A DNA stretch of 57,402 nt from a virus, in IMG/VR virus record IMGVR_UViG_3300034418_009574, positions 1 to 57,402 of that record; one strand, written 5' to 3'. The stretch's first letter is position 1. Each line of letters starts with the position of its first letter. Both the position numbers and the translations under genes were made by a program. Shown here one piece after another: positions 1 to 57,402 of this stretch. A model generated the notes under the pieces. It was not told the DNA's origin and made no database searches. It worked only from the letters and a program-made list of their open reading frames with translations.

Positions 1-123
1 CCCGGCTCCGCCGGAAGCAGCGGCTGTCCAGTAACCTTTACTAGAGTTATAAGTATATGTAATTCCTCCGACGTCTTGAGTATCGCCGTCCGAAGGACTA
101 TCGGGAAAATTTATTACTGCCAT
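1..123 (-). CDS. Tail-appendage paralogue, N-terminal fragment (3' end outside window)
   Basis: A reading frame opens with ATG at base 123 and runs off the left edge of the window. The 41 visible residues begin MAVINFPDSPSDGDT and continue with an aromatic ITYTYNSSKGYW stretch, the same N-terminal cassette that starts the genes at 2743, 4319, 9108, 10333 and 36266. A purine-rich AGAAGGA lies about 7 bases upstream of the start. The distal part visible here (SGGAG) shares a 23-base identical block with 4197-4219 in a neighbouring paralogue, so recent duplication or recombination is likely. It is presumably another receptor-binding or decorating tail protein; the domain that would say so is not in view. 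Confidence 0.8.
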   Translation of the reverse strand, partial: MAVINFPDSPSDGDTQDVGGITYTYNSSKGYWTAAASGGAG

Positions 124-127
124 AATT

Positions 128-2743
128 TTATCCTTCTAAAGCTGCTGTGGGTGGAGTGAAGTTTGCTGTGTAACGTGCTAGGCCTTTGGTGATGCGGAAG
201 TCTGATATGTAGCCTGTAATAGTTCTTGTCGTTGGAGCATAAGCACCTCCGCCAAGATATAAATTTCCCCCTTCTGCTATTGTATAAGCGCCAGTGTAAG
301 TTGAACCGTCTTGCACACCATCTACAAACATTTTTGTATCATTGCCCGACCTTGTTACAGCAATATGAATCCAATTGCTAGTTTTTATATTTTGTGAGCC
401 AGTAATTATGTAAGTAGAAGAAGATGCCGAATGAACATACCAAGAAACATAATTGTTAGTAGTATTAAATTCTACACCCCAAGAGTTAGCTGTGGTGCCT
501 GGCGTACCTTTTGAGAATATTCCACCAACACTTGCCGCCGCAGATATATTGACCCAGCATTCAATGGTATAGTCTCCACTTCCCAGCTCAAAGCTGTCCT
601 CTGCTGGCACCATTAAATAATCACCATTACCATCAAAATACATTGACGAGCTTAGATACTTACTCTGAGTCGTAGATGACTTCACGTCACCGTTTAGCGT
701 CAAAGTCTGTACTGACTGCGACTTATCAATGATGCCAGCGTTCGTACCGTTAAGAAGCAAAGATGTATTTGTGATTGCTGTCAGTGGTGCTGTGGGTGGG
801 GTGAACGCAGAAGTGTAGACAGCAGTACCTTTTACAACTCGAAGATCAGTAATATTTCCCTTCAAGGAACCAGCAGCGCCATCCCAGTTACCTCCTCCAA
901 TTGCAGTACCTTGGCTTCCTTGATTTAAATCAAAATCTGTACTATCAGTAGTTGTTACATCTAATTCTCCATTTACATATAAGCTACATGTTGTGCCTGA
1001 TCTTACCAGTGCGACATGAGCCCAAGTATTATAAGGAACGTTAATTGTTCCTGCGAACAGACTGTTTGCTCCGCCCGACCCATTAATCCCGTATTTTGCG
1101 ACAAAAAATTTATTATTATAGCCAGTATGGTTATAGCGCAAAGAAAAGGAGGTAGTATTGAAACTTATACTAGAAATAATAGACGGATAATTAACTACTT
1201 GTCCTCCGTCTGAATAAAACCAACATTCTATAGTAAAATCACCGTCTAACGTAAAAGCAGAGTTACTTGGTATAGTCAAATAATCACTAGTTCCATCAAA
1301 ATACATTGACCCGCCGTTGGTACCAGCTGAATATTTAATGTAGTCATACGGAGCTGTAGGTGCTGACACAAATGTACTAGGAACAGTAAAAGTTCTGTTA
1401 TTACTTGAATAATCTTTTATTTCTAAACCCACACCTGTAAAGAAGGCATCGGTGGGGTTAGAAGTAGTCTGAGGCTCTGTTGGAGTAGTAGGAGCGTTTC
1501 CGCTGTATACGGCAGTGCTTAAACTAAATCGAGCTTCTTTTATATTTCCTTTGAAACGGCTGCTTGCAACACCGCCTATTATCCAATTACCAGTTGCACC
1601 GGGTGTTTCTGAATTAGAAAAACTAGTTTCTAGTGATCCATCAGCCCAATAATAATAAGTACCATTATATCTCTCCCAAACAAGATAGTGCCATTTTCCA
1701 TCTCGTAAATCAGTATTACACGTTGGAGTTTCTACACCAACGTTTGTATGAGTCATCATATATCCTGTTGTACCTGATACACCAAAGGCTTCTAATTGAT
1801 TTCCCCCACCATATTTTCCTAGCACAATAGCATCACCCGTATACCCATCAAGTTTCATCCAACATTCGAATGTCCAGTCACCAGGTTGTAAAGTAGAAAA
1901 CCCTAAATCCATTACGTTGGCACCATCACAGTAAATGCTATATCCACCATGGCGATACGGACTAAACGTATTTTGAGTTACATTTCCAGCTACAGTAATC
2001 GTATGACTATTGGTACTTGAATCTACAAAAGTATTATTGACTTGATTATTAGTACCTACTGATGTAATCAATGCAGTCGTATAGTTGCTGTTTTGTACCT
2101 GAAATGCCAAAGTAAACTCAGAAATTGCGGATGCAATATTCACACCGTCAGAAGCTCGGAATGTAAGTGAGAATGTTCCTGCATCTGCATCGTTTGTAGA
2201 TGGAGTAATTGTGAATACATTTGTGTTTGCTCCAGTGCCTTGTGTTACGGTCGCAGTATTTCCCGAAGTATCACTTGCTATACTATAAGTAATTGGAAGT
2301 CCTTCTGGATCTGTAGCAGTAATTGTAACTACAGTTGGAGTACCATCAGTTGCAAGACCATAGCTTGAAGAGGCTCCAGAAATAGTTGGATTTGTATTGA
2401 TCAAAGCAATATTATACCATCCGCTACCGTTCCATAGATATAGTCGATTGCTTGCTGTTACAAATGCAAGATCTCCTGCATTTGCAGTTTCTGGAAGCAA
2501 GTCTATAGTTGCGTAAACTGTAACACCGCTTTGATCCGCAAACTCAAGAGCTGTACCACCAGAATTTACTTTTGCAATCTGGCCCGCAGTTCCGAGAGCT
2601 GAAGGAGTGTCAGACAGTCCTGTAAAAGAAGTGACTGCTGTCTGTGAAGCAGCACTTTGCCATACTCCTAAAGTAGAGTTGTATACAAAACCCTGATGAG
2701 TATCACCATTTGAAGGACTTGCTGGAAAATTAATTGCTGCCAT
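128..2743 (-). CDS. Modular tail adhesin with three LamG/concanavalin-A-like domains
   Basis: An 871-residue appendage protein. It opens with the FPASPSNGDT cassette (residues 1-32), then a GLSDTPSALGTAGQ linker, a DLAFVTASNRLYLWNGSGW cassette and an Ig/cadherin-like module containing ATDPEGLPITYS and FRASDGVNIAS (to about 215). The rest is three repeats of a LamG/ConA-like fold, each with a S(I/M)Y(C/F)DG entry and a (F/I)ECW signature, at about 265-420, 475-655 and 690-865. Such domains usually bind carbohydrate, so a surface-glycan adhesin at the tail tip is the natural reading; this is inferred from the fold. It is 10 bases downstream of another paralogue and is preceded by a clear AAGGAG site. 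Confidence 0.8.
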   Translation of the reverse strand: MAAINFPASPSNGDTHQGFVYNSTLGVWQSAASQTAVTSFTGLSDTPSALGTAGQIAKVNSGGTALEFADQSGVTVYATIDLLPETANAGDLAFVTASNRLYLWNGSGWYNIALINTNPTISGASSSYGLATDGTPTVVTITATDPEGLPITYSIASDTSGNTATVTQGTGANTNVFTITPSTNDADAGTFSLTFRASDGVNIASAISEFTLAFQVQNSNYTTALITSVGTNNQVNNTFVDSSTNSHTITVAGNVTQNTFSPYRHGGYSIYCDGANVMDLGFSTLQPGDWTFECWMKLDGYTGDAIVLGKYGGGNQLEAFGVSGTTGYMMTHTNVGVETPTCNTDLRDGKWHYLVWERYNGTYYYWADGSLETSFSNSETPGATGNWIIGGVASSRFKGNIKEARFSLSTAVYSGNAPTTPTEPQTTSNPTDAFFTGVGLEIKDYSSNNRTFTVPSTFVSAPTAPYDYIKYSAGTNGGSMYFDGTSDYLTIPSNSAFTLDGDFTIECWFYSDGGQVVNYPSIISSISFNTTSFSLRYNHTGYNNKFFVAKYGINGSGGANSLFAGTINVPYNTWAHVALVRSGTTCSLYVNGELDVTTTDSTDFDLNQGSQGTAIGGGNWDGAAGSLKGNITDLRVVKGTAVYTSAFTPPTAPLTAITNTSLLLNGTNAGIIDKSQSVQTLTLNGDVKSSTTQSKYLSSSMYFDGNGDYLMVPAEDSFELGSGDYTIECWVNISAAASVGGIFSKGTPGTTANSWGVEFNTTNNYVSWYVHSASSSTYIITGSQNIKTSNWIHIAVTRSGNDTKMFVDGVQDGSTYTGAYTIAEGGNLYLGGGAYAPTTRTITGYISDFRITKGLARYTANFTPPTAALEG

Positions 2744-2753
2744 TGTTTACTCC

Positions 2754-4319
2754 TTACGTAAATATAAAGTTTTTAAACTGTGTTATAAGAGTATCTATAG
2801 GAGCACTATTATTCATTACTCCAACACCCCCTACCTTATGGCTCATAGTGCCTCTAGCAACATATCCTGCTACTGGGGAAGGCGCATTTGCCCCAAAAAA
2901 GGCCATATGATTATCATATGTTCCGTCTATAGGTAAGTAACATAAGCCATACCCTTGGGAACCTCCACTTGTAGTTTCATCAAGCCATGTATTATCAGTA
3001 ACATTATAAATTCTTGCATCAAAACCCGCACCCGCACCTGTCGCTAGTTGTATTGCAATAATGTACCATTTACCTGTAGTTAAAGAATTGCTCCCTGAAT
3101 AGTACCCGCTACTAGTTCCGAACGCCCAACCTGCTCCAGAGTATGCTATATCTTGTAAACCTCTACTAGAATTATCAACTGCACTTATACCAATTGATGC
3201 ACCCCCTAAATAATCATATTGCACAGCATATACTAGTATTCTATCGCTAGAGGTAGGATCAAAACTAAATGCGGGCATACCGGTAAAGAGTATAAGTTCT
3301 CCTGTATTATCTATTCTACCTGCATCATTTTGCAGTAAGGCATCTGAAACTGTATCGGCTAATGTTACTGTGGTTCCTCCACCACTTCCAATTATTTGTG
3401 TACCGTCGCCTGCTACTAGATAGGGACCATCAAAAAATTGTAAGCTAATTGTTGATGTTCGTGCACTAACATTTAATCCATCGCTAGCTTTTGATCTAAA
3501 TGTGAACGCTCCTGCGTCCGAAAGAGTTGTGGAAGGAGTAAAAGTAAAAGTACCTGCACTTTGACTTATTGTTGCCTGTGTTTGGTTGCTGGGGCTAGTA
3601 TCATAACTATATGTAATATCGAATCCTTCAGGATCAGTTGCAGCAACAGTAAAAGACGAAGTAGAGCCATCAATAGCTAGATCTATTCTTTCAGGAGGTT
3701 CTGTAGTCCATGTGACATCTTCGTTTGGGCCATTGTAAATTCTATCCCACTCTGTACCATCCCACATATAAAGTGCTTTTGTATCTTGAGCTACAGCTAG
3801 GTCTCCAAGAGTATTTCCAGTAGAAGGAAATGCAGCGAGGTTTGTATAAGACTGTGCGGATCCGTCAGCTCCGTCAGCTCCGTCAGCTCCAGGAACACTT
3901 GTACTAACCCACTGACTTGAGTCAGTATCCGTATAATAAATATACATAACTGCTTCGGAAGAGCTCCACCACAGGTCTCCTGCAGAAGGACTAGTAGGTG
4001 CTGTTTCTGATACAGTTACAGATGCACCTCCAGACGCGCCGCCTCCACTACCTGTAGGATTGCTTTGTACCCACTGATTTGCAGTGCCGTCATTATAATA
4101 TACAAATGTTTTGAGTACGCTCGGATCAAACCAAAGATCGCCTTCACTCGGACTAGTAGGTGCTGTTTCTGATACAGTCACCGAAGCGCCGCCTCCCCCG
4201 GCTCCGCCGGAAGCAGCGGTAGTTTTCCACGCACCTTTTGTAGAATTATATGTATATACAATTCCATTTATTGTTACTGTATCGCCGTTTGATGGGCTAT
4301 CAGGAAAATTATATGCCAT
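2754..4319 (-). CDS. Modular tail adhesin, cassettes A-B-B-C-Ig plus lectin-like C-terminus
   Basis: A 521-residue protein made almost wholly of cassettes found elsewhere in this window. Cassette A (FPDSPSNGDT, residues 1-33) is followed by two copies of cassette B (APTSPS.GDLW then YYNDG or YYTD, then QWV; about 45-143), a short Gly-Ala-Asp repeat, cassette C (GDLAVAQDTKALYMWDGTEWDR; about 157-197) and an Ig/cadherin-like module with DPEGFDITYSYD (about 205-297). The C-terminal 200 residues resemble the LamG-type beta sandwich of the next gene in overall composition but lack its repeats. Role inferred as a tail-tip receptor-binding or decoration protein. The start is supported by AAGGAG just upstream. 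Confidence 0.75.
   Translation of the reverse strand: MAYNFPDSPSNGDTVTINGIVYTYNSTKGAWKTTAASGGAGGGGASVTVSETAPTSPSEGDLWFDPSVLKTFVYYNDGTANQWVQSNPTGSGGGASGGASVTVSETAPTSPSAGDLWWSSSEAVMYIYYTDTDSSQWVSTSVPGADGADGADGSAQSYTNLAAFPSTGNTLGDLAVAQDTKALYMWDGTEWDRIYNGPNEDVTWTTEPPERIDLAIDGSTSSFTVAATDPEGFDITYSYDTSPSNQTQATISQSAGTFTFTPSTTLSDAGAFTFRSKASDGLNVSARTSTISLQFFDGPYLVAGDGTQIIGSGGGTTVTLADTVSDALLQNDAGRIDNTGELILFTGMPAFSFDPTSSDRILVYAVQYDYLGGASIGISAVDNSSRGLQDIAYSGAGWAFGTSSGYYSGSNSLTTGKWYIIAIQLATGAGAGFDARIYNVTDNTWLDETTSGGSQGYGLCYLPIDGTYDNHMAFFGANAPSPVAGYVARGTMSHKVGGVGVMNNSAPIDTLITQFKNFIFT
3862..3890. repeat. Short 9-bp tandem repeat encoding Gly-Ala-Asp
   Basis: Three tandem copies of a 9-base unit (ccgtcagct on the plus strand) encode a Gly-Ala-Asp collagen-like linker in the adhesin at 2754-4319. 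The equivalent linker in the paralogue at 9119-10333 has its own 9-base repeat near 10019-10051. Such repeats are likely to change copy number by slippage or recombination. Confidence 0.8.
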
Positions 4320-4329
4320 TAGTTACTCC

Positions 4330-5256
4330 TTAGAACCAAGACTCTGTTTCAGCAGGGCCACCGCCACCGCCTCCAGAGCCTGCAACATTACTTGCAATTC
4401 CTCTGGAAATATTATACTCTTTAATTGTTCCTTCCAATTTTTGAAGTTCTGTTAAACTAAAAGGAACTATACCACTATTTGCTCGAATACTTTCTCGAAA
4501 CTCCTCTAAAAGTGAAACAATAGAAGATCGTTTTGCGGAAATTTGCAGTCTTTCATTTACATTAAAAGTAGGAGCGGTGTATGAAGTAGGCACAGCCCGA
4601 GTTAAATTTGCAAAAGGATTTACAGATTGTAAAAGACCCGCCGCTGGAACAGTTGTTGTTCTATCTGGATCGAACATATACATTGCAGAATAATTATCAA
4701 ATGAATATGTTCCGGCTGTAAAAGTCTTTTCATATACAGCCTCATCAGTTCCACTGTCTTGAACAATATTTCCAGCATTTCCGATATTTGTCCAGCCGGT
4801 CAGATCAACACCACTCCAATTTGTTTGCCGTATCATATAAACAGTTGTTGTAAATATGAAAGTAATATCAATTGCATCACTTGTATTGATTTCTCGAGTT
4901 GCAACAAGTCCTTGCAAATCAACTCCAATATTTGACTGAGTATTTTGTAGATTATTATAGGTAGTCCAACTAGCTGTGGGACTATATAGTTGAAGCCCAT
5001 TTACTGCAATTCCAAGAGGCTGTGCCCAACTTGACGACAGTGTAACTCCAGAGTTTTCGACACTTAAAGTATCCGTTGCTGTCACCGTAGTAGACGCCCC
5101 CGTAGAATTTAATATAAAAGCTCCTAAGTCGTAAGTAGTGGTCCCTTGCAGAGACCACGCAGGATACCCATCTACATCTATAGTTAGCGTATCACGAGGA
5201 TACGCTAACTTTATAGAAGGATCAGAAGTTGATCTTATTGTAGCGGTATTTGACAT
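4330..5256 (-). CDS. Putative tail-appendage structural protein
   Basis: A 308-residue protein, mostly predicted beta-strand and rich in Ser, Thr and Asn. It lacks the FPDSPSNGDT cassette of its neighbours. A central module (about 155-200) with FTAGTYSFDNYSAMYMF resembles the C-terminus of the 9119-10333 paralogue (VSAGTYNLDTFSGMYFI), which ties it to the same appendage family. The C-terminal third changes character: a likely alpha-helical, Leu/Glu-rich segment (about 235-290) followed by a hexaglycine and an acidic tail ending ESWF. The helix could be an oligomerisation or attachment segment. It sits 1 base from the upstream gene, in the same transcription direction. No enzymatic motif is visible. 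Confidence 0.6.
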   Translation of the reverse strand: MSNTATIRSTSDPSIKLAYPRDTLTIDVDGYPAWSLQGTTTYDLGAFILNSTGASTTVTATDTLSVENSGVTLSSSWAQPLGIAVNGLQLYSPTASWTTYNNLQNTQSNIGVDLQGLVATREINTSDAIDITFIFTTTVYMIRQTNWSGVDLTGWTNIGNAGNIVQDSGTDEAVYEKTFTAGTYSFDNYSAMYMFDPDRTTTVPAAGLLQSVNPFANLTRAVPTSYTAPTFNVNERLQISAKRSSIVSLLEEFRESIRANSGIVPFSLTELQKLEGTIKEYNISRGIASNVAGSGGGGGGPAETESWF

Positions 5257-5257
5257 T

Positions 5258-7087
5258 TTAGATACTCACATTTGCTACGATATCACTTACACCAGAGGCC
5301 GTAATAATTATATCTACATTTACGTCCGCACTTGTAGAAGTGCTCACAGTCGTAGTAGTTGCTCCTCCTGCAAATGTCATTGTAGAACCCTCAATAGAAA
5401 GAGCCACCGTTGTAGCAATTCTATCCCCTGATATATTATAAGCACTTACTGCAACTGTACTATTAATATCGGTTCCTGTATGGTTATATGAATTAGAAGC
5501 AGGAGTAATGGTAATACGTACAGGAATAGACGGAGTAATTACATGAGTTTCCAAATATTCGGCATCTTTATTTTGTGCAGTTGCCATAATTCTGCCAGTA
5601 CTGTCTCTTCCAATTGAATAAATTTTATTCGTTAAAGTAGTTGATAACTCCCAACCATTGGTATTATCCCAATTATAGAAATAAAATGCATCTGCTCCCA
5701 TAACTCCAAGAAGAGTTTTTGCGTCATTAAAAAACATTGCATTTTTTGCAGTTTCAGGAATTGTAACGGTAGAATGATGAGTAAGTACAGTTGCATCAGC
5801 AGCATCTACAGAATAAGTAATAAAAGTACGACCATCCGTTGTGCTGTCATGAATACGATGCTCTCCCGCCATATACATAAGAGTGAGATAACGATTTCCA
5901 CCGCTTACAAAAGATTCGTTCCATACAACGCCTCGGAATCCATAGGAATCATTTGTAGTTCCCATAAGATTCAACATATGAGTGGAGCTTAAATCACCAC
6001 TAATTGATGTAACTTGGTCTCTTGTAAAAGTATCCGTAGTTTTATCCCACTTAAATACCCATGGGTGATAGTTATAGCTCGTATCAAAATACGGAGTATA
6101 CCATACACGATTTCCTGCACTTGCTGGATCTTCAAAATGTTTGGAAGAAAACTTTATCATTTGAGCCATTGTAGCGTTCATTGTACGAGCACCACCATAA
6201 CTAGTTCCTGCCGCTGCTGGAGCTGTGTTAAACGTATGAAGATCCGTTGTATTATTACTCGAATAATTTAATCGCGTAATATAGTGTTGGTAGTCCGTGT
6301 CGTGATGAGTGTACAAATACAACGGAAGATCAGAATTGTCAGCTCCAATATATTGAACCCAGTATGGGTTTCGTCGAGACAAATTCATATTCATCTGAGA
6401 ATCATCAAAATTGGAAAAGCTATTTCTTGCTATTCCCATCCAAGGTCTAAAGTTATAGCCCCATCGATTCGTTGCAGAAATTCCTCCCACATAATCACCA
6501 TTTGGGTCTTTGTGCACATAAATTGTAGGCATTTGAGTGTCACTTGAGCCTGTTGTTCCTCCATACCCCCAAATGTTTGTAGGAAGTACTTCATAAAGCT
6601 CTTTATTGGAAGGCACGTTGTACCATACATGAGTGTAATACCAATTATAAGAAATCATTGTTTCATTCCAAATAATTAACTCATTTCCATTTGCATCTGT
6701 AAAACGATTTAAGTAAGAACTAGGAGTATCCGGATCAATACAAAATTGATGCTCATACTGAACATTATTTAAGGTATTTGCTCCGTGGCCTCCTTCGTAA
6801 TGCCAGCAATACATTGTTTCGTCTGCAAGAACTTGACACATCGGAGTACCCGCGCGAAGAGTATATCCGTTACCGTCTGTATTTCGAGTATAATTCGAAG
6901 AGTCATTATAGCCCATTTGTGCTTTCTTTTCAGACGAGGCCCTCATCTGAATAGTTCCATTAAAAATCGGAGCAAGAGTAGTTTTGTCATAAGCATCGTG
7001 GTCCAAATAGATAGTATTCTTTCCAGGCCTTGGGTCCTCAAAAATTGTACAAACTCTAAAGGATCGTGCGTCTTTAATCTTTGCCAT
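5258..7087 (-). CDS. Putative tail-appendage protein, aromatic-rich with C-terminal Ig-like domain
   Basis: A 609-residue protein unlike its cassette-built neighbours. Residues 1-500 are unusually rich in Tyr, Trp, His and Asn and contain recurring (Y/F)W-type segments, compatible with a beta-propeller or other all-beta carbohydrate-interaction fold; I cannot name the family. Residues about 520-609 look like a bacterial Ig-like (BIG2-type) domain, with VRITITPASNSYN and a Thr/Ser-rich end. The AAAAACTGATGGC start context and the position between small tail genes make it part of the same late unit. Function as a receptor-binding or glycan-contacting tail protein is inference from position and composition. 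Confidence 0.6.
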   Translation of the reverse strand: MAKIKDARSFRVCTIFEDPRPGKNTIYLDHDAYDKTTLAPIFNGTIQMRASSEKKAQMGYNDSSNYTRNTDGNGYTLRAGTPMCQVLADETMYCWHYEGGHGANTLNNVQYEHQFCIDPDTPSSYLNRFTDANGNELIIWNETMISYNWYYTHVWYNVPSNKELYEVLPTNIWGYGGTTGSSDTQMPTIYVHKDPNGDYVGGISATNRWGYNFRPWMGIARNSFSNFDDSQMNMNLSRRNPYWVQYIGADNSDLPLYLYTHHDTDYQHYITRLNYSSNNTTDLHTFNTAPAAAGTSYGGARTMNATMAQMIKFSSKHFEDPASAGNRVWYTPYFDTSYNYHPWVFKWDKTTDTFTRDQVTSISGDLSSTHMLNLMGTTNDSYGFRGVVWNESFVSGGNRYLTLMYMAGEHRIHDSTTDGRTFITYSVDAADATVLTHHSTVTIPETAKNAMFFNDAKTLLGVMGADAFYFYNWDNTNGWELSTTLTNKIYSIGRDSTGRIMATAQNKDAEYLETHVITPSIPVRITITPASNSYNHTGTDINSTVAVSAYNISGDRIATTVALSIEGSTMTFAGGATTTTVSTSTSADVNVDIIITASGVSDIVANVSI

Positions 7088-7099
7088 CAGTTTTTCTCC

Positions 7100-7330
7100 T
7101 TAGGCCTGAGCTTGATACCAAGCTACTACTTCATTGAGGTCTGTCCAGTCTGCACGACTGCCATCATCTTGAGTTTTCCAAGGTTGTAAGACCACAGATG
7201 TGTGATTATTTTCAGAATCTACTACAAAAATTTCTGCAACTCCGTCTGTAAGAGTTGCGTGAAAATTTTCAGTAACGTCAACAGGGTTTCCATCTTCATC
7301 TGGAACCTGTATAATTTTTGTAAAATCCAT
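7100..7330 (-). CDS. Small conserved-looking protein in the tail-fibre array
   Basis: A 76-residue acidic protein starting MDFTKIIQVPDEDGN and ending VVAWYQAQA. It has no signal peptide or membrane segment. An AAGGAGATAATC ribosome-binding site directly upstream supports the start, and the gene is packed between two large appendage genes with 11-13 base gaps, so it is unlikely to be a spurious frame. I do not recognise the family. Small genes between tail fibres can encode fibre-assembly chaperones or adaptor caps, but nothing in the sequence proves that here. Confidence 0.65.
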   Translation of the reverse strand: MDFTKIIQVPDEDGNPVDVTENFHATLTDGVAEIFVVDSENNHTSVVLQPWKTQDDGSRADWTDLNEVVAWYQAQA

Positions 7331-7341
7331 AGATTATCTCC

Positions 7342-9108
7342 TTAAGTTCTCTTGTGGATAAATTGTAAATATAAATCTGAGCCAATAGCACTTGTACCAA
7401 CATTTGTGATATCGACAGTTAAGTAGTCTCCTTCAGCCATTGTCAAAGTAGGATTGCTAACTGTTCCACTTGTGTTTCCTGCAGAAACAGTTACTGTTTG
7501 AGCCGATGTTCCGTTTTTCTTTACATCTGCTACAACATCAGCATCCGCTAGACCCCCTAACTTCGCATTTATTTTACTAACTTCCAGATTGAATGGTGCA
7601 TACCATCTTTTAGTCCCTGTTCCAACCTCTAAAGACCCGATTTTATGCATATTTATTGCTAACGGCGTATTATCTCTAACAGTTGCAGGTAAAGACGTCG
7701 TTGTTGCAAATTGAGTTGTATTTGTTTCTACAATTTTTTCAATTTTTGCTTGAAATTGAACAGTATCATCTAGATATTCTCCCATATCTTTTACTTTGAA
7801 TTTGTCCGTTGTGGCATCATATACAAGACACAAGTTTCCAATATCTGCAACAGTAGGAACTGGCTTAACTTCTACTGGAGTAACGTGTCCTTCTTGATCA
7901 TGTTGAAAAAATAATCTATAGTTTCCATTTTCGTAAGTCTCTACTTCGAGAGGCTTAATATTTATTTGCCCTCGCATAGCAGAATGATTACCGCACTGAT
8001 AGTACAAAGTATCCGGCGCGTCGCTTGGAACTACAAATACTAAAGTTCCACTTTCGTTTCTGGAGCCTGTTACACCGCTTGTATACTCTCCTATATAACT
8101 TCCTGCTGAAAAATTTGTTCCATCATCTGTTGTTAAGTAGAAAGGATGGCCCGAAAGAGAAGCGTCTAAATTGAAAGTATAAGTTCCTCCCTTGTAAAGA
8201 GGGCCAAGAGTAGGATTGTTTCCAGAAGCAGTTCCACTAAAGGTGTAGTACCCTGTCGTTGCAAATTCAACATCATAAGTTACAGTGGGAGCAGTAAGAG
8301 TAGGTGCTGTAATTGTTGAGGGTACAGCAATAACAAGTCTTTGAACTTCAGTAGCTTGTCCTCCATTTATTGCAGGATTTGTAACTCCTGTAACATTAAG
8401 TGTGGAAGTAGACCAACTTACATTATTATCTGTGCCTGCACCTTCAATCCACTTTAAATAAATTTTATGAGTTTGAGTCATACTACCATGAAGGTCGTGT
8501 GCCGCAAAATTATTTACTGTATAAGTTCCCTGATTATATAAAGGTACTACAGATTGCTGTTGATTTTCAATCTTTGTTCTAGCATAAGCTACTGTTCCTG
8601 CATCCCAAGTCCATAGCCAATCTGCCCCATGGCCTGCCGTAGGATCGTCTACATTAATTGTAAATGTTTCTGGAGTAATTGAAAGGTCTACTTCAAAACC
8701 TGGATTAGTTGCTAAATCTTGTTGTACTTGAGTAAAATTAACGGCACCTGCTGTAGTTGCTGTAGTAGTAGTTTTTCCATCTTGAGTTACAACTAAAGCT
8801 GTAGGGTTTGGAACTTCTGTAGTAGGTGGAGGAATAATTGCAATATTACCATTTGTTTCATCTGTTGTAATTTTTGCATCCCCGAGATTAATTGTTCCCG
8901 CAGATACATACAAGTCTCTCCACTTATTTGTAGAAGACCCCAGATCATAAACTTCATTTCCTACAGGAAGCCAATGTTGTCCAACATTTACAGGCAGTCC
9001 TTCTGGATCTGGAGTCCAAGCGCCCACAGTAGAGTCATAAGTAAATGTCTTACCTCCTGAGGTATGTGTGTCGCCGTTATTTGGACTGTCTGGAAAATTT
9101 ATTGCCAT
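7342..9108 (-). CDS. Modular tail appendage with intact cupredoxin-like (type 1 Cu) domain
   Basis: A 588-residue protein. Cassette A (FPDSPNNGDT) covers residues 1-33 and is followed by a YDLGSSTNKWRDLYV cassette (about 53-68) that recurs in other fibres of this window. A beta-rich region (about 130-270) precedes a cupredoxin-like domain at about 283-385. That domain shows SGHPFYL with His321 and YYQCGNHSAM with Cys372, His375 and Met378. The Cys-x2-His-x2-Met spacing plus an upstream His is the classical type 1 copper ligand set, as in amicyanin. The C-terminal about 100 residues (from residue 490) form another beta domain that could be receptor-contacting. Copper binding is predicted, not shown. 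AAGGAG lies upstream of the start. Confidence 0.75.
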   Translation of the reverse strand: MAINFPDSPNNGDTHTSGGKTFTYDSTVGAWTPDPEGLPVNVGQHWLPVGNEVYDLGSSTNKWRDLYVSAGTINLGDAKITTDETNGNIAIIPPPTTEVPNPTALVVTQDGKTTTTATTAGAVNFTQVQQDLATNPGFEVDLSITPETFTINVDDPTAGHGADWLWTWDAGTVAYARTKIENQQQSVVPLYNQGTYTVNNFAAHDLHGSMTQTHKIYLKWIEGAGTDNNVSWSTSTLNVTGVTNPAINGGQATEVQRLVIAVPSTITAPTLTAPTVTYDVEFATTGYYTFSGTASGNNPTLGPLYKGGTYTFNLDASLSGHPFYLTTDDGTNFSAGSYIGEYTSGVTGSRNESGTLVFVVPSDAPDTLYYQCGNHSAMRGQINIKPLEVETYENGNYRLFFQHDQEGHVTPVEVKPVPTVADIGNLCLVYDATTDKFKVKDMGEYLDDTVQFQAKIEKIVETNTTQFATTTSLPATVRDNTPLAINMHKIGSLEVGTGTKRWYAPFNLEVSKINAKLGGLADADVVADVKKNGTSAQTVTVSAGNTSGTVSNPTLTMAEGDYLTVDITNVGTSAIGSDLYLQFIHKRT

Positions 9109-9118
9109 TGTTTACTCC

Positions 9119-10333
9119 TTAAGGTAGATCAGCTCCATAATACTGAATACTATCTTTGGTGCCATCTTGTGCTGTAATAAAATACATTCCTGAAAATGTA
9201 TCTAAATTATAAGTTCCTGCTGAAACATCTTTTCGATATACATTTACCGCACCTTGTCCAGGTATAGCATCAGAAGAAAGAGTTGCATGGGAAGTATATG
9301 TATTTATATCAGATACTGCATTCCAAGAAGAATCGTTTCTTAATAGCCAAATTCTAACCGGGCCATCAAAAGTTATAGATCCTGCATCCGCTTGGCCACT
9401 ATTTACATCTGTAGTACCCCAAGCCCCTTCTAAATATGGAGCAAGCGTAGATAAATTACTTGCATAAGCGACCCAGTTACCTCCATTTGCAGTTAGTGTT
9501 AAGCCGTCTGTTATTTTTGCCATCGGAGCTAGAGAATGATGTTGCCAATTAGTAATATCTGCAACAATAAAGCTCAAACTGAAGTCTACAAAACGAGTTG
9601 TAATTCTTGCTCCATCCGACGCACTTAAACGTGCTCGAAAAGTTCCTGCATTTGCTTTTGTAGTAGTTGGCGTAAAAGTATATACACCGGTACTTTGATT
9701 TATAGTTGTATCTGCACTAAGCTGGGAAGGTCTTGCATTATTCGCAGTTTTATAAGCAATTCCATAAGTAATATCAAAACCTTCGGGGTCTTGTGCCACC
9801 ATTGTAACTGTACTTGTAGTTCCATCACTATTTAATTCTTGTGTAGTAGGCGGCTCTGTAGTAATTACAGGACTTTCATCATTTCCTGCAGCTATTCGAT
9901 CCCACTCTGTACCATCCCATACATAAAGTGTTTTTGTATCAGAAGTAAAAGCAAAATCTCCTACAGTATTTCCGCTAGTAGGAACTGCTGCAAAATTTGC
10001 ATAAGCAGTTACAGAAGAACCATCAGCACCATCAGCACCATCAGCACCATTGGCTCCTGCGGGTCCTGCAGGTCCTGCGGGTCCAGATACACCTACCCAT
10101 TGACTTGAAGATCCGTCACTATAGTAAACATAAAGACTACTAACATCTGTACGATACCACAAGTCTCCCGCTTTTGGATTTAAAGGAGCAGTATCAGAAG
10201 AAGTAACTGTCGCGGGCAAAACTCCTACAGCAGTATCCTTCCATACTCCTTTTGTCGAGTTATAGGCATACGTTACACCATTTAGTGTAAATGTATCTCC
10301 GTTACTCGGACTATCTGGAAAATTATATGCCAT
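9119..10333 (-). CDS. Modular tail adhesin, cassettes A-B-C-Ig
   Basis: A 404-residue paralogue of the gene at 2754-4319. Order: cassette A (FPDSPSNGDT, 1-33), cassette B (GDLWYRTDVSSLYVYYSDGSSSQWV, about 45-85), a Gly-Pro-Ala/Gly-Ala-Asp collagen-like linker of about 25 residues, cassette C (YVWDGTEWDRIAAG), an Ig/cadherin-like module (DPEGFDITYG to LSASDGARITTRF), and a unique C-terminal domain of about 130 residues ending DTFSGMYFITAQDGTKDSIQ. That last piece resembles a module in the gene at 4330-5256. The shared N-terminal half and divergent C-terminus is the pattern expected when the distal domain determines specificity. AAGGAGTAAAA precedes the ATG. Confidence 0.75.
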   Translation of the reverse strand: MAYNFPDSPSNGDTFTLNGVTYAYNSTKGVWKDTAVGVLPATVTSSDTAPLNPKAGDLWYRTDVSSLYVYYSDGSSSQWVGVSGPAGPAGPAGANGADGADGADGSSVTAYANFAAVPTSGNTVGDFAFTSDTKTLYVWDGTEWDRIAAGNDESPVITTEPPTTQELNSDGTTSTVTMVAQDPEGFDITYGIAYKTANNARPSQLSADTTINQSTGVYTFTPTTTKANAGTFRARLSASDGARITTRFVDFSLSFIVADITNWQHHSLAPMAKITDGLTLTANGGNWVAYASNLSTLAPYLEGAWGTTDVNSGQADAGSITFDGPVRIWLLRNDSSWNAVSDINTYTSHATLSSDAIPGQGAVNVYRKDVSAGTYNLDTFSGMYFITAQDGTKDSIQYYGADLP

Positions 10334-10342
10334 TTTTACTCC

Positions 10343-11644
10343 TTATACAAATGTGATCGTGCAAGATCCGTTACTATTTGCGGTTCCTCCACTTGTTGTA
10401 GTGCTTCCATTAGTAACTACATTTGAATCAAAATATCCTGAGCCACCCGCTCCTCCAGACCCTGCGTCGGGAAATACAATAGCTCCCCCGCCTCCGCCAT
10501 AGTAGCCACCACCCCCACCTCCAGCTCCGCCGCCCGAAGGAAAGAAGCAACCTATGCCGCCATTTCCAAATCCCGGGCCAGAGTTTGCCGGATTGGGATT
10601 AGTATAACCTCCTCCCGATGAAGTTCCTGCAGGTGCCGCACCACCATTTCTTCCGGATCCAGGATTTCCATTGTATCTATTACCTCCAGCACCTCCACCT
10701 GCACCGGTTTGAGTACCTCCTCCCGCTGGAGTATCATTTGAGTTGGTGCTAGTGTCACTACCAGCACCTCCTGTAGTGCCTCCACCCCCGCCGGTTTGAG
10801 TGCCTCCATTCATGCTACCGCCACCACCACCAGCTACCATTATAGGAACTTCTCCAGAACCGTAAGTACCTGTGTAAATGCCAGTACCTTCTCCGCCATT
10901 TCCTCCATATCTTGAATCTGTGCCATTATTACCTTTAGCCCCTACTAAAAGATTAATACTTGAATTCGCAGCAAGAGTATATCTACCTGATGTAAGCCCT
11001 CCTGCACCCCCGCCTAACCCATCGCTACTTCTACCTCCACCTGCTCCACCTTCTAAATCAAAATCTAAATCAAAATCAGCGGCAGTATTATTACTTAAAG
11101 TATAAACGGTATTAGCTGCAAATCCTGTTACACTTCCTGATGTAAAAGTTGTATTTCCACTTACTGCAGGAGATACTGTAAGTGTAGCAAAAGCAAGATA
11201 TACAGTCGACGTTGTTCGTACTACTTTTCTTCCATCGTCTGCTTTAATTCTTAGTGTAAAGTTTCCCGCATTAGCAGAATTTGTAGATGGTGTAATTGTA
11301 AAAGTTCCATCATTATTATTTACAATTGTTGCTTGTGACTGATCTGCTGGAAGCACGTCATAGCTATATGTTACAGGAAACCCTTCTGGGTCCGAAGCCG
11401 CTACCGTAACTGTAGTAGCTGTACCATCAGATGCAAGAACATAAGAAGATTGTGCTTCTGTAGTAAAAATTAGACCTGCATCAGGACCAGAAGCTACACG
11501 ATCCCACCTACTACCTTTCCAAACATGCAAAGTTCCTGTTGCTTGATCTACAATAATTTCACCTGTATTACCGCTTGCAGGAAAACTTGCAGAGTTTGCA
11601 AAACTTTTTTTACCTCTTGCTTTTATGTCTGAATAGTTTGCCAT
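10343..11644 (-). CDS. Glycine-rich tail adhesin (paralogue 1)
   Basis: A 433-residue protein that starts directly with cassette C (ASFPASGNTGEIIVDQATGTLHVWKGSRWDRV, about 19-53), then the Ig/cadherin-like module (DPEGFPVTYSYD to IKADDGRKVV), then a glycine-rich domain from about residue 190. That domain begins FDLDFDLEGGAGGG and carries long Gly runs broken by Asn, Thr and Tyr. Glycine-rich domains of this kind occur in phage and bacterial adhesins, where stacked polyglycine helices present variable loops; the T4-like gp38 adhesin is a known precedent. The ATG overlaps the stop of the upstream paralogue (11644), indicating translational coupling. Role as a receptor-binding tip protein is inferred. 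Confidence 0.75.
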   Translation of the reverse strand: MANYSDIKARGKKSFANSASFPASGNTGEIIVDQATGTLHVWKGSRWDRVASGPDAGLIFTTEAQSSYVLASDGTATTVTVAASDPEGFPVTYSYDVLPADQSQATIVNNNDGTFTITPSTNSANAGNFTLRIKADDGRKVVRTTSTVYLAFATLTVSPAVSGNTTFTSGSVTGFAANTVYTLSNNTAADFDLDFDLEGGAGGGRSSDGLGGGAGGLTSGRYTLAANSSINLLVGAKGNNGTDSRYGGNGGEGTGIYTGTYGSGEVPIMVAGGGGGSMNGGTQTGGGGGTTGGAGSDTSTNSNDTPAGGGTQTGAGGGAGGNRYNGNPGSGRNGGAAPAGTSSGGGYTNPNPANSGPGFGNGGIGCFFPSGGGAGGGGGGYYGGGGGAIVFPDAGSGGAGGSGYFDSNVVTNGSTTTSGGTANSNGSCTITFV

Positions 11645-12915
11645 TATGGTACCGGTGTCATCACAATTTTGCCGCCTGCTTGTTCTGCTCCTCCCGCCGT
11701 GTTAGAAACTGAAGTTGCTCCATTTCCTATAAAACCGGAGCCACCGCCACCGCCTGCACCACCCGCAGAAGCGCCTCCGCCTCCACCGCCGTAGTAGCCT
11801 CCGCCACCACCACCTTGCCAGCCGTCTCCACCTTTGTATCCTCCTCTACCTCCAGGAGCCCATCCATCACCTCCTGGACCATTTGTAGAGTTATAGAATC
11901 CATTGCCTCCTTGTCTAAAAGAGCCCGCGCTACCGCTTCCACGATCGCCAGATCCTCCACCGCCTCCAGCAGTTTGAGTACCTCCACCGCCTCCGTATGC
12001 GTTCCAACCACTTACTTTTGTTCCGCCACCGCCCGAGTCACCTCCTCCATTACCTCCTGTAGTATTACCACTACCGCCACCACCACCGCCTACGATATAT
12101 GGAGTATCTGCATTTGTACTACTATAAACTGCAGAAGCCCCTCCTCCAGACCCCGTACCAGGCGCAGCAGCTCCTACACGTAATTTAATGGATCCGCCCG
12201 CAGGAATAGAATAAGTAGCAATAGCACGACCTCCCGTACCGGCAGAACTGCCACCTTGAACATGTCCTGAACCTCCTTGTACATCAAACTGAAGTACGAC
12301 AGCATTAGTATTATTATTTGTAACTGTGTATTCTTGGGTTGTATCAGTCAAAGAAATTGAAGCTGCTCCATTAACTGAGTCCCAGCTACTAGCTCCATCT
12401 ATAGAGGGGCTGAAGTCAAGAAGGCCAGAATAGAAAGATAAATTCATAGTGCTTGTTTTTGAAGATACATTCACACCGTCACTTGCTTTAAATCTTAAAC
12501 TAAACGTGCCGGCATCTGCCTCCGTAGTAGTAGGTGTTACAGTAAAGGTTCCACCGCTATTTGTGATTGTAGCCTGTGCTTGATTACTTGGAACAGTATC
12601 ATGTGAATATGTTATTGGAAATCCTTCTGGATCAGTCGCAGCAACAGTAATCACTGTTGCAGTACCGTCATCATTTAAGTCATAACTTGCAGCGGGTTCT
12701 GTTGTAAACTCTGGAAGTTCGTCTGCTCCAGAAGCTACACGATCCCACTCTGATCCATCCCAGACATAAATACCTCCAGTATCTAAAGCAAGTACAAGGT
12801 CTCCTGCACTATTTCCACTGGAAGGAAACGCAGCAAAGTTTGCATAAGATTTAACTATTGCTCCGCTTGCTTTTACGTCAGAATAATTTGCCATTATCGC
12901 TCCGTCATTACCCAA
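11644..12915 (-). CDS. Glycine-rich tail adhesin (paralogue 2)
   Basis: A 423-residue close paralogue of the gene immediately downstream. It has cassette C (FPSSGNSAGDLVLALDTGGIYVWDGSEWDRV), then the Ig/cadherin-like module (DPEGFPITYSHD to FKASDGVNVSS), then a glycine-rich C-terminal domain from about residue 215 with a VLQFDVQGGSG entry matching the paralogue's DLDFDLEGGAG. An in-frame ATG eight codons in (MANYSDVKASG) aligns with the paralogue's start MANYSDIKARG and is probably the real start (base 12891), which also removes a 22-base overlap with the upstream gene. Two adjacent glycine-rich adhesins with conserved scaffolds and different Gly-rich loops suggest duplication followed by specificity divergence. 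Confidence 0.75.
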   Translation of the reverse strand: MGNDGAIMANYSDVKASGAIVKSYANFAAFPSSGNSAGDLVLALDTGGIYVWDGSEWDRVASGADELPEFTTEPAASYDLNDDGTATVITVAATDPEGFPITYSHDTVPSNQAQATITNSGGTFTVTPTTTEADAGTFSLRFKASDGVNVSSKTSTMNLSFYSGLLDFSPSIDGASSWDSVNGAASISLTDTTQEYTVTNNNTNAVVLQFDVQGGSGHVQGGSSAGTGGRAIATYSIPAGGSIKLRVGAAAPGTGSGGGASAVYSSTNADTPYIVGGGGGGSGNTTGGNGGGDSGGGGTKVSGWNAYGGGGGTQTAGGGGGSGDRGSGSAGSFRQGGNGFYNSTNGPGGDGWAPGGRGGYKGGDGWQGGGGGGYYGGGGGGASAGGAGGGGGSGFIGNGATSVSNTAGGAEQAGGKIVMTPVP

Positions 12916-15900
12916 CCTTGAGTAGCATTATAGTATACTAATCCAAAGGCTGCTCTATCTACATCAATTGTTAAATCTGTTGCGCTACCTTCAATATTAT
13001 GTCCATTTCGTGCTATTGTAATATTATTTGTTGCCGCATTTCCAGTACCATCAATAATTCTTATTTCATCGCCAAGTACTGCAGCTACAGGAAGTGTAAC
13101 TGTTACTGCAGTTGAAGTATCTACAATCAACCTGTCTCCAGCTTCTGCAGTATAGGCTGCTGTTTTCTCTGCCCAAGTACTACTACTTCCACCCCCAGAA
13201 GGATTAGTTTTTACCCATTGAGTAGATGAACCATCATCAATGTATACATACAAGAAAAGATCGTCATCGTCAAACCACAGGTCCCCTGCCGTTGGCGAAG
13301 TAGGTGCGGTATTCCCTACAGTTACAGAGGCACCACCACTTGAGCCTCCTGAGCTACCGCCCGCTCCAGAGGGATTAGTTTGTACCCATTGATTTGATGT
13401 GCCGTCATTGTAGTATACATATAATACTAAATCTACATCGTCAAACCATAGATCTCCTGCGGACGGACTACTCGGAGCTGTTCCTGATACGGTTACAGAA
13501 GCTCCGCCTCCGCCTCCAAGTCCTGAGATTGCAGCTTGAACAAACGCAGTAGTTGCAATTTGAGTTGTATTCGTACCACTTGTAGCAGTAGGTGCAGTAG
13601 GTGTCCCTGTCAGTGCAGGATCTGCAAGAGGTGCTTTTAAAGCTAGATTATTTGTTACTGTTGTAGAAAAGTTTGCATCATCCCCCAAAGCTGCTGCAAG
13701 TTCATTGAGAGTGTCTAAAGCTCCTGGCGCTGAATCTATAAGATTTGCAATTTCTGTATCTACATAGGAAACAGAAGCAGCATCAGTAATACCATAACCT
13801 GCCAAGGTAGTAGGAGTACCTGTAAGGCTACTCCAAGCTCCGTCAAAAATTTGAGAGTTATTTGCAAGTTCTACCCAGTTACCTGCATGAGCAAAATAGG
13901 CTTTTCCTGTTCCATGAACGTGTGCAAACATACCATGATAGGTTGATGCACTTGGTAAGTCTCCTGTAGTTGCAAACATATTTGCATAGTACGCCTTACC
14001 TGTAGTAATAAAATCGTTGCTACCAATATCTATATCTAATAAAGTACTAGCACCATCTGTAATACCATATCCTGCAAGAGTAGTGGGCTTTCCAGTAATT
14101 GTACTAAATGTTACGGGCTTATCAAATGTGCCTCTAGAATCTGATACCTGTATGGAAGTTGCATTGAGTGCTTTACCAGCAATAACAGTACTAACAGTAG
14201 TAGAAATAGTGCCGTTATCTTGTACATACATTGTTGTATCAGGAGTAAGCGATGAGTGTACATCACTAATTGCTCCAGCAAGCATTACAGTTACTGTATC
14301 GCCATCTGCAACAGTTGATTGTGCAATTCCTAAGTAAGAATCTTTTGTACTTGCAGCAGAAGTACGGAAAAACGAAGTATAGATATTACTATTATTACTA
14401 GGATAAGTGTCCCTATCGCTAGATACCATTGCAAGATAGCCCGCAGGATCATTCTCCCCCGCAGGGAATCTTAGCGAAGCACTACCATAATCTCTTGTTA
14501 CTACTAGAGTAGCTCCTAGCTCATTTGCAAATACCCCAGAAGTCGAAACAGATGCTAAAGCTCTATGAATAGTTCCATCATCATATTTTGTAAGAATACC
14601 AAACTTATCATCTGTTTTTGAACACTTTATTGTATGCTCTAAGATATAATAATTTGCATTATTATTTCCAGGCCCCATACTAAGTACATTTGATTCTGCG
14701 TTTGAAGCAAATGCAAAAGTACTTCCATTAAAAGTAGAGCTTCTCATCATTAAATCGACAGGAGCCCCTACATACCAATAATTTCTTCGGCTAGAAATGA
14801 GCATTTCAGAGCCTACGTGGTAGAATATTTGATTTCCGTTAGTTGCCCAAGTCGTATTTGTTGCAGCAGTAGACCAAGTAATACTTGTTCCAGAAATTGT
14901 ACCAATCGAGTATGTTACAGTTCCTCCAGAAAGAGAAGCTGCAACCAATTTATTATAAAGTTTTGACCACTCAAAAGCTCCATAAGCTGGAGTAAGACCA
15001 ATTGCTATTGCGCTACCAAAAGTAATTGTAGTTCCTGATACTGTTACAAAATGACAGTCAGAACCATTTAATGCAATTAAATCACCAGTTTCAGTAGTAA
15101 TAATTTTACTATACGCACCCACATTATTTGCGGGACCTATAGATAAAGTTCCTGAACTATTTGTAACAATATAAGAATTCGTTCCAACTTTAAGAATACC
15201 TGTTGAAGTCCCATTAATATGAAAATACTTATCAGGAGTAAGACTAGATAAAAGAGTTTGAGGAGTTCCAGGACTAAAAGTTAGAGTAGCAAGATTTGTA
15301 TTCCAAATTACACCTACAGTTTGACCACTAGTATTCTGATAAAATTGTTGGTATACTCCGTCTTGATCGTTGTAATCAAGAGCATCTTTTTGAGTATAAT
15401 AATGAGTAGTGCTACTACTATTTGCCAATTGCGCATGAGCGCCTGCTACAGGCGCTGTAGCTACTGCCGTTACCTCTCCAGTAGTTGCTCCAAGAGTTAC
15501 TGCAGTTCCAGAAGTAATTGCACCATCTGCAATAAAATCTATTTGAGAGTCTCCGCCTGATGTACTAAATCCTGCGATCTCTCCTTGTACAAATGCAGTT
15601 GTTGCAAGTTGTGTGCTACTATCTCCTGTTGTTGCCGTCGGGGCTGCGGGAGTACCTGTAAATGTTGGAGAAGCTAAAGGTGCAGCATCTGTGATACCAT
15701 ATCCTGAAAGAGTAGTAGGAGTACCTGTTAGTGAGCTAAACGCTGCGTCAAAAGTACTGTAGTCAGTGCCTGCCACCGCTGCACTAATATTTCCTGCTCC
15801 GTCTGCTTTTACAATGCCATTAATTGCACCGACTACAGGATCAGTTTCTGTATAACTTGTGAGATAGCTACTTAAATCGGCGGGAGTAAATGTAAATACG

Positions 15901-17639
15901 CCCGTAGTATTATTATATGATAATCCACCGTTAGAATTTGGAGTGCCAGTAGTTACACTAAAACTATTAAGACTAGCATTTCCAAAACTAGAAGTATCTG
16001 CAGGAGTAAAGGTAAATACACCTGTAGTATTATTATAGCTAAGGGCGCCTCCTGAAGATGCACTCACAGTACTTACACTTAAATCCGTAAGTTCAATATC
16101 ATTTGCCACTGCGGTCTGTACAAACTCCGTTGTAGCAATTTGAGTAGTGTTTGTTCCACTTGTTGCTGTCGGAGCTGTTGGAGTACCTGTTAATGCAGGA
16201 TCTGCTAAAGGAGCTTTGGTTGCTAAACTATTTGTAACTGTAGTTGCAAAATTTGCATCATCATTTAATGCTGCGGCTAATTCATTTAAGGTATCTAAAC
16301 TTGTAGGCGCAGAGTCTACAAGATTTGCAATTTCGGTATCAACATATAGCTGAGTTGCATAAGTGCTTAAATTAACAGGAGTAAAGTCAAATACGCCTGT
16401 AGATGAGTTATATGATAAAGCATTCGTTCCTGCTGCTAACGTATTAACAGAAAAATCTTGTAGTTCTGTTTTTGTACTAGAAAGAGCATATAAATCTATA
16501 GTAGAAGTTGAGTATAAGAATAGTGTTGAAGCTGACTGTGCTACACCTATTTTTACATCATTATCAAATTGTCTACTATTACGAAGAGTTCCTGTTACTC
16601 CAATAAATACTTCATCTCCTGCAGTCAGCCCAGAGAGTCCAGTAACTGGACCTGAAATAATAACTTCTACAGAGTTGCCTGTAGATGCTGTAGAATTTGC
16701 AAAACCTATGAAAGTATCATTAGAAGTACTTATTGTAGAAACAGTACCATCACTGTTTAAAACAAGAGCATCTTTAGCCGTAATATTTCCAGATGCAGTT
16801 AAAGACGTTTTTAAAGAGCGATTAGGTCCAGAGGTAGTAGCCCCCACACCTTTATCTAGTTCTGTTGAAATTAAGTTTCGTGGTACTACACTATCATCAT
16901 CACCAATTGATGAATTTACAGGAAGTACTAAACCACCTGCAGTACCTTGAGAAAGACCTGCGGTACCAATAAAAACAGTATTATTTGCAAAGTGGCCTTC
17001 CTTAAAAGGCTTAGCTGCTGTACCAATTGTTGAATTTAACCCTACAGGAATTATAGAATTAACATACAAAGTATCCCAAGGACTAGTACTATTACCTAAG
17101 TTATTTACAGCATTAACATTAGAGCTAAGAGGTGATACATCTCCTACAACATTTTCTAGATGATATGTTACATAGCCTGAAGTAACTATTGTTGATGTAT
17201 TAGCTTGGGCTTGCGTATAGCTTAGTGATTGTATATACTGTGGTACAGTAAAAGTATTAGAAGCGGATAAATCAGCTTTAGTAGCTAGGTCAGCAAAAAG
17301 TGCTGCATTTCCCAGTTGAGAATCATTTTGAACACTTAAAATAGGAGCAACTACGTCCTGAACAAACTGTGTATTAGCTATACTAATACTATCGTCTGAG
17401 GCCGCAATTGTCCTATTTAAAGTTGCATTTCCTGTTAATGAAGGGGCTGCCAATGGTGCCAGAGTAGCACTTGCATACTGCTCAAATTGAATAATGGCTT
17501 CTTTTAAGTTGATAAAATTTGTATCAACTTCTAAAACAGAAAGCAGTCTGTTAACAGCATTCGAGCTGCTACCATCACTATACGATTGAGCAGTATCTTT
17601 TGTTACAATAACAATGTTAGTGCCGATATGTGCAGACAT
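12894..17639 (-). CDS. Large tail fibre with tail-fibre repeats
   Basis: A 1581-residue fibre. The N-terminus (MSAHIGTNIVIVTKD, then a segment with VLEVDTNFINLKEAI) is followed by several copies of the phage tail-fibre repeat typified by ALTGTPTAPTATSG then QIATT.FVQ. Two copies, centred on 13.6 and 16.2 kb, extend to about 90 near-identical residues starting at YVDTEIANL. A central domain (about 780-1100) is low in repeats and may be globular. The C-terminal part has two copies of cassette B (GDLWFDD, YVYYNDG, QWV) and ends with a beta-helical-looking domain (YTAEAGDRLIVDTSTAVTVTLP). It is the largest candidate for a side or tail-tip fibre; trimerisation is expected for the family but not visible directly. 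Confidence 0.8.
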   Translation of the reverse strand: MSAHIGTNIVIVTKDTAQSYSDGSSSNAVNRLLSVLEVDTNFINLKEAIIQFEQYASATLAPLAAPSLTGNATLNRTIAASDDSISIANTQFVQDVVAPILSVQNDSQLGNAALFADLATKADLSASNTFTVPQYIQSLSYTQAQANTSTIVTSGYVTYHLENVVGDVSPLSSNVNAVNNLGNSTSPWDTLYVNSIIPVGLNSTIGTAAKPFKEGHFANNTVFIGTAGLSQGTAGGLVLPVNSSIGDDDSVVPRNLISTELDKGVGATTSGPNRSLKTSLTASGNITAKDALVLNSDGTVSTISTSNDTFIGFANSTASTGNSVEVIISGPVTGLSGLTAGDEVFIGVTGTLRNSRQFDNDVKIGVAQSASTLFLYSTSTIDLYALSSTKTELQDFSVNTLAAGTNALSYNSSTGVFDFTPVNLSTYATQLYVDTEIANLVDSAPTSLDTLNELAAALNDDANFATTVTNSLATKAPLADPALTGTPTAPTATSGTNTTQIATTEFVQTAVANDIELTDLSVSTVSASSGGALSYNNTTGVFTFTPADTSSFGNASLNSFSVTTGTPNSNGGLSYNNTTGVFTFTPADLSSYLTSYTETDPVVGAINGIVKADGAGNISAAVAGTDYSTFDAAFSSLTGTPTTLSGYGITDAAPLASPTFTGTPAAPTATTGDSSTQLATTAFVQGEIAGFSTSGGDSQIDFIADGAITSGTAVTLGATTGEVTAVATAPVAGAHAQLANSSSTTHYYTQKDALDYNDQDGVYQQFYQNTSGQTVGVIWNTNLATLTFSPGTPQTLLSSLTPDKYFHINGTSTGILKVGTNSYIVTNSSGTLSIGPANNVGAYSKIITTETGDLIALNGSDCHFVTVSGTTITFGSAIAIGLTPAYGAFEWSKLYNKLVAASLSGGTVTYSIGTISGTSITWSTAATNTTWATNGNQIFYHVGSEMLISSRRNYWYVGAPVDLMMRSSTFNGSTFAFASNAESNVLSMGPGNNNANYYILEHTIKCSKTDDKFGILTKYDDGTIHRALASVSTSGVFANELGATLVVTRDYGSASLRFPAGENDPAGYLAMVSSDRDTYPSNNSNIYTSFFRTSAASTKDSYLGIAQSTVADGDTVTVMLAGAISDVHSSLTPDTTMYVQDNGTISTTVSTVIAGKALNATSIQVSDSRGTFDKPVTFSTITGKPTTLAGYGITDGASTLLDIDIGSNDFITTGKAYYANMFATTGDLPSASTYHGMFAHVHGTGKAYFAHAGNWVELANNSQIFDGAWSSLTGTPTTLAGYGITDAASVSYVDTEIANLIDSAPGALDTLNELAAALGDDANFSTTVTNNLALKAPLADPALTGTPTAPTATSGTNTTQIATTAFVQAAISGLGGGGGASVTVSGTAPSSPSAGDLWFDDVDLVLYVYYNDGTSNQWVQTNPSGAGGSSGGSSGGASVTVGNTAPTSPTAGDLWFDDDDLFLYVYIDDGSSTQWVKTNPSGGGSSSTWAEKTAAYTAEAGDRLIVDTSTAVTVTLPVAAVLGDEIRIIDGTGNAATNNITIARNGHNIEGSATDLTIDVDRAAFGLVYYNATQGWVMTER

Positions 17640-17670
17640 TAAAAACCCCTATATTAACTTACTTTGTAAA

Positions 17671-19164
17671 TTACGGCGTGTCTTTCAATTGTACAGACCA
17701 AGTAATTTGCAGAGTATCATCAGTTGCTTTATTTACTACGTTGAATGTGGTACGACACAGCATAGTTTGACTAATAGCACCCTTAGTAGAACCTGGAGCG
17801 TTAAGAGTAACGATTGAGCCTCCCAAAGTATTAGTTTGTGCTGTACCTGTTCCGCCGCTTGGAAGAAGGGGTGGATCAAATGAAGTTAAGTCTGCATTGG
17901 TATTAGCATCTACATCAGGCTCCAGAGCATTAAAAATACCTGCTTCTACGATTGGGCACTCGGTGCCTCCACCTGTAAAAGTTGTGCCAGTCGGAGCAGG
18001 ATTCTGCTCTTTAAAAGTAGCTACGTATACAATACGAGTACCGGTCTTTTTAGTACCTGCAACAGCATTCGGAGGGCTAGTATTTGTGGGATCCGAAGTG
18101 TCAACAGGACTAGGCTGAGAACCATAATCATTTTCACTAGTTGGGTACCCTTCAGGATCTACACCTTGGTCAATTACAACACTACTACCCGCAACAGTAC
18201 CTTGGAATACTCCGTCAACAGAAGTACCAAATTGAACAAAAGGATCACCATATGCAATATCTACAGGTACATCGTCTGCGTCTCCAAAAAATGGGGGCAC
18301 TGGATCACTGGTGCCATTAATACCAGCATCTCCCTGATTGTAGTAGCCTCCAATAATGCCTCGAGTAGGAATGTTTCCAGATCCACCAAGATCTGCAGAA
18401 TTAACACCAGTTACATCCCCCGCGCCACTCCAGCTAACTGTAGATTCTACAACTCCTGTTGATGGATTCAAACGACCAACCTGACTTTGAATAGGTGTAA
18501 ACGTTAATGTTACAGGGGTGCCTGCAGTAGCAAATGCAGAGTTAGTGGTATCAATAGTAGCGTCCAAAGTAAACTCCAACAGACCGTCAGAATTAATATT
18601 TTTTGCAAGAATTTTTGTCCCGTCGGGAAAAGCTTTAGTGCCTCCTGACGTAGTATCGCTTACTGTCATAATTGCGTCACCAATGTTACCACCTGGCGCA
18701 CGGATATATCTAGCATTGTAAGCATCTGATCCTTGGTTGGTTGTAGGGGCAATAGTAAGAGTTGTGCCTGAAGCTCTCAGATATGGAGCAGGAAGCGTGT
18801 CTGCAAAGTCTACAGTAAAAGTTGCATACTCTGCATTAAAAGACGTATCTCTTTTAACTTGTACACGAAGCCCTTCTTCAAATTCCAAGGCACGATCAGT
18901 TGCACTAGTGGTAGTAAATGAACCTACATTACCACCTCTACTTGCGTCTGCTTGGCCTGAGCCAATCGCCATATGGCTCATCATTCGAGGAATAACATGG
19001 CTTCCTCGAATATCTTGTTTTGGGTCTATTAAACGGCCGACAATATGGGCCAAACCGTAGTTTGTTACCATATTTCGAATAGTTTTATGTTGTTTTACTC
19101 GACCCGCGTTATCTCTCAAAACGAGATTGACAATTCCCTTGATTTGAGCACTGTCTTTTTGCAT
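17671..19164 (-). CDS. Putative tail structural protein
   Basis: A 497-residue protein opening MQKDSAQIKGIVNLVLRDN with basic residues (VKQHKTIRNMVTNYGLAHI) and a short PRMMSHMAIGSGQ motif. The remainder is Gly/Thr/Ser/Asp-rich and predicted beta. I recall similar N-termini in uncharacterised structural proteins of marine phages, but I cannot give a family name. It lies between the very large protein at 19176-23594 and the tail fibre at 12894-17639, so a role at the junction between the tail tip and fibres (baseplate-like or fibre-attachment) is reasonable inference. No transmembrane segment or catalytic motif is evident. Confidence 0.6.
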   Translation of the reverse strand: MQKDSAQIKGIVNLVLRDNAGRVKQHKTIRNMVTNYGLAHIVGRLIDPKQDIRGSHVIPRMMSHMAIGSGQADASRGGNVGSFTTTSATDRALEFEEGLRVQVKRDTSFNAEYATFTVDFADTLPAPYLRASGTTLTIAPTTNQGSDAYNARYIRAPGGNIGDAIMTVSDTTSGGTKAFPDGTKILAKNINSDGLLEFTLDATIDTTNSAFATAGTPVTLTFTPIQSQVGRLNPSTGVVESTVSWSGAGDVTGVNSADLGGSGNIPTRGIIGGYYNQGDAGINGTSDPVPPFFGDADDVPVDIAYGDPFVQFGTSVDGVFQGTVAGSSVVIDQGVDPEGYPTSENDYGSQPSPVDTSDPTNTSPPNAVAGTKKTGTRIVYVATFKEQNPAPTGTTFTGGGTECPIVEAGIFNALEPDVDANTNADLTSFDPPLLPSGGTGTAQTNTLGGSIVTLNAPGSTKGAISQTMLCRTTFNVVNKATDDTLQITWSVQLKDTP

Positions 19165-19175
19165 TTTAAAATCTC

Positions 19176-22100
19176 CTAAAAACTGGCGGATTTGCCATCT
19201 TCGCTGACATAAGGCTCCAAAAAGTATGAAGCGCAGTACACGGGTATAAAGGCGGATCCAGGGTCAGCAACCTCGACCGTTTCCGTATGTGTTCTATCAA
19301 AATGTCTCAGCTGTTGTACAAATGTATTGTCTGTCGCTGAATTTTCTGAAGCTATAAATATTGGAGAAAGTGTTTCTCCAGGTACTGGAGTCTGTTTGTC
19401 AACAAGAGTTAAATAACTAGCTTGTTGCCAGCTAGTACCGCTACCATTTCCTACTTGACTATTGCTTATATTTCCTGATGTCAAGACTCCCGAACCATAA
19501 TAAAGAATTACATATAAGTGATCGTTAGAGCCTTTCAGTAGTTTAAGGCGGGGGTTACTTGCGTATCCTGGGCCGCCTCCGGGATTATTTATATTATAGT
19601 TTATATCTCCCGCATAAATGGCCTCTATATTACCTAAGTTTCTCCACCTAAATTCAGACTGTAATCCACTAGGTATATTATACGTTGGATAGAGTATATA
19701 ATCATTTATTAAACCTCCATTAACTGTATCTTCATATGTAAAATTTCCTGCAGAAGGTCTAGTTGGGTCGGTTCTATTAGTTAAAGGCTGTATAAATCCA
19801 TTTTGCCCATAAGAACCTAAAATATTAGAAATAGATATATCTATATCAGTAACTAGTACCCAATATCCTGCAACAGAGTTCCACAAAAAAGCAGTTTTAG
19901 TGGCAGAATTATAATAGTAAGGAGTGGAAAGAGTACTACCGTCATGCGCTAAATAACTACCTTTCCAAAAAAATCCAGTACTATAATTAAAGCTCCCTAA
20001 AGTTGAAGTACCAGGGCCATAGCCTGGTCGCTGCCAGCTTTCAAGAACATTGTTTGGAGTATAAGTATTATAAGCTGTATACGTATACCCCCCTACATCC
20101 GTTCTACGATTAACTAAAATACTTTCTGAAGCATATAAATTTTTACCCCATCTACGAAGTTGATATAATGATGAAGGAGCTTCTTTATTTAAATTTATAA
20201 GTGCCCCTGAGCTATCAAAGTCAGGAATAATTTCATATAAACTAACTTCACCGTCATTAATATAGGTTTCTCGAGCTTTTGAAACTTTTTCATTTCCTAT
20301 ATAAAAACGATCTGAAACTATAGGAGAACTACCTGATATAACTAAAGGAAAGTCTTGAAAGTTTAAAGTTTCGTTAGGGGCGCCTTCAATTCCTTCAATT
20401 AATTGTTGAACTTGATTTATTATTAACTTTCTACTAGAATTTTTAAAGTTCTTTCCTACAGTTTCCAATTTTACGTCATACAAATAATTTCCAAGTGCAT
20501 CATGTATTGGACCTATATAAGACAATAAAATATCGTCTTTTTGTACTCGATTAGGAGTCATTTTAACATCAGAAGTTCCGTCTGCCCCGCTTCTTCTACT
20601 TCTAACAAATCCTGTATCTAAGGGAAAGCGAGGAAGTGCATATGATATATTTGTAAGAATACTTTTTTCAGCAAATGAAGATTCTGCACCTCCAAATAGT
20701 CCTTCAATATATTGATTATCAAAAGGATTTAAAAATGTTTTTCTATGGTAATTTGAAAAGTGTTTACTTATAGTTTCTAATTTTACGTCATATAAATAAT
20801 TTCCTAATGCATCATTTACAGGACCTACATACCCCGCTCTTAAGAAACTCTTTATAGGTCCACGAGTTTCTTTTAATATAACATCTTCTGGTGTTCCGAC
20901 AGGATTTTGAAGATAGGGGTAGAAAAATGCACCTACTCTATCCGTTTGTACGCTTGTGTTCCCAGAACTCGATATTAAAGGCGGCGTTACTTTTATTCCT
21001 GCATTGTTTGATAAAAACGGCGTTAGTGATCGACGCTTCTGAAAAGTTCCTCCAAGTAGTCCTAAACGCGCTAGTTTTTGAAATACAGTAATTCCCGAGT
21101 ATCTTAATCTACCTTTATTATACCCCGATTGATATTTAACGCCCTGAGAATTTATTAAGTATCTGGGAGCTCTTGAGTCATTTAAGTCTCTATTAGTAAA
21201 CTCTCTATAAAATAAGACTCTTTTACCTTGGGCATCCTTTGTAGGAAAATAACTATAGGGTCCAGAAAACCAAGTTTGAAACGGGTTTGTCCAATATCTA
21301 TATCGAGTTTTATAGCCTGTTCCCATAAAGCTATAAAAATCTCCCTCTAAACTATATTCCGCATCTGCAACTAAAGCGTAATCTTCCCTTCTTCCACTGT
21401 CTGCTTGAAACCAAGCTAACTCTCTATTTGGAAGAGTTGGAAATGTGTTTGTTCCGTCTATCCAATGTCCTGCTCCGTACATAGAGCTTATATTAGGATA
21501 TGTAGGTTGATATACTGGAGGAACCCAAACACCCGAAGAATTCCAATAGCCTCCTTGAGTTTGTTTTAGCTGATGTTTATAAAAAGTATTCCAAGCTCTC
21601 TCATAGTAAGAATCTGTTACTTGGTTAAAACTAGTATGCGATTTAATTTTTGGAGCGCCGGGAGTTCTTGCAGAGACTCCTGACTGTTGAAAATCCGTTA
21701 TAAATTCTACCGGTAGATCTTTGTTTATAAAGTATTTTTCTTTTCTTACTTCTTCAAAATGTAATCTATCTTTAAACGTTTTTGTTGCGGAACTAAGCTG
21801 AGGTAGCTTATCCGTAAGTTCTACTTCAGATAAAGGATTTTTTCCTGGCCCTAAATCTACAAAACCTAAAGTGTGTCTCGGTGCAGCTGGTACGCCAGGA
21901 TGGGGGCGAGTCTGCGGATATCTTCGTACAGTAATCCCTACTTCTTCTTGGGTTTCGTCTCTGATACCCTGTATGGATAATAAAGGATTGTGAGGATTAA
22001 CTTCTAAAACTCTGTGCGAATTTGCTATTGTCTTCTTCTGTGAACTTACAAAATTTATTCTATCAGTATTTAGAAGAGCATCTGAAAAAACTAAAGCATC

Positions 22101-23594
22101 TTCTTTTACAAATGCATCTTCACTTTTTAAGCCAAGAGTCGCTCCCAGTTTTACAAAATTAAATAAAGGATCTGCAGCTCTTTCTGCTTGTACTGCAACA
22201 ATAAAATCTAACCCGGGCTTTTGAGCAACTCTACCATCTCCAAAGGGATCTACTAGTTGCGTAGCATGTCTTGCAAATTTATTAAATAGCCAAGGAGCAT
22301 CATCTTCTTGATAAATTTTATCGCTTAAAAGATGACTTTTTGCTGAAAGAATAGAATCTAAAGTTTTTAAGTTATCTTGTACAGGCTTATGAGACTGTTT
22401 AAGAATTAATTTAAACTTTCCTGGAACAGATTGAGCATATACAATATTTTTGTTAGTAGTACCAGCACTACTAATAGCATTTATATTTAACTGCTTTCCA
22501 AATAACCAAGTTGCAGTATCTAGTGTGCGAAGCCTATCTTGCTGTATATCTGTAACTTTTGATATTGATGCTATACTGTCCGAGCTAGAAACTTTATCTT
22601 GCTTTAATTTACCTATTAAAGTGAATTTAACAAAATTTAGTAAAGGATTAGTAGCCGCACTATTTCTTGCTGTAGTAGTGTAAAAAATATCTTTACTGGG
22701 AGTATTAGCATTTGTATTAAATTGTTTTCCAATTGTTTTATCTTCTTCTTGAGATGTAAATACTTTATCTTTAGGATCTACAATTCTACTTATAATAAAG
22801 TTTTCGACAGAAGAAGCTCCTTGTTGTATAGGAGCACGGAAAAGAAGAGTATTAATTCTTTCATCTAAAAATTCTACAATGTGATCGAAGCCCGGCTTTT
22901 GAGGTACACTACCATCACCAAAAGGGTCTACTAACTGCGTCTCATGAGGAGCTGTAATAGCTTGGACGCGTTTAATAGAATCTTCTAAAAATACTAAATC
23001 TCTTGGATTAGTATACCTATAGATATTTGGAACTTCTAATACTCTTGCTGCATCAAATTGAGGACGATTTCTTATTAAAATAAAGTCTATTTGTTCGTCA
23101 AAAAACTCTACAATAAAATCAAAATCTGATTTTTCATCCTTAGTAGCGTGTCGAGCTGTTATGTCAGGCAGTCTTTTGGACACCCGATCGCTTGTAAACA
23201 AAAGTTCATTTTTTGTTTTAACTTTAGGAGTAACTATAGAATCTGAAAACAGTATGTTTTCTTGCGGCAGTCGTCTACGAAGGTGAAAATAATCAAACTT
23301 TTCTACAGTAAGTAGCTCTTCATCTTCACTAAGAGCTGGCTGCTTAGATACTAACTCAGGAGTAATTAATACTTCATTGAACTTTCGTCTATAGTGTACA
23401 ATTTTTGCAAAAACATCCTCTTGAAATACTTCATCCAAGAGAAAAAATCGTAAAAGCTGTTCGTGAGTAATTCTTACATCTAAAAAAGATAGAAGAGATA
23501 CCGAAGCAGCATCGATTTCTATAGCAGTATCGCTAGTATCTGCTATTAATAAAGAGTTCTCTATTAAAGAATCTATGCGAAACTTTCCGCTCAT
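19176..23594 (-). CDS. Very large tail/appendage protein with internal repeats
   Basis: A 1472-residue protein. The N-terminal half (about 1-620) consists of degenerate repeats of charged, Phe-rich segments. One unit with LVDPFGDG then QKPG(F/L)D appears twice (about residues 220-245 and 445-470). A second repeat (DALGNYLYDVKLET) also appears twice at about 925-990 and 1030-1070. A Tyr/Trp-rich middle and an Asp/Asn-rich C-terminus follow. The protein ends in SASF. Its stop overlaps nothing and its start overlaps the stop of the 122-residue gene upstream by 4 bases (ATGA). Position downstream of the gpJ-like and fibre genes suggests a distal tail or fibre-stem component. No known enzymatic signature was found. 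Confidence 0.6.
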   Translation of the reverse strand: MSGKFRIDSLIENSLLIADTSDTAIEIDAASVSLLSFLDVRITHEQLLRFFLLDEVFQEDVFAKIVHYRRKFNEVLITPELVSKQPALSEDEELLTVEKFDYFHLRRRLPQENILFSDSIVTPKVKTKNELLFTSDRVSKRLPDITARHATKDEKSDFDFIVEFFDEQIDFILIRNRPQFDAARVLEVPNIYRYTNPRDLVFLEDSIKRVQAITAPHETQLVDPFGDGSVPQKPGFDHIVEFLDERINTLLFRAPIQQGASSVENFIISRIVDPKDKVFTSQEEDKTIGKQFNTNANTPSKDIFYTTTARNSAATNPLLNFVKFTLIGKLKQDKVSSSDSIASISKVTDIQQDRLRTLDTATWLFGKQLNINAISSAGTTNKNIVYAQSVPGKFKLILKQSHKPVQDNLKTLDSILSAKSHLLSDKIYQEDDAPWLFNKFARHATQLVDPFGDGRVAQKPGLDFIVAVQAERAADPLFNFVKLGATLGLKSEDAFVKEDALVFSDALLNTDRINFVSSQKKTIANSHRVLEVNPHNPLLSIQGIRDETQEEVGITVRRYPQTRPHPGVPAAPRHTLGFVDLGPGKNPLSEVELTDKLPQLSSATKTFKDRLHFEEVRKEKYFINKDLPVEFITDFQQSGVSARTPGAPKIKSHTSFNQVTDSYYERAWNTFYKHQLKQTQGGYWNSSGVWVPPVYQPTYPNISSMYGAGHWIDGTNTFPTLPNRELAWFQADSGRREDYALVADAEYSLEGDFYSFMGTGYKTRYRYWTNPFQTWFSGPYSYFPTKDAQGKRVLFYREFTNRDLNDSRAPRYLINSQGVKYQSGYNKGRLRYSGITVFQKLARLGLLGGTFQKRRSLTPFLSNNAGIKVTPPLISSSGNTSVQTDRVGAFFYPYLQNPVGTPEDVILKETRGPIKSFLRAGYVGPVNDALGNYLYDVKLETISKHFSNYHRKTFLNPFDNQYIEGLFGGAESSFAEKSILTNISYALPRFPLDTGFVRSRRSGADGTSDVKMTPNRVQKDDILLSYIGPIHDALGNYLYDVKLETVGKNFKNSSRKLIINQVQQLIEGIEGAPNETLNFQDFPLVISGSSPIVSDRFYIGNEKVSKARETYINDGEVSLYEIIPDFDSSGALINLNKEAPSSLYQLRRWGKNLYASESILVNRRTDVGGYTYTAYNTYTPNNVLESWQRPGYGPGTSTLGSFNYSTGFFWKGSYLAHDGSTLSTPYYYNSATKTAFLWNSVAGYWVLVTDIDISISNILGSYGQNGFIQPLTNRTDPTRPSAGNFTYEDTVNGGLINDYILYPTYNIPSGLQSEFRWRNLGNIEAIYAGDINYNINNPGGGPGYASNPRLKLLKGSNDHLYVILYYGSGVLTSGNISNSQVGNGSGTSWQQASYLTLVDKQTPVPGETLSPIFIASENSATDNTFVQQLRHFDRTHTETVEVADPGSAFIPVYCASYFLEPYVSEDGKSASF

Positions 23595-23959
23595 GTATAA
23601 TCATCCCGCACCTGTATAGTAATTTGTTCAAAAGTTGTATAAACTTCTGTCAAAGGATTATTACTCTCATCGACGCCTGCGGGTACAATAAACTCTACCT
23701 CTGCTTCATAAAAATCATCGTCTACATCGGCATGAGTTAAAAAAGGCTTCAAATTAAAAACATATTGGCCTTGAGTATCTGTAGATTTAAATTCGTCTGC
23801 CGCAACACTCACAATTGCAGTAGGAGTATCTTTTCGTCGAATATTTAAAAATACATTAGCAGAATCAGTGACAAACCTGTCATTGTTTTCATTTTTAACA
23901 ATAACTACAGTTAAATCAGGTCCTGTATCGTTTTTAACAAGTGTCACTAATCTATTCAT
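23591..23959 (-). CDS. Small Ig-like tail protein, first gene of a promoter-driven unit
   Basis: A 122-residue, predicted all-beta protein (MNRLVTLVKNDTGPDLTVVI, FLNIRRKDTPTAIVS, GQYVFNLKPF). The pattern resembles the small Ig-like domain found in phage baseplate-upper or fibre-adaptor proteins, so it may connect the following 1472-residue protein to the tail; this is inference. It is the first gene downstream of the strong promoter at 24009-24044. The leader lacks a good ribosome-binding site close to the ATG and contains a small hairpin, so translation may be limited or regulated. The stop overlaps the next start in an ATGA arrangement, implying coupled translation with the large partner. 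Confidence 0.65.
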   Translation of the reverse strand: MNRLVTLVKNDTGPDLTVVIVKNENNDRFVTDSANVFLNIRRKDTPTAIVSVAADEFKSTDTQGQYVFNLKPFLTHADVDDDFYEAEVEFIVPAGVDESNNPLTEVYTTFEQITIQVRDDYT

Positions 23960-23973
23960 TGGAAGGGCGCTAA

Positions 23974-23998
23974 CTTCTTATTTAAGAAGGCTTTTTTT
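23974..23998 (+). other. Hairpin followed by T7 on the plus strand
   Basis: A 6-7 bp inverted repeat (CTTCTTA with TAAGAAG) is followed on the plus strand by GC and seven T residues, the form of a weak intrinsic terminator for rightward transcription. No plus-strand gene is supported nearby. On the minus strand the same hairpin lies inside the leader of the 23591-23959 gene, after an A-run, where it cannot terminate. It may block antisense transcription into the promoter or simply be fortuitous. Confidence 0.4.
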
Positions 23999-24008
23999 AA
24001 ATATTCTA

Positions 24009-24044
24009 TGGTATGATTATAACAAAGCATACCTGCCTTGTCAA
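24009..24044 (-). promoter_or_regulatory. Consensus sigma70 promoter (extended -10)
   Basis: On the minus strand TTGACA (24044-24039) and TATAAT (24021-24016) are separated by exactly 17 bases, and the -10 is preceded by TGT, the extended -10 form. Both hexamers match consensus perfectly. The predicted start is near base 24009, giving a leader of about 50 bases for the gene at 23959. It would launch an independent transcript for the distal tail-appendage genes. Confidence 0.9.
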
Positions 24045-24072
24045 GATATATTTTTTGTAAGGGTATTAGTAG

Positions 24073-24297
24073 TTAAGAAAATGCAATGTCGCATACAGCA
24101 CGTACTTTTTCATCTCGTTGAGAATAATCATCCTCGGCATAAATTACATAACGATGAAAAGAAGAAGAAAGTAAATTACCATCTTCTAAAATTTTTGTTT
24201 TTTCTCTTACTTGAACAGCGACTATAGTATTAAAGGACTCATCTTGAGTTTCTACAATCTCTATTCTATCAACCACTGTCTGTTTAGTTAACGCCAT
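24073..24297 (-). CDS. Small conserved-looking protein after the J-fibre genes
   Basis: A 74-residue protein starting MALTKQTVVDRIEIVE, with a charged centre and the ending DEKVRAVCDIAFS. The TVVD..EIVE, VQVR, SSSFHRYVI and DDYS..D motifs resemble small uncharacterised proteins I associate with marine phage tail modules. An AAGGAGAGTAAAAA ribosome-binding site precedes it. It closes the transcription unit that begins at the tail chaperone, just before a new promoter. Function unknown; a fibre-assembly factor is possible given the position. Confidence 0.6.
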   Translation of the reverse strand: MALTKQTVVDRIEIVETQDESFNTIVAVQVREKTKILEDGNLLSSSFHRYVIYAEDDYSQRDEKVRAVCDIAFS

Positions 24298-24309
24298 TTT
24301 TTACTCTCC

Positions 24310-27300
24310 TTATGTCGTTTGATAAGCTATTCCAAATGATAAACCAGTATTGGTTCCTAGCATAGATCCTGGTACGGCTGTTGGAGACCCCGATGCGGTA
24401 TTATACTCTAAATATAAAGTGCTTGTCCCCGCTATAGCGGTTACATAAATACTTGCCCCAGAAACACTAGTAGCAGAATTCGTTATTCTTACAGGAGCAG
24501 TGCCGGATCTACCTATAGCAAAGGGTAGCCCTGTTATTGGAATGGCACCAGCTGTACTAGTACCTATATTAAATGCAGACACACTAACATGAACCAACTT
24601 TCCTGTTTTTACGTAGTATTGAGTTCCTCCAGAATTTCCCGCGATAGTACAAGTCCAAGTTCCAGATTCTACTACATCCAGATCCGATTGCGGAACGTTT
24701 TCAAAAGCACTGTTTCCGCTATCGTAAACAAGAACATCCCCTTGAGTTGCACCAAGAATATTTACATCTGTTAGTCCAGCAAGAGTTTGTCCTGCACTTG
24801 CTTGATTTACCCAAGTAAAGTCGCTAGTAGTTCCATCCCAAGCTAAAATTTGTCCAGATGTTGCACTAGAGGTATTTAGTCCATAAGGCAGCACACTGTC
24901 TACTTCATTTCTAAAATCATTTGATGAGATATCTATATGATAAAAGGGAAGGTGGCGAGAATGCCACTCATTACCGTCCCAAGATAAAACGTGGTAGGTA
25001 CCACCGGTATCTACAGCGGAGTCTACATTACTTAAACTACCTAATGTTATGCTGGTGCCGGGAGCTTGAGCCACCCATTTGCTGTCTATAGACCTCCAAG
25101 TTAATACATCGCCATTTGATCTACCTCCTACTGCCGTATCTGCTAAGTTAAATAGATAAAGCATTTGAGGTTCCCACTCACTATTTGTGGCATCCCATTT
25201 TAAAACAGAGTCAGAAGAAAAAGGAACATTACTACTAACATCCCCTAGATCTCCTAAGTTAAAAGTACTAAAAGCTTTATTTTGCCACTCTCCGGCTGTA
25301 GTATCCCAAAGCAGTAATTCATTATCTGTCGCTGGAGGGTTAGGGCTATATGCTACATCATTAAAGGTAGCTATACTTGGCTGTGCATTTACCCAGCCTC
25401 CTGTGGGCCCTTGGTAGAAAAGGTAACTACCGGACTGAATACTTGTTATTGTTACATCAGTAAGTCCTGCGACGTCAAGAGTAGCCTGTACATTTAAGTT
25501 ACCTGTTCCTATTATAGAATTTCCATTAATTGTATATACATCTGTAAGGTACCCCGCACCATTTGTTAATTGATTATTATTTGTAGGTATACTTGGTAAA
25601 TTACTTAAATCATTATAATTACCTGTAGTAGCTACAGTTGCAAAACTCCCTGAAGTTAAAAATCCTGAATCATTAGTTAAGTCACTAGTTTTTGTAGGTA
25701 TAGTTGGTTTATTACTTAAATCATTATAGTTGCCTGAAAAAAGCAAATTAGTAGTATCAGTTAGATCACTAACATCACTAGGTATTTGTGCACTTGTAAT
25801 AAACCCAGAGTCATTTGTTAAATCACTAGTTTTTGTCGGTATGCTTGGTTTATTAATTAAATCATTATAAGAGCCTGATGTTGCTACTGCATGAAGATTT
25901 GGAGTACCATTTAAATCACTATAATTACCACTTGTGGCTACTGCATGAAGGCTGGTCGAAGTAACATAGTTTGCATCATTAGCTAGAACAGAAACATTAT
26001 CCCCCGGCTGTACTGCGGAATCTGCTTTTGCTCCTTGAGCTGCGGTAGCAGCATCGGTAATCCCATAACCTGCTAAAGTTGTGGGAGTATTAGTTAAGTC
26101 AGAAAATGCTACTGTTCCAGGACCCCAATTTGTACCATCATATTTTAAAAGTTTATTCGCGGTAGCCCCAGTAGAAACATTTGTTAAACTTTCTAACGTA
26201 TAATCAATATAGCTTAATTTTGTACCATCATGCTGTAAAATTTGAGTGCTAGAACCTCCTGCTACTTTCAGTCCTCCTGTTCCTATATCTGCGGCGTTTG
26301 CAAATAATTCTCCCCATCTTTTAGCTGAACTACCAATATCATAACTATTTGCTGTAGTAGGAATTAAATTTTCTTCAATTTCCGCATTAAAAGTAACTAC
26401 ATCGGTAGAAGAAGTTCCAAGTAAAACATTTTCTCTTAAATGAGTAGAGCCATAAACAGATAGACCATCAGCAACTGTCCATTGAATATTAGATTCCCAT
26501 GCAGGCCCCGTACCTCCAGATCCATCTGGTAAAGAAGAAGCAATATTATATTGAATTGCTGCAAAAGCTCCGTCAAGAGTAATACCTCCTCCTTGTGCTG
26601 CTGCAGCATTTCCTGCACCATCTGCAAGAACTATATTTTTATCGTCTACAGTCATAATAGTACTATTTACTTCTGTTGTAGTACCATCTACTTGTAAATT
26701 TCCTGCAATAATTACAGTACCCGTATCGTCTCCATGAACTGCTGGGTCAATTACAAAGTTAGCAGGACCTCTTAGCCAGCCTCTTAATTCTAAATTATTC
26801 ATTTTAGAATTAATGTCTGTACCATCGTAAGTTATAAAGTCTCCTGCTGCTGGATCTCCTATAGCTACTTTATGTAAACCGTCTGTAGGATCTACGCCGA
26901 ACCAAAAACCGGTACCAACACCGTAATCAGTCATTCCCCCACGAATACTTCCTCCAGCTACGTCAATTCCGGCATTTGGACCATTTATTGTAATTCCATC
27001 ACTTGTTCCTGTTTCTGCTTGCTGCTGAGGATTTAAATTAGAAACAGCGCCTATAAAGGAACGATTTAGTATAAAGTTTAATACGTAAGGTGGCCCATCA
27101 GGACCTCTAAGAACTTGTGCAAGAACAGCGTCATTAGAATAGTTAGGACGATAAACAGCTCTATAAGCTGCTTGAACTTGAAGTTCGGTTTCAAAAGAAC
27201 GATCTAAAGTAACTTGGGTATCACTGTTAATTTCTATTACTTTGGCCCCTAATCCTAAGTATTCGTCATTAATAGAGCCTACAGGAAAAGTTACAGTATC

Positions 27301-27990
27301 ATTAACTTTAAGAGATTGTCTAAACCCTGAACCTGTCATTATACCGTCAGTTGATACCGCAACATTTCCAATGCTAAGCCAATTACTGCTATGATCCATA
27401 GCACGCGTGCCATCCCCCATAAATCTCCAAAACGGTAATGTTGGCATTGCATGTTTGTCCCACTCCACTAAATGAATGGTTCTATACTGCGCTTGAAATA
27501 GTATATAAAGTTCGCGTGTCTCGTCAGGAACTACTCCATCTAAGTTTACTACTTGAGGCTCTGATACTGTGATTGCATTTTGAGGATTTACTATTGAAGA
27601 TATATTAACAGGATAGCTTTCAAAAGTGTAATCAAATTCGTCAAAATCTTCTGTAGGTTGAGGATTTAAAACGGTTCCTTCATAAGTCCAGCCGTCAGGA
27701 TATAACTCTGCTACTAAATCTCTTAAGAAAGGCCAATTTATTAAACCCCTATACCTACTAGATACAGGATCTCCTGCTCCTTCCTCTGTACTTTGAGTTT
27801 CATCGGCTCTAAAGGAATTGACTGTATCTGCATTAAAACTAGCATATGCACCTTTGGGCATACCATCATGAATACGAGGGCCTATAAGAGTAAACTTTTG
27901 CCCATCTCTATTTATCCGTACTGTTTTAAATTCAGAATAGTTTCCTTTATGAGAAACACTTCTTACTTTAAATGTAATTTCTTCTGACAT
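24310..27990 (-). CDS. Tail fibre carrying the C-terminal half of a split FN3 domain
   Basis: A 1226-residue fibre. Residues 1-25 (MSEEITFKVRSVSHKGNYSEF) look like the last strands of a fibronectin type III domain whose first half ends the upstream gpJ-like protein. A globular region follows (about 30-340, with GPDGPPYVLNFILNR), then a cassette with YDIGSSAKRWGELF, then many fibre repeats of the TSDLTNDSGF and SGNYNDL.NKP type (about 640-850), and a C-terminal domain containing WTCTIAGNSGGTQYYVKTGKLVHV. It starts in a TAATG overlap with the J stop and has AGGA 8 bases upstream. It is probably the J-associated central or side fibre; its head suggests it may once have been, or still be, one chain with J. 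Confidence 0.75.
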   Translation of the reverse strand: MSEEITFKVRSVSHKGNYSEFKTVRINRDGQKFTLIGPRIHDGMPKGAYASFNADTVNSFRADETQSTEEGAGDPVSSRYRGLINWPFLRDLVAELYPDGWTYEGTVLNPQPTEDFDEFDYTFESYPVNISSIVNPQNAITVSEPQVVNLDGVVPDETRELYILFQAQYRTIHLVEWDKHAMPTLPFWRFMGDGTRAMDHSSNWLSIGNVAVSTDGIMTGSGFRQSLKVNDTVTFPVGSINDEYLGLGAKVIEINSDTQVTLDRSFETELQVQAAYRAVYRPNYSNDAVLAQVLRGPDGPPYVLNFILNRSFIGAVSNLNPQQQAETGTSDGITINGPNAGIDVAGGSIRGGMTDYGVGTGFWFGVDPTDGLHKVAIGDPAAGDFITYDGTDINSKMNNLELRGWLRGPANFVIDPAVHGDDTGTVIIAGNLQVDGTTTEVNSTIMTVDDKNIVLADGAGNAAAAQGGGITLDGAFAAIQYNIASSLPDGSGGTGPAWESNIQWTVADGLSVYGSTHLRENVLLGTSSTDVVTFNAEIEENLIPTTANSYDIGSSAKRWGELFANAADIGTGGLKVAGGSSTQILQHDGTKLSYIDYTLESLTNVSTGATANKLLKYDGTNWGPGTVAFSDLTNTPTTLAGYGITDAATAAQGAKADSAVQPGDNVSVLANDANYVTSTSLHAVATSGNYSDLNGTPNLHAVATSGSYNDLINKPSIPTKTSDLTNDSGFITSAQIPSDVSDLTDTTNLLFSGNYNDLSNKPTIPTKTSDLTNDSGFLTSGSFATVATTGNYNDLSNLPSIPTNNNQLTNGAGYLTDVYTINGNSIIGTGNLNVQATLDVAGLTDVTITSIQSGSYLFYQGPTGGWVNAQPSIATFNDVAYSPNPPATDNELLLWDTTAGEWQNKAFSTFNLGDLGDVSSNVPFSSDSVLKWDATNSEWEPQMLYLFNLADTAVGGRSNGDVLTWRSIDSKWVAQAPGTSITLGSLSNVDSAVDTGGTYHVLSWDGNEWHSRHLPFYHIDISSNDFRNEVDSVLPYGLNTSSATSGQILAWDGTTSDFTWVNQASAGQTLAGLTDVNILGATQGDVLVYDSGNSAFENVPQSDLDVVESGTWTCTIAGNSGGTQYYVKTGKLVHVSVSAFNIGTSTAGAIPITGLPFAIGRSGTAPVRITNSATSVSGASIYVTAIAGTSTLYLEYNTASGSPTAVPGSMLGTNTGLSFGIAYQTT

Positions 27991-30900
27991 TAATCAAATC
28001 CTGGAAAGTTTATTGACTTTTCTGTGGTGGTTACAGGAGACACTACTGTATCTGCAGTATGTACTATTTCAAAATGACTAATCCATTCGTCATTTTCTGG
28101 TCTATCCCACGATAATAAAATTTCAGAGAATGGAGTAGCTTGAGGGCCTTCAAATGAGGCGTGCAGATTTTTAACTGAAGGAATGACATCAGGCTCTTTT
28201 TCTGCATAAGCACTAGGGGGTATAGCTCCTAAGTCATATTCTTTTTCTATTTCTCCGAATTTTTGATTATAGTGCTCCACGGCCGTTACAGCAAATATAT
28301 TTTTAGATTCTTTTGCTATATCTAAAACTTTATACGTTTTTGCTGACCCTAATATTTCGGCCCCGTCTGAATTTATTTCTCGTATAGACCAAATTAAATT
28401 TGCTCGAGGAACCTTATCTAAACTACTAGCTAAGTTAATGGACGATGTTGTAACTGTCCCGGGGTTAGTTATATCTACTTTTTGCACATAAGTTGCAGAA
28501 TGCCAAGACATTTGAAGTAATGTATCTCCAGCAGAACTAGAAAATGCATTTGAAGCTTTACTCTCACTATCTAGACTTGTTAAAATATAGTCTTTGCCAT
28601 TAAAAACATAAGCTTCTGGTATTCTATCGTTAGTATTATAAGTTGTTCCATTTATAGCAATTGATTGAGCTCCGGTATAAAAAGCCGCGGGCTCTGTAAT
28701 TACTAGGTACATTTCATAGTCACTTGTAGAATTAAAAGTTATCTCTCTGTCTAAAACTAAAGAATTAAGAGTCCCTCCACTACTAAGTCTTCCGCCATAC
28801 GAAATTCCATATCGATCTCCATCTTGTACTGTTATTACGTCCCCTGGCCTTATGAAAGCACTACCAAAAGACGTCTTAAATGTAACGACTTCTCTTTGAT
28901 TCTGTGCCGTCCATAGTTTCCACTTTCCCATTCGTATTGCTTGACTTTCAGAAGTACAACCAAAGGCTACTACTTCTTTTGTCCTAATTTGTCCAGTTTT
29001 TGCAATATCTGATTTGTCTTCTATAAGTAGAGGGACTAGCTCATAGTTTGCAGCAGGGTCATTCCAAGTTACAATTATTTGATTAAATTTTGTATTCTCA
29101 GGAGTTCCTTCATACGCAAAACGCCCATCAATAACATTAGCTTTTGTAAAGTTATAAACGGGATCAGAAGGAACATCTTGTACTAAACTTATTTGACCGT
29201 CTAGCCAATAAATTATAGAGGCAAAATTGGTTGCCATATCTTTCAATACTTTATAAATTTCGATCGGCTTAGTAAGAAGTACATTCATTCTATACCGAGG
29301 TTCTAATAATTCTGCCGTTCCTTCCATATCAGAAGGAGCGCTATCTGTAGGACGTATGTACCTAAATTCTGTTCCCACATTTCCATCAGGAGCTCCTATG
29401 TCTGTCCAAGGTATTGCTCCTGTTGTTTTAATTCTATAAAACTCTCCTGTTTTAAAACTAGTAAAACCTGCAATTTTACCTGTACCTACTAGCTCATCAC
29501 AATATCTAGCAATTCTATATAAAGAGTACTTATCGATATCAAACTCAGAAATGTACTGTCCGGCACCATACCTATTATTTGTTACTATATCATAAAAACA
29601 CCAAGCAGGATTATCAGTATAGTGTAAAACTTTTTTAAAGTTTCCTCCCCAAAAATTTTCATACTCGGCTTTGCCCGTATGAGAGTACTCCCGAGGAGTG
29701 TAAGATTCGGGAATTTTTACTAACATTCCGCGCATTTCATAAGTTCTTCTGGGAGCTTTATTATACTGTTTAGAATTAAAAATTGTATTTACTAGTGCTG
29801 TGTATGGGTAGGTGAATTTATCTTTTATGACACATTGAATTTTACTAATTACCGATTCTGCAACCGTATAATAGTCTGTCTTATCATCTTCACTGCCTGC
29901 CGATCTTCCAGTTGAGTAAACAGGTAGCCCTGCACTTCTAGTTTGTCTAGCTACTTGTAGTACAAAAGTATCAAAAGGTCTGAAACTTTCTAAGTCTATA
30001 ATATGTTCATAAGAAATTCCTGCTCTTGTTCTTCCCCAATGTCTAACAGAATTTCCAAATAAATCAACCCAAGGTCCTGTAATTCCATTTGTTGTAAATT
30101 TTATTCTAAATTTGTATATAGCATAACAAGTCAATAGACTTCCATCCTCTTGATTCATTGTATGTAATCCTTGAGGGTAGGTAATCATTAAAGAAATTTG
30201 ATCCATTTCGTTTATTTTTGCATTATTTGCAAAAGCACTTGATGGAATATCTGTAGGATTATTTACAGTATGTGCGTTTAACTCCAGCTGACCTAACCCT
30301 GTTCTATTTACATATCCATTTTCTGGATCGATATTAGGAAGCCCGTGTATATCAAAAATTGTTATTGATTCATTGGTATTTTTGCCGTAGTCTGAAAGAG
30401 TAGGATTATTAGGATCTGGGGCTAATATTTTTAAGTCTGTGGTAATTCCTCCTAAATTTCCTTCTGTAACTACGGCCGCCCCTACAGTGCCTACTTCTGA
30501 TAAAGGCTCTTGTATCAAATAGCCCCTACGTTCTTGCGAATAAAGCCCTTCTACTTTTAAAAAATTACCCGCAGTTCTCCAGCCTCCAGACTGTCGATTA
30601 TAGTAGTCTACCCAAGCGTCTTTTTCGTCGGGCAATAAATAATTTGGTGCATCGTCTACAGTAACTTCATCTGGTAATTCTATCTGGGATTCTTCTTCGA
30701 AATTAAACTGAAGAGAGCTTGTAATTGAAAATATATAATTTCCTGGTTGTGGTTCGTTTTCGGTTACAACACTTTTGTTGTTAGGAATACTAGCAAGAGC
30801 AAACTTTTTAGCAATAAATAGTTTATACTTTTGGGGGTAAATGGCAACATAAGGATTTTTTGGTTCAAATATAATAGTATTTGCAATAGCATATACAGTC

Positions 30901-31487
30901 TGGCCCCCCATAACACTACCAGCATCTGCTGCTACTAAAAAGGCGCGCGAATTTTCATCATTTAAGGTAATCCACCTTTGTATATCTCCGCTTAAATTAT
31001 TTGCTGCATCAGCTGTAATTCTTACTTGATTATTTGCATCTCTTACAGTAGATGTAATATCTAAGTCATCTACGAATAAATAATCAAATAAAATTATACT
31101 TTTTCCGGTTGCATAGTAATCTCCGGTACTGGTATCAATCATATAATCTGGTAGCGTACTCCCACTTGATAAAGTTCCATTTTTACCAGAAAATGCAATT
31201 CTAGTACTAGGATCTATAGCGGAGCCTAATACTCCTTGGGGAGGAATATATCCTAAATATTTTGCATCTTTTACAGGAACATCATCAAAATAAATAGACC
31301 CTGTTCCATTTACCAAACCTGCTACTGGGCCTTCACATATAGCATCAGTAATAGAAATATTTTGTATTACTGTGCCTGACCCAGTTTGAGTAAATACTCT
31401 TTCTGTTTGATTTACATTACCTGAATTATTTGGTCCGCCAATACCTAAATTAAATAGGTAATTCGCACCCCCGATACCATCTGGCAT
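27990..31487 (-). CDS. J: Host-specificity / central tail-tip protein (lambda gpJ-like)
   Basis: An 1165-residue protein occupying the J position at the end of an M-L-K-I-J cluster. Recognisable gpJ features include an N-terminal hub segment (GSGTVIQNISITDAICEGPV) and the conserved central stretch near residues 575-660, with RRTYEMRGMLVKIPE, NPAWCFYDIVTN and LYRIARYCDELV. It forms the tail-tip hub and central fibre in lambda, contacting the receptor and enclosing the tape-measure C-terminus. Lambda gpJ is of similar length. Here the C-terminus breaks off within an FN3 domain (ILLSWDRPENDEWISHFEI, ending INFPGFD), and the remaining strands begin the next gene, which starts in a TAATG overlap. 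Confidence 0.9.
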   Translation of the reverse strand: MPDGIGGANYLFNLGIGGPNNSGNVNQTERVFTQTGSGTVIQNISITDAICEGPVAGLVNGTGSIYFDDVPVKDAKYLGYIPPQGVLGSAIDPSTRIAFSGKNGTLSSGSTLPDYMIDTSTGDYYATGKSIILFDYLFVDDLDITSTVRDANNQVRITADAANNLSGDIQRWITLNDENSRAFLVAADAGSVMGGQTVYAIANTIIFEPKNPYVAIYPQKYKLFIAKKFALASIPNNKSVVTENEPQPGNYIFSITSSLQFNFEEESQIELPDEVTVDDAPNYLLPDEKDAWVDYYNRQSGGWRTAGNFLKVEGLYSQERRGYLIQEPLSEVGTVGAAVVTEGNLGGITTDLKILAPDPNNPTLSDYGKNTNESITIFDIHGLPNIDPENGYVNRTGLGQLELNAHTVNNPTDIPSSAFANNAKINEMDQISLMITYPQGLHTMNQEDGSLLTCYAIYKFRIKFTTNGITGPWVDLFGNSVRHWGRTRAGISYEHIIDLESFRPFDTFVLQVARQTRSAGLPVYSTGRSAGSEDDKTDYYTVAESVISKIQCVIKDKFTYPYTALVNTIFNSKQYNKAPRRTYEMRGMLVKIPESYTPREYSHTGKAEYENFWGGNFKKVLHYTDNPAWCFYDIVTNNRYGAGQYISEFDIDKYSLYRIARYCDELVGTGKIAGFTSFKTGEFYRIKTTGAIPWTDIGAPDGNVGTEFRYIRPTDSAPSDMEGTAELLEPRYRMNVLLTKPIEIYKVLKDMATNFASIIYWLDGQISLVQDVPSDPVYNFTKANVIDGRFAYEGTPENTKFNQIIVTWNDPAANYELVPLLIEDKSDIAKTGQIRTKEVVAFGCTSESQAIRMGKWKLWTAQNQREVVTFKTSFGSAFIRPGDVITVQDGDRYGISYGGRLSSGGTLNSLVLDREITFNSTSDYEMYLVITEPAAFYTGAQSIAINGTTYNTNDRIPEAYVFNGKDYILTSLDSESKASNAFSSSAGDTLLQMSWHSATYVQKVDITNPGTVTTSSINLASSLDKVPRANLIWSIREINSDGAEILGSAKTYKVLDIAKESKNIFAVTAVEHYNQKFGEIEKEYDLGAIPPSAYAEKEPDVIPSVKNLHASFEGPQATPFSEILLSWDRPENDEWISHFEIVHTADTVVSPVTTTEKSINFPGFD

Positions 31488-31503
31488 AAATTTACTCCTT
31501 TAC

Positions 31504-32340
31504 TTAATACTCAAATCTTGGAATAATACTTCGGTCCAAATCAGGCCCACTGGGTGGACGGGTCGGTTGAGTATCTCCACCATCACCCCCTCCATCAGTT
31601 CCTCCGCCATTGCCGCCATCTGTATTTCCGTTATAATTATCTGTGCCTTCCTCATTTGTATTATCGGTATTTGGTGTGGCAGCGTTTAAAGGGTCTCTAT
31701 GAACAAATACAGCAGCTGCATTAGCAGTTTGAAAACTAATTGGCCTCCCTGATATTCTTAACTGCCCGTAAAGCACCGGGACAGGATCTCCTTCAGCAAT
31801 TACTTGTCCCGACCCCTGAAAAAGATAAGTATCCTCTTTTGATGCGCCACCATTATCTGTCGCAGGATCAGGCATCATCATTTCAGTTAATCCCTGCATT
31901 AAAAGTGCTCCCCCAAGAACTGCAAGTCCTAAAGCAGCACCTATTGCTAATCCACTAGCTCCTCCTGCCATAACGGTTGCAAATAATGTTTTTCCTGCTG
32001 CCGCCCCTAAAAACTGCATTCCTGGAACGAATAAAAGTGCTACCATCAAGAAGCCTACAATTGCTTTTACAACTCCTCCAGAACCTGCTGGTATAGCACG
32101 AATTGTCATTGCGCCTGTATCATAGTGAAGCAAAAGCTCGGTCTCATCAGTAATAGGTGTATCATCTACTTCGCAAACAAATTCTATACCTTTTTCCGAA
32201 GATTCTATTAAATATGGACGAAGCTCTGGAAAATTACAATCAAGGCATTTAACAACATCTTGGAAAGAAGATACGTCCATAGTAAATTCTTTTCCGAACT
32301 TTTCGCCTATATCCCCTTCTAAATATATTTTACGCATCAT
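31504..32340 (-). CDS. I: Tail assembly protein (lambda gpI-like)
   Basis: A 278-residue protein in the I position between the K-like and J-like genes. The N-terminal about 75 residues (IYLEGDIGEKFGKEF, FPELRPYLIESSEKG, ITDETELLLHYDT) fit the ubiquitin-like fold of the lambda tail assembly I family. A hydrophobic, Gly/Ala-rich stretch (about 88-150, VVKAIVGFLMVALLF and GLAIGAALGLAVLGG) is also typical. A conserved patch follows (GEPVPV-like GDPVPVLYGQLRISG near 190). The C-terminus is a disordered Gly/Asp/Asn-rich tail. Family members act in tail-tip assembly and are generally not retained as major virion components. Start either of two adjacent ATGs; it overlaps the K stop by 11 bases. Confidence 0.85.
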   Translation of the reverse strand: MMRKIYLEGDIGEKFGKEFTMDVSSFQDVVKCLDCNFPELRPYLIESSEKGIEFVCEVDDTPITDETELLLHYDTGAMTIRAIPAGSGGVVKAIVGFLMVALLFVPGMQFLGAAAGKTLFATVMAGGASGLAIGAALGLAVLGGALLMQGLTEMMMPDPATDNGGASKEDTYLFQGSGQVIAEGDPVPVLYGQLRISGRPISFQTANAAAVFVHRDPLNAATPNTDNTNEEGTDNYNGNTDGGNGGGTDGGGDGGDTQPTRPPSGPDLDRSIIPRFEY

Positions 32341-33022
32341 ATCTATAAACTCCTACAATTGTGGGGGCCCATCTTGGAAACAAAGATTCTCGGCAAGAAA
32401 GACGATGTACTGCATGGTGAAAAAACATATCCTTGCCTATATAAACTCCGCAATGATTTGGTACATCTGACTCCATTTGAAAAATTAATACATCATTTAT
32501 CTGTAATTCTTTTTTATCTACGCGTTTTCCTCCCCATTGCTTTGCCATATCATCAGTAAAATAATTTAAATCTTCTTTCTTCCACCAATTTTCTTCAAAC
32601 AAAGCTCTAGGAGGGATTTCTATATTTTGAGTTTTTAAATAGTCTCTAATAGCTTCGAAACAATCCATTACTCCAAATTTATATTCTCTACCTATTAAAG
32701 GAAATGCTTTTGTGGTTGGTTCTACTATATTTAAATTCATTTCCGAATCAAAAATATAGTAAGGTATTCCCGTACTGTTACATCCGTTTATATCAGATTC
32801 ACTAGGTTCATTACTAGTATTTATATGGTTATGAACTATTCCTAAAATATCTGCTTTTTTAATTACATTTAAATAATCTTTTGAACACATTATAAAATCT
32901 TGATTATTTGTAGCAATATTTTTACAGGGAAACCATTGTTTTTTTCCTTCAACAATTCCTATAATTCCGCAGCCTTCTTTAGGATATTCTTTTGCAAAAT
33001 GTTCTTGTATTTCATCTATCAT
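32330..33022 (-). CDS. K: Tail-tip JAMM/NlpC-P60 bifunctional hydrolase (lambda gpK-like)
   Basis: A 230-residue, two-domain protein. Residues 1-100 form an MPN/JAMM metalloprotease-like domain: Glu16 (KEGCG) and the complete signature His64-x-His66-x7-Ser74-x2-Asp77. Residues 110-228 form an NlpC/P60 domain with Cys121 (VMDCFEA) and His190 (PNHCGVYIG), plus further His at 202-203. All predicted metal and catalytic residues are present, so both activities may be intact. In lambda, gpK works with gpI at the tail tip; NlpC/P60 domains cleave peptidoglycan peptides, consistent with local wall digestion during DNA entry. The start overlaps the L stop in ATGA, implying coupled translation. Confidence 0.92.
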   Translation of the reverse strand: MIDEIQEHFAKEYPKEGCGIIGIVEGKKQWFPCKNIATNNQDFIMCSKDYLNVIKKADILGIVHNHINTSNEPSESDINGCNSTGIPYYIFDSEMNLNIVEPTTKAFPLIGREYKFGVMDCFEAIRDYLKTQNIEIPPRALFEENWWKKEDLNYFTDDMAKQWGGKRVDKKELQINDVLIFQMESDVPNHCGVYIGKDMFFHHAVHRLSCRESLFPRWAPTIVGVYRYDA

Positions 33023-35742
33023 TTAAATTTATTTGTTCCTATAAATCCGCCAAAAGGAAGAGGCAAATAAGTGTCTAAAACTCCAGGGGTACTAGTTGCT
33101 TGAAACCGAACTTTACAAGAGTTTACTCGTTTTCCACAAACATCTATTCTCTTCCAAACGCCTTTTTGAGTATTTGGATTTCTACCCTTGCTCGGATTAG
33201 TTGCCTCCCAAATTCTTATATATCCATCTCCATTATAACCATCAGTAAAACTTATTTCAGTACCTTTTAGTATCGGGCCAAGAAATGCACGACTAAATGT
33301 AATTTTATATTCATATGATAAAACAGTATTACCAGAGGTCATCCCGGGAGTAAGTGTAACATTAGTTACAAGACCTGGAGAATTTAAAGTACTAGGTATT
33401 AAATAATAATTATTTATTTTTGCTAGTATCTGTGCCGCATCGTCAGCTTCCATCCAGTCTCTATTGTACGCAATATATAAATCAAAATCTCCAGCATTAG
33501 CATTTTTGACTACTTTACTATTATAAGTTGTAGGAATATATACTGCGCTTGCTCCAGTAATAGTTTTTACTCTGTCGCCCTCTACATAGGATGTTGTTGG
33601 GCTCCAGTCAGGAAATGTTGCTGCACCTACTATTAACTCATCATTTTCATCAAAAAATAAGTTACCTCTACTATTTAAAGGAAAGGTGCACCCTCCTTGA
33701 CCATTTTCAAAAAAGCCCTGATACTTCCAAGGACAGTATTTACCAATAATATACCTGTTAGGTAGTTTAAACCCTTCCAGATCTAAAGGACTGGCAAGTT
33801 CTAAAGCCATTAAAGGTCCTGTTTCTTGAGCTACTCTATTTATATAATAGGAAGCTTTTGGAAATTCTGTAGGGCGTTCAGGCAGCTGTCCTTCATTGTA
33901 AGTATACTTTAATAGTGTAGTTCTGTATGTTACTTTGCTACCTACTAGATCTTGAGCACTAAAAATACCTTCAGACTCTAAAATATTTATAAGTAATTCT
34001 TCGTCTCTTGTACCATCTCCGTCATTCATAACGGTTCTTGCAATTCCAGGTATATTTGCTAAAGTTAAAGTGGGTCTTGAGGAAGCTCCGCTACTTTTAA
34101 CATCTATACCTTCTATCATTATAGGCATAGCTACATATTCATTTAGTACAGATCCTTTGGAGTCTGGAAAATATATATTGTCTAAAGAGCTCTCGTCGAA
34201 TCCATTGTACAAAAATGCCATGTTTCCTGAAGGTAATTGAATTTCAAATAATTCAATAAAATTATCTCCAATATCCTGATCTTGTACTACCTCTATTAAA
34301 TTTAGTCTGCCATCCTTTTGAACATATCCACTAATAGTCCAAGTATAGCTTGAAGAAGGGCTAAATGTGGGATTAGAGTTTGATCTAAATTCAACTTCGA
34401 ATGTTGATTCTTCAGTACTGTTAAGAAAAGTGATATCAAAATAAGTAATAGTTGTTCCCGTTAAGGGAGAAACATCTGCATTTGTAGTACTTATAACATC
34501 TATTACTCTATACGGATCATTTGGATCATTTTCTAAAATTACCCTAATTACATCCTTTTTATATACTAAAAAGTCATTATAATTTAAAATATCAGGAGTT
34601 AATGTTAGAGAATATATGGAGGGTGCGCCGGTATTTTCGTCGTCTCCTCCTCCGGGTGGAAATGCTGAAATAGCTAGAGAATTACTAGTTATGAACTCAC
34701 TGTATCCATCTCCGTCTGTAAAACTAATTGTTAAAGATAAAGAAGTTCCTAAGTCATAAGCAACTGTTGTATATGTAGCTGCATTTGCTCCTGTTATGGG
34801 GTAGCCGTTTCTATTCCATTGATATTCAAAAGTACCTAGTCCGTTACTGTCTGCAATATTTTCCGTATGAGAAAACTCATATCCAAATCCTACTTGATTT
34901 CCATCAATTGTAACTGTGCCAGTTGCAGCAACATTGGGGGGTACATACTCTTCTACCTCAAAAGTAATTTCATCAATAAAAGTATTCCAGCCCCCAGTAG
35001 TAGAGGCAGAAGCAGTTCCATTAACAAATTGCGGAGTAGTATTATAATGATGAAGTTTTAGAAAATATCTTCCTGGAGGACACGATGCAGTTGGTTGAAT
35101 TTGTACAGCAGTAGTAGTGCTTGTTATAGATACTTGCCCGCTCGTATTTACAAAATAACTAGGATCGATTAAAGTATTTGAGCCGCCTCCACTTACAATT
35201 CTCCACTGAAAAGTTTCAGGAGTAGCTACAGGAGCATCAGAAACATGATAAGGAGTCCAAGTACCTGCTACATAAGGAACAAGACTGGTAGGGGCAGATA
35301 TATTAATAGTTCCACTAGCTCCCTGAAGAATACTAGTTCCTGCAGAATTACCATCCCAGCCAAGAGTAGAAGGAAGCCATAAAATTCTAACAGAAGCTTG
35401 CGCTTTAGTAGTTAACTCATTTCCCGTAGTTGCAGCAGTAAAAAAGTACCACCTAGCATAATGATCATTATTATCAAAATTGGTATAAGTCCAAGTTTTA
35501 TCTTTCTCATTATGATCTAACCACGGAGGATCTGGATCTGGATCATTAGCTGTAGGATCTGAGTTAGGAGAACGTACATAACGTATTTCTTTAACAATAG
35601 CGCCTTCAGTTCCTGTGTATTCTGTTTGTACATTGATAGTGTCTCCGACTTTTGCAATAATTGCGTAGTTATCAGATACATCTGTAGTCGGGGGAACATA
35701 CCCGGGACTATTTAACTCAATGTAATAATCAAATTGACTCAT
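33019..35742 (-). CDS. L: Minor tail protein (lambda gpL-like) with large N-terminal extension
   Basis: A 907-residue protein whose C-terminal half (about 480-907) corresponds to lambda gpL, which is only about 230 residues. The four Fe-S ligands expected of gpL are present: Cys670 (YCPWKYQG), Cys685 (GGCTF), Cys869 (VCGKR) and Cys876 (SCKVRF). The last pair has the 7-residue spacing I recall for lambda. Between the second and third Cys sits an extra segment of about 150 residues containing WSPTTSYVEGDRV, reminiscent of small carbohydrate-binding modules. The N-terminal 480 residues are repeated beta-sandwich, Ig-like domains. It should form part of the tail-tip complex; the extra domains may add surface binding. 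Confidence 0.85.
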   Translation of the reverse strand: MSQFDYYIELNSPGYVPPTTDVSDNYAIIAKVGDTINVQTEYTGTEGAIVKEIRYVRSPNSDPTANDPDPDPPWLDHNEKDKTWTYTNFDNNDHYARWYFFTAATTGNELTTKAQASVRILWLPSTLGWDGNSAGTSILQGASGTINISAPTSLVPYVAGTWTPYHVSDAPVATPETFQWRIVSGGGSNTLIDPSYFVNTSGQVSITSTTTAVQIQPTASCPPGRYFLKLHHYNTTPQFVNGTASASTTGGWNTFIDEITFEVEEYVPPNVAATGTVTIDGNQVGFGYEFSHTENIADSNGLGTFEYQWNRNGYPITGANAATYTTVAYDLGTSLSLTISFTDGDGYSEFITSNSLAISAFPPGGGDDENTGAPSIYSLTLTPDILNYNDFLVYKKDVIRVILENDPNDPYRVIDVISTTNADVSPLTGTTITYFDITFLNSTEESTFEVEFRSNSNPTFSPSSSYTWTISGYVQKDGRLNLIEVVQDQDIGDNFIELFEIQLPSGNMAFLYNGFDESSLDNIYFPDSKGSVLNEYVAMPIMIEGIDVKSSGASSRPTLTLANIPGIARTVMNDGDGTRDEELLINILESEGIFSAQDLVGSKVTYRTTLLKYTYNEGQLPERPTEFPKASYYINRVAQETGPLMALELASPLDLEGFKLPNRYIIGKYCPWKYQGFFENGQGGCTFPLNSRGNLFFDENDELIVGAATFPDWSPTTSYVEGDRVKTITGASAVYIPTTYNSKVVKNANAGDFDLYIAYNRDWMEADDAAQILAKINNYYLIPSTLNSPGLVTNVTLTPGMTSGNTVLSYEYKITFSRAFLGPILKGTEISFTDGYNGDGYIRIWEATNPSKGRNPNTQKGVWKRIDVCGKRVNSCKVRFQATSTPGVLDTYLPLPFGGFIGTNKFK

Positions 35743-36266
35743 GGTTCATAAACTCGTCTAAATTCTGCGGTTAGAGAATGATAACTATGGTACAAATATT
35801 TTATATTATATCCCTCACACACTACTTTTATAGTTTGATTTCCATCATACTCTGGAATAATTATATCAAAGTTTTTTGCTTGATGTACATCTAGAAACTT
35901 TGCTATAAGATTAATATCTTCTTTAGTTCTATTAGAAAAAGATACTCCAAACATATCTCTTTTAGAGTTTGTTCCATCTATAGCTCTTTGTTCATATCCA
36001 TCTCCAAATTTTGCGGTCAAAATATTAAAATTTGAAGCCCTACTTAAACCCCTATCAAAAGTATAGAAAGAATCTGTAAGAGGAACTCCTCCAGATATAG
36101 CATCTGCAGGAACTTTTAGTATAAATATCTCTCCATAAGAGGATGTCCCTCCTGCAGTCCCGGGATCAATGCTCCATGCTCCTATTACGGCATTATATAC
36201 ATATGTTACTCCATTGTATGTATAAGTATCGCCATTTGAAGGACTACCTGGGAAATCTGCTGCCAT
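35739..36266 (-). CDS. M: Minor tail protein (lambda gpM-like) with fused adhesin cassette
   Basis: A 175-residue protein. Residues about 70-175 match the phage minor tail protein M family (FGDGYEQRAIDGTNS, VSFSNRT, IAKFLD, YNIKYLYHSYHSLTAEFRRVYEP), and position just before L agrees. Residues 1-33 (FPGSPSNGDTYTYNGVTYVYN then GAWS) are the same cassette that begins five appendage genes at the left of the window. Finding it on a core tail-tip protein suggests the cassette is a docking or assembly tag and not a receptor-specific element. Lambda gpM is 109 residues, so the extra length is this N-terminal module plus a linker. AAGGAGACTTAA precedes the ATG. Confidence 0.85.
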   Translation of the reverse strand: MAADFPGSPSNGDTYTYNGVTYVYNAVIGAWSIDPGTAGGTSSYGEIFILKVPADAISGGVPLTDSFYTFDRGLSRASNFNILTAKFGDGYEQRAIDGTNSKRDMFGVSFSNRTKEDINLIAKFLDVHQAKNFDIIIPEYDGNQTIKVVCEGYNIKYLYHSYHSLTAEFRRVYEP

Positions 36267-36276
36267 TTAAGTCTCC

Positions 36277-39200
36277 TTAATTATCCTCAAGAGCTGCAAT
36301 AGCTGCTTGAAAAGCCCCATAATCTGGAGAAGCCGCTGCAATTTCTTTCAACTTTGCTGTAGAGATGAGTCGAGTAGAGGTGCTGGGTGCCCCTCCTGCT
36401 TGGTGTTGAGCTACTTTTATATTTCCACTATCAGAGTAAATTGTATTATCTGACAAGTATAAATGTCTTATCTTATATTCAGCAGACCCTAAATCATATT
36501 GAGCATTTGTATCCGGGATTAAGCTTCCTGACATTCCTAAAGCAGGAAGATTCCCTGTTAAAGCCGATGCATCTATAGTTGTGCCTGCTTTAATTATTTG
36601 GGTGACTTCCGAAATTGGAGACCGTTTTAAGTTAAAAGTATATACATATACATTTGAGCCGGGCACTGTATCAACAGGTATTTCCCAATCATAATAATAA
36701 TTAGGATCTCCTGCAAAACTTACTGCTGTAAAAGTGGCAGCGCCAGTTGCTTTCAATGTTGTATTTGCTGGGAAGTTGCCGTTGGCATCAGTTTCACCAG
36801 ATATCGCGGCACCAGTTAGCAGCTCGAAAGAATCATCTTTTTTAATTGATGCAAATTTTTCATTAAAAGGAGATTCTGTTGGAGCTCCAGGCCCATTAGT
36901 TCGTATAACTAATTTATTTCCTGTTTGCCAATCTACATAAGCAACTCCTCCTGTGCCTTCACCTCCAAAGTCCATAGTTTCGCCAAGAACAAGTTGTCCT
37001 GACGAATCTGTGCTTAAAGTTTGATCGCCCATAAAAATGGTATTATTATCTAAGTACAAATATCTCCATTTTTGGGTAGCACTTCCTAAATCGTAACTTA
37101 CACTGGTTGAGGGAAGGAAATGAGTATCTAACCGTAAGTTATTATTAGAATCAAAATCTAAAGTGCTAGTTCCATCTGTAATGCTAGAACTACTGCCGCC
37201 CGACCCTGCATCACTCGTATAAATTGTTCCTGCCATTGCGGAGTGGTTTTCGTCCACATAATAGAGAGTAGAAGGAGCATCTAAAGGTACAGTAAATGAA
37301 ACCCTATCTCTATCCGCTCCATTATTTGTTACTCCATCTGTAGCCCCTAAAACATTTGCCGCATCATAAGCCCCTGAAGTACTTTGAATCCATAAAGGAT
37401 GTCCACTGCTTAGTTCAAAATTTCCAAAATCTGCATAGACTTCTGTAGAATCTCCTGAATTATTTCCAAGGTCAAGTACTCCTAAAAGAGCTACCCACCG
37501 ATACTGTCCTGTGGTTGTAAAAGTATAACTATACGAAGTAGCAGAACTACTCGTGCCAATGTAGTATCCTTCGCTATTTTGAGGATAGGCTCGATAAAAG
37601 CCTCCATTTGTTATATCTACTAGCCAAAATTGTGCGCGTACTTCTTTTTCACTAGTTCTTTCATGATAAGAATTGATTTTTTCCCAAGTAAGTACATATC
37701 CTTCTTTTACATTAAAAGTAGGGGAAGCTGTATAAGCTTTTCTATACCAGTTACTAGACAACAGAAAGTATGTTTTTGTATAAAGCCTTACATAATTTCC
37801 CGCTCCTGCAGCTGTAAATACATAAACACCTTGAGTTGTAGTTTGTGAGTTTCCTTCAAACTGTGTATCTGTATGCGCTTGGGCTGGAAAAGTTTGACCA
37901 TTTATACTATCCGCAGAAGTAATATAGTTACTGCTAGAAAAGGCCCAGCCGTCTGAACTGGTAATAGGACTTAAACTGTCAAAATCACCCGGATCAAAAT
38001 AATATGTTATACCCTTTTGAAGATATAGATCAGGATTTGTTCTTGCAACGGGAAATCCTGCCCCTGAGAAAGAAAAAGCAGAAGGAGTTCCACTAGTATA
38101 AGTAGGCTCGACATCAAATACAATTGAACTTGCACCATCAGCACCATCAGCACCATCTACTCCATTTACGCCGCGTAAATCTCCTGTGCTAAAACCTAGT
38201 CCATCATCAGAAGTAAATGTTACAGTACCTGTACTTATATCGTAAGAGCCCCCAGTAAACCCGGTGCCATCAGTTCCATTAGTACCATCTGCTCCATCAA
38301 CTCCATCAGCACCATCTGCTCCAGCAGGTCCCGTAGCCCCAGTAGGGCCAGTAGGACCAGTGGGACCAGTGGGCCCTTGCGGGCCTACCACTGTTCCGGC
38401 ATTAATAGTTGTACTATCTGCAAGAGTAAGAATTAAATCATCATTTGCATTTACTGTCGCTGAAGAAATACCTCTATTTCCATCGCCACGTAAATCTCCT
38501 GTGCTAAAACCTAGTCCATCATCAGAAGTAAACGTTACGACTCCTGTTGAAACAGTATAACTACCTCCAGTAAACCCTGTTCCATTAGTACCAGCAGGGC
38601 CGGTAGGTCCTGTCGCTCCTGTCGCTCCTGTGGGTCCAACCACCGGTCCGGCATTAATAGTTGTACTATCTGCGAGAGTAAGAATTAAATCATCATTTAC
38701 ATCTACTATTGCTGAAGAAATACCTCTATTCCCATCACCGCGTAAATCTGCAGTACTAAATCCTAGACCATCATCAGAGCTAAAGGTTACAATACCTGTT
38801 GAAGCAGTATAGCTACCTCCAGTAAATCCTAACCCTTGATTACCTTGTGGCCCTGTTAATCCTACAGGTCCGGCGGGACCTTGAGCACCATCTAGACCAT
38901 CTGCTCCTTGAGGTCCTTGAGGGCCGGCGGGGCCTTGAATACCTGTAGCACCAGTAGGCCCAGCAGGTCCGACAGGTCCGGTAGGTCCAGTATTTCCTGT
39001 ATCCCCTTTCTCTCCTTGAGGTCCCACAGGGCCTTGAGCACCCGTTTGTCCTTGAGGGCCATCATTTCCTGTAGGACCCGTGGGTCCAATAGGTCCTTGA
39101 GGTCCTTGAGGGCCAGTATTTCCTATTGGTCCAGTTGGTCCAGCAGGTCCAGTCGCTCCTGTAGCACCAACAGGTCCAGCAGGTCCAGCAGGTCCAGTAG

Positions 39201-40053
39201 CTCCTGTTTCGCCTGTATCTCCTTGAGGGCCATCATTTCCTATTGGGCCGGCAGGTCCTTGAGGTCCTTGAGGTCCGGCGGGGCCAGTACTTCCTATTGG
39301 TCCAGTTGGTCCAGCAGGTCCCGTAGGTCCAGTTGGTCCAGCAGGGCCCGTGGGTCCTGCGGGTCCAGTAGCTCCTATATCTCCTGTATCTCCTTGAGGC
39401 CCATCATTTCCTATCGGTCCTTGAGGTCCGGCGGGACCAGTTAATCCAATAGGCCCAGTGGGTCCCGCGGGTCCAATAGGTCCAGTAGGTCCAGTAGGTC
39501 CAGCAGGTCCTTGAGGGCCTTCTGGGCCTTCTGCACCATCATTTCCAGCAGGTCCTTGAGGGCCGGTAGGTCCAGTAGGGCCAGTTACAGAAGCTCCTGC
39601 GGGTCCAGTAGCTCCTTGAGGGCCATCATCACCTTTATCTCCTTGAGGCCCGACAGGGCCATCGGGTCCAATAGGTCCTTGAGGCCCAGTTAATCCAATA
39701 GCCCCAGTATCACCTTTATCTCCTTTAGGCCCAGTAGGTCCGGTAGCTCCAACTGGTCCTTGAGGGCCGGTTGTACCTATACCAATAGGTCCTTGTGGTC
39801 CTTGTGGTCCTTGTGGTCCTGTAAGACCTTGAGGTCCAGTAGGTCCAGCTACTCCAGCAGGTCCTGAAGTACCGGTGGGGCCTGTGGGTCCTGCGTCTCC
39901 TGTCTCACCTTTTAATCCTGTGGGGCCAGTAATTACCCATTGCTGAGTATTTCCATCATCATAATAGATATACATTCGAAGATTTACGCTATCAAACCAT
40001 AAATCTCCATCACTTGGATTACTAGGCGCTGCTGCTGAAACTGTTGCTGCCAT
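36277..40053 (-). CDS. Collagen-like tail appendage protein with degenerate cupredoxin domain
   Basis: A 1258-residue fibrous protein inserted between tape measure and M. Cassette B ([28 protein letters not shown]) opens it. About 120 Gly-X-Y triplets follow (about 45-405), rich in Gly-Pro-Thr and Gly-Pro-Gln, then three copies of a 65-residue unit beginning FTGGSY and containing [12 protein letters not shown], each separated by more Gly-X-Y. A beta-rich region contains a cupredoxin-like domain (about 870-950) that has lost its copper Cys ([10 protein letters not shown]). Two YDLGS..K.R.LYL cassettes flank the C-terminus, which ends in a helical segment ([11 protein letters not shown]). It probably forms a long trimeric collagen-like rod projecting from the tail. 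AAGGAG-type site is absent; the ATG abuts the tape-measure stop. Confidence 0.8.
38163..38800. repeat. Three copies of a 65-codon unit separated by Gly-X-Y spacers
   Basis: Within the collagen-like gene, a unit starting Phe-Thr-Gly-Gly-Ser-Tyr and containing DDGLGFST and DLRG recurs three times. The first two copies extend through a GNRGISSA and [12 protein letters not shown] segment; the third is shorter. DNA identity between copies is high in the LGFST-DLRG portion (near 38163, 38490 and 38740), so recombination between copies is likely. The pattern suggests globular knobs spaced along a collagen rod. Confidence 0.75.
38830..39935. repeat. Long Gly-X-Y (collagen-like) coding repeat
   Basis: About 1.1 kb of 9-base-related repeats encode roughly 120 near-continuous Gly-X-Y triplets, mostly Gly-Pro-Thr, Gly-Pro-Gln, Gly-Pro-Ala and Gly-Asp-(Lys/Thr). 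Codons ggt-cc(t/a) dominate. The abundance of Gly-Pro-Thr and charged Gly-Asp-Lys or Gly-Glu-Lys triplets is typical of bacterial and phage collagens stabilised without hydroxyproline. The register is interrupted only slightly. Length polymorphism among relatives is expected. Confidence 0.85.
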
Positions 40054-43000
40054 TTACGCTGCTCCGTAGGGGCTTAAAATGCCGCCTGCTCTTTTTTGAT
40101 TTTGAAGTTCTCTCTGTACCGCTGCTGCAACTGCAGTTCCTAACTGATTTGCATCTTGTCCGTTGCTACTTTGAGTTCTGCTTCCAGCTCCAGAGTTATC
40201 CATACTAATATTTACGGTTACATTATTATTTTGGCCACCGCCACCTTTCATCTCTACAGGTATTTCTCTGCCGTTTGGTAATGGTACTACTGCTTCTGTT
40301 CCGTGCATGATTACAGGATACCCTGCATTCGGCCCTTTAAAGACACCTCCGATTGCTGCCATTTGAGGTGCTTCTGTATAGCCTCCATATCTGTAACCTC
40401 GTGGCTTGACGATTCCACCGTATCTCATCTTTGGACCGCTTGGGGACGCAACTCCACCATCTGCCATTCCCATTGCTGCCATAATTGCTCTTTGAATAAG
40501 AAGTTTAATTATTATTCTCATAATGTCGGCAATCATTGCTTTTGCCATCTCGCCAAAAGCTTGTTTTACTGATTTAGTCCCATCCATAATAGACATAAAG
40601 GCATCTGTGAAGCCTGAAGTAAGAGTATCAGGCATATTAGCCATGTACTCATTCAACTCACCGTCTCCAAAAGTATCATTTAATTTCTGCTTCATTATCT
40701 CTAGCTGTTCATTTGCAGCCGCAAGTCCATCACTCACCTCGGAACTTGCTAAAGTTTTCGCAGTATCTCTCATAGAGCCTTCACCAGTGTCTCCATAAGC
40801 GTCTGCTTGTGTTTCTAGCCTGCCGGCCATTTCGTTTGTTCTTGTAACTAGAGAATCTTGAGAGGGATCTTGCTTATCCTGTCTTAATGCTTCTGATCGT
40901 TCCAAAGCTAGTCGTCGAAGTCTTGTTGCTTCAAGATCTGTTTGTAGCGCTAAAAGATCGTATTCTAAATCAATTGCTTGATTTTTTGCTGCTAGTTGCG
41001 CTGCGGACTGTTGCTCCATTCTAGCTATTAAAGCTTCCTGTGCTGCTATTTGGTCTTTTAGAGTTAGTCCTTCATTAATAAAGCCTCCCTGCATAGGAGT
41101 TCGACTTCTTTCTCTGCTTGCTGCATTTATTTCTCTTTGAAGTTGCTTATCCTTAAGATCTGCAATATTTTGCTCCATCTGTAGACGCTTACTGATAACA
41201 TCATTTAGAGTTTTTGCTACTTGTGTTAATTGTATTTCTTTTTGCAATAAATCTGCTTGTTGATCAAGGTCTCGTAATTTCATTGCAACCGTTTCTTGTT
41301 CTTGTTTTATTTCAAGAATAGCTTTTTCTTTCTCAATTTGCTGTTCTAGTGCATATATTACTTCATCTCTCGCAGCTACTTCGTCTGCATTTAATAAAGC
41401 TCGAGTTTTTTGTAAGTATCTCAATTCATTTTCTTTAAGAGCAATTGAAGCCATTGCGGCTAGTTCATCGTCTAAAAACTTTTGTCTAGCCTGTGCGAAT
41501 CTATCTAACATTCCTGCTGTTTTTTCACGCCTAATAGCATCTTCGTTACCCAAGCGTATAGCGTCTCTTCTATTCGAAATTTCGTCTTGCACAAATGCTA
41601 AGAATTGGTCGTTTGTCATACCCATTTTTTCGGAGAGAGCATCTAAATCTTTTTGAAGTTTTTCGGATAAAGCTCCTGGGCCTATCTTATTTTGAGCATC
41701 TTTGAGTGTCTTTTGAATTTGTAATATTTTCATTGAAAGAGACGCAGGATCGCTAGGATCTCGCATTGCATCCTCAAGGCCGGTTAGTTGTTCTTCAAAA
41801 GACGTTAAAGTCCCTAAGCTATCATTTGCAGCACTTTGTAATTCTGCGAAAGATTCTGCCCAAGTATTTATAGGCTGCTGAAGTATTTGAGCAACTCTAG
41901 GAGAGACAGTGGCTAGCTTTTCTAACTCGGGATTTAGCTTCTTCAAAAGTTTGTTAGCTTCGTCTGTTGCACCACTAGCCTGCATACGGGCAATATCGGT
42001 AACTTTCTCCATTATACTTTCTAAGGGAAGAGTTGCCATGGCAGTTATTCTCATACGATCTTGTTTTGCAAAAGCTTCTAAAGCATCTTTATCGTCACCT
42101 GCCTTTAATGAATTGAATCCTTGCTTTTGAACTTTGTTCATGCCTTTTACAATTCCATCAATATCTCCCGACATATTTTTAATAGCGTCTCCTGCGCTGT
42201 CTGCAGCAGATTTTAATTCTTTATGTTTTTCTATTAAAACTGAAGTTTGAGCTAAAGCTTTTCCAAGGTCTGAATTTTTATAGGTATCTTCCATACCAAA
42301 AAACTTTGCTACCTTTCTGAACATGCCGTCTAATGCTTGGGTAAACTCCATAGCAAGACTACCAAATATTTGAGCCAGTCCAACTACGGATAGAATTCTT
42401 ACTACTTTCATGAAAGCATTTCCAACTGCATTTGCCATATTTATCATAGCAGTTGTAGCTGTTCTGGTTGCAGCTACCAAGCCTGACAGCATAATTTTTC
42501 CAAACGTCTGAATATTTTTAAAACTTAACTTCCATCGACCTTCTGTAATCTTGACCCTACTATCTATCTTGGCAAACGCCGAGTTCATTTCTTGAACTAC
42601 TGAAATATGTACACCCTTAAATACTCCGGACATTACTCTACCAGAAGCATCAACATTTTGCTCTGCTTTTTTCAAGAATCTTTTTAAGTTGGCTTGATCT
42701 ACTTTTGCAAGACTATCTATTCCCCCTGCAGCTACTTTTTTCAACAATGCACTACTTGAGCCTTGGTCTAAAGCTTTTTGTGCAGATCCTTGAAGAGTTT
42801 TTTTGGCGGCCTCTTTTAGTTTTTTCTGGGCTGCTTCGGAACGCTCAATTTGAGTTCGATAAGCTTCCATGTCATTTTTTGCCTGAGTCGCAGCCTTGCT
42901 ATGGGAAGCCGCCCAGTCATCAACTTTTGCTTGAAGTCCTGATAAATTAAACGCCGCTTTTAAAATAGATAAAGAAAATAGTCCAAAAACTGTAATAGTA

Positions 43001-43857
43001 GCTGCAATATTATTAGAAATAATATCAGCTATTCCTGATATTACAGGTAAGAATTTTTGAGTGACTGTCTTAATTAAATCTTCAAATGCTTTATCTAACT
43101 TAATGAACGGGTTGGCCGCCGCTTCATTTTGAAAAATTTCATCTAATTGTCTTTGAGTTTCTAATAAGACTGCTTGGCTTCTTTGCGCCTCAGTTAGAGC
43201 TTTAGCTTCTAGACCTAATGCATCTGCGTAGCTTTTAGTTGCTCTTTCCAGTCTTAAAGTAATTCCTAATTCGTCTAAAAGTTCAGGTTCTGCTTTAGAT
43301 ACGCCTCGTACCAGTCTATCAAAAGCATCTGCAAAATCTCTACCAAGAGCTACAGAGGCTCTCATTGCACCCTCTGCTAATTTATTTAATTGCTCTGGAG
43401 AAAACCCTTTTGCTGTACCAATAGCAGCAGCTTGAGCAGCTTCTCTGAAACCTAACATTCCTTGGCTTGCTTCTCTTAATCCGTTAGTAACAGAAGCCAT
43501 TGCAATACCTGTTGTTTGTGCAAAAGAAAGTTGACTTTTTTCCAAGTTTTCTAGTTGAGACGCATTTTTAAAAAAGTTAAATGCAGCACTTAATGCAAAT
43601 AAGTTAGCTGCAAGAGTTGCATACGCAGGAACAAGGCCCCCAGTTATGCCTTGAGCCATCTTAGAAAAGTTTTTTGTACTATTTGAAGAAGTACGTGCAG
43701 TCCCTTTTAGCTGTCTTTCAGCATTTCTAGAACTAGTTTCTAATCCTTCTGTTGCTGCATCTGCTCCTTTTAAAGCTTTTTCTAGCTTTTTAGCAGAGAC
43801 CGTGGCTTTTTGCATTTTGCCATTGACTTCAATATCAATTTGTATTTTTTTCGCCAT
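40054..43857 (-). CDS. H: Tape measure protein (lambda gpH-like)
   Basis: A 1267-residue protein immediately after the frameshifted chaperone, the invariant location of the tape measure. It begins MAKKIQIDIEVNGKMQKAT with a basic, helical N-terminus. A hydrophobic segment (about 75-95, LVPAYATLAANLFALSAAFNFF) and others near 280-300 (IAATITVFGLFSLSILKAAF), 465-510 and 1130-1155 (MIADIMRIIIKLLIQRAIM) are separated by long alpha-helical, coiled-coil stretches rich in Gln, Glu and Lys (about 560-1000). The C-terminus is Gly-rich (GGVASPSGPKMRYGG). The gene of about 3.8 kb would give a tail near 180-190 nm by the usual 1.5 A per residue rule. It shares its ATG with the chaperone stop. Confidence 0.93.
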   Translation of the reverse strand: MAKKIQIDIEVNGKMQKATVSAKKLEKALKGADAATEGLETSSRNAERQLKGTARTSSNSTKNFSKMAQGITGGLVPAYATLAANLFALSAAFNFFKNASQLENLEKSQLSFAQTTGIAMASVTNGLREASQGMLGFREAAQAAAIGTAKGFSPEQLNKLAEGAMRASVALGRDFADAFDRLVRGVSKAEPELLDELGITLRLERATKSYADALGLEAKALTEAQRSQAVLLETQRQLDEIFQNEAAANPFIKLDKAFEDLIKTVTQKFLPVISGIADIISNNIAATITVFGLFSLSILKAAFNLSGLQAKVDDWAASHSKAATQAKNDMEAYRTQIERSEAAQKKLKEAAKKTLQGSAQKALDQGSSSALLKKVAAGGIDSLAKVDQANLKRFLKKAEQNVDASGRVMSGVFKGVHISVVQEMNSAFAKIDSRVKITEGRWKLSFKNIQTFGKIMLSGLVAATRTATTAMINMANAVGNAFMKVVRILSVVGLAQIFGSLAMEFTQALDGMFRKVAKFFGMEDTYKNSDLGKALAQTSVLIEKHKELKSAADSAGDAIKNMSGDIDGIVKGMNKVQKQGFNSLKAGDDKDALEAFAKQDRMRITAMATLPLESIMEKVTDIARMQASGATDEANKLLKKLNPELEKLATVSPRVAQILQQPINTWAESFAELQSAANDSLGTLTSFEEQLTGLEDAMRDPSDPASLSMKILQIQKTLKDAQNKIGPGALSEKLQKDLDALSEKMGMTNDQFLAFVQDEISNRRDAIRLGNEDAIRREKTAGMLDRFAQARQKFLDDELAAMASIALKENELRYLQKTRALLNADEVAARDEVIYALEQQIEKEKAILEIKQEQETVAMKLRDLDQQADLLQKEIQLTQVAKTLNDVISKRLQMEQNIADLKDKQLQREINAASRERSRTPMQGGFINEGLTLKDQIAAQEALIARMEQQSAAQLAAKNQAIDLEYDLLALQTDLEATRLRRLALERSEALRQDKQDPSQDSLVTRTNEMAGRLETQADAYGDTGEGSMRDTAKTLASSEVSDGLAAANEQLEIMKQKLNDTFGDGELNEYMANMPDTLTSGFTDAFMSIMDGTKSVKQAFGEMAKAMIADIMRIIIKLLIQRAIMAAMGMADGGVASPSGPKMRYGGIVKPRGYRYGGYTEAPQMAAIGGVFKGPNAGYPVIMHGTEAVVPLPNGREIPVEMKGGGGQNNNVTVNISMDNSGAGSRTQSSNGQDANQLGTAVAAAVQRELQNQKRAGGILSPYGAA

Positions 43858-44288
43858 TAGCCTTTTACATTATGGGTGTAATTTTTTCCACCGCCTGCTT
43901 GTGTTTGTCGCTCTGCTTGTTTTCTTTGTTTTTCTGCTTTATCTAACTTTTCTGAAACTATAATAGTTTCATACATTTTCATAAAATATAAAACCGTTGT
44001 TCGATTTTCTACTTGGTACATATCGAATAAAAATGCTATTCCTTCCCAGACTTTTCCCAAATAAGTGCCGCTCATGCCTTCGTAGCGATCGGGTAGTAGC
44101 CCTAATATAAAAAATGCCACTTGAACTTCCTCTGGAAAATCAGAGAGTTCGAGCGGCATTTTAGCAGGATCAGGTTCTTGACCTAGTTGTTCACAAATTG
44201 TAAGATATTTTTCAACATCTATCTTAGAATCTGTTTGTTTTGCATGACGTTCTAGTAGCTTTTGTATTTCTGCTACTTGTTCCCAGTA
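43857..44288 (-). CDS. T: Tail assembly chaperone T extension, expressed as G-T fusion by -1 frameshift
   Basis: This frame stays open from just after a TGA at 44295-44297 and continues to base 43857; the first ATG in it is only at 44159, leaving 43 codons unexplained unless the ribosome enters from the upstream G frame. Entry by -1 slippage at 44288-44294 joins residue 136 of G to YWEQVAEIQKLLERHAKQ, giving a fusion of about 279 residues. The T part has a helical, charged C-terminus (KLDKAEKQRKQAERQ) ending at the tape-measure start. In lambda, G and GT chaperone the tape measure and recruit tail-tube subunits, and are absent from the virion. The arrangement here is the same. Confidence 0.88.
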   Translation of the reverse strand, partial: YWEQVAEIQKLLERHAKQTDSKIDVEKYLTICEQLGQEPDPAKMPLELSDFPEEVQVAFFILGLLPDRYEGMSGTYLGKVWEGIAFLFDMYQVENRTTVLYFMKMYETIIVSEKLDKAEKQRKQAERQTQAGGGKNYTHNVKG

Positions 44289-44695
44289 AAATTTTCAAGG
44301 TCACCAACAACCTCGGTAATCCATGTATCAAAATCTCCAGAGTTCTTCATAAGAAGCTCTGCGTTGTCTTGTGTAAAAGGGAGTTCATCATCAGGGTCAA
44401 GCTCTGCCACATCTACCAAAAGAAGCTCTTCTAGGTATCGAAATTTGAGGCCCGACCAGCCTTTAATAACACCTTTTACATACTCAACTAGAAATAAATC
44501 TTCGTTCAGCTCTTCTTCGGGCTGACGAGTCTTACGATTAAACTTAGTAGTAACACAACGTTTACGAAGTTTAAGAAGCTCTTCTCGAGCTAAATAAGTA
44601 ACATCTACTGTGAAATCCGGGAACCCGGGGAAATCCATAGTAACTGTTTTGCTTGGAGTCATTAGACTCGACAGAGAAATTGGGGAATCACTCAT
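44273..44695 (-). CDS. G: Tail assembly chaperone (lambda gpG-like)
   Basis: A 140-residue protein between the tail tube and the tape measure. It starts MSDSPISLSSLMTPSKT, has a conserved-looking beta segment (VTMDFPGFPDFTVDVTYL) and a helical region (EELLKLRKRCVTTKF), and ends six codons after a slippery heptamer. Size and position are those of lambda gpG (140 residues), which binds the tape measure during tail assembly. The family match rests mainly on synteny plus the frameshift site, since G proteins diverge strongly. It is the first gene after the promoter at 44733-44768, with an AGAGG site 9 bases upstream of the ATG. Confidence 0.85.
   Translation of the reverse strand: MSDSPISLSSLMTPSKTVTMDFPGFPDFTVDVTYLAREELLKLRKRCVTTKFNRKTRQPEEELNEDLFLVEYVKGVIKGWSGLKFRYLEELLLVDVAELDPDDELPFTQDNAELLMKNSGDFDTWITEVVGDLENFTGNK
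44288..44294 (-). other. -1 programmed ribosomal frameshift site (A AAT TTT)
   Basis: On the minus strand the sequence reads gA AAT TTT in the G frame, a perfect X XXY YYZ heptamer. Slippage by -1 moves reading into the T frame, which is open from here to the tape-measure start. The G stop (44273-44275) follows 12 bases after the heptamer. I did not identify a convincing downstream pseudoknot or stem by eye. Confidence 0.9.
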
Positions 44696-44732
44696 TAAAT
44701 ACGACCTCTTGTAAAAGAATATTTTATTTTTG

Positions 44733-44768
44733 AATTATAAGTATAATATATTATACCATAAATGTCAA
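44733..44768 (-). promoter_or_regulatory. Strong sigma70 promoter before tail chaperone
   Basis: TTGACA (44768-44763) and TATACT (44745-44740) on the minus strand are 17 bases apart. A second TATAAT-like element overlaps 6 bases downstream. The predicted start is near 44733, giving a leader of about 38 bases to the G start. It lies just after the tail-tube terminator, so it would restart transcription for the chaperone, tape measure and tail-tip genes. Confidence 0.88.
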
Positions 44769-44784
44769 GAAAAATTTTTGAAAG

Positions 44785-44808
44785 GTTAAAAGGGGCCGAA
44801 GCCCCTTT
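44785..44808 (-). terminator. Intrinsic terminator after the tail tube gene (UUCG loop)
   Basis: On the minus strand AAAGGGGC, loop TTCG, GCCCCTTT forms an 8-bp perfect stem with a stable UUCG tetraloop, starting 9 bases after the tail-tube stop. The T-tract is short (TTTT running into AACCTTT), so termination may be partial. It separates the tail-tube unit from the promoter at 44733-44768. Confidence 0.85.
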
Positions 44809-44816
44809 AGCAAAGA

Positions 44817-46118
44817 TTACGCTGAATAAACGTAAGTGACTGTAGCTTCGTCTGCTGCATCCAAGCTGGAAGGCAGTGCATGCCAATTTGTTTCGAGAGA
44901 AATAACATCTTCGATTCCGTGAGTTGGAATTTCAAGATGACAGTTATCAAAATTAAATTCGACACGAGGCGCCAAAGAGCCTCCTACAGAAAATGCAAGA
45001 TCAAATCGGTTACTAGTAACTCCTGTCGAAGCTGACAAATCTCGGAAAAGCTCTGCACTTGTATGTAGGGTACCGCTTCCTGCATTAGCAGTCAAACCTG
45101 CGTCAGTTTTTAGCCCGGAATCATCTAAGTAACAAGTGAATGATCCAGAAATTGATCTAGTGCCTGTAACGTGGCCGATTGGAACATTAACTCGACACAA
45201 CTCCTCTGGAGTTAGGAAAGTAATATTGTTCTCGAATGTAATACTTCCGCCTGTAAGAGTAAGGCTGTAAGTATCATCATACTCGTTTGGAGCGCCGGGA
45301 TCTTGGTCTACATTTGCAGTAGTTACTGCAAGAGTTGTGAGACGGTTTTTAATAAAGTTATCCGTTGAAGTAGTACCAACTTTGAGAGCGCTAGAAGCAT
45401 TAAATGCAGTGTCATAAATAGTAGAGCCAGTTGTGGACATTGCTATCTGCTCTAAAAGAGTTCCGAAACCGCTCCAAGTAATTTGAGTGATTCCATCAAT
45501 ATCAAATTCAACCGTTGCTGAATTTACAACACAATTTGACATTTTGTATACAGTTTGTCCATTAGGACTTGCAAAAGCTGCATCATTTGCTCCTGGTGCA
45601 CAACCACCAAGGACAAAATAAAGATTAAAAGTACCTAATTCAACTGTATTTGAATCTTCAAAGTCAAATGTTGCGGATACAGGTGCAGACGTGCTTCTTG
45701 TTACTCCTGCATTACCAGTATCTGACAAACGACGCCAATCTCCAGGGGTCGTAGTAGGGGTTGGCTGTGCAACAAAGTACGTGTTTCCAATAAAACTAGC
45801 CCATAAAGCTTCTTCTACTGCACCTGCTATACTAGTGGGTCGAGCATACGTAGTGAAACTCCACTCCGCGGGTTCTAAAGCATCATTGAACATTGCTCTA
45901 CCTCTACGAGTTTCGAGCGCTGTATTTTTTGCCATTTCATTCAGAGTAATCTCTGAAGTTGCAACAGACTGACTAAAAGAAAATCCATCTAGTACAGGAA
46001 TCTGCCAAAGATGAACATTATTATCAGCAGTTCCGCTGACTAAAGCTTGTAAATTTGTTTGATCTTTTTCAAGATAAACATGAGTATTTCTACTCAGTTG
46101 TAAATTTGCCGCTGGCAT
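44817..46118 (-). CDS. Major tail (tube) protein (lambda gpV-like position)
   Basis: A 433-residue protein between the tail terminator and the chaperones. It is beta-rich with many Thr and Ser, starts MPAANLQLSRNTHVYLE and ends ADEATVTYVYSA. Recognisable features of phage tube proteins include an N-terminal FSFSQS..TSEIT.NEM segment and repeated GSITFENNI/GTRSISGSFTCYLD stretches typical of tube-domain strands. It is larger than lambda gpV (246 residues), so an additional surface Ig-like domain is likely, as in many siphoviruses. High expression is expected, which agrees with the dedicated terminator right after it and with AGGAG 6 bases upstream of the start. Confidence 0.85.
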   Translation of the reverse strand: MPAANLQLSRNTHVYLEKDQTNLQALVSGTADNNVHLWQIPVLDGFSFSQSVATSEITLNEMAKNTALETRRGRAMFNDALEPAEWSFTTYARPTSIAGAVEEALWASFIGNTYFVAQPTPTTTPGDWRRLSDTGNAGVTRSTSAPVSATFDFEDSNTVELGTFNLYFVLGGCAPGANDAAFASPNGQTVYKMSNCVVNSATVEFDIDGITQITWSGFGTLLEQIAMSTTGSTIYDTAFNASSALKVGTTSTDNFIKNRLTTLAVTTANVDQDPGAPNEYDDTYSLTLTGGSITFENNITFLTPEELCRVNVPIGHVTGTRSISGSFTCYLDDSGLKTDAGLTANAGSGTLHTSAELFRDLSASTGVTSNRFDLAFSVGGSLAPRVEFNFDNCHLEIPTHGIEDVISLETNWHALPSSLDAADEATVTYVYSA

Positions 46119-46181
46119 AGTTTTCTCCTATGTAGCTTGAAAAGACTTGGACGTGAATCCTTTGATTCGTGCCAGTATTTT

Positions 46182-46649
46182 CTAATATCGAACCTCTAAT
46201 AGCATTTCTCCCACTCCTAAAGGTTCAAGTACTCCTTCATCAGTGTCTATACTGACAATAGAAATTTGGTGGGTGTATTGTGTATTTCCAGTAGGCTGTT
46301 GATTATCAATATATTCTAGCCTACTATTATCTTCGATTACAGTTTCTACATCCTCTAATAGTTTTTCCAATGCTTCTACAGCATCTTCTTCATTTACGTA
46401 GCAACGAATGGTTACACTTAAAAATCTATCTCGGTAACCCCCTCCTTGGTACTCTCGGGTCTCACTTCCGGCATTTAAATGAATAGCAGGAAACTCAGTT
46501 ACTTCATCCCAAAATTTTAATCGAGGGTGTACATTATTAAAAACATTAGTATGAAAGCCTCCGTTTGCATCTATAGCTTTTAGTTTATCCACCAAAGCAT
46601 TTATAATTGCCATTCGGCGAGTACTATAGCGTCTAGCATGGTTGGTCAC
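46182..46649 (-). CDS. Tail terminator protein (gpU-like)
   Basis: A 155-residue protein placed between the tail completion protein and the tail tube, the standard position of the tail terminator. Sequence features fit the family: an N-terminal helix (RMAIINALVDKLKAI), the FPAIHLNAGSETREYQGGGYRDRFLSVTIR strand region and a helix (DAVEALEKLLEDVETVI), ending with a beta strand. The family forms a hexameric ring that stops tube growth and joins tail to head. The start is the first codon of an open frame abutting the upstream stop (46649/46650). Assignment depends on synteny plus fold-like pattern, not a strict motif. Confidence 0.75.
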   Translation of the reverse strand: MTNHARRYSTRRMAIINALVDKLKAIDANGGFHTNVFNNVHPRLKFWDEVTEFPAIHLNAGSETREYQGGGYRDRFLSVTIRCYVNEEDAVEALEKLLEDVETVIEDNSRLEYIDNQQPTGNTQYTHQISIVSIDTDEGVLEPLGVGEMLLEVRY

Positions 46650-47945
46650 TTACATTCTCCTTGTATAGAATCTCCCGATTGCCATGCCTGCAGCAATTTC
46701 TCTAATAGACTTATCAATTAAGCGTCTAGGGTCTCTTTCTTGGGTTCCCCTGCTATTTCCTAATTCATATACTTGATATGGATCTCTTTGATACGTATAT
46801 CCAATACTTGGAAATCCTTGTCTTGTTTGACTAATATCCGTTATTCTAACACTACTAGCAAATCTGCCTGTTTGGTACTGTAGTGCGGGAGGTTGCATAT
46901 TTTTTGCTACAACTTGTGGTAATTTTTGATTTAAAACCCCTATAAAAGTTGCTATAGAATAGTCGGACTTTTTTACAGGAGCTTTTCGTTTTTTTGCTGG
47001 TTTTCCTTTGGTTACAGGTAGTATTTTTGCATTTTTTCTAAGAGTACTAGATTTTCGTTGACTTGTTTTTGAAACCTTTTGTTTTTTAACATTTATTTTT
47101 TTTATTTTTACATTACTTCCTGTAAAAGCATTCTCTACTGCATTTATAACTAAATTTATTGTATTCTTTTCTACCTCTTCAACGAAAGAGTCAGAGCTTG
47201 ATAAAGTTGCTACAGACTCTAGTTTGCCTATTGCTTTTTCTAAATCTACTAAAAGTTGTTCCTTTATTTTTCTTTCTTGTGTTCGTCCTTTTAGCCTATT
47301 TGCAAAAGAAGATTCTAAAGAAACTACTATTGTTTTTCGTCTGTTGTCTTTTTTTAAAACAAAAATATTTTCTAATTCTGGTATTTTTGGAATATTAGGG
47401 GGCAGCTCCCCATGTCCTAATAATTCATCATAAATTCTTTCTTTAATATTCGAAGTTTGTTCTCCGTGTCCTATATCTAAAAAAGAAGTATCTTTTAAAG
47501 TAGTTCCTTTTTTAGTATAAATTTTTCTCATATCTGATAAAAATTTGGTATTTGCACCAGAATAAAAATCTTTTACAAGTCTGAAAGTATCTCCTACAGT
47601 TGTTCCTCTTAAATTAACATAAGTTGCTATCAACTCCATTGTAATTAAAACATATTTAGAAGAAACTCTTTTTGAATGAACAACTAAAAATTTATTGGAC
47701 TCTGCTTTTTTTGCTAAATTTTGTACACTTGTAAAAAAATCGTCCGTAGCTTTTCGTATTGCTTCTCTACTATTTAAAATCCCATCTTGCTCTGCTTGAA
47801 CTACTACTTGATTGTAAAGACCTTCTTTAGTTATAAACAAAGTGTGGGGTTTTCTATTAGTTACTGTATTTCTATATGTTTGGCTAGATTTTTGCATTTC
47901 GGCTTCTAACTTTCTTAAAAACCCTAGTAAATTTTTTCCAGCCAT
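46650..47945 (-). CDS. Tail completion / neck protein (gp10- or gpZ-like) with long inserts
   Basis: A 431-residue protein. The C-terminal about 80 residues (TGRFASSVRITDISQTR, YQRDPYQVYELG, RLIDKSIREIA) resemble the HK97 gp10/lambda Z type tail completion fold. The first 350 residues form a long extension with basic, Lys-rich linkers (about 290-335, KKINVKKQKVSKTSQRK) and helical parts. Such proteins sit at the head-tail junction and are usually 120-200 residues, so this one is about twice the common length. It begins in a TAATG overlap with the connector gene, implying coupled translation. Moderate confidence in the precise role; head-tail neck assignment rests on synteny. Confidence 0.6.
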   Translation of the reverse strand: MAGKNLLGFLRKLEAEMQKSSQTYRNTVTNRKPHTLFITKEGLYNQVVVQAEQDGILNSREAIRKATDDFFTSVQNLAKKAESNKFLVVHSKRVSSKYVLITMELIATYVNLRGTTVGDTFRLVKDFYSGANTKFLSDMRKIYTKKGTTLKDTSFLDIGHGEQTSNIKERIYDELLGHGELPPNIPKIPELENIFVLKKDNRRKTIVVSLESSFANRLKGRTQERKIKEQLLVDLEKAIGKLESVATLSSSDSFVEEVEKNTINLVINAVENAFTGSNVKIKKINVKKQKVSKTSQRKSSTLRKNAKILPVTKGKPAKKRKAPVKKSDYSIATFIGVLNQKLPQVVAKNMQPPALQYQTGRFASSVRITDISQTRQGFPSIGYTYQRDPYQVYELGNSRGTQERDPRRLIDKSIREIAAGMAIGRFYTRRM

Positions 47946-48535
47946 TAGAAGTTTTTATACAAATCTAGTACGCGTTTGATATGATCGGGAAAAGCTACGC
48001 TACTATCTTGACGAGCAGATTGTGGATTTTGCAGTGTAGCTCCAGCAAGCGTTCGTCTTTCTTTGTATTCGTCTCTTGCATAATATGTTACAAGATCAAT
48101 TACTGCAAGTTTTAAATCAAGAGGAGTAGATTGATAGCCTGCTCGATACGTAACTTGAACAGCCCCGGGACCTCGTGCCCAGTGTTTTTCTGCCCCAGTA
48201 GAAGATATACGAAAAATACTATCAGTATCCATATCTAAGTAATAATCTTCATTTACTGTTAAAGTCTGGTAGGCTGAAGATAAGTTGTCTCTTTCTTCTA
48301 CAAGACTAACAGAAACTAAAGGAGTTTCTGTTAGCTGTATTATATCTGTACCCCATTTGTGGTGAAAAGTCTCTACTTTATTAACATTATAAAAGTCTAA
48401 GAAACTTGTTGCACAATAAGTTTTTACTAATACACTCACTGAAGAAATTAGTCGCTGAAGATTATAGTCATCTTTCGGATTGGAAATTCTTTCCATATCC
48501 TTGTATTCTTGTAATGTAATTAAATCTTTAGCCAT
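47945..48535 (-). CDS. Head-tail connector (HK97 gp6-like)
   Basis: A 196-residue protein beginning MAKDLITLQEYKDMERI, with RLISSVSVLVKTYCATSFLD and VTYRAGYQSTPLDLKLAVIDLVTYY, a signature of HK97 gp6-like adaptors that join portal to tail. The open frame extends upstream to base 48616, but those 27 codons would overlap the capsid gene and translate the terminator hairpin, so the ATG at 48535 is chosen. No clear ribosome-binding site precedes this ATG and a terminator stands directly upstream, so expression should be low relative to the capsid, as expected for a 12-copy ring protein. Confidence 0.8.
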   Translation of the reverse strand: MAKDLITLQEYKDMERISNPKDDYNLQRLISSVSVLVKTYCATSFLDFYNVNKVETFHHKWGTDIIQLTETPLVSVSLVEERDNLSSAYQTLTVNEDYYLDMDTDSIFRISSTGAEKHWARGPGAVQVTYRAGYQSTPLDLKLAVIDLVTYYARDEYKERRTLAGATLQNPQSARQDSSVAFPDHIKRVLDLYKNF

Positions 48536-48546
48536 AAGTATATAAG

Positions 48547-48573
48547 TAAAAACTTGGGGAGGCGAACCTCCCC
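48547..48573 (-). terminator. Intrinsic terminator after the capsid gene (UUCG loop)
   Basis: On the minus strand GGGGAGG, loop TTCG, CCTCCCC, then AAGTTTTT: a perfect 7-bp G/C-rich stem with a stable UUCG tetraloop and a T-tract. It begins 18 bases after the capsid stop. No promoter follows it before the connector gene, so downstream genes must rely on readthrough, which would attenuate them relative to the capsid. Confidence 0.92.
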
Positions 48574-48591
48574 ACGTTCCAAACCCTGATA

Positions 48592-50646
48592 TTAGGAGAG
48601 TTTGATAGCCATACAAGCAGGGTTGTTAGTAGTACCGCCAAACATACGGTCAAAACCGAGTGACTGGCTAGCAACTACCAAGCGACGCTGTTCGCGCACT
48701 TCGTAATCCTGCTCAACATTAACGCCGCGGAGACGCGGAATAACAAAGTTAGCAGTGTTAACTGCATAAGCAATGTCATCACCAACAGCATTAGTAGTAG
48801 CAAAGTTGTCGGAAATCAGTACGGGCGAGCCATATACTGAACCGATAGCACCAACCAGCTTGGTTGCTACATCAGAACCGACATCCGTGATGTCTGCAAA
48901 ACCTGCGTCTGCAATCAGGTCATAGTAACGCTCTTGTGAAACGACATACGTGACGTCAGAAGGCGACAGACCAAACTTACCCATACCGGAACGTGCTTCC
49001 AGAAGAGCAGCAGCAGTCAAAGAACCTGTAGCAGCAGCAACAGCATTAGCAGTGCTAAGAGTTACTGCAGTAGCAAAGTTTGCAAGACCTCTAATGAGAG
49101 GAGTAGTGTTACCGTTCAGAATCATTTCATCTACTGCACGAGCGTGAGCACGGGCAACATTCTCGGTCATCATGGGAAGAAGATTTACAAGAATCTCTTC
49201 ATCAATGTGATTGTCGAGGAACGTGGTAGAAATCATACGATGAGCGGTAAGTACGATTTGACCTACGTCAAACGTACCTGCAGTACCGGTACCATTTACA
49301 CCATCATTAGTTACACCAGTCGTAGAACCGGTGAAACGAGCATTCTCACCACCTTGAGAGAAGACAGCCTTTGAGGTGTCACTCTGCAGAGGAAGAATCA
49401 TAGACTGAGAGTTCATGTTCAGCTCACGGAAAGCTTGTGCCAGACGATACTGGAATTGAACTTCTTTTTCAAGAGCAGTCTGTACGCTAGTAGCGATGTT
49501 GGGCTGAGTGCCGGGATTACCTGAGTTGGGGTAGTCCATACCAGCCTTCTCAAGAGTTTCACGACCATACTTGGTGTCCCAACCTTTTTGAGTGAATACA
49601 CCCAGCATATGGGCATACATCAACTCTTTTGAGTGCTTTTCGAGATCTGCTGAAGAGGCACGGTCAGCGAATACACGCTTAGACTCACGCATCTTATCGA
49701 GCTCTTCACTCTTCTCTTCAAGGTCACGCTTATATTGAGCGATAACCTCTGCCATATTGGCATCTTTTTCAGCCAGCTTAGCTTCAACATCGGCCATCAA
49801 ACGATCAGCGCCTGACTCGACACCAACCTTAATAGCTGTTTGAACTTCAGCTTCTTGCTGAGCTTTGGCTTGGGCTTCTGCCTGGGCCTTCTCAGTGGCT
49901 TCTTGTGCTGCCTTCTCATCGGCAGCTTTTTGCTCGGCTTGCTTCATTGCAATTTTAGCAGCAGTTTCCTCTGCTACCTTCTTAGCAAAAGCTTCCAAGT
50001 CGACTTCGGGAGTTTTTACTTCTTCCGACATTTTGATCTCCTGTTTAACGGAATTGTCCGCTTCGTCCGGTGTTTCACTAGCTACAGATGATTTTTCATC
50101 CTTAGCCAGAGACTGACCGGCTAGATCTACACGATTGGTGAAAGTTTTCTTAAAATCATTGTATTCTTCCATAGAATCAAATGATTTTGCCAGAGAAAAA
50201 GTTGCTGCTTGGTTACAAGGTACCGATACAACTGATACTTCGAACAATTCAGCATCCTTAATCTTTAATCCGTCAGTTTCCGTTATATAATCAGCATCCT
50301 TGACTCGGAAACCAACAGAAAAAGCTCCAAGAATGCCTTCTTTTACTAATTGCGCCACATGATCTGGCGCAGATTTAGAAATTTTTGCTTTGAGTTCCAG
50401 GCCATTTTCTGTCACTTTAAGACCTGTTGCTCTGCCAATCGGCTTATTATAATCGTGATTAAAAAGAATGATTGGATTCTTTTCAAAATTTCGAAGTCCA
50501 CCTTTTGTCCATGCTTCTGCCATAATGACATCGTTTGCACGATCCTCATCATGAGTACTTGCCATACCGCAGATATGAACGCCTCCGTCTTCATCTTCAT
50601 GAAGAGCTTTAAAAGTGGACGTAAAATTAAAAACCTTATTTATCAT
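48592..50646 (-). CDS. Prohead protease fused to HK97-fold major capsid protein
   Basis: A 684-residue fusion. Residues about 1-165 are an HK97-type prohead protease (family U35/S78): His64 in LFNHDYNKPIGR and Ser110 in GAFSVGFR are the expected nucleophile/base pair, and ELFEVSVVSVPCN follows. Residues about 206-330 form an Ala/Glu/Lys-rich coiled coil matching a scaffold or delta domain. Residues about 340-684 are the HK97 capsid fold, with AQAFRELNMNSQSMILP, DEEILVNLLPMMTENVARAHARAVDEMILNG and GSPVLISDNF. An internal SD plus ATG (50031) predicts a second product of 479 residues lacking the protease. Followed immediately by a strong terminator. Such protease-capsid fusions are uncommon but known. 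Confidence 0.9.
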   Translation of the reverse strand: MINKVFNFTSTFKALHEDEDGGVHICGMASTHDEDRANDVIMAEAWTKGGLRNFEKNPIILFNHDYNKPIGRATGLKVTENGLELKAKISKSAPDHVAQLVKEGILGAFSVGFRVKDADYITETDGLKIKDAELFEVSVVSVPCNQAATFSLAKSFDSMEEYNDFKKTFTNRVDLAGQSLAKDEKSSVASETPDEADNSVKQEIKMSEEVKTPEVDLEAFAKKVAEETAAKIAMKQAEQKAADEKAAQEATEKAQAEAQAKAQQEAEVQTAIKVGVESGADRLMADVEAKLAEKDANMAEVIAQYKRDLEEKSEELDKMRESKRVFADRASSADLEKHSKELMYAHMLGVFTQKGWDTKYGRETLEKAGMDYPNSGNPGTQPNIATSVQTALEKEVQFQYRLAQAFRELNMNSQSMILPLQSDTSKAVFSQGGENARFTGSTTGVTNDGVNGTGTAGTFDVGQIVLTAHRMISTTFLDNHIDEEILVNLLPMMTENVARAHARAVDEMILNGNTTPLIRGLANFATAVTLSTANAVAAATGSLTAAALLEARSGMGKFGLSPSDVTYVVSQERYYDLIADAGFADITDVGSDVATKLVGAIGSVYGSPVLISDNFATTNAVGDDIAYAVNTANFVIPRLRGVNVEQDYEVREQRRLVVASQSLGFDRMFGGTTNNPACMAIKLS
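50029..50042 (-). promoter_or_regulatory. Internal ribosome-binding site and start within the protease-capsid gene
   Basis: On the minus strand AGGAG (50042-50038) is followed by a 6-base spacer and an in-frame ATG at 50031, codon 206 of the fusion (MSEEVKTPEVDLEAF). This is a better ribosome-binding site than the one at the annotated start (50646), and it falls exactly at the junction of the protease and the scaffold-like coiled coil. It predicts separate production of scaffold-capsid subunits. Confidence 0.8.
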
Positions 50647-50938
50647 CTTTTTTACTCTCTACTTTCTTAGCAGGTTCTTTTGGAGCTTCTTTTTTAGGCT
50701 CTTCTTTTTTAGGCGCTGCTTTCTGCTTGGGAGCAAATACTGATTTATCCATAACTCTAACGGAATGAACAGCAGTTCTCCAGTTATAAAAAGATTTTTG
50801 AATTTGCTTAGGAGTTACAGGCTTATCAACAATGTTGCAATAGCTTTTGTAGTCAATATCCTCTGGGAGTCCCCAATCTTTAAATTGCTGTATTAATATC
50901 TTATTTACAGCTTGTCTTAATCTGTTTCGTGAAGCCAT
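50636..50938 (-). CDS. Small protein with Lys/Glu/Pro-rich tail between portal and capsid genes
   Basis: A 100-residue protein. Residues 1-68 look folded (basic helix RLRQAVNKILIQQFKDW, then YKSYCNIVDKPVTPKQIQKSFYNW), followed by a low-complexity Lys/Glu/Pro/Ala tail from about residue 72 (PKKEEPKKEAPKE). The portal stop and this ATG share a base, and its 3' end overlaps the start of the protease-capsid gene by 11 bases, indicating translational coupling. I do not recognise a family. Position suggests a head-assembly accessory protein; the highly charged tail could bind DNA or the scaffold, but this is speculation from composition. Confidence 0.7.
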   Translation of the reverse strand: MASRNRLRQAVNKILIQQFKDWGLPEDIDYKSYCNIVDKPVTPKQIQKSFYNWRTAVHSVRVMDKSVFAPKQKAAPKKEEPKKEAPKEPAKKVESKKDDK

Positions 50939-52134
50939 TAGTCATCATCTCCATTTTCAGTAGGTCGACCACCTTGTGATGGATCTACTGCGCTGCCAGC
51001 TATATTTTGAGGTACGCGAATTTCATCTGCATCAGGCAGTTCATCAAAATTCATAGCAACTCTAGCTTCGTTAGGTGTTATAATTCCTGCATTTACAAGG
51101 GAAGTGTAAAAAGTTGCTTGGTCTCTCAGCTCAGGCTGTAGAGCAGGAATATCTGTAATATCTTCTCCAATATCAAATCCAAAAAATCGAGAATAAGCTT
51201 TATTTGTTTTCTTGACGATAGGAAGAATTGTTTCTAAATAGTACATTCGCATATTTGGACGAATGTTTGCATTATTACCGGAGTCCATAAGTAACGGAGG
51301 AACTCCCAATGCTTTTAATATAATCTTTTCATTTTCAGAAATAGCTTGTTGAAAGTCTAATTCTCTAAAATTAATTTTAGAAAGCTCGTCTACTTCAATA
51401 CCACCATCTAGCACTAAAGGACGCTTGCCACCTGCGTCTGGACGGTATCGTGCTGTCCAAGATTGTATCATTCTTTCTTTATTTTTCTCAGAAAGAGTAT
51501 TTGGAGATTTAATTACAAGTCCCGGGACTGCGCCGTTTCTAAAAAAGTTATCTTGAAAATCCCGCATACTTCTCATGAGACGCATTGTTCGAAGTGCGGG
51601 CTTTAATCTGGATACGCCTCGATAAATAGAATAAAAAGAATTTTCTTTTACGTGAATAATCTCACTTGGAGAAAATTTTTGCTCATTACCGTCAAAGCTG
51701 TAATGGTCTATGAAAGTCTTTTTACTTGCATGAATTGTCATCTTACTAGCAGGCAAATGGTATAAATGTACACCATCATAATAAATAAATATATTGCCGT
51801 CTAGAATGTAATCAGTAAAAAGATTTCGTCGAAAAGAGGAAATATCTTGAAAAGGGTTTGGCTCTTGGTTAAGTAGCTTTGCTATACGAGAGCCTTTTAT
51901 TCCTTTTATAACTCCTTGTATGGGCATTTGCTCATGAACAACTGCATCAATTTCAGCACAATCATCTACAAGAATATTTACTCCACGATTTACAATCTCT
52001 AAATCTTCGTAGGCTCTTTCGTAACTATACGTATACTCCTTGCTTGGCTCGGTAGTTTTTTCGTAGTATGGCTGTATTGGATTCAGTTTTTCTTCTGTAT
52101 CCTTTTTTCCAAATCCAAAGTTATACCATGCCAT
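50938..52134 (-). CDS. Portal protein (HK97 gp3-like)
   Basis: A 398-residue portal. Diagnostic elements are visible in order: an N-terminal YERAYEDLEIVNRGVNILVDD segment, LLNQEPNPFQDISSFRRNLFTDYILDGNIFIYY, the strand/turn LYHLPASKMTIH, SPSEIIHVKENSFYSIYRGVSRLKPALRTMRL, a stem helix with FRNGAVPGLVIKSP, and EKIILKALGVPPLLMD, then PNEARVAMNFDELPDADE near the C-terminus. Twelve copies form the DNA gateway at one capsid vertex, engaging terminase and, after packaging, the connector. Length fits the HK97 family. Its start overlaps the HNH gene by 14 bases, and it is driven by the promoter at 52533-52568. Confidence 0.93.
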   Translation of the reverse strand: MAWYNFGFGKKDTEEKLNPIQPYYEKTTEPSKEYTYSYERAYEDLEIVNRGVNILVDDCAEIDAVVHEQMPIQGVIKGIKGSRIAKLLNQEPNPFQDISSFRRNLFTDYILDGNIFIYYDGVHLYHLPASKMTIHASKKTFIDHYSFDGNEQKFSPSEIIHVKENSFYSIYRGVSRLKPALRTMRLMRSMRDFQDNFFRNGAVPGLVIKSPNTLSEKNKERMIQSWTARYRPDAGGKRPLVLDGGIEVDELSKINFRELDFQQAISENEKIILKALGVPPLLMDSGNNANIRPNMRMYYLETILPIVKKTNKAYSRFFGFDIGEDITDIPALQPELRDQATFYTSLVNAGIITPNEARVAMNFDELPDADEIRVPQNIAGSAVDPSQGGRPTENGDDD

Positions 52135-52525
52135 GTTTAGTTCTCTGTATCTCTACCCAATTTTTCTGCTTGTCTGCAGTTGCTAAAGAAGGGTTTCGCC
52201 CGTATATACCATGAAGTTGTACATGATGATTATGGCACAGTGTTACGGTATGCTCGTAAAGTTCTGCCCAGTTATCTTCTATGAATTCATCTCGCCAAAT
52301 GACTATATATTCGTCAATGTAATGCTCTGGGCGAGCTTTTTGTTTTTCTTGTAACCACTTCCTTAAAAGTGGCGTTAACGTATAAAAATGGTGAAAGTCT
52401 AGTGTAGTTGATTGACCACAAATATAACATTCAGTGTCTTTTTCGTATAGAGATTTTGCTTTATCTCGTATGTATTTTACAGGGTCTCTTTTTAGCCTTG
52501 AACTTTTCTTTCGGGCCTTTTTCAT
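52121..52525 (-). CDS. HNH endonuclease
   Basis: A 134-residue HNH nuclease. A Lys/Arg-rich N-terminus precedes a Cys33-x2-Cys36 knuckle (ECYICG), the DFHH motif at 43-46 and the CHNHHVQLH motif at 97-105. Together these give the His metal-binding and catalytic residues plus a structural zinc site. HNH proteins beside the terminase are common in HK97-like packaging modules, where they stimulate terminase nuclease activity and, in phage HK97 and others, are required for cos cleavage. Here the gene lies between terminase and portal. The ATG is about 8 bases from the predicted transcription start, so it may be translated with almost no leader. Confidence 0.9.
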   Translation of the reverse strand: MKKARKKSSRLKRDPVKYIRDKAKSLYEKDTECYICGQSTTLDFHHFYTLTPLLRKWLQEKQKARPEHYIDEYIVIWRDEFIEDNWAELYEHTVTLCHNHHVQLHGIYGRNPSLATADKQKNWVEIQRTKHGMV

Positions 52526-52532
52526 ATTTTTA

Positions 52533-52568
52533 TACCAGAATTATATAACGGGAAGGATAATTTGTCAA
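52533..52568 (-). promoter_or_regulatory. Consensus sigma70 promoter before HNH/portal
   Basis: On the minus strand TTGACA (52568-52563) and TATAAT (52545-52540) are separated by 17 bases; both hexamers are perfect consensus. The predicted start near 52533 is only about 8 bases before the HNH ATG (52525), leaving no room for a ribosome-binding site. It follows the terminase stop by about 22 bases and would launch the portal and capsid transcript independently of the lysis/terminase genes. Confidence 0.9.
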
Positions 52569-52590
52569 ACATTATTTTTGAAAAGGTGTC

Positions 52591-53895
52591 TTAAAAACTA
52601 GTTGAAGAAGTTTCAAAAGAATATAATCCGTATCGTAAAGCATCTGCCATATGAGATGCCATATTATGCCGAGGTTTTTCTTTTGCTAAGTTAGGATTAG
52701 GGTCCCACTGGTATTGATCCAAAGAAGCAATTACTTCTTTGCAGTTCTGATCTACAATAAGTTTATCATTATCCACTATACGTTCAACATGAGCAATTCC
52801 ATCAAGTACGGATTTTTTAGCATTATTAGTACTTATATCATATTGCTGTGCAAAGTCAAATCGAGTTTGCTGAGCGGCAGAATCTATAAATATAAAATCA
52901 ATGTTCCACTTATGCTGTAAACGAGAAATTTCTGCTGCATGCTGCTCTGTTGTTCTTTCACTGTTCATGTACTCATCAAGTACGTAATATGTTTCTGTTT
53001 CCCAATCATATCCAATTACACAAAAAGCAGTAGGGTCTCTGTACCCTACGTCAAGCCCTGCAATAATTTCCATCCGAGACGTGTCAAGCTCTTCTAGATT
53101 TGCGATACACTCTTCGTGATTGAAATTCCATATCTGGCCTTCATAAGTATTAAAGTCGGCTTCATATTCTTGCTTAAACTCAGCTTCGGACATACTTTTT
53201 CGAGCTTCCGCAATATCCGTTTCAGACATTCTCGGATTATCTCTATAAGTTGCTCGTATTGAGGCCCATTCGGAAAATTCATCACTAAATCCTCTGTGAA
53301 AGAACTTTGCAAACCAATTGTTCTTTCCTCTCGGTGTAGATATAAAAATTGCCTTAGAATTGTCTTTGTCAAGAGTAGGACGAAGTGCTACATTAAAAGC
53401 GTCTTCTCCATCTGCTAGAGCCGCTTCGTCAAAAATAATTAGATCATAAGAACGACCAACACAAGAATCTACTTGGTTTACAGAACCCATACGAATTGTA
53501 GATCCGTTAGTAAGTTCAATAACTTTATCTTTTGCGTTGTCTTTTGCTACCTCTAAATCAAAATGTTTAATTAGTTGTCTTTGTAAGTCGAAAGAAATCT
53601 GAGACAAGGAGTAATTGGGAGACATGATTAGAATATTAGATCCAGGTACTAAAGAAACTAGTTGCCCGATAATATTCGCTATATATGTTTTTCCTTGTCG
53701 CCTTGAAATTGAAGCAACAACGAAGCGATACTTATTATTATTTATCGCATTTATAATTGCCATCTGAGAGGGCAGAGGACTTACGCCGAGTAGTTCAAGA
53801 TATTGAGCTACTGGTAGTTTGAGAAATCTTGTCTCAGATTGTGAATCGACTAATTTTTCTGAAATTATATCAGCTCGGCTAACTTCTACTGCCAT
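52591..53895 (-). CDS. terL: Terminase large subunit
   Basis: A 434-residue packaging motor. The ATPase domain has a Walker A-type SISRRQGKT (residues 63-70), a Walker B LIIFDEAA with Asp156 and Glu157, and a coupling motif (FISTPRG, about 184-190). The nuclease domain shows the three RNase H-fold acidic sites: GLDVGYRDPT (Asp282), FIFIDSA (Asp338) and HMADALRYG (Asp418). All catalytic residues are present. The protein packages and cleaves concatemeric DNA at the portal. I see no small terminase subunit in the window; in many relatives it lies upstream or is hard to recognise. The gene follows the o-spanin-like gene with a 2-base gap. Confidence 0.95.
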   Translation of the reverse strand: MAVEVSRADIISEKLVDSQSETRFLKLPVAQYLELLGVSPLPSQMAIINAINNNKYRFVVASISRRQGKTYIANIIGQLVSLVPGSNILIMSPNYSLSQISFDLQRQLIKHFDLEVAKDNAKDKVIELTNGSTIRMGSVNQVDSCVGRSYDLIIFDEAALADGEDAFNVALRPTLDKDNSKAIFISTPRGKNNWFAKFFHRGFSDEFSEWASIRATYRDNPRMSETDIAEARKSMSEAEFKQEYEADFNTYEGQIWNFNHEECIANLEELDTSRMEIIAGLDVGYRDPTAFCVIGYDWETETYYVLDEYMNSERTTEQHAAEISRLQHKWNIDFIFIDSAAQQTRFDFAQQYDISTNNAKKSVLDGIAHVERIVDNDKLIVDQNCKEVIASLDQYQWDPNPNLAKEKPRHNMASHMADALRYGLYSFETSSTSF

Positions 53896-53897
53896 AG

Positions 53898-54272
53898 CTA
53901 CTGGCCTTCTACTTTGGTGGCTTCTCTATAATAAATAATTATTTCTTTTTGCTGCCGTATATATCTTCGCAGTTCTTGAAGATTATAAGCCATATTCTCA
54001 TAGTCTTGAGGAGTTAGCCCAAAAATTACAAAAGTACCATCTTGCATTTTTGAAATTCTTTCAATTTGCTCCTCAAGATTTTTTTCTGTGACTACAAAAA
54101 ATTCTACTTCCTGCAAATCTATTCTTTTTGGTAATTGTGGCTGATAGATTTCCAGTGTTTTATATTCTGTAACTGTTTTTATAATCGGCTCGGGGGTTGG
54201 TAGAGGCTCAGATTTTAGAAAAGAACACCCCGATAAAAATCCTATCATCAAAAAACTAATTGCTATCCGCAT
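53898..54272 (-). CDS. Outer-membrane spanin-like lipoprotein (Rz1-like)
   Basis: A 124-residue predicted lipoprotein: a short hydrophobic signal (MRIAISFLMIGFLSGC) with a lipobox Leu-Ser-Gly-Cys at 13-16, a Pro-rich stretch (EPLPTPEP), then a helical C-terminus (YENMAYNLQELRRYIRQQKEII). It overlaps the end of the upstream membrane coiled-coil protein by 17 bases, the overlapping i-spanin/o-spanin arrangement common in phages of Gram-negative hosts. Together they would span the periplasm and fuse membranes in the last step of lysis. A lipoprotein o-spanin points to a Gram-negative host. Function assigned from topology and context. Confidence 0.75.
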   Translation of the reverse strand: MRIAISFLMIGFLSGCSFLKSEPLPTPEPIIKTVTEYKTLEIYQPQLPKRIDLQEVEFFVVTEKNLEEQIERISKMQDGTFVIFGLTPQDYENMAYNLQELRRYIRQQKEIIIYYREATKVEGQ

Positions 54273-54678
54273 TTTCTACCTCTACACTATCTTGCTCTAT
54301 GGCTTCAAACACTTCTTTTGTGCCTTTATTTATTCGTGGTTCTATAAGTCCGGGCTTTACTCGAGCTAACTTAGTTAAACTGTGTCTTTTAAAAATAGAA
54401 AGATAGTCGTCCATGTCTGCTTGCATTTCGTTATTTTTTTCGGTTAAGTCATTAACTGCTTGCAGTTGAATTTGTAAGTTTTGTTCTGAACGCTCTCTTG
54501 CAGCTTTTTCCGCTTCGAAGGCTGCATCCAGTTTTGCAGCATTTTCTTTTAGCACTACTACATTTACTTCAAGTCTTGCAATTTTTGCCTCTGCTTTACT
54601 GACTGTAGTAGTATGATAAGCATATGCTCCGCCTGCTACAACAAGAATTAAAGGCATTGCTTTTATGAGTCCTAACAT
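54256..54678 (-). CDS. Inner-membrane spanin-like protein (Rz-like)
   Basis: A 140-residue protein with an N-terminal membrane segment (about 4-20, LIKAMPLILVVAGGAYAY) followed by a long coiled coil rich in Ala, Glu, Lys and Gln (about 28-95) and a polar C-terminal region ending VENADSN. This type II topology, with the coiled coil in the periplasm, is that of i-spanins. Its stop lies within the overlapping lipoprotein gene. The start shares a base with the stop of the 88-residue gene upstream. Assigned by topology and the overlap, not by strong sequence identity. Confidence 0.7.
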   Translation of the reverse strand: MLGLIKAMPLILVVAGGAYAYHTTTVSKAEAKIARLEVNVVVLKENAAKLDAAFEAEKAARERSEQNLQIQLQAVNDLTEKNNEMQADMDDYLSIFKRHSLTKLARVKPGLIEPRINKGTKEVFEAIEQDSVEVENADSN

Positions 54679-54944
54679 TAGTATACTTTCCTTAAATCGT
54701 ATCCAACAGGGTTTACAACTTTAATTTCATGTTTTACGCCCTCTAAGTCAACAAATATTAAATGGGTAGTACTTATTTTTTTAAGTTCTTTTGCACGATA
54801 AGTTTTTGGGTTAGTTGACTCTAGTCTTGTACCGTCCACTAAAAAACGAGTTTCACCAGGGAAAAATACAGTAAGCTCCCACTCTTCTCGAATGAGAGTT
54901 AACCACCAATGTTTAATCTTTTGGATCATGTTTACGATGTCCAT
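54678..54944 (-). CDS. Small hypothetical protein in the lysis region
   Basis: An 88-residue basic protein (MDIVNMIQKIKHWWLTLIREEWELTVF, then FFPGETRFLVDGT and a beta-rich middle ending VVNPVGYDLRKVY). The ATG at 54944 overlaps the DUF1353 gene by 32 bases; a later in-frame ATG at 54929 is an alternative start. A GGAGG element lies 14 bases upstream of the first ATG, too far to decide. I do not recognise a named family, although similar short proteins beside spanins recur in marine phages as I recall. The neighbouring spanin pair suggests a lysis or morphogenesis accessory role. Confidence 0.6.
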   Translation of the reverse strand: MDIVNMIQKIKHWWLTLIREEWELTVFFPGETRFLVDGTRLESTNPKTYRAKELKKISTTHLIFVDLEGVKHEIKVVNPVGYDLRKVY

Positions 54945-55488
54945 TCCATGCTACAAAACCTCCGAGCCTTAATGCCCAGTATGCCAAATAATTCAATAGT
55001 TTAAAACCGTTCTGCTCAATACAAATGTCTCGAAAAAGTTTGTCCATCCATTTTTGAGTTTGAGGCCCAATAACGGTACGGTCACCTTTCATAAGTGTCC
55101 CATACTTATAGCCATAATCGTGAACAAGACCGCCCATAAGAAGGACTCCAGTGGGCGATAACCACATTGCGAGAAACTTAGGTACTGATGCACCATCAAA
55201 TTGGAAACCTTTGGGAATAACATATCTTTCTCCGTCTAGAGAGAAATGAAAGTCGTCACAAATTTCCCAATGTCTTACACCAAGTAGCCACATCCAGATT
55301 GCTTTCCAAAATCCTTTATCTGCTGTTTCTATTTTTAGGGGCTTCATGTGCGGCATTTCTGAGTATTCAAAGTTTACTCGTTTCTCTCCTTGACCATCAA
55401 AAATACTTGCAATAAAACCAATTATAATAAGTGTTATAACAATAGTCCACTGCCAAAAGGTTACTGCAAGATCAAGTATGAGGTCCAT
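54913..55488 (-). CDS. DUF1353 family protein with N-terminal membrane segment
   Basis: A 191-residue protein. A hydrophobic segment (about 4-30, ILDLAVTFWQWTIVITLIIIGFIASIF) anchors it in the membrane; the rest carries the DUF1353 signature IPKGFQFDGASVP (about 93-105) and LMGGLVHDYGYKYG (about 117-130), followed by Trp-rich helices. DUF1353 proteins occur in many phages, often in or near lysis genes, and their activity is not established. No lysozyme, amidase or peptidase motif is otherwise visible in this lysis region, so a role in wall degradation is possible but unproven. It begins one base after the holin-like gene's stop. Confidence 0.85.
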   Translation of the reverse strand: MDLILDLAVTFWQWTIVITLIIIGFIASIFDGQGEKRVNFEYSEMPHMKPLKIETADKGFWKAIWMWLLGVRHWEICDDFHFSLDGERYVIPKGFQFDGASVPKFLAMWLSPTGVLLMGGLVHDYGYKYGTLMKGDRTVIGPQTQKWMDKLFRDICIEQNGFKLLNYLAYWALRLGGFVAWNGHRKHDPKD

Positions 55489-55815
55489 TTACTTTTTACC
55501 ACTCCAGGCTTGTGCTCCGAAGAATGCAGCAACTAGACCAGCAACTGCGACAAAATATGTGGGAGCCATGTCTCCAAGAATTGCTGCGGCTTTATCAAGT
55601 TCAATAAAATCAGTTACAACAACCATTCCAGGGTACATCAACATTCCAAACAGAGCAAACCAAGTCATGTTTCTCTGAGCATCTCGCATTGCATCTGCAT
55701 CTTCAAGCTCTTTTCGCTTGAACTCCATATACATTGCATGCTCTTCTGGATCTACCTTGCCATCTCCATTTGAATCTGCTGGATGATACCCGTTTTTCTC
55801 TAGTTCTTCGTCCAT
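55489..55815 (-). CDS. Holin-like membrane protein with EF-hand calcium-binding loop
   Basis: A 108-residue protein with two hydrophobic segments (about 51-71, MTWFALFGMLMYPGMVVV; and 84-104, PTYFVAVAGLVAAFFG) and a basic C-terminus (WSGKK). Size and topology fit a small holin. The N-terminal cytoplasmic side carries a complete canonical EF-hand loop, DSNGDGKVDPEE at residues 14-25, with Asp, Asn and Asp at the first three ligand positions, Gly at 6, Val at 8 and Glu at 12. Such a loop binds calcium in known EF-hands. Neighbours are DUF1353 and spanin-like genes. Holin assignment is inference from topology and position. Confidence 0.7.
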   Translation of the reverse strand: MDEELEKNGYHPADSNGDGKVDPEEHAMYMEFKRKELEDADAMRDAQRNMTWFALFGMLMYPGMVVVTDFIELDKAAAILGDMAPTYFVAVAGLVAAFFGAQAWSGKK

Positions 55816-55823
55816 ATTAGTTT

Positions 55824-56603
55824 TTAGTTATCTTTCAAGATAATATCAAAAATGGCGCCGCCACCTACATTATTCTGTGAAAGAGCTTTGACTTCTATAT
55901 CAGTCTTTTCTTCAAATTTTAAAGGTACGGGATAATCATAATTAAATCCAGAAGCAAATACTCCAAATTGTCCTTTTACATTGAACGCCCCACCAAAAGG
56001 TCTTGCATACAACCTAAAGAGTGCATCATTATTTGCATCAATAGATCCATTTACTTTAAGTAAATAACCTGTCTTACCTGCAGGAATTGTATACAAGGCC
56101 ATAAGAGTCTGACCTGCTCCTGCTTTTATAATTGCTTCGTCCGTGCTTCCGTTTTGAATACGAATTTCATCAAAGTTTGTTAAGCCCGTATTTGCAGTAA
56201 CCATTCGTGCTCGAAAAACTCGAACAAATTGAGCCGTTGAAGCAGGTCCTCCAATAGTTAAAGTTTCAGTTACAGGATTGTAATTTTGATCTAGTCCTTG
56301 TACTTCTACAGTACCGCCATCATCAGTAGCAGGAGTATCCGAAACAGCACTTACAACTGCTGCAGCACTGTATGCATAATCTGTAGTTCCATCCCAAATT
56401 GTTTGAAAAGTGTTTGGAATACTATCTCGATATCCAAACTTATTAATATGAGAAAAACCTACTACATTTCCTTCTGCAATTGGAATATTTGCAGAAGCTC
56501 CAAAACTACTGATTAAGTTTGCGTCTTTGTCGGCAAGTGTTACTACTTGTAGTGGATGGGTAGTTGCACCCTTTGTTGGAATTGTATAAGTTTTATTCAT
56601 CAT
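55824..56603 (-). CDS. Putative virion structural protein
   Basis: A 259-residue, beta-rich protein (MMNKTYTIPTKGATTHPLQVV; TFQTIWDG.TDYAY; TLTIGGPASTAQFVRVFRARMV; LPAGKTGYLLKVNGSI). The ATG at 56603 overlaps the stop of the upstream gene (TGATG), which is preferred over upstream GTG codons. Its sequence resembles unnamed virion proteins in marine phages, as far as I recall, with an AQFVRVFRARM segment and a GKTGYLLKV strand. It may be a head decoration or tail-associated protein; position right after small basic proteins and before the lysis genes does not decide. No catalytic motif. Confidence 0.6.
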   Translation of the reverse strand: MMNKTYTIPTKGATTHPLQVVTLADKDANLISSFGASANIPIAEGNVVGFSHINKFGYRDSIPNTFQTIWDGTTDYAYSAAAVVSAVSDTPATDDGGTVEVQGLDQNYNPVTETLTIGGPASTAQFVRVFRARMVTANTGLTNFDEIRIQNGSTDEAIIKAGAGQTLMALYTIPAGKTGYLLKVNGSIDANNDALFRLYARPFGGAFNVKGQFGVFASGFNYDYPVPLKFEEKTDIEVKALSQNNVGGGAIFDIILKDN

Positions 56604-56905
56604 CACCACTTTACCTTATTCGCCCAGTAGGCGGCAGACATTTTGCCCTTTGCAATATTCTTTGCATGACGAGCTTTGAAAGAACGACGACGAGCAGCAT
56701 ATGCTTTGCTCTCACCTTTTTTCTTTGGAGAACCTTTTACGCCTTGCTGACCAAATCGAATAGTTTTAATCTTGCTGCCAACTTTTGCGACAACAACATG
56801 AGATTTTTTTGCATGACCTGGAGTTCTCTTGGGCTTATTAAAAGCAGAGACTCCAGCTCTTTTGAGAGCGGGATGTTTTTTTCTACCGCCTTTTCGTTTT
56901 TTCAT
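56603..56905 (-). CDS. Small highly basic protein (DUF6321-like)
   Basis: A 100-residue, strongly basic protein: Lys/Arg-rich throughout, with SFKARHAKNIAKGKMSAAYWANKVKW at the C-terminus, a pattern I associate with DUF6321-type proteins in cyanophage and other marine phage genomes (family call from memory). Basic composition suggests nucleic-acid or acidic-scaffold binding, possibly inside the capsid. The stop overlaps the start of the downstream gene (TGATG) and the start overlaps the stop of the upstream one by 4 bases, so it is translated in an operon. Role unproven. Confidence 0.7.
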   Translation of the reverse strand: MKKRKGGRKKHPALKRAGVSAFNKPKRTPGHAKKSHVVVAKVGSKIKTIRFGQQGVKGSPKKKGESKAYAARRRSFKARHAKNIAKGKMSAAYWANKVKW

Positions 56906-57090
56906 ATTATATAATCTAAATAACGGATATTTGTGCTTTGATCGAGTTTACCGTTCTTGTCATAAGTTATGACAGTATAGATTGTATCTGTTACTTTATA
57001 TTTTGCATCGGGAGCTTTGGCAATGGATTGTACGGTGTAATCTTTTTCATAAGAAGTAGGTACAGTAGCAGCTATAGAATTAACTTCCAT
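56902..57090 (-). CDS. Small hypothetical protein
   Basis: A 62-residue protein starting MEVNSIAATVPTSYEKDYTV and ending IRYLDYII, predicted mostly beta. An upstream in-frame ATG at 57129 would extend it into the DUF5824 gene, but the ATG at 57090 lies just after that gene's stop and has a GGAAG element about 7 bases upstream, so it is preferred. The stop overlaps the next gene's start by 4 bases. I do not recognise the family. Confidence 0.6.
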   Translation of the reverse strand: MEVNSIAATVPTSYEKDYTVQSIAKAPDAKYKVTDTIYTVITYDKNGKLDQSTNIRYLDYII

Positions 57091-57091
57091 T

Positions 57092-57402
57092 CTACTTCTT
57101 CCGTTTTTTGGCCCCGCGTTTGATATCATTGTCTTGCGAGTGTCCTCCTCTTATAAATGAATTAACACGACCCATAGCCCAGCCAGCCATTCCGACACCA
57201 GCGCGAGATCCCGAAGATAGAAATGCGCCTTGGCCTCTGCGATATACTTTTACAAGTTGCCCTAAAGTATATCGACTTTTCTTTGCTTTTGCCGCAAGAG
57301 TTTTACGAGTTGCAGCTGAAAGAGGTTTAGCTGTCCTCTTCTTCCTCGTCGAGGTCTTCTTCCTCGTCGTTGATCTCCTCTTCGTAGTCGTCGAGCCAGT
57401 CT
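57092..57402 (-). CDS. DUF5824-like basic protein (5' end outside window)
   Basis: A frame open from the right edge to a stop at 57092 encodes 102 residues. A Thr/Lys/Arg-rich start is followed by SRYTLGQLVKVYRRGQGAF, SSGSRAGVGMAGWAMGRVNSFI and GGHSQDNDIK, the pattern of the DUF5824 family found in many marine phages (recognised from memory). No in-frame start codon is visible before the first internal Met, so the true start lies beyond the window. The family is small and basic; function unknown. The antisense-shifted frame at its start also encodes a highly acidic ending (see separate entry). Confidence 0.8.
   Translation of the reverse strand, partial: TGSTTTKRRSTTRKKTSTRKKRTAKPLSAATRKTLAAKAKKSRYTLGQLVKVYRRGQGAFLSSGSRAGVGMAGWAMGRVNSFIRGGHSQDNDIKRGAKKRKK
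57327..57402 (-). other. Possible C-terminus of an upstream acidic protein overlapping the DUF5824 frame
   Basis: In the frame one base offset from DUF5824, the first 24 visible residues read DWLDDYEEEINDEEEDLDEEEE-like and then stop at 57327. This may be the acidic C-terminus of the preceding gene, overlapping the start of the DUF5824 gene by at least 76 bases, or a shadow, since AGG/AAG-rich basic codons read as GAG/GAA when shifted. The sequence available here cannot separate the two. Confidence 0.35.

Follow-up and report, generated by a model that had tools for sequence, protein, structure and literature searches.

How does a row of neighbouring phage genes come to share its N-terminal building blocks and to differ in its C-terminal heads? 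The window, a 57,402-nucleotide stretch of phage DNA (IMG/VR record IMGVR_UViG_3300034418_009574), raises this question at positions 1-17639, where a tail fibre gene leads into a series of adhesin-like genes with N-termini assembled from four homologous modules, cassettes A, B, C and D. We conclude that this is probably a multi-adhesin receptor-binding locus of a siphophage, with heads exchanged by homologous recombination at the conserved cassettes.

Gene row and cassette content

The genes of the row, and two tail genes elsewhere in the window that carry the same cassettes, are as follows.

1..123, minus strand: 5' part of a further array gene, with cassette A, truncated by the record end (AAGGA and an ATG at 123)
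128..2743, minus strand: 871-aa adhesin-like protein, A-C-D and three LamG domains (PF13385, E 2e-47, three stretches)
2754..4319, minus strand: 521-aa protein, A-B-B-C-D and a head without a Pfam family at 0.01 (module HMMs)
4330..5256, minus strand: 308-aa cassette-free protein, weak homologue of the 9119-10333 head (28% identity, E 4e-8)
5258..7087, minus strand: 609-aa cassette-free protein, C-terminal part matching PHROGs of unknown function (phrog_20698, phrog_22549)
7100..7330, minus strand: 76-aa cassette-free ORF within the array (AAGGAG upstream)
7342..9108, minus strand: 588-aa protein, cassette A only, with a match to phrog_677 (baseplate wedge tail fibre connector) across residues 157-386
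9119..10333, minus strand: 404-aa protein, A-B-(nine Gly-X-Y triplets)-C-D and a head (module HMMs)
10343..11644, minus strand: 433-aa protein, C-D and a Gly-rich head (module HMMs)
11644..12894, minus strand: 416-aa protein, C-D and a Gly-rich head; start overlaps the fibre-gene stop
12894..17639, minus strand: 1581-aa tail fibre at the start of the array, with two B cassettes near its C-terminus (matches include phrog_2631 tail fibre, E 1.7e-63)
35739..36266, minus strand: 175-aa minor tail protein, cassette A at its N-terminus (phrog_14)
36277..40053, minus strand: 1258-aa collagen-like tail fibre, cassette B at its N-terminus (module HMMs)

An earlier sequence-only reading had described adjacent cassette genes here. 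Such a row is real, and the gene starting at 9108 does belong to the set through its single cassette A, but three cassette-free genes are interspersed and the last start is 12894 rather than about 12891. The C-termini had been called completely different. The heads do vary, but the two Gly-rich proteins (10343-11644 and 11644-12894) are 48% identical, C-D part included, their heads forming separate clusters in BLAST grouping, and the head of 9119-10333 resembles 4330-5256, with which it also grouped in BLAST clustering. Among the labels proposed for the heads, LamG holds for 128-2743, but 'cupredoxin-like' and 'lectin-like' are unconfirmed because neither 7342-9108 nor 2754-4319 has a Pfam family at 0.01. 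In a near-identical 101-kb record (G002; 92.5% DNA identity over window positions 1-214), the array extends past the window end. There the truncated gene at 1-123 is completed as an 896-aa A-B-C-D plus LamG protein (70472-73162) and followed by two additional cassette genes, giving nine cassette genes and three others in ~19 kb.

The array proteins could instead be other parts of the virion surface, such as decorations, spacers or polysaccharide-acting enzymes. Decoration proteins also contain Ig-like and collagen-like modules, and the two larger cassette-free array proteins, 5258-7087 (at 0.01) and 4330-5256, have no Pfam match. We consider this unlikely, since the array lies directly after tail fibre and J-type genes, matches tail-fibre PHROGs, bears LamG and Gly-rich heads, and shares cassettes A and B with the two further tail proteins at 35739-36266 and 36277-40053. 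It is from such sequence features that we infer adhesion and a location on the virion, all records being linear metagenome contigs.

Cassette order and predicted fold

Module HMMs, built from the window copies and then retrained with related sequences, recovered all four cassettes, with no match for any of the four models in a reversed protein set. This bears out the earlier claim that A, B, C and the Ig/cadherin-like module (D) are each homologous from gene to gene. B and C look like two versions of a single small repeat, aligned by hhalign at E 8e-9 across 21 columns, and A matches both weakly (A-B 7.9e-5, probability 61%; A-C 1.6e-4, 51%). Across related records, with nine near-identical ones dropped, the order A-B-C-D was kept in 101 of 101 proteins with at least two module types, and D was the last module in 83 of 83.

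Structure modelling predicted A, B and C each as a three-strand unit and D as Ig/cadherin-like. Against the PDB, the 50 matches listed for an A-B-C-D model comprised cadherin, Ig and S-layer chains with a few glycoside-hydrolase chains and no tailspike, and TM-scores were low for the whole-model fold matches. For the N-parts, the Pfam matches (Collagen, Cadherin_5 and Big_9) were all below threshold. The model of a Gly-rich protein was too poor for use (pLDDT 49), and heads were also modelled unreliably.

Tail fibre proteins of Synechococcus phages (S-N03, S-H34 and relatives) topped the BFVD fold-match list, with low TM-scores, and carry an A-B sequence that can be recognised at 40-41% across 79 aa; S-N03 and S-H34, with genomes of 167-175 kb, belong to another group. 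Searching phage isolates with the two A-B-C-D type proteins returned 8 and 13 records, matching no more than 20% and 27% of the query, respectively. Every record came from a Synechococcus phage, apart from 'Marine virus AG-345-F15' in the set of 13, which is listed under Kyanoviridae. One weak relative appeared in genome_contigs, a 53-aa match at 43% in a Faecalibacter contig. LamG matches in phages were plentiful (335 records) and uninformative about arrays.

Head turnover among relatives

Comparison of relatives for head swaps had been named beforehand as a test, and it revealed exchanged C-termini at cassette boundaries or close to them. Of 42 cassette-protein pairs with N-parts at least 75% alike, 28 had C-parts less than 45% alike; the same test on other proteins gave 1 of 316 with a midpoint split and 0 of 308 with a split at the cassettes' median fraction. 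Discordance in either direction affected 30 of 49 cassette pairs, compared with 4 of 379 and 0 of 382 in other proteins under the two split modes. In a stricter set the reverse pattern, C-parts at least 75% alike with N-parts below 45%, was limited to 2 of 12 pairs, compared with 3 of 329 and 0 of 330 for the backbone; in most reciprocal cases the N-parts were still partly similar. Between G009 and G020 the array has turned over while the genes directly outside it are 92-100% alike; other genes of this pair also vary strongly.

Could this mosaic be a difference in rate, with no exchange at all and heads under diversifying selection simply evolving much faster than cassettes? In most discordant pairs the N-part is indeed conserved and the C-part diverged, many LamG heads still align at ~35-45%, and module ends coincide with a drop in conservation. 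We nonetheless judge this explanation distinctly unlikely, because some C-parts on closely similar N-parts have no detectable similarity and some closely similar C-parts sit on differing cassette combinations. G029:44588 and G037:3 (cut at its 5' end) have N-parts 97% alike and C-parts without detectable similarity, and among three A-B-B-D proteins with N-parts 85-89% alike, one of the three C-pairs was detectable, at 41%. Conversely, the C-parts of G020:67810 and G029:49045 are 94% alike on A-B-B and A-B, respectively, and those of another pair are 90% alike on A-D and A-B-B-D.

The positions at which DNA similarity stops are also consistent with exchange at cassettes. In six pairs it ends -1, -7, -11, +2, +5 and +8 nt from the end of D. 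Overall, a module boundary lies no more than 30 nt away for 45 of 108 internal ends, where 16 would be expected and 2000 draws gave at most 30; the ends and the pairs are non-independent events. The other 63 lie more than 30 nt from any boundary, several of them at +59 or ~+143 to +195 from the D end, or deep in LamG.

The window and G002 are 99.95% identical over 55.8 kb and carry different LamG2-LamG3 versions in gene 128-2743, along a single tract.

204..1545, minus strand: allelic replacement tract relative to G002 (DNA alignment)

Positions 1343-1545 hold 23 mismatches, forming a ~200-bp zone at ~90%. Below 1343, identity is mostly 36-63% down to 204 (50-base bins), rising to 70-82% in ~803-604; past the tract it is 84% in 203-154, and from position 153 on the bins reach 94-100%. 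Outside 1343-1545, and excluding the low-identity tract, there are 5 mismatches in ~55.6 kb, so rate alone is insufficient to account for the tract. No donor was found among the records compared, the best candidates reaching 73-74% over LamG3 and, for LamG2, 83% over one 54-bp piece. With the conserved gene end included, a LamG of the next gene in G002 and G022 is 80% identical to the tract over 357 bp. Searching with the LamG2-3 protein gave up to 60% identity among the best 80 of 169 relatives, and a plus-strand scan of the three nearest found a weak C match in L312 alone.

Assembly chimeras would mimic such a replacement if A-D and LamG repeats led assemblers to join the wrong heads to N-parts. 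Every record is a metagenome contig with internal repeats, and G001 stops one base ahead of the first mismatch. One 30-mer of the window LamG2 allele has no exact match elsewhere in viral_contigs, so the window allele rests on one assembly. Chimerism nevertheless seems quite improbable, since other contigs agree with one another: G022 repeats the G002 version of the tract (99.976% over 21.3 kb; not necessarily separate samples), G031 agrees with the array part after the tract (99.931% over 14.5 kb, the tract itself uncovered), and G017/G027, G024/G025 and G026/G033 agree at 99.7-100% across common array parts, again not necessarily from separate samples. Moreover, the window ORF is uninterrupted across the tract, the tract includes a 200-bp zone at ~90% and common sequence re-joins beyond, so an assembly error would be required on both sides.

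Proposed mechanism and known systems

In the reading we favour, each cassette gene would encode a fibre-like protein in which N-terminal A, B, C and D serve as attachment and spacer parts, a Gly-X-Y collagen-like stalk sometimes adds to the spacer, and the C-terminal head (LamG triplet, Gly-rich or other) binds the host surface. Heads would pass between array genes and between related phages through homologous recombination within the cassettes; because these are conserved, the A-B-C-D-head order would be kept while heads or B/C copies are swapped, gained or lost. We infer that the proteins assemble as trimers or branched structures and that general homologous recombination drives the exchange. 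More speculatively, A, then B copies, C, D and head might form an ordered docking grammar in which any head fits any array position. A single siphophage virion might then display ~10 different heads at once, a combinatorial adhesin library that populations reshuffle fast by ordinary homologous recombination, with no specialised enzyme involved. That a programmed diversifier (DGR, invertase shufflon or integrase) lies behind the exchange is extremely improbable: such systems usually target variable tip genes, but in these possibly incomplete records reverse transcriptase PF00078, whose absence had been claimed earlier, was found in 0 of 11 at E<=0.01 (control genomes, 3 of 14), serine recombinase/resolvase PF00239 and tyrosine integrase PF00589 were each found in 0 of 8 with control genomes positive, and all array genes of the window and G002 share one orientation.

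The principle is already known from DT57C, CBA120 and RaK2; the ordered four-cassette array is a variation on it, of which a literature search, with subscription literature mostly outside its coverage, found no published description. As in CBA120/RaK2-type loci, several fibre-like proteins with conserved N-parts and different C-termini occupy one locus here. The Ackermannviridae (CBA120, S117) are contractile-tail phages. These phages have several receptor-binding proteins with common conserved N-terminal assembly domains (XD/TD); these domains were proposed as homologous recombination sites, and laboratory work yielded a recombinant whose receptor-binding domain had been replaced (PMC11414711). 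They carry four tailspikes with gp10-like XD domains, in contrast to the A/B/C/D cassettes here (PMC11414711). The size of the present array had been called unusual, but RaK2 has nine receptor-binding proteins in long fibres and phiK64-1 has 11 predicted, with conserved N-terminal assembly domains (PMC10253068). What sets the present array apart is that those two (Alcyoneusvirus) are giant myoviruses with other N-terminal domains, resembling CBA120 tailspikes, and that 7 of the 9 RaK2 proteins are depolymerases (PMC10253068).

Among siphophages, the accessible text on the T5-like phages DT57C and DT571/2 describes very close genomes with a divergent tail fibre region and an inferred branched LtfA/LtfB fibre, an in-register deletion fusing ltfA and ltfB in laboratory-passaged DT530, ascribed to homologous recombination between identical sequences, and host range altered through recombination within ltfA (PMC4728585). 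Near-identical siphophages with a divergent fibre region are likewise found here; DT57C and DT571/2 have two fibre proteins against ~10 here, and the same text shows no repeated A-B-C-D set (PMC4728585). In marine phage metaviromic islands, host-recognition genes vary strongly and the C-terminal part of fibres is markedly under-recruited; that work is based on read recruitment, and its available parts contain no cassette array (PMC3909814). Recent domain mosaicism in tail fibres and tail spikes was found in a pairwise survey of many phages, in whose accessible sections an ordered tandem array within one genome does not appear (PMC10684548).

For uncultured marine phages, the array suggests a way to keep the receptor-binding apparatus assembly-competent while heads turn over. 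If heads swap onto common blocks, a virus could change its binding without a dedicated mutation machine, and strict cassette order together with a near-isogenic head difference makes specificity change without a DGR testable. The module HMMs can detect and annotate such arrays, whose N-parts received no above-threshold Pfam match.

No annealing or RecA-type recombinase was identified among 10 G002 proteins scanned outside the array. G002 encodes SbcC/SbcD-, SSB-, helicase-, polymerase- and primase-type genes, a set that is not T5-specific. The window's portal matches Vibrio and Pectobacterium phages, which we take to be T5-like, at 39-41% among the 20 matches listed of 1647 records.

Layout of the cassette array

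The 57,402-base window carries a one-direction gene run including terminase, portal, a protease/capsid-type protein, major tail protein, tape measure and lambda-type tail-tip proteins. Among isolates, the 20 best portal matches come from Vibrio and Pectobacterium phages (39-41% identity), which we take to belong to the T5-like group. A near-identical related record, G002 (IMGVR_UViG_3300034374_009254, 101,258 bases), has further genes for SbcC/SbcD-type proteins, SSB, helicase, polymerase, primase and replicative helicase. Because of this head and tail gene set, the portal matches and the replication-type genes of G002, we call the window record a putative siphophage with a T5-like portal.

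A 1581-aa fibre (12894-17639) opens the array, with a start/stop overlap to the next gene, and the row reaches the window's end. HMMs for the small repeats A, B and C and the Ig/cadherin-like module D, seeded with window copies and retrained on relatives, marked seven complete window genes in the array region (fibre counted) and two other tail genes; against reversed proteins they gave zero matches. Three array genes have no cassettes. The row continues in G002:

Continuation gene 1: A-B-C-D and LamG, the gene truncated at window 1-123
Continuation gene 2: A-B-C and a Gly-rich part
Continuation gene 3: A-C-D and LamG

Opposite-strand genes, the third of 320 aa, come after the last of these, and the complete G002 array beyond the fibre spans ~19.2 kb (57782-76960, reoriented record), with nine genes that carry cassettes and three that do not. 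Of the ten window starts read, six are preceded within a few bases by AAGGAG, and the start at 123 by AAGGA. Neither of the two Gly-rich genes, which begin at overlapping stops, shows an AAGGAG-type site, and none is clear for the gene starting at 5256.

The order A, B, C, D was kept in 101 of 101 proteins with at least two module types (zero violations) and D came last in 83 of 83 proteins having it, in a record set that leaves aside nine near-identical records, counts genes truncated at contig ends and settles overlapping matches by score; B and C models can cross-match, and individual module calls may err. Cassette-free window 4330-5256 is weakly homologous to the head of 9119-10333 and may be a head whose cassettes were lost or were never present. 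In place of the window's two overlapping genes, two relatives have a single 1769-aa ORF with B-B-C-D and LamG (G025, reoriented, 16446-21755; G024, 3822-9131), as if fibre and first adhesin had been fused.

Proposed exchange between N-terminal modules and heads

The sequence-only reading had proposed interchangeable C-termini. Using 71 complete D-bearing proteins, we compared N-parts (from the start through D) and C-parts (the remainder, or head) in pairs across different records. C-parts were less than 45% alike in 28 of the 42 pairs with N-parts at least 75% alike; these pairs share proteins and are not independent. The control, 331 cassette-free proteins of 250 aa or more, gave 1/316 when split mid-protein and 0/308 when split at the cassettes' median fraction. 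The reverse direction was thinner, with N-parts below 45% in 2 of 12 pairs having C-parts at least 75% alike (controls 3/329 and 0/330).

Individual pairs among the matches listed, a set that retains near-identical records, illustrate both directions (coordinates refer to reoriented records). N-parts of G029:44588 and G037:3 (truncated at its 5' end) are 97% alike with undetectable C similarity; those of G029:47460, G009:39020 and G017:45504 are 85-89% alike, with C similarity detectable only for G029-G009 (41%). Conversely, alike heads occur on G020:67810 (A-B-B) and G029:49045 (A-B) at 94%, on G017:53964 (A-D) and G009:39020 (A-B-B-D) at 90%, and on G009:45976 (A-D) and G020:74897 (A-B-D) at 92%.

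At the DNA level, blocks of at least 85% identity frequently stopped at module ends: relative to the D end, at -7, -1, -11, +2, +5 and +8 nt in six pairs; other blocks stopped at -24, +59 or ~+143 to +195 nt, or far inside LamG. Excluding window-G002 pairs, 45 of 108 internal ends were no more than 30 nt from a module boundary (for random positions, mean 16 and maximum 30 in 2000 draws), and for the module region only, 45 of 61 were, versus 25 expected. We rank this test below the N/C comparison because the ends are not independent and conservation itself falls at module ends.

Array turnover and a near-isogenic pair

Relatives G009 and G020 share three genes before the fibre at 92-98%, the fibre at 86% and 12 listed proteins (at least 120 aa) beyond the array at 96-100%. 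Seven cassette proteins match at 46-85% in a different gene order, for four of them the match covers no more than three quarters of the protein, and the array region of G020 contains one protein with no G009 counterpart. Outside the array, G020:32499-33914 matches at 35%, and for 37061-41569 half of the length matches, at 34%; since other genes of this pair vary too, the array is a variability hotspot, not the sole one. G020:44731-52269 is also strongly diverged or only partly matched. In the window, tail-region proteins at 19176-23594 (1472 aa) and 17671-19164 (497 aa) match no PHROG at 0.001; a search of viral contigs with the latter gave 53 related loci, many of them partial matches.

Across 55,833 bases the window matches G002 at 99.950% identity; of the 28 mismatches, 23 fall in 1343-1545. 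There begins a divergent tract (204-1545) within gene 128-2743 (A-C-D and three LamG domains), whose LamG2 and LamG3 differ between the two. Identity in 50-base bins is 98% at 1353-1304, then mostly 36-63% down to 204 (70-82% at ~803-604), 84% at 203-154 and 94-100% in the remaining bins, which cover the gene end and the next gene's start. The G002 version also occurs in G022 (IMGVR_UViG_3300025771_004295; 12,651 bases at 100%, and 99.976% overall across its 21.3 kb); in relative G031, agreement with G002 is limited to the sequence downstream of the tract, and the G001 contig ends one base ahead of the first mismatch. The window version was not seen elsewhere in viral_contigs with the one 30-mer searched. 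The simplest reading is a double exchange, although one of the two alleles rests on a single assembly.

Near 57131-57302 the window has ~170 extra bases relative to G002, with matching flanks (57303-57402 and 1298-57130): an insertion, a repeat or an end artefact. Single-base differences from relative G004 cluster at 22836-22872 and 24338-24507 within a 99.9% identical stretch, possibly small conversion tracts.

Mechanism and module structure

No family match was found to a reverse transcriptase in 11 records, or to a resolvase or integrase in 8. Heads would be exchanged by general homologous recombination during mixed infections, aided by the repeated cassettes; this route fits the preserved module order and the points at which similarity ends. 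Laboratory precedents exist for DT57C/DT530 (PMC4728585), with homologous recombination in fibre genes, and for S117 (PMC11414711), with head exchange. Branched receptor-binding systems of several proteins, the exchange of heads (PMC10253068, PMC11414711, PMC10684548, PMC4728585) and C-terminal hypervariability in marine phage populations (PMC3909814) are already known. Our literature search found no description of marine siphophages with an array of about ten genes, built from four cassettes in fixed order, and with natural cross-record exchange.

Profile comparison (hhalign) supports B-C homology (E 8e-9, probability 96%) and matches A weakly to B and C (61% and 51%). In an AlphaFold2 model of 9119-10333 (32 sequences), each of A, B and C forms its own three-strand unit, in blocks mostly at pLDDT 80-92. 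D is modelled as a strand-rich domain, mostly at 92-98; inter-module linkers are poorly predicted and the head is unreliable. Cadherin, Ig and S-layer domains make up most of the model's PDB fold matches. Viral fold matches are led by Synechococcus phage tail fibre proteins, followed by collagen-repeat and Gly-rich phage proteins; because whole-chain TM-scores are low, as flexible linkers would give, these matches concern parts of the chain. Six to nine Gly-X-Y triplets occur in several linkers, which suggests trimeric stalks. Among relatives, five of seven proteins scanned have a Pfam Gly_rich_2 head, and LamG-type heads cluster with that of 128-2743. Position, tail-fibre matches and head domains together point to the array proteins as putative receptor-binding heads. 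Elsewhere in the window, fusions join cassette A to a minor tail protein (35739-36266) and cassette B to a collagen-like fibre (36277-40053) beside the tape measure gene; the same modules therefore serve other tail parts, a possible clue to docking.
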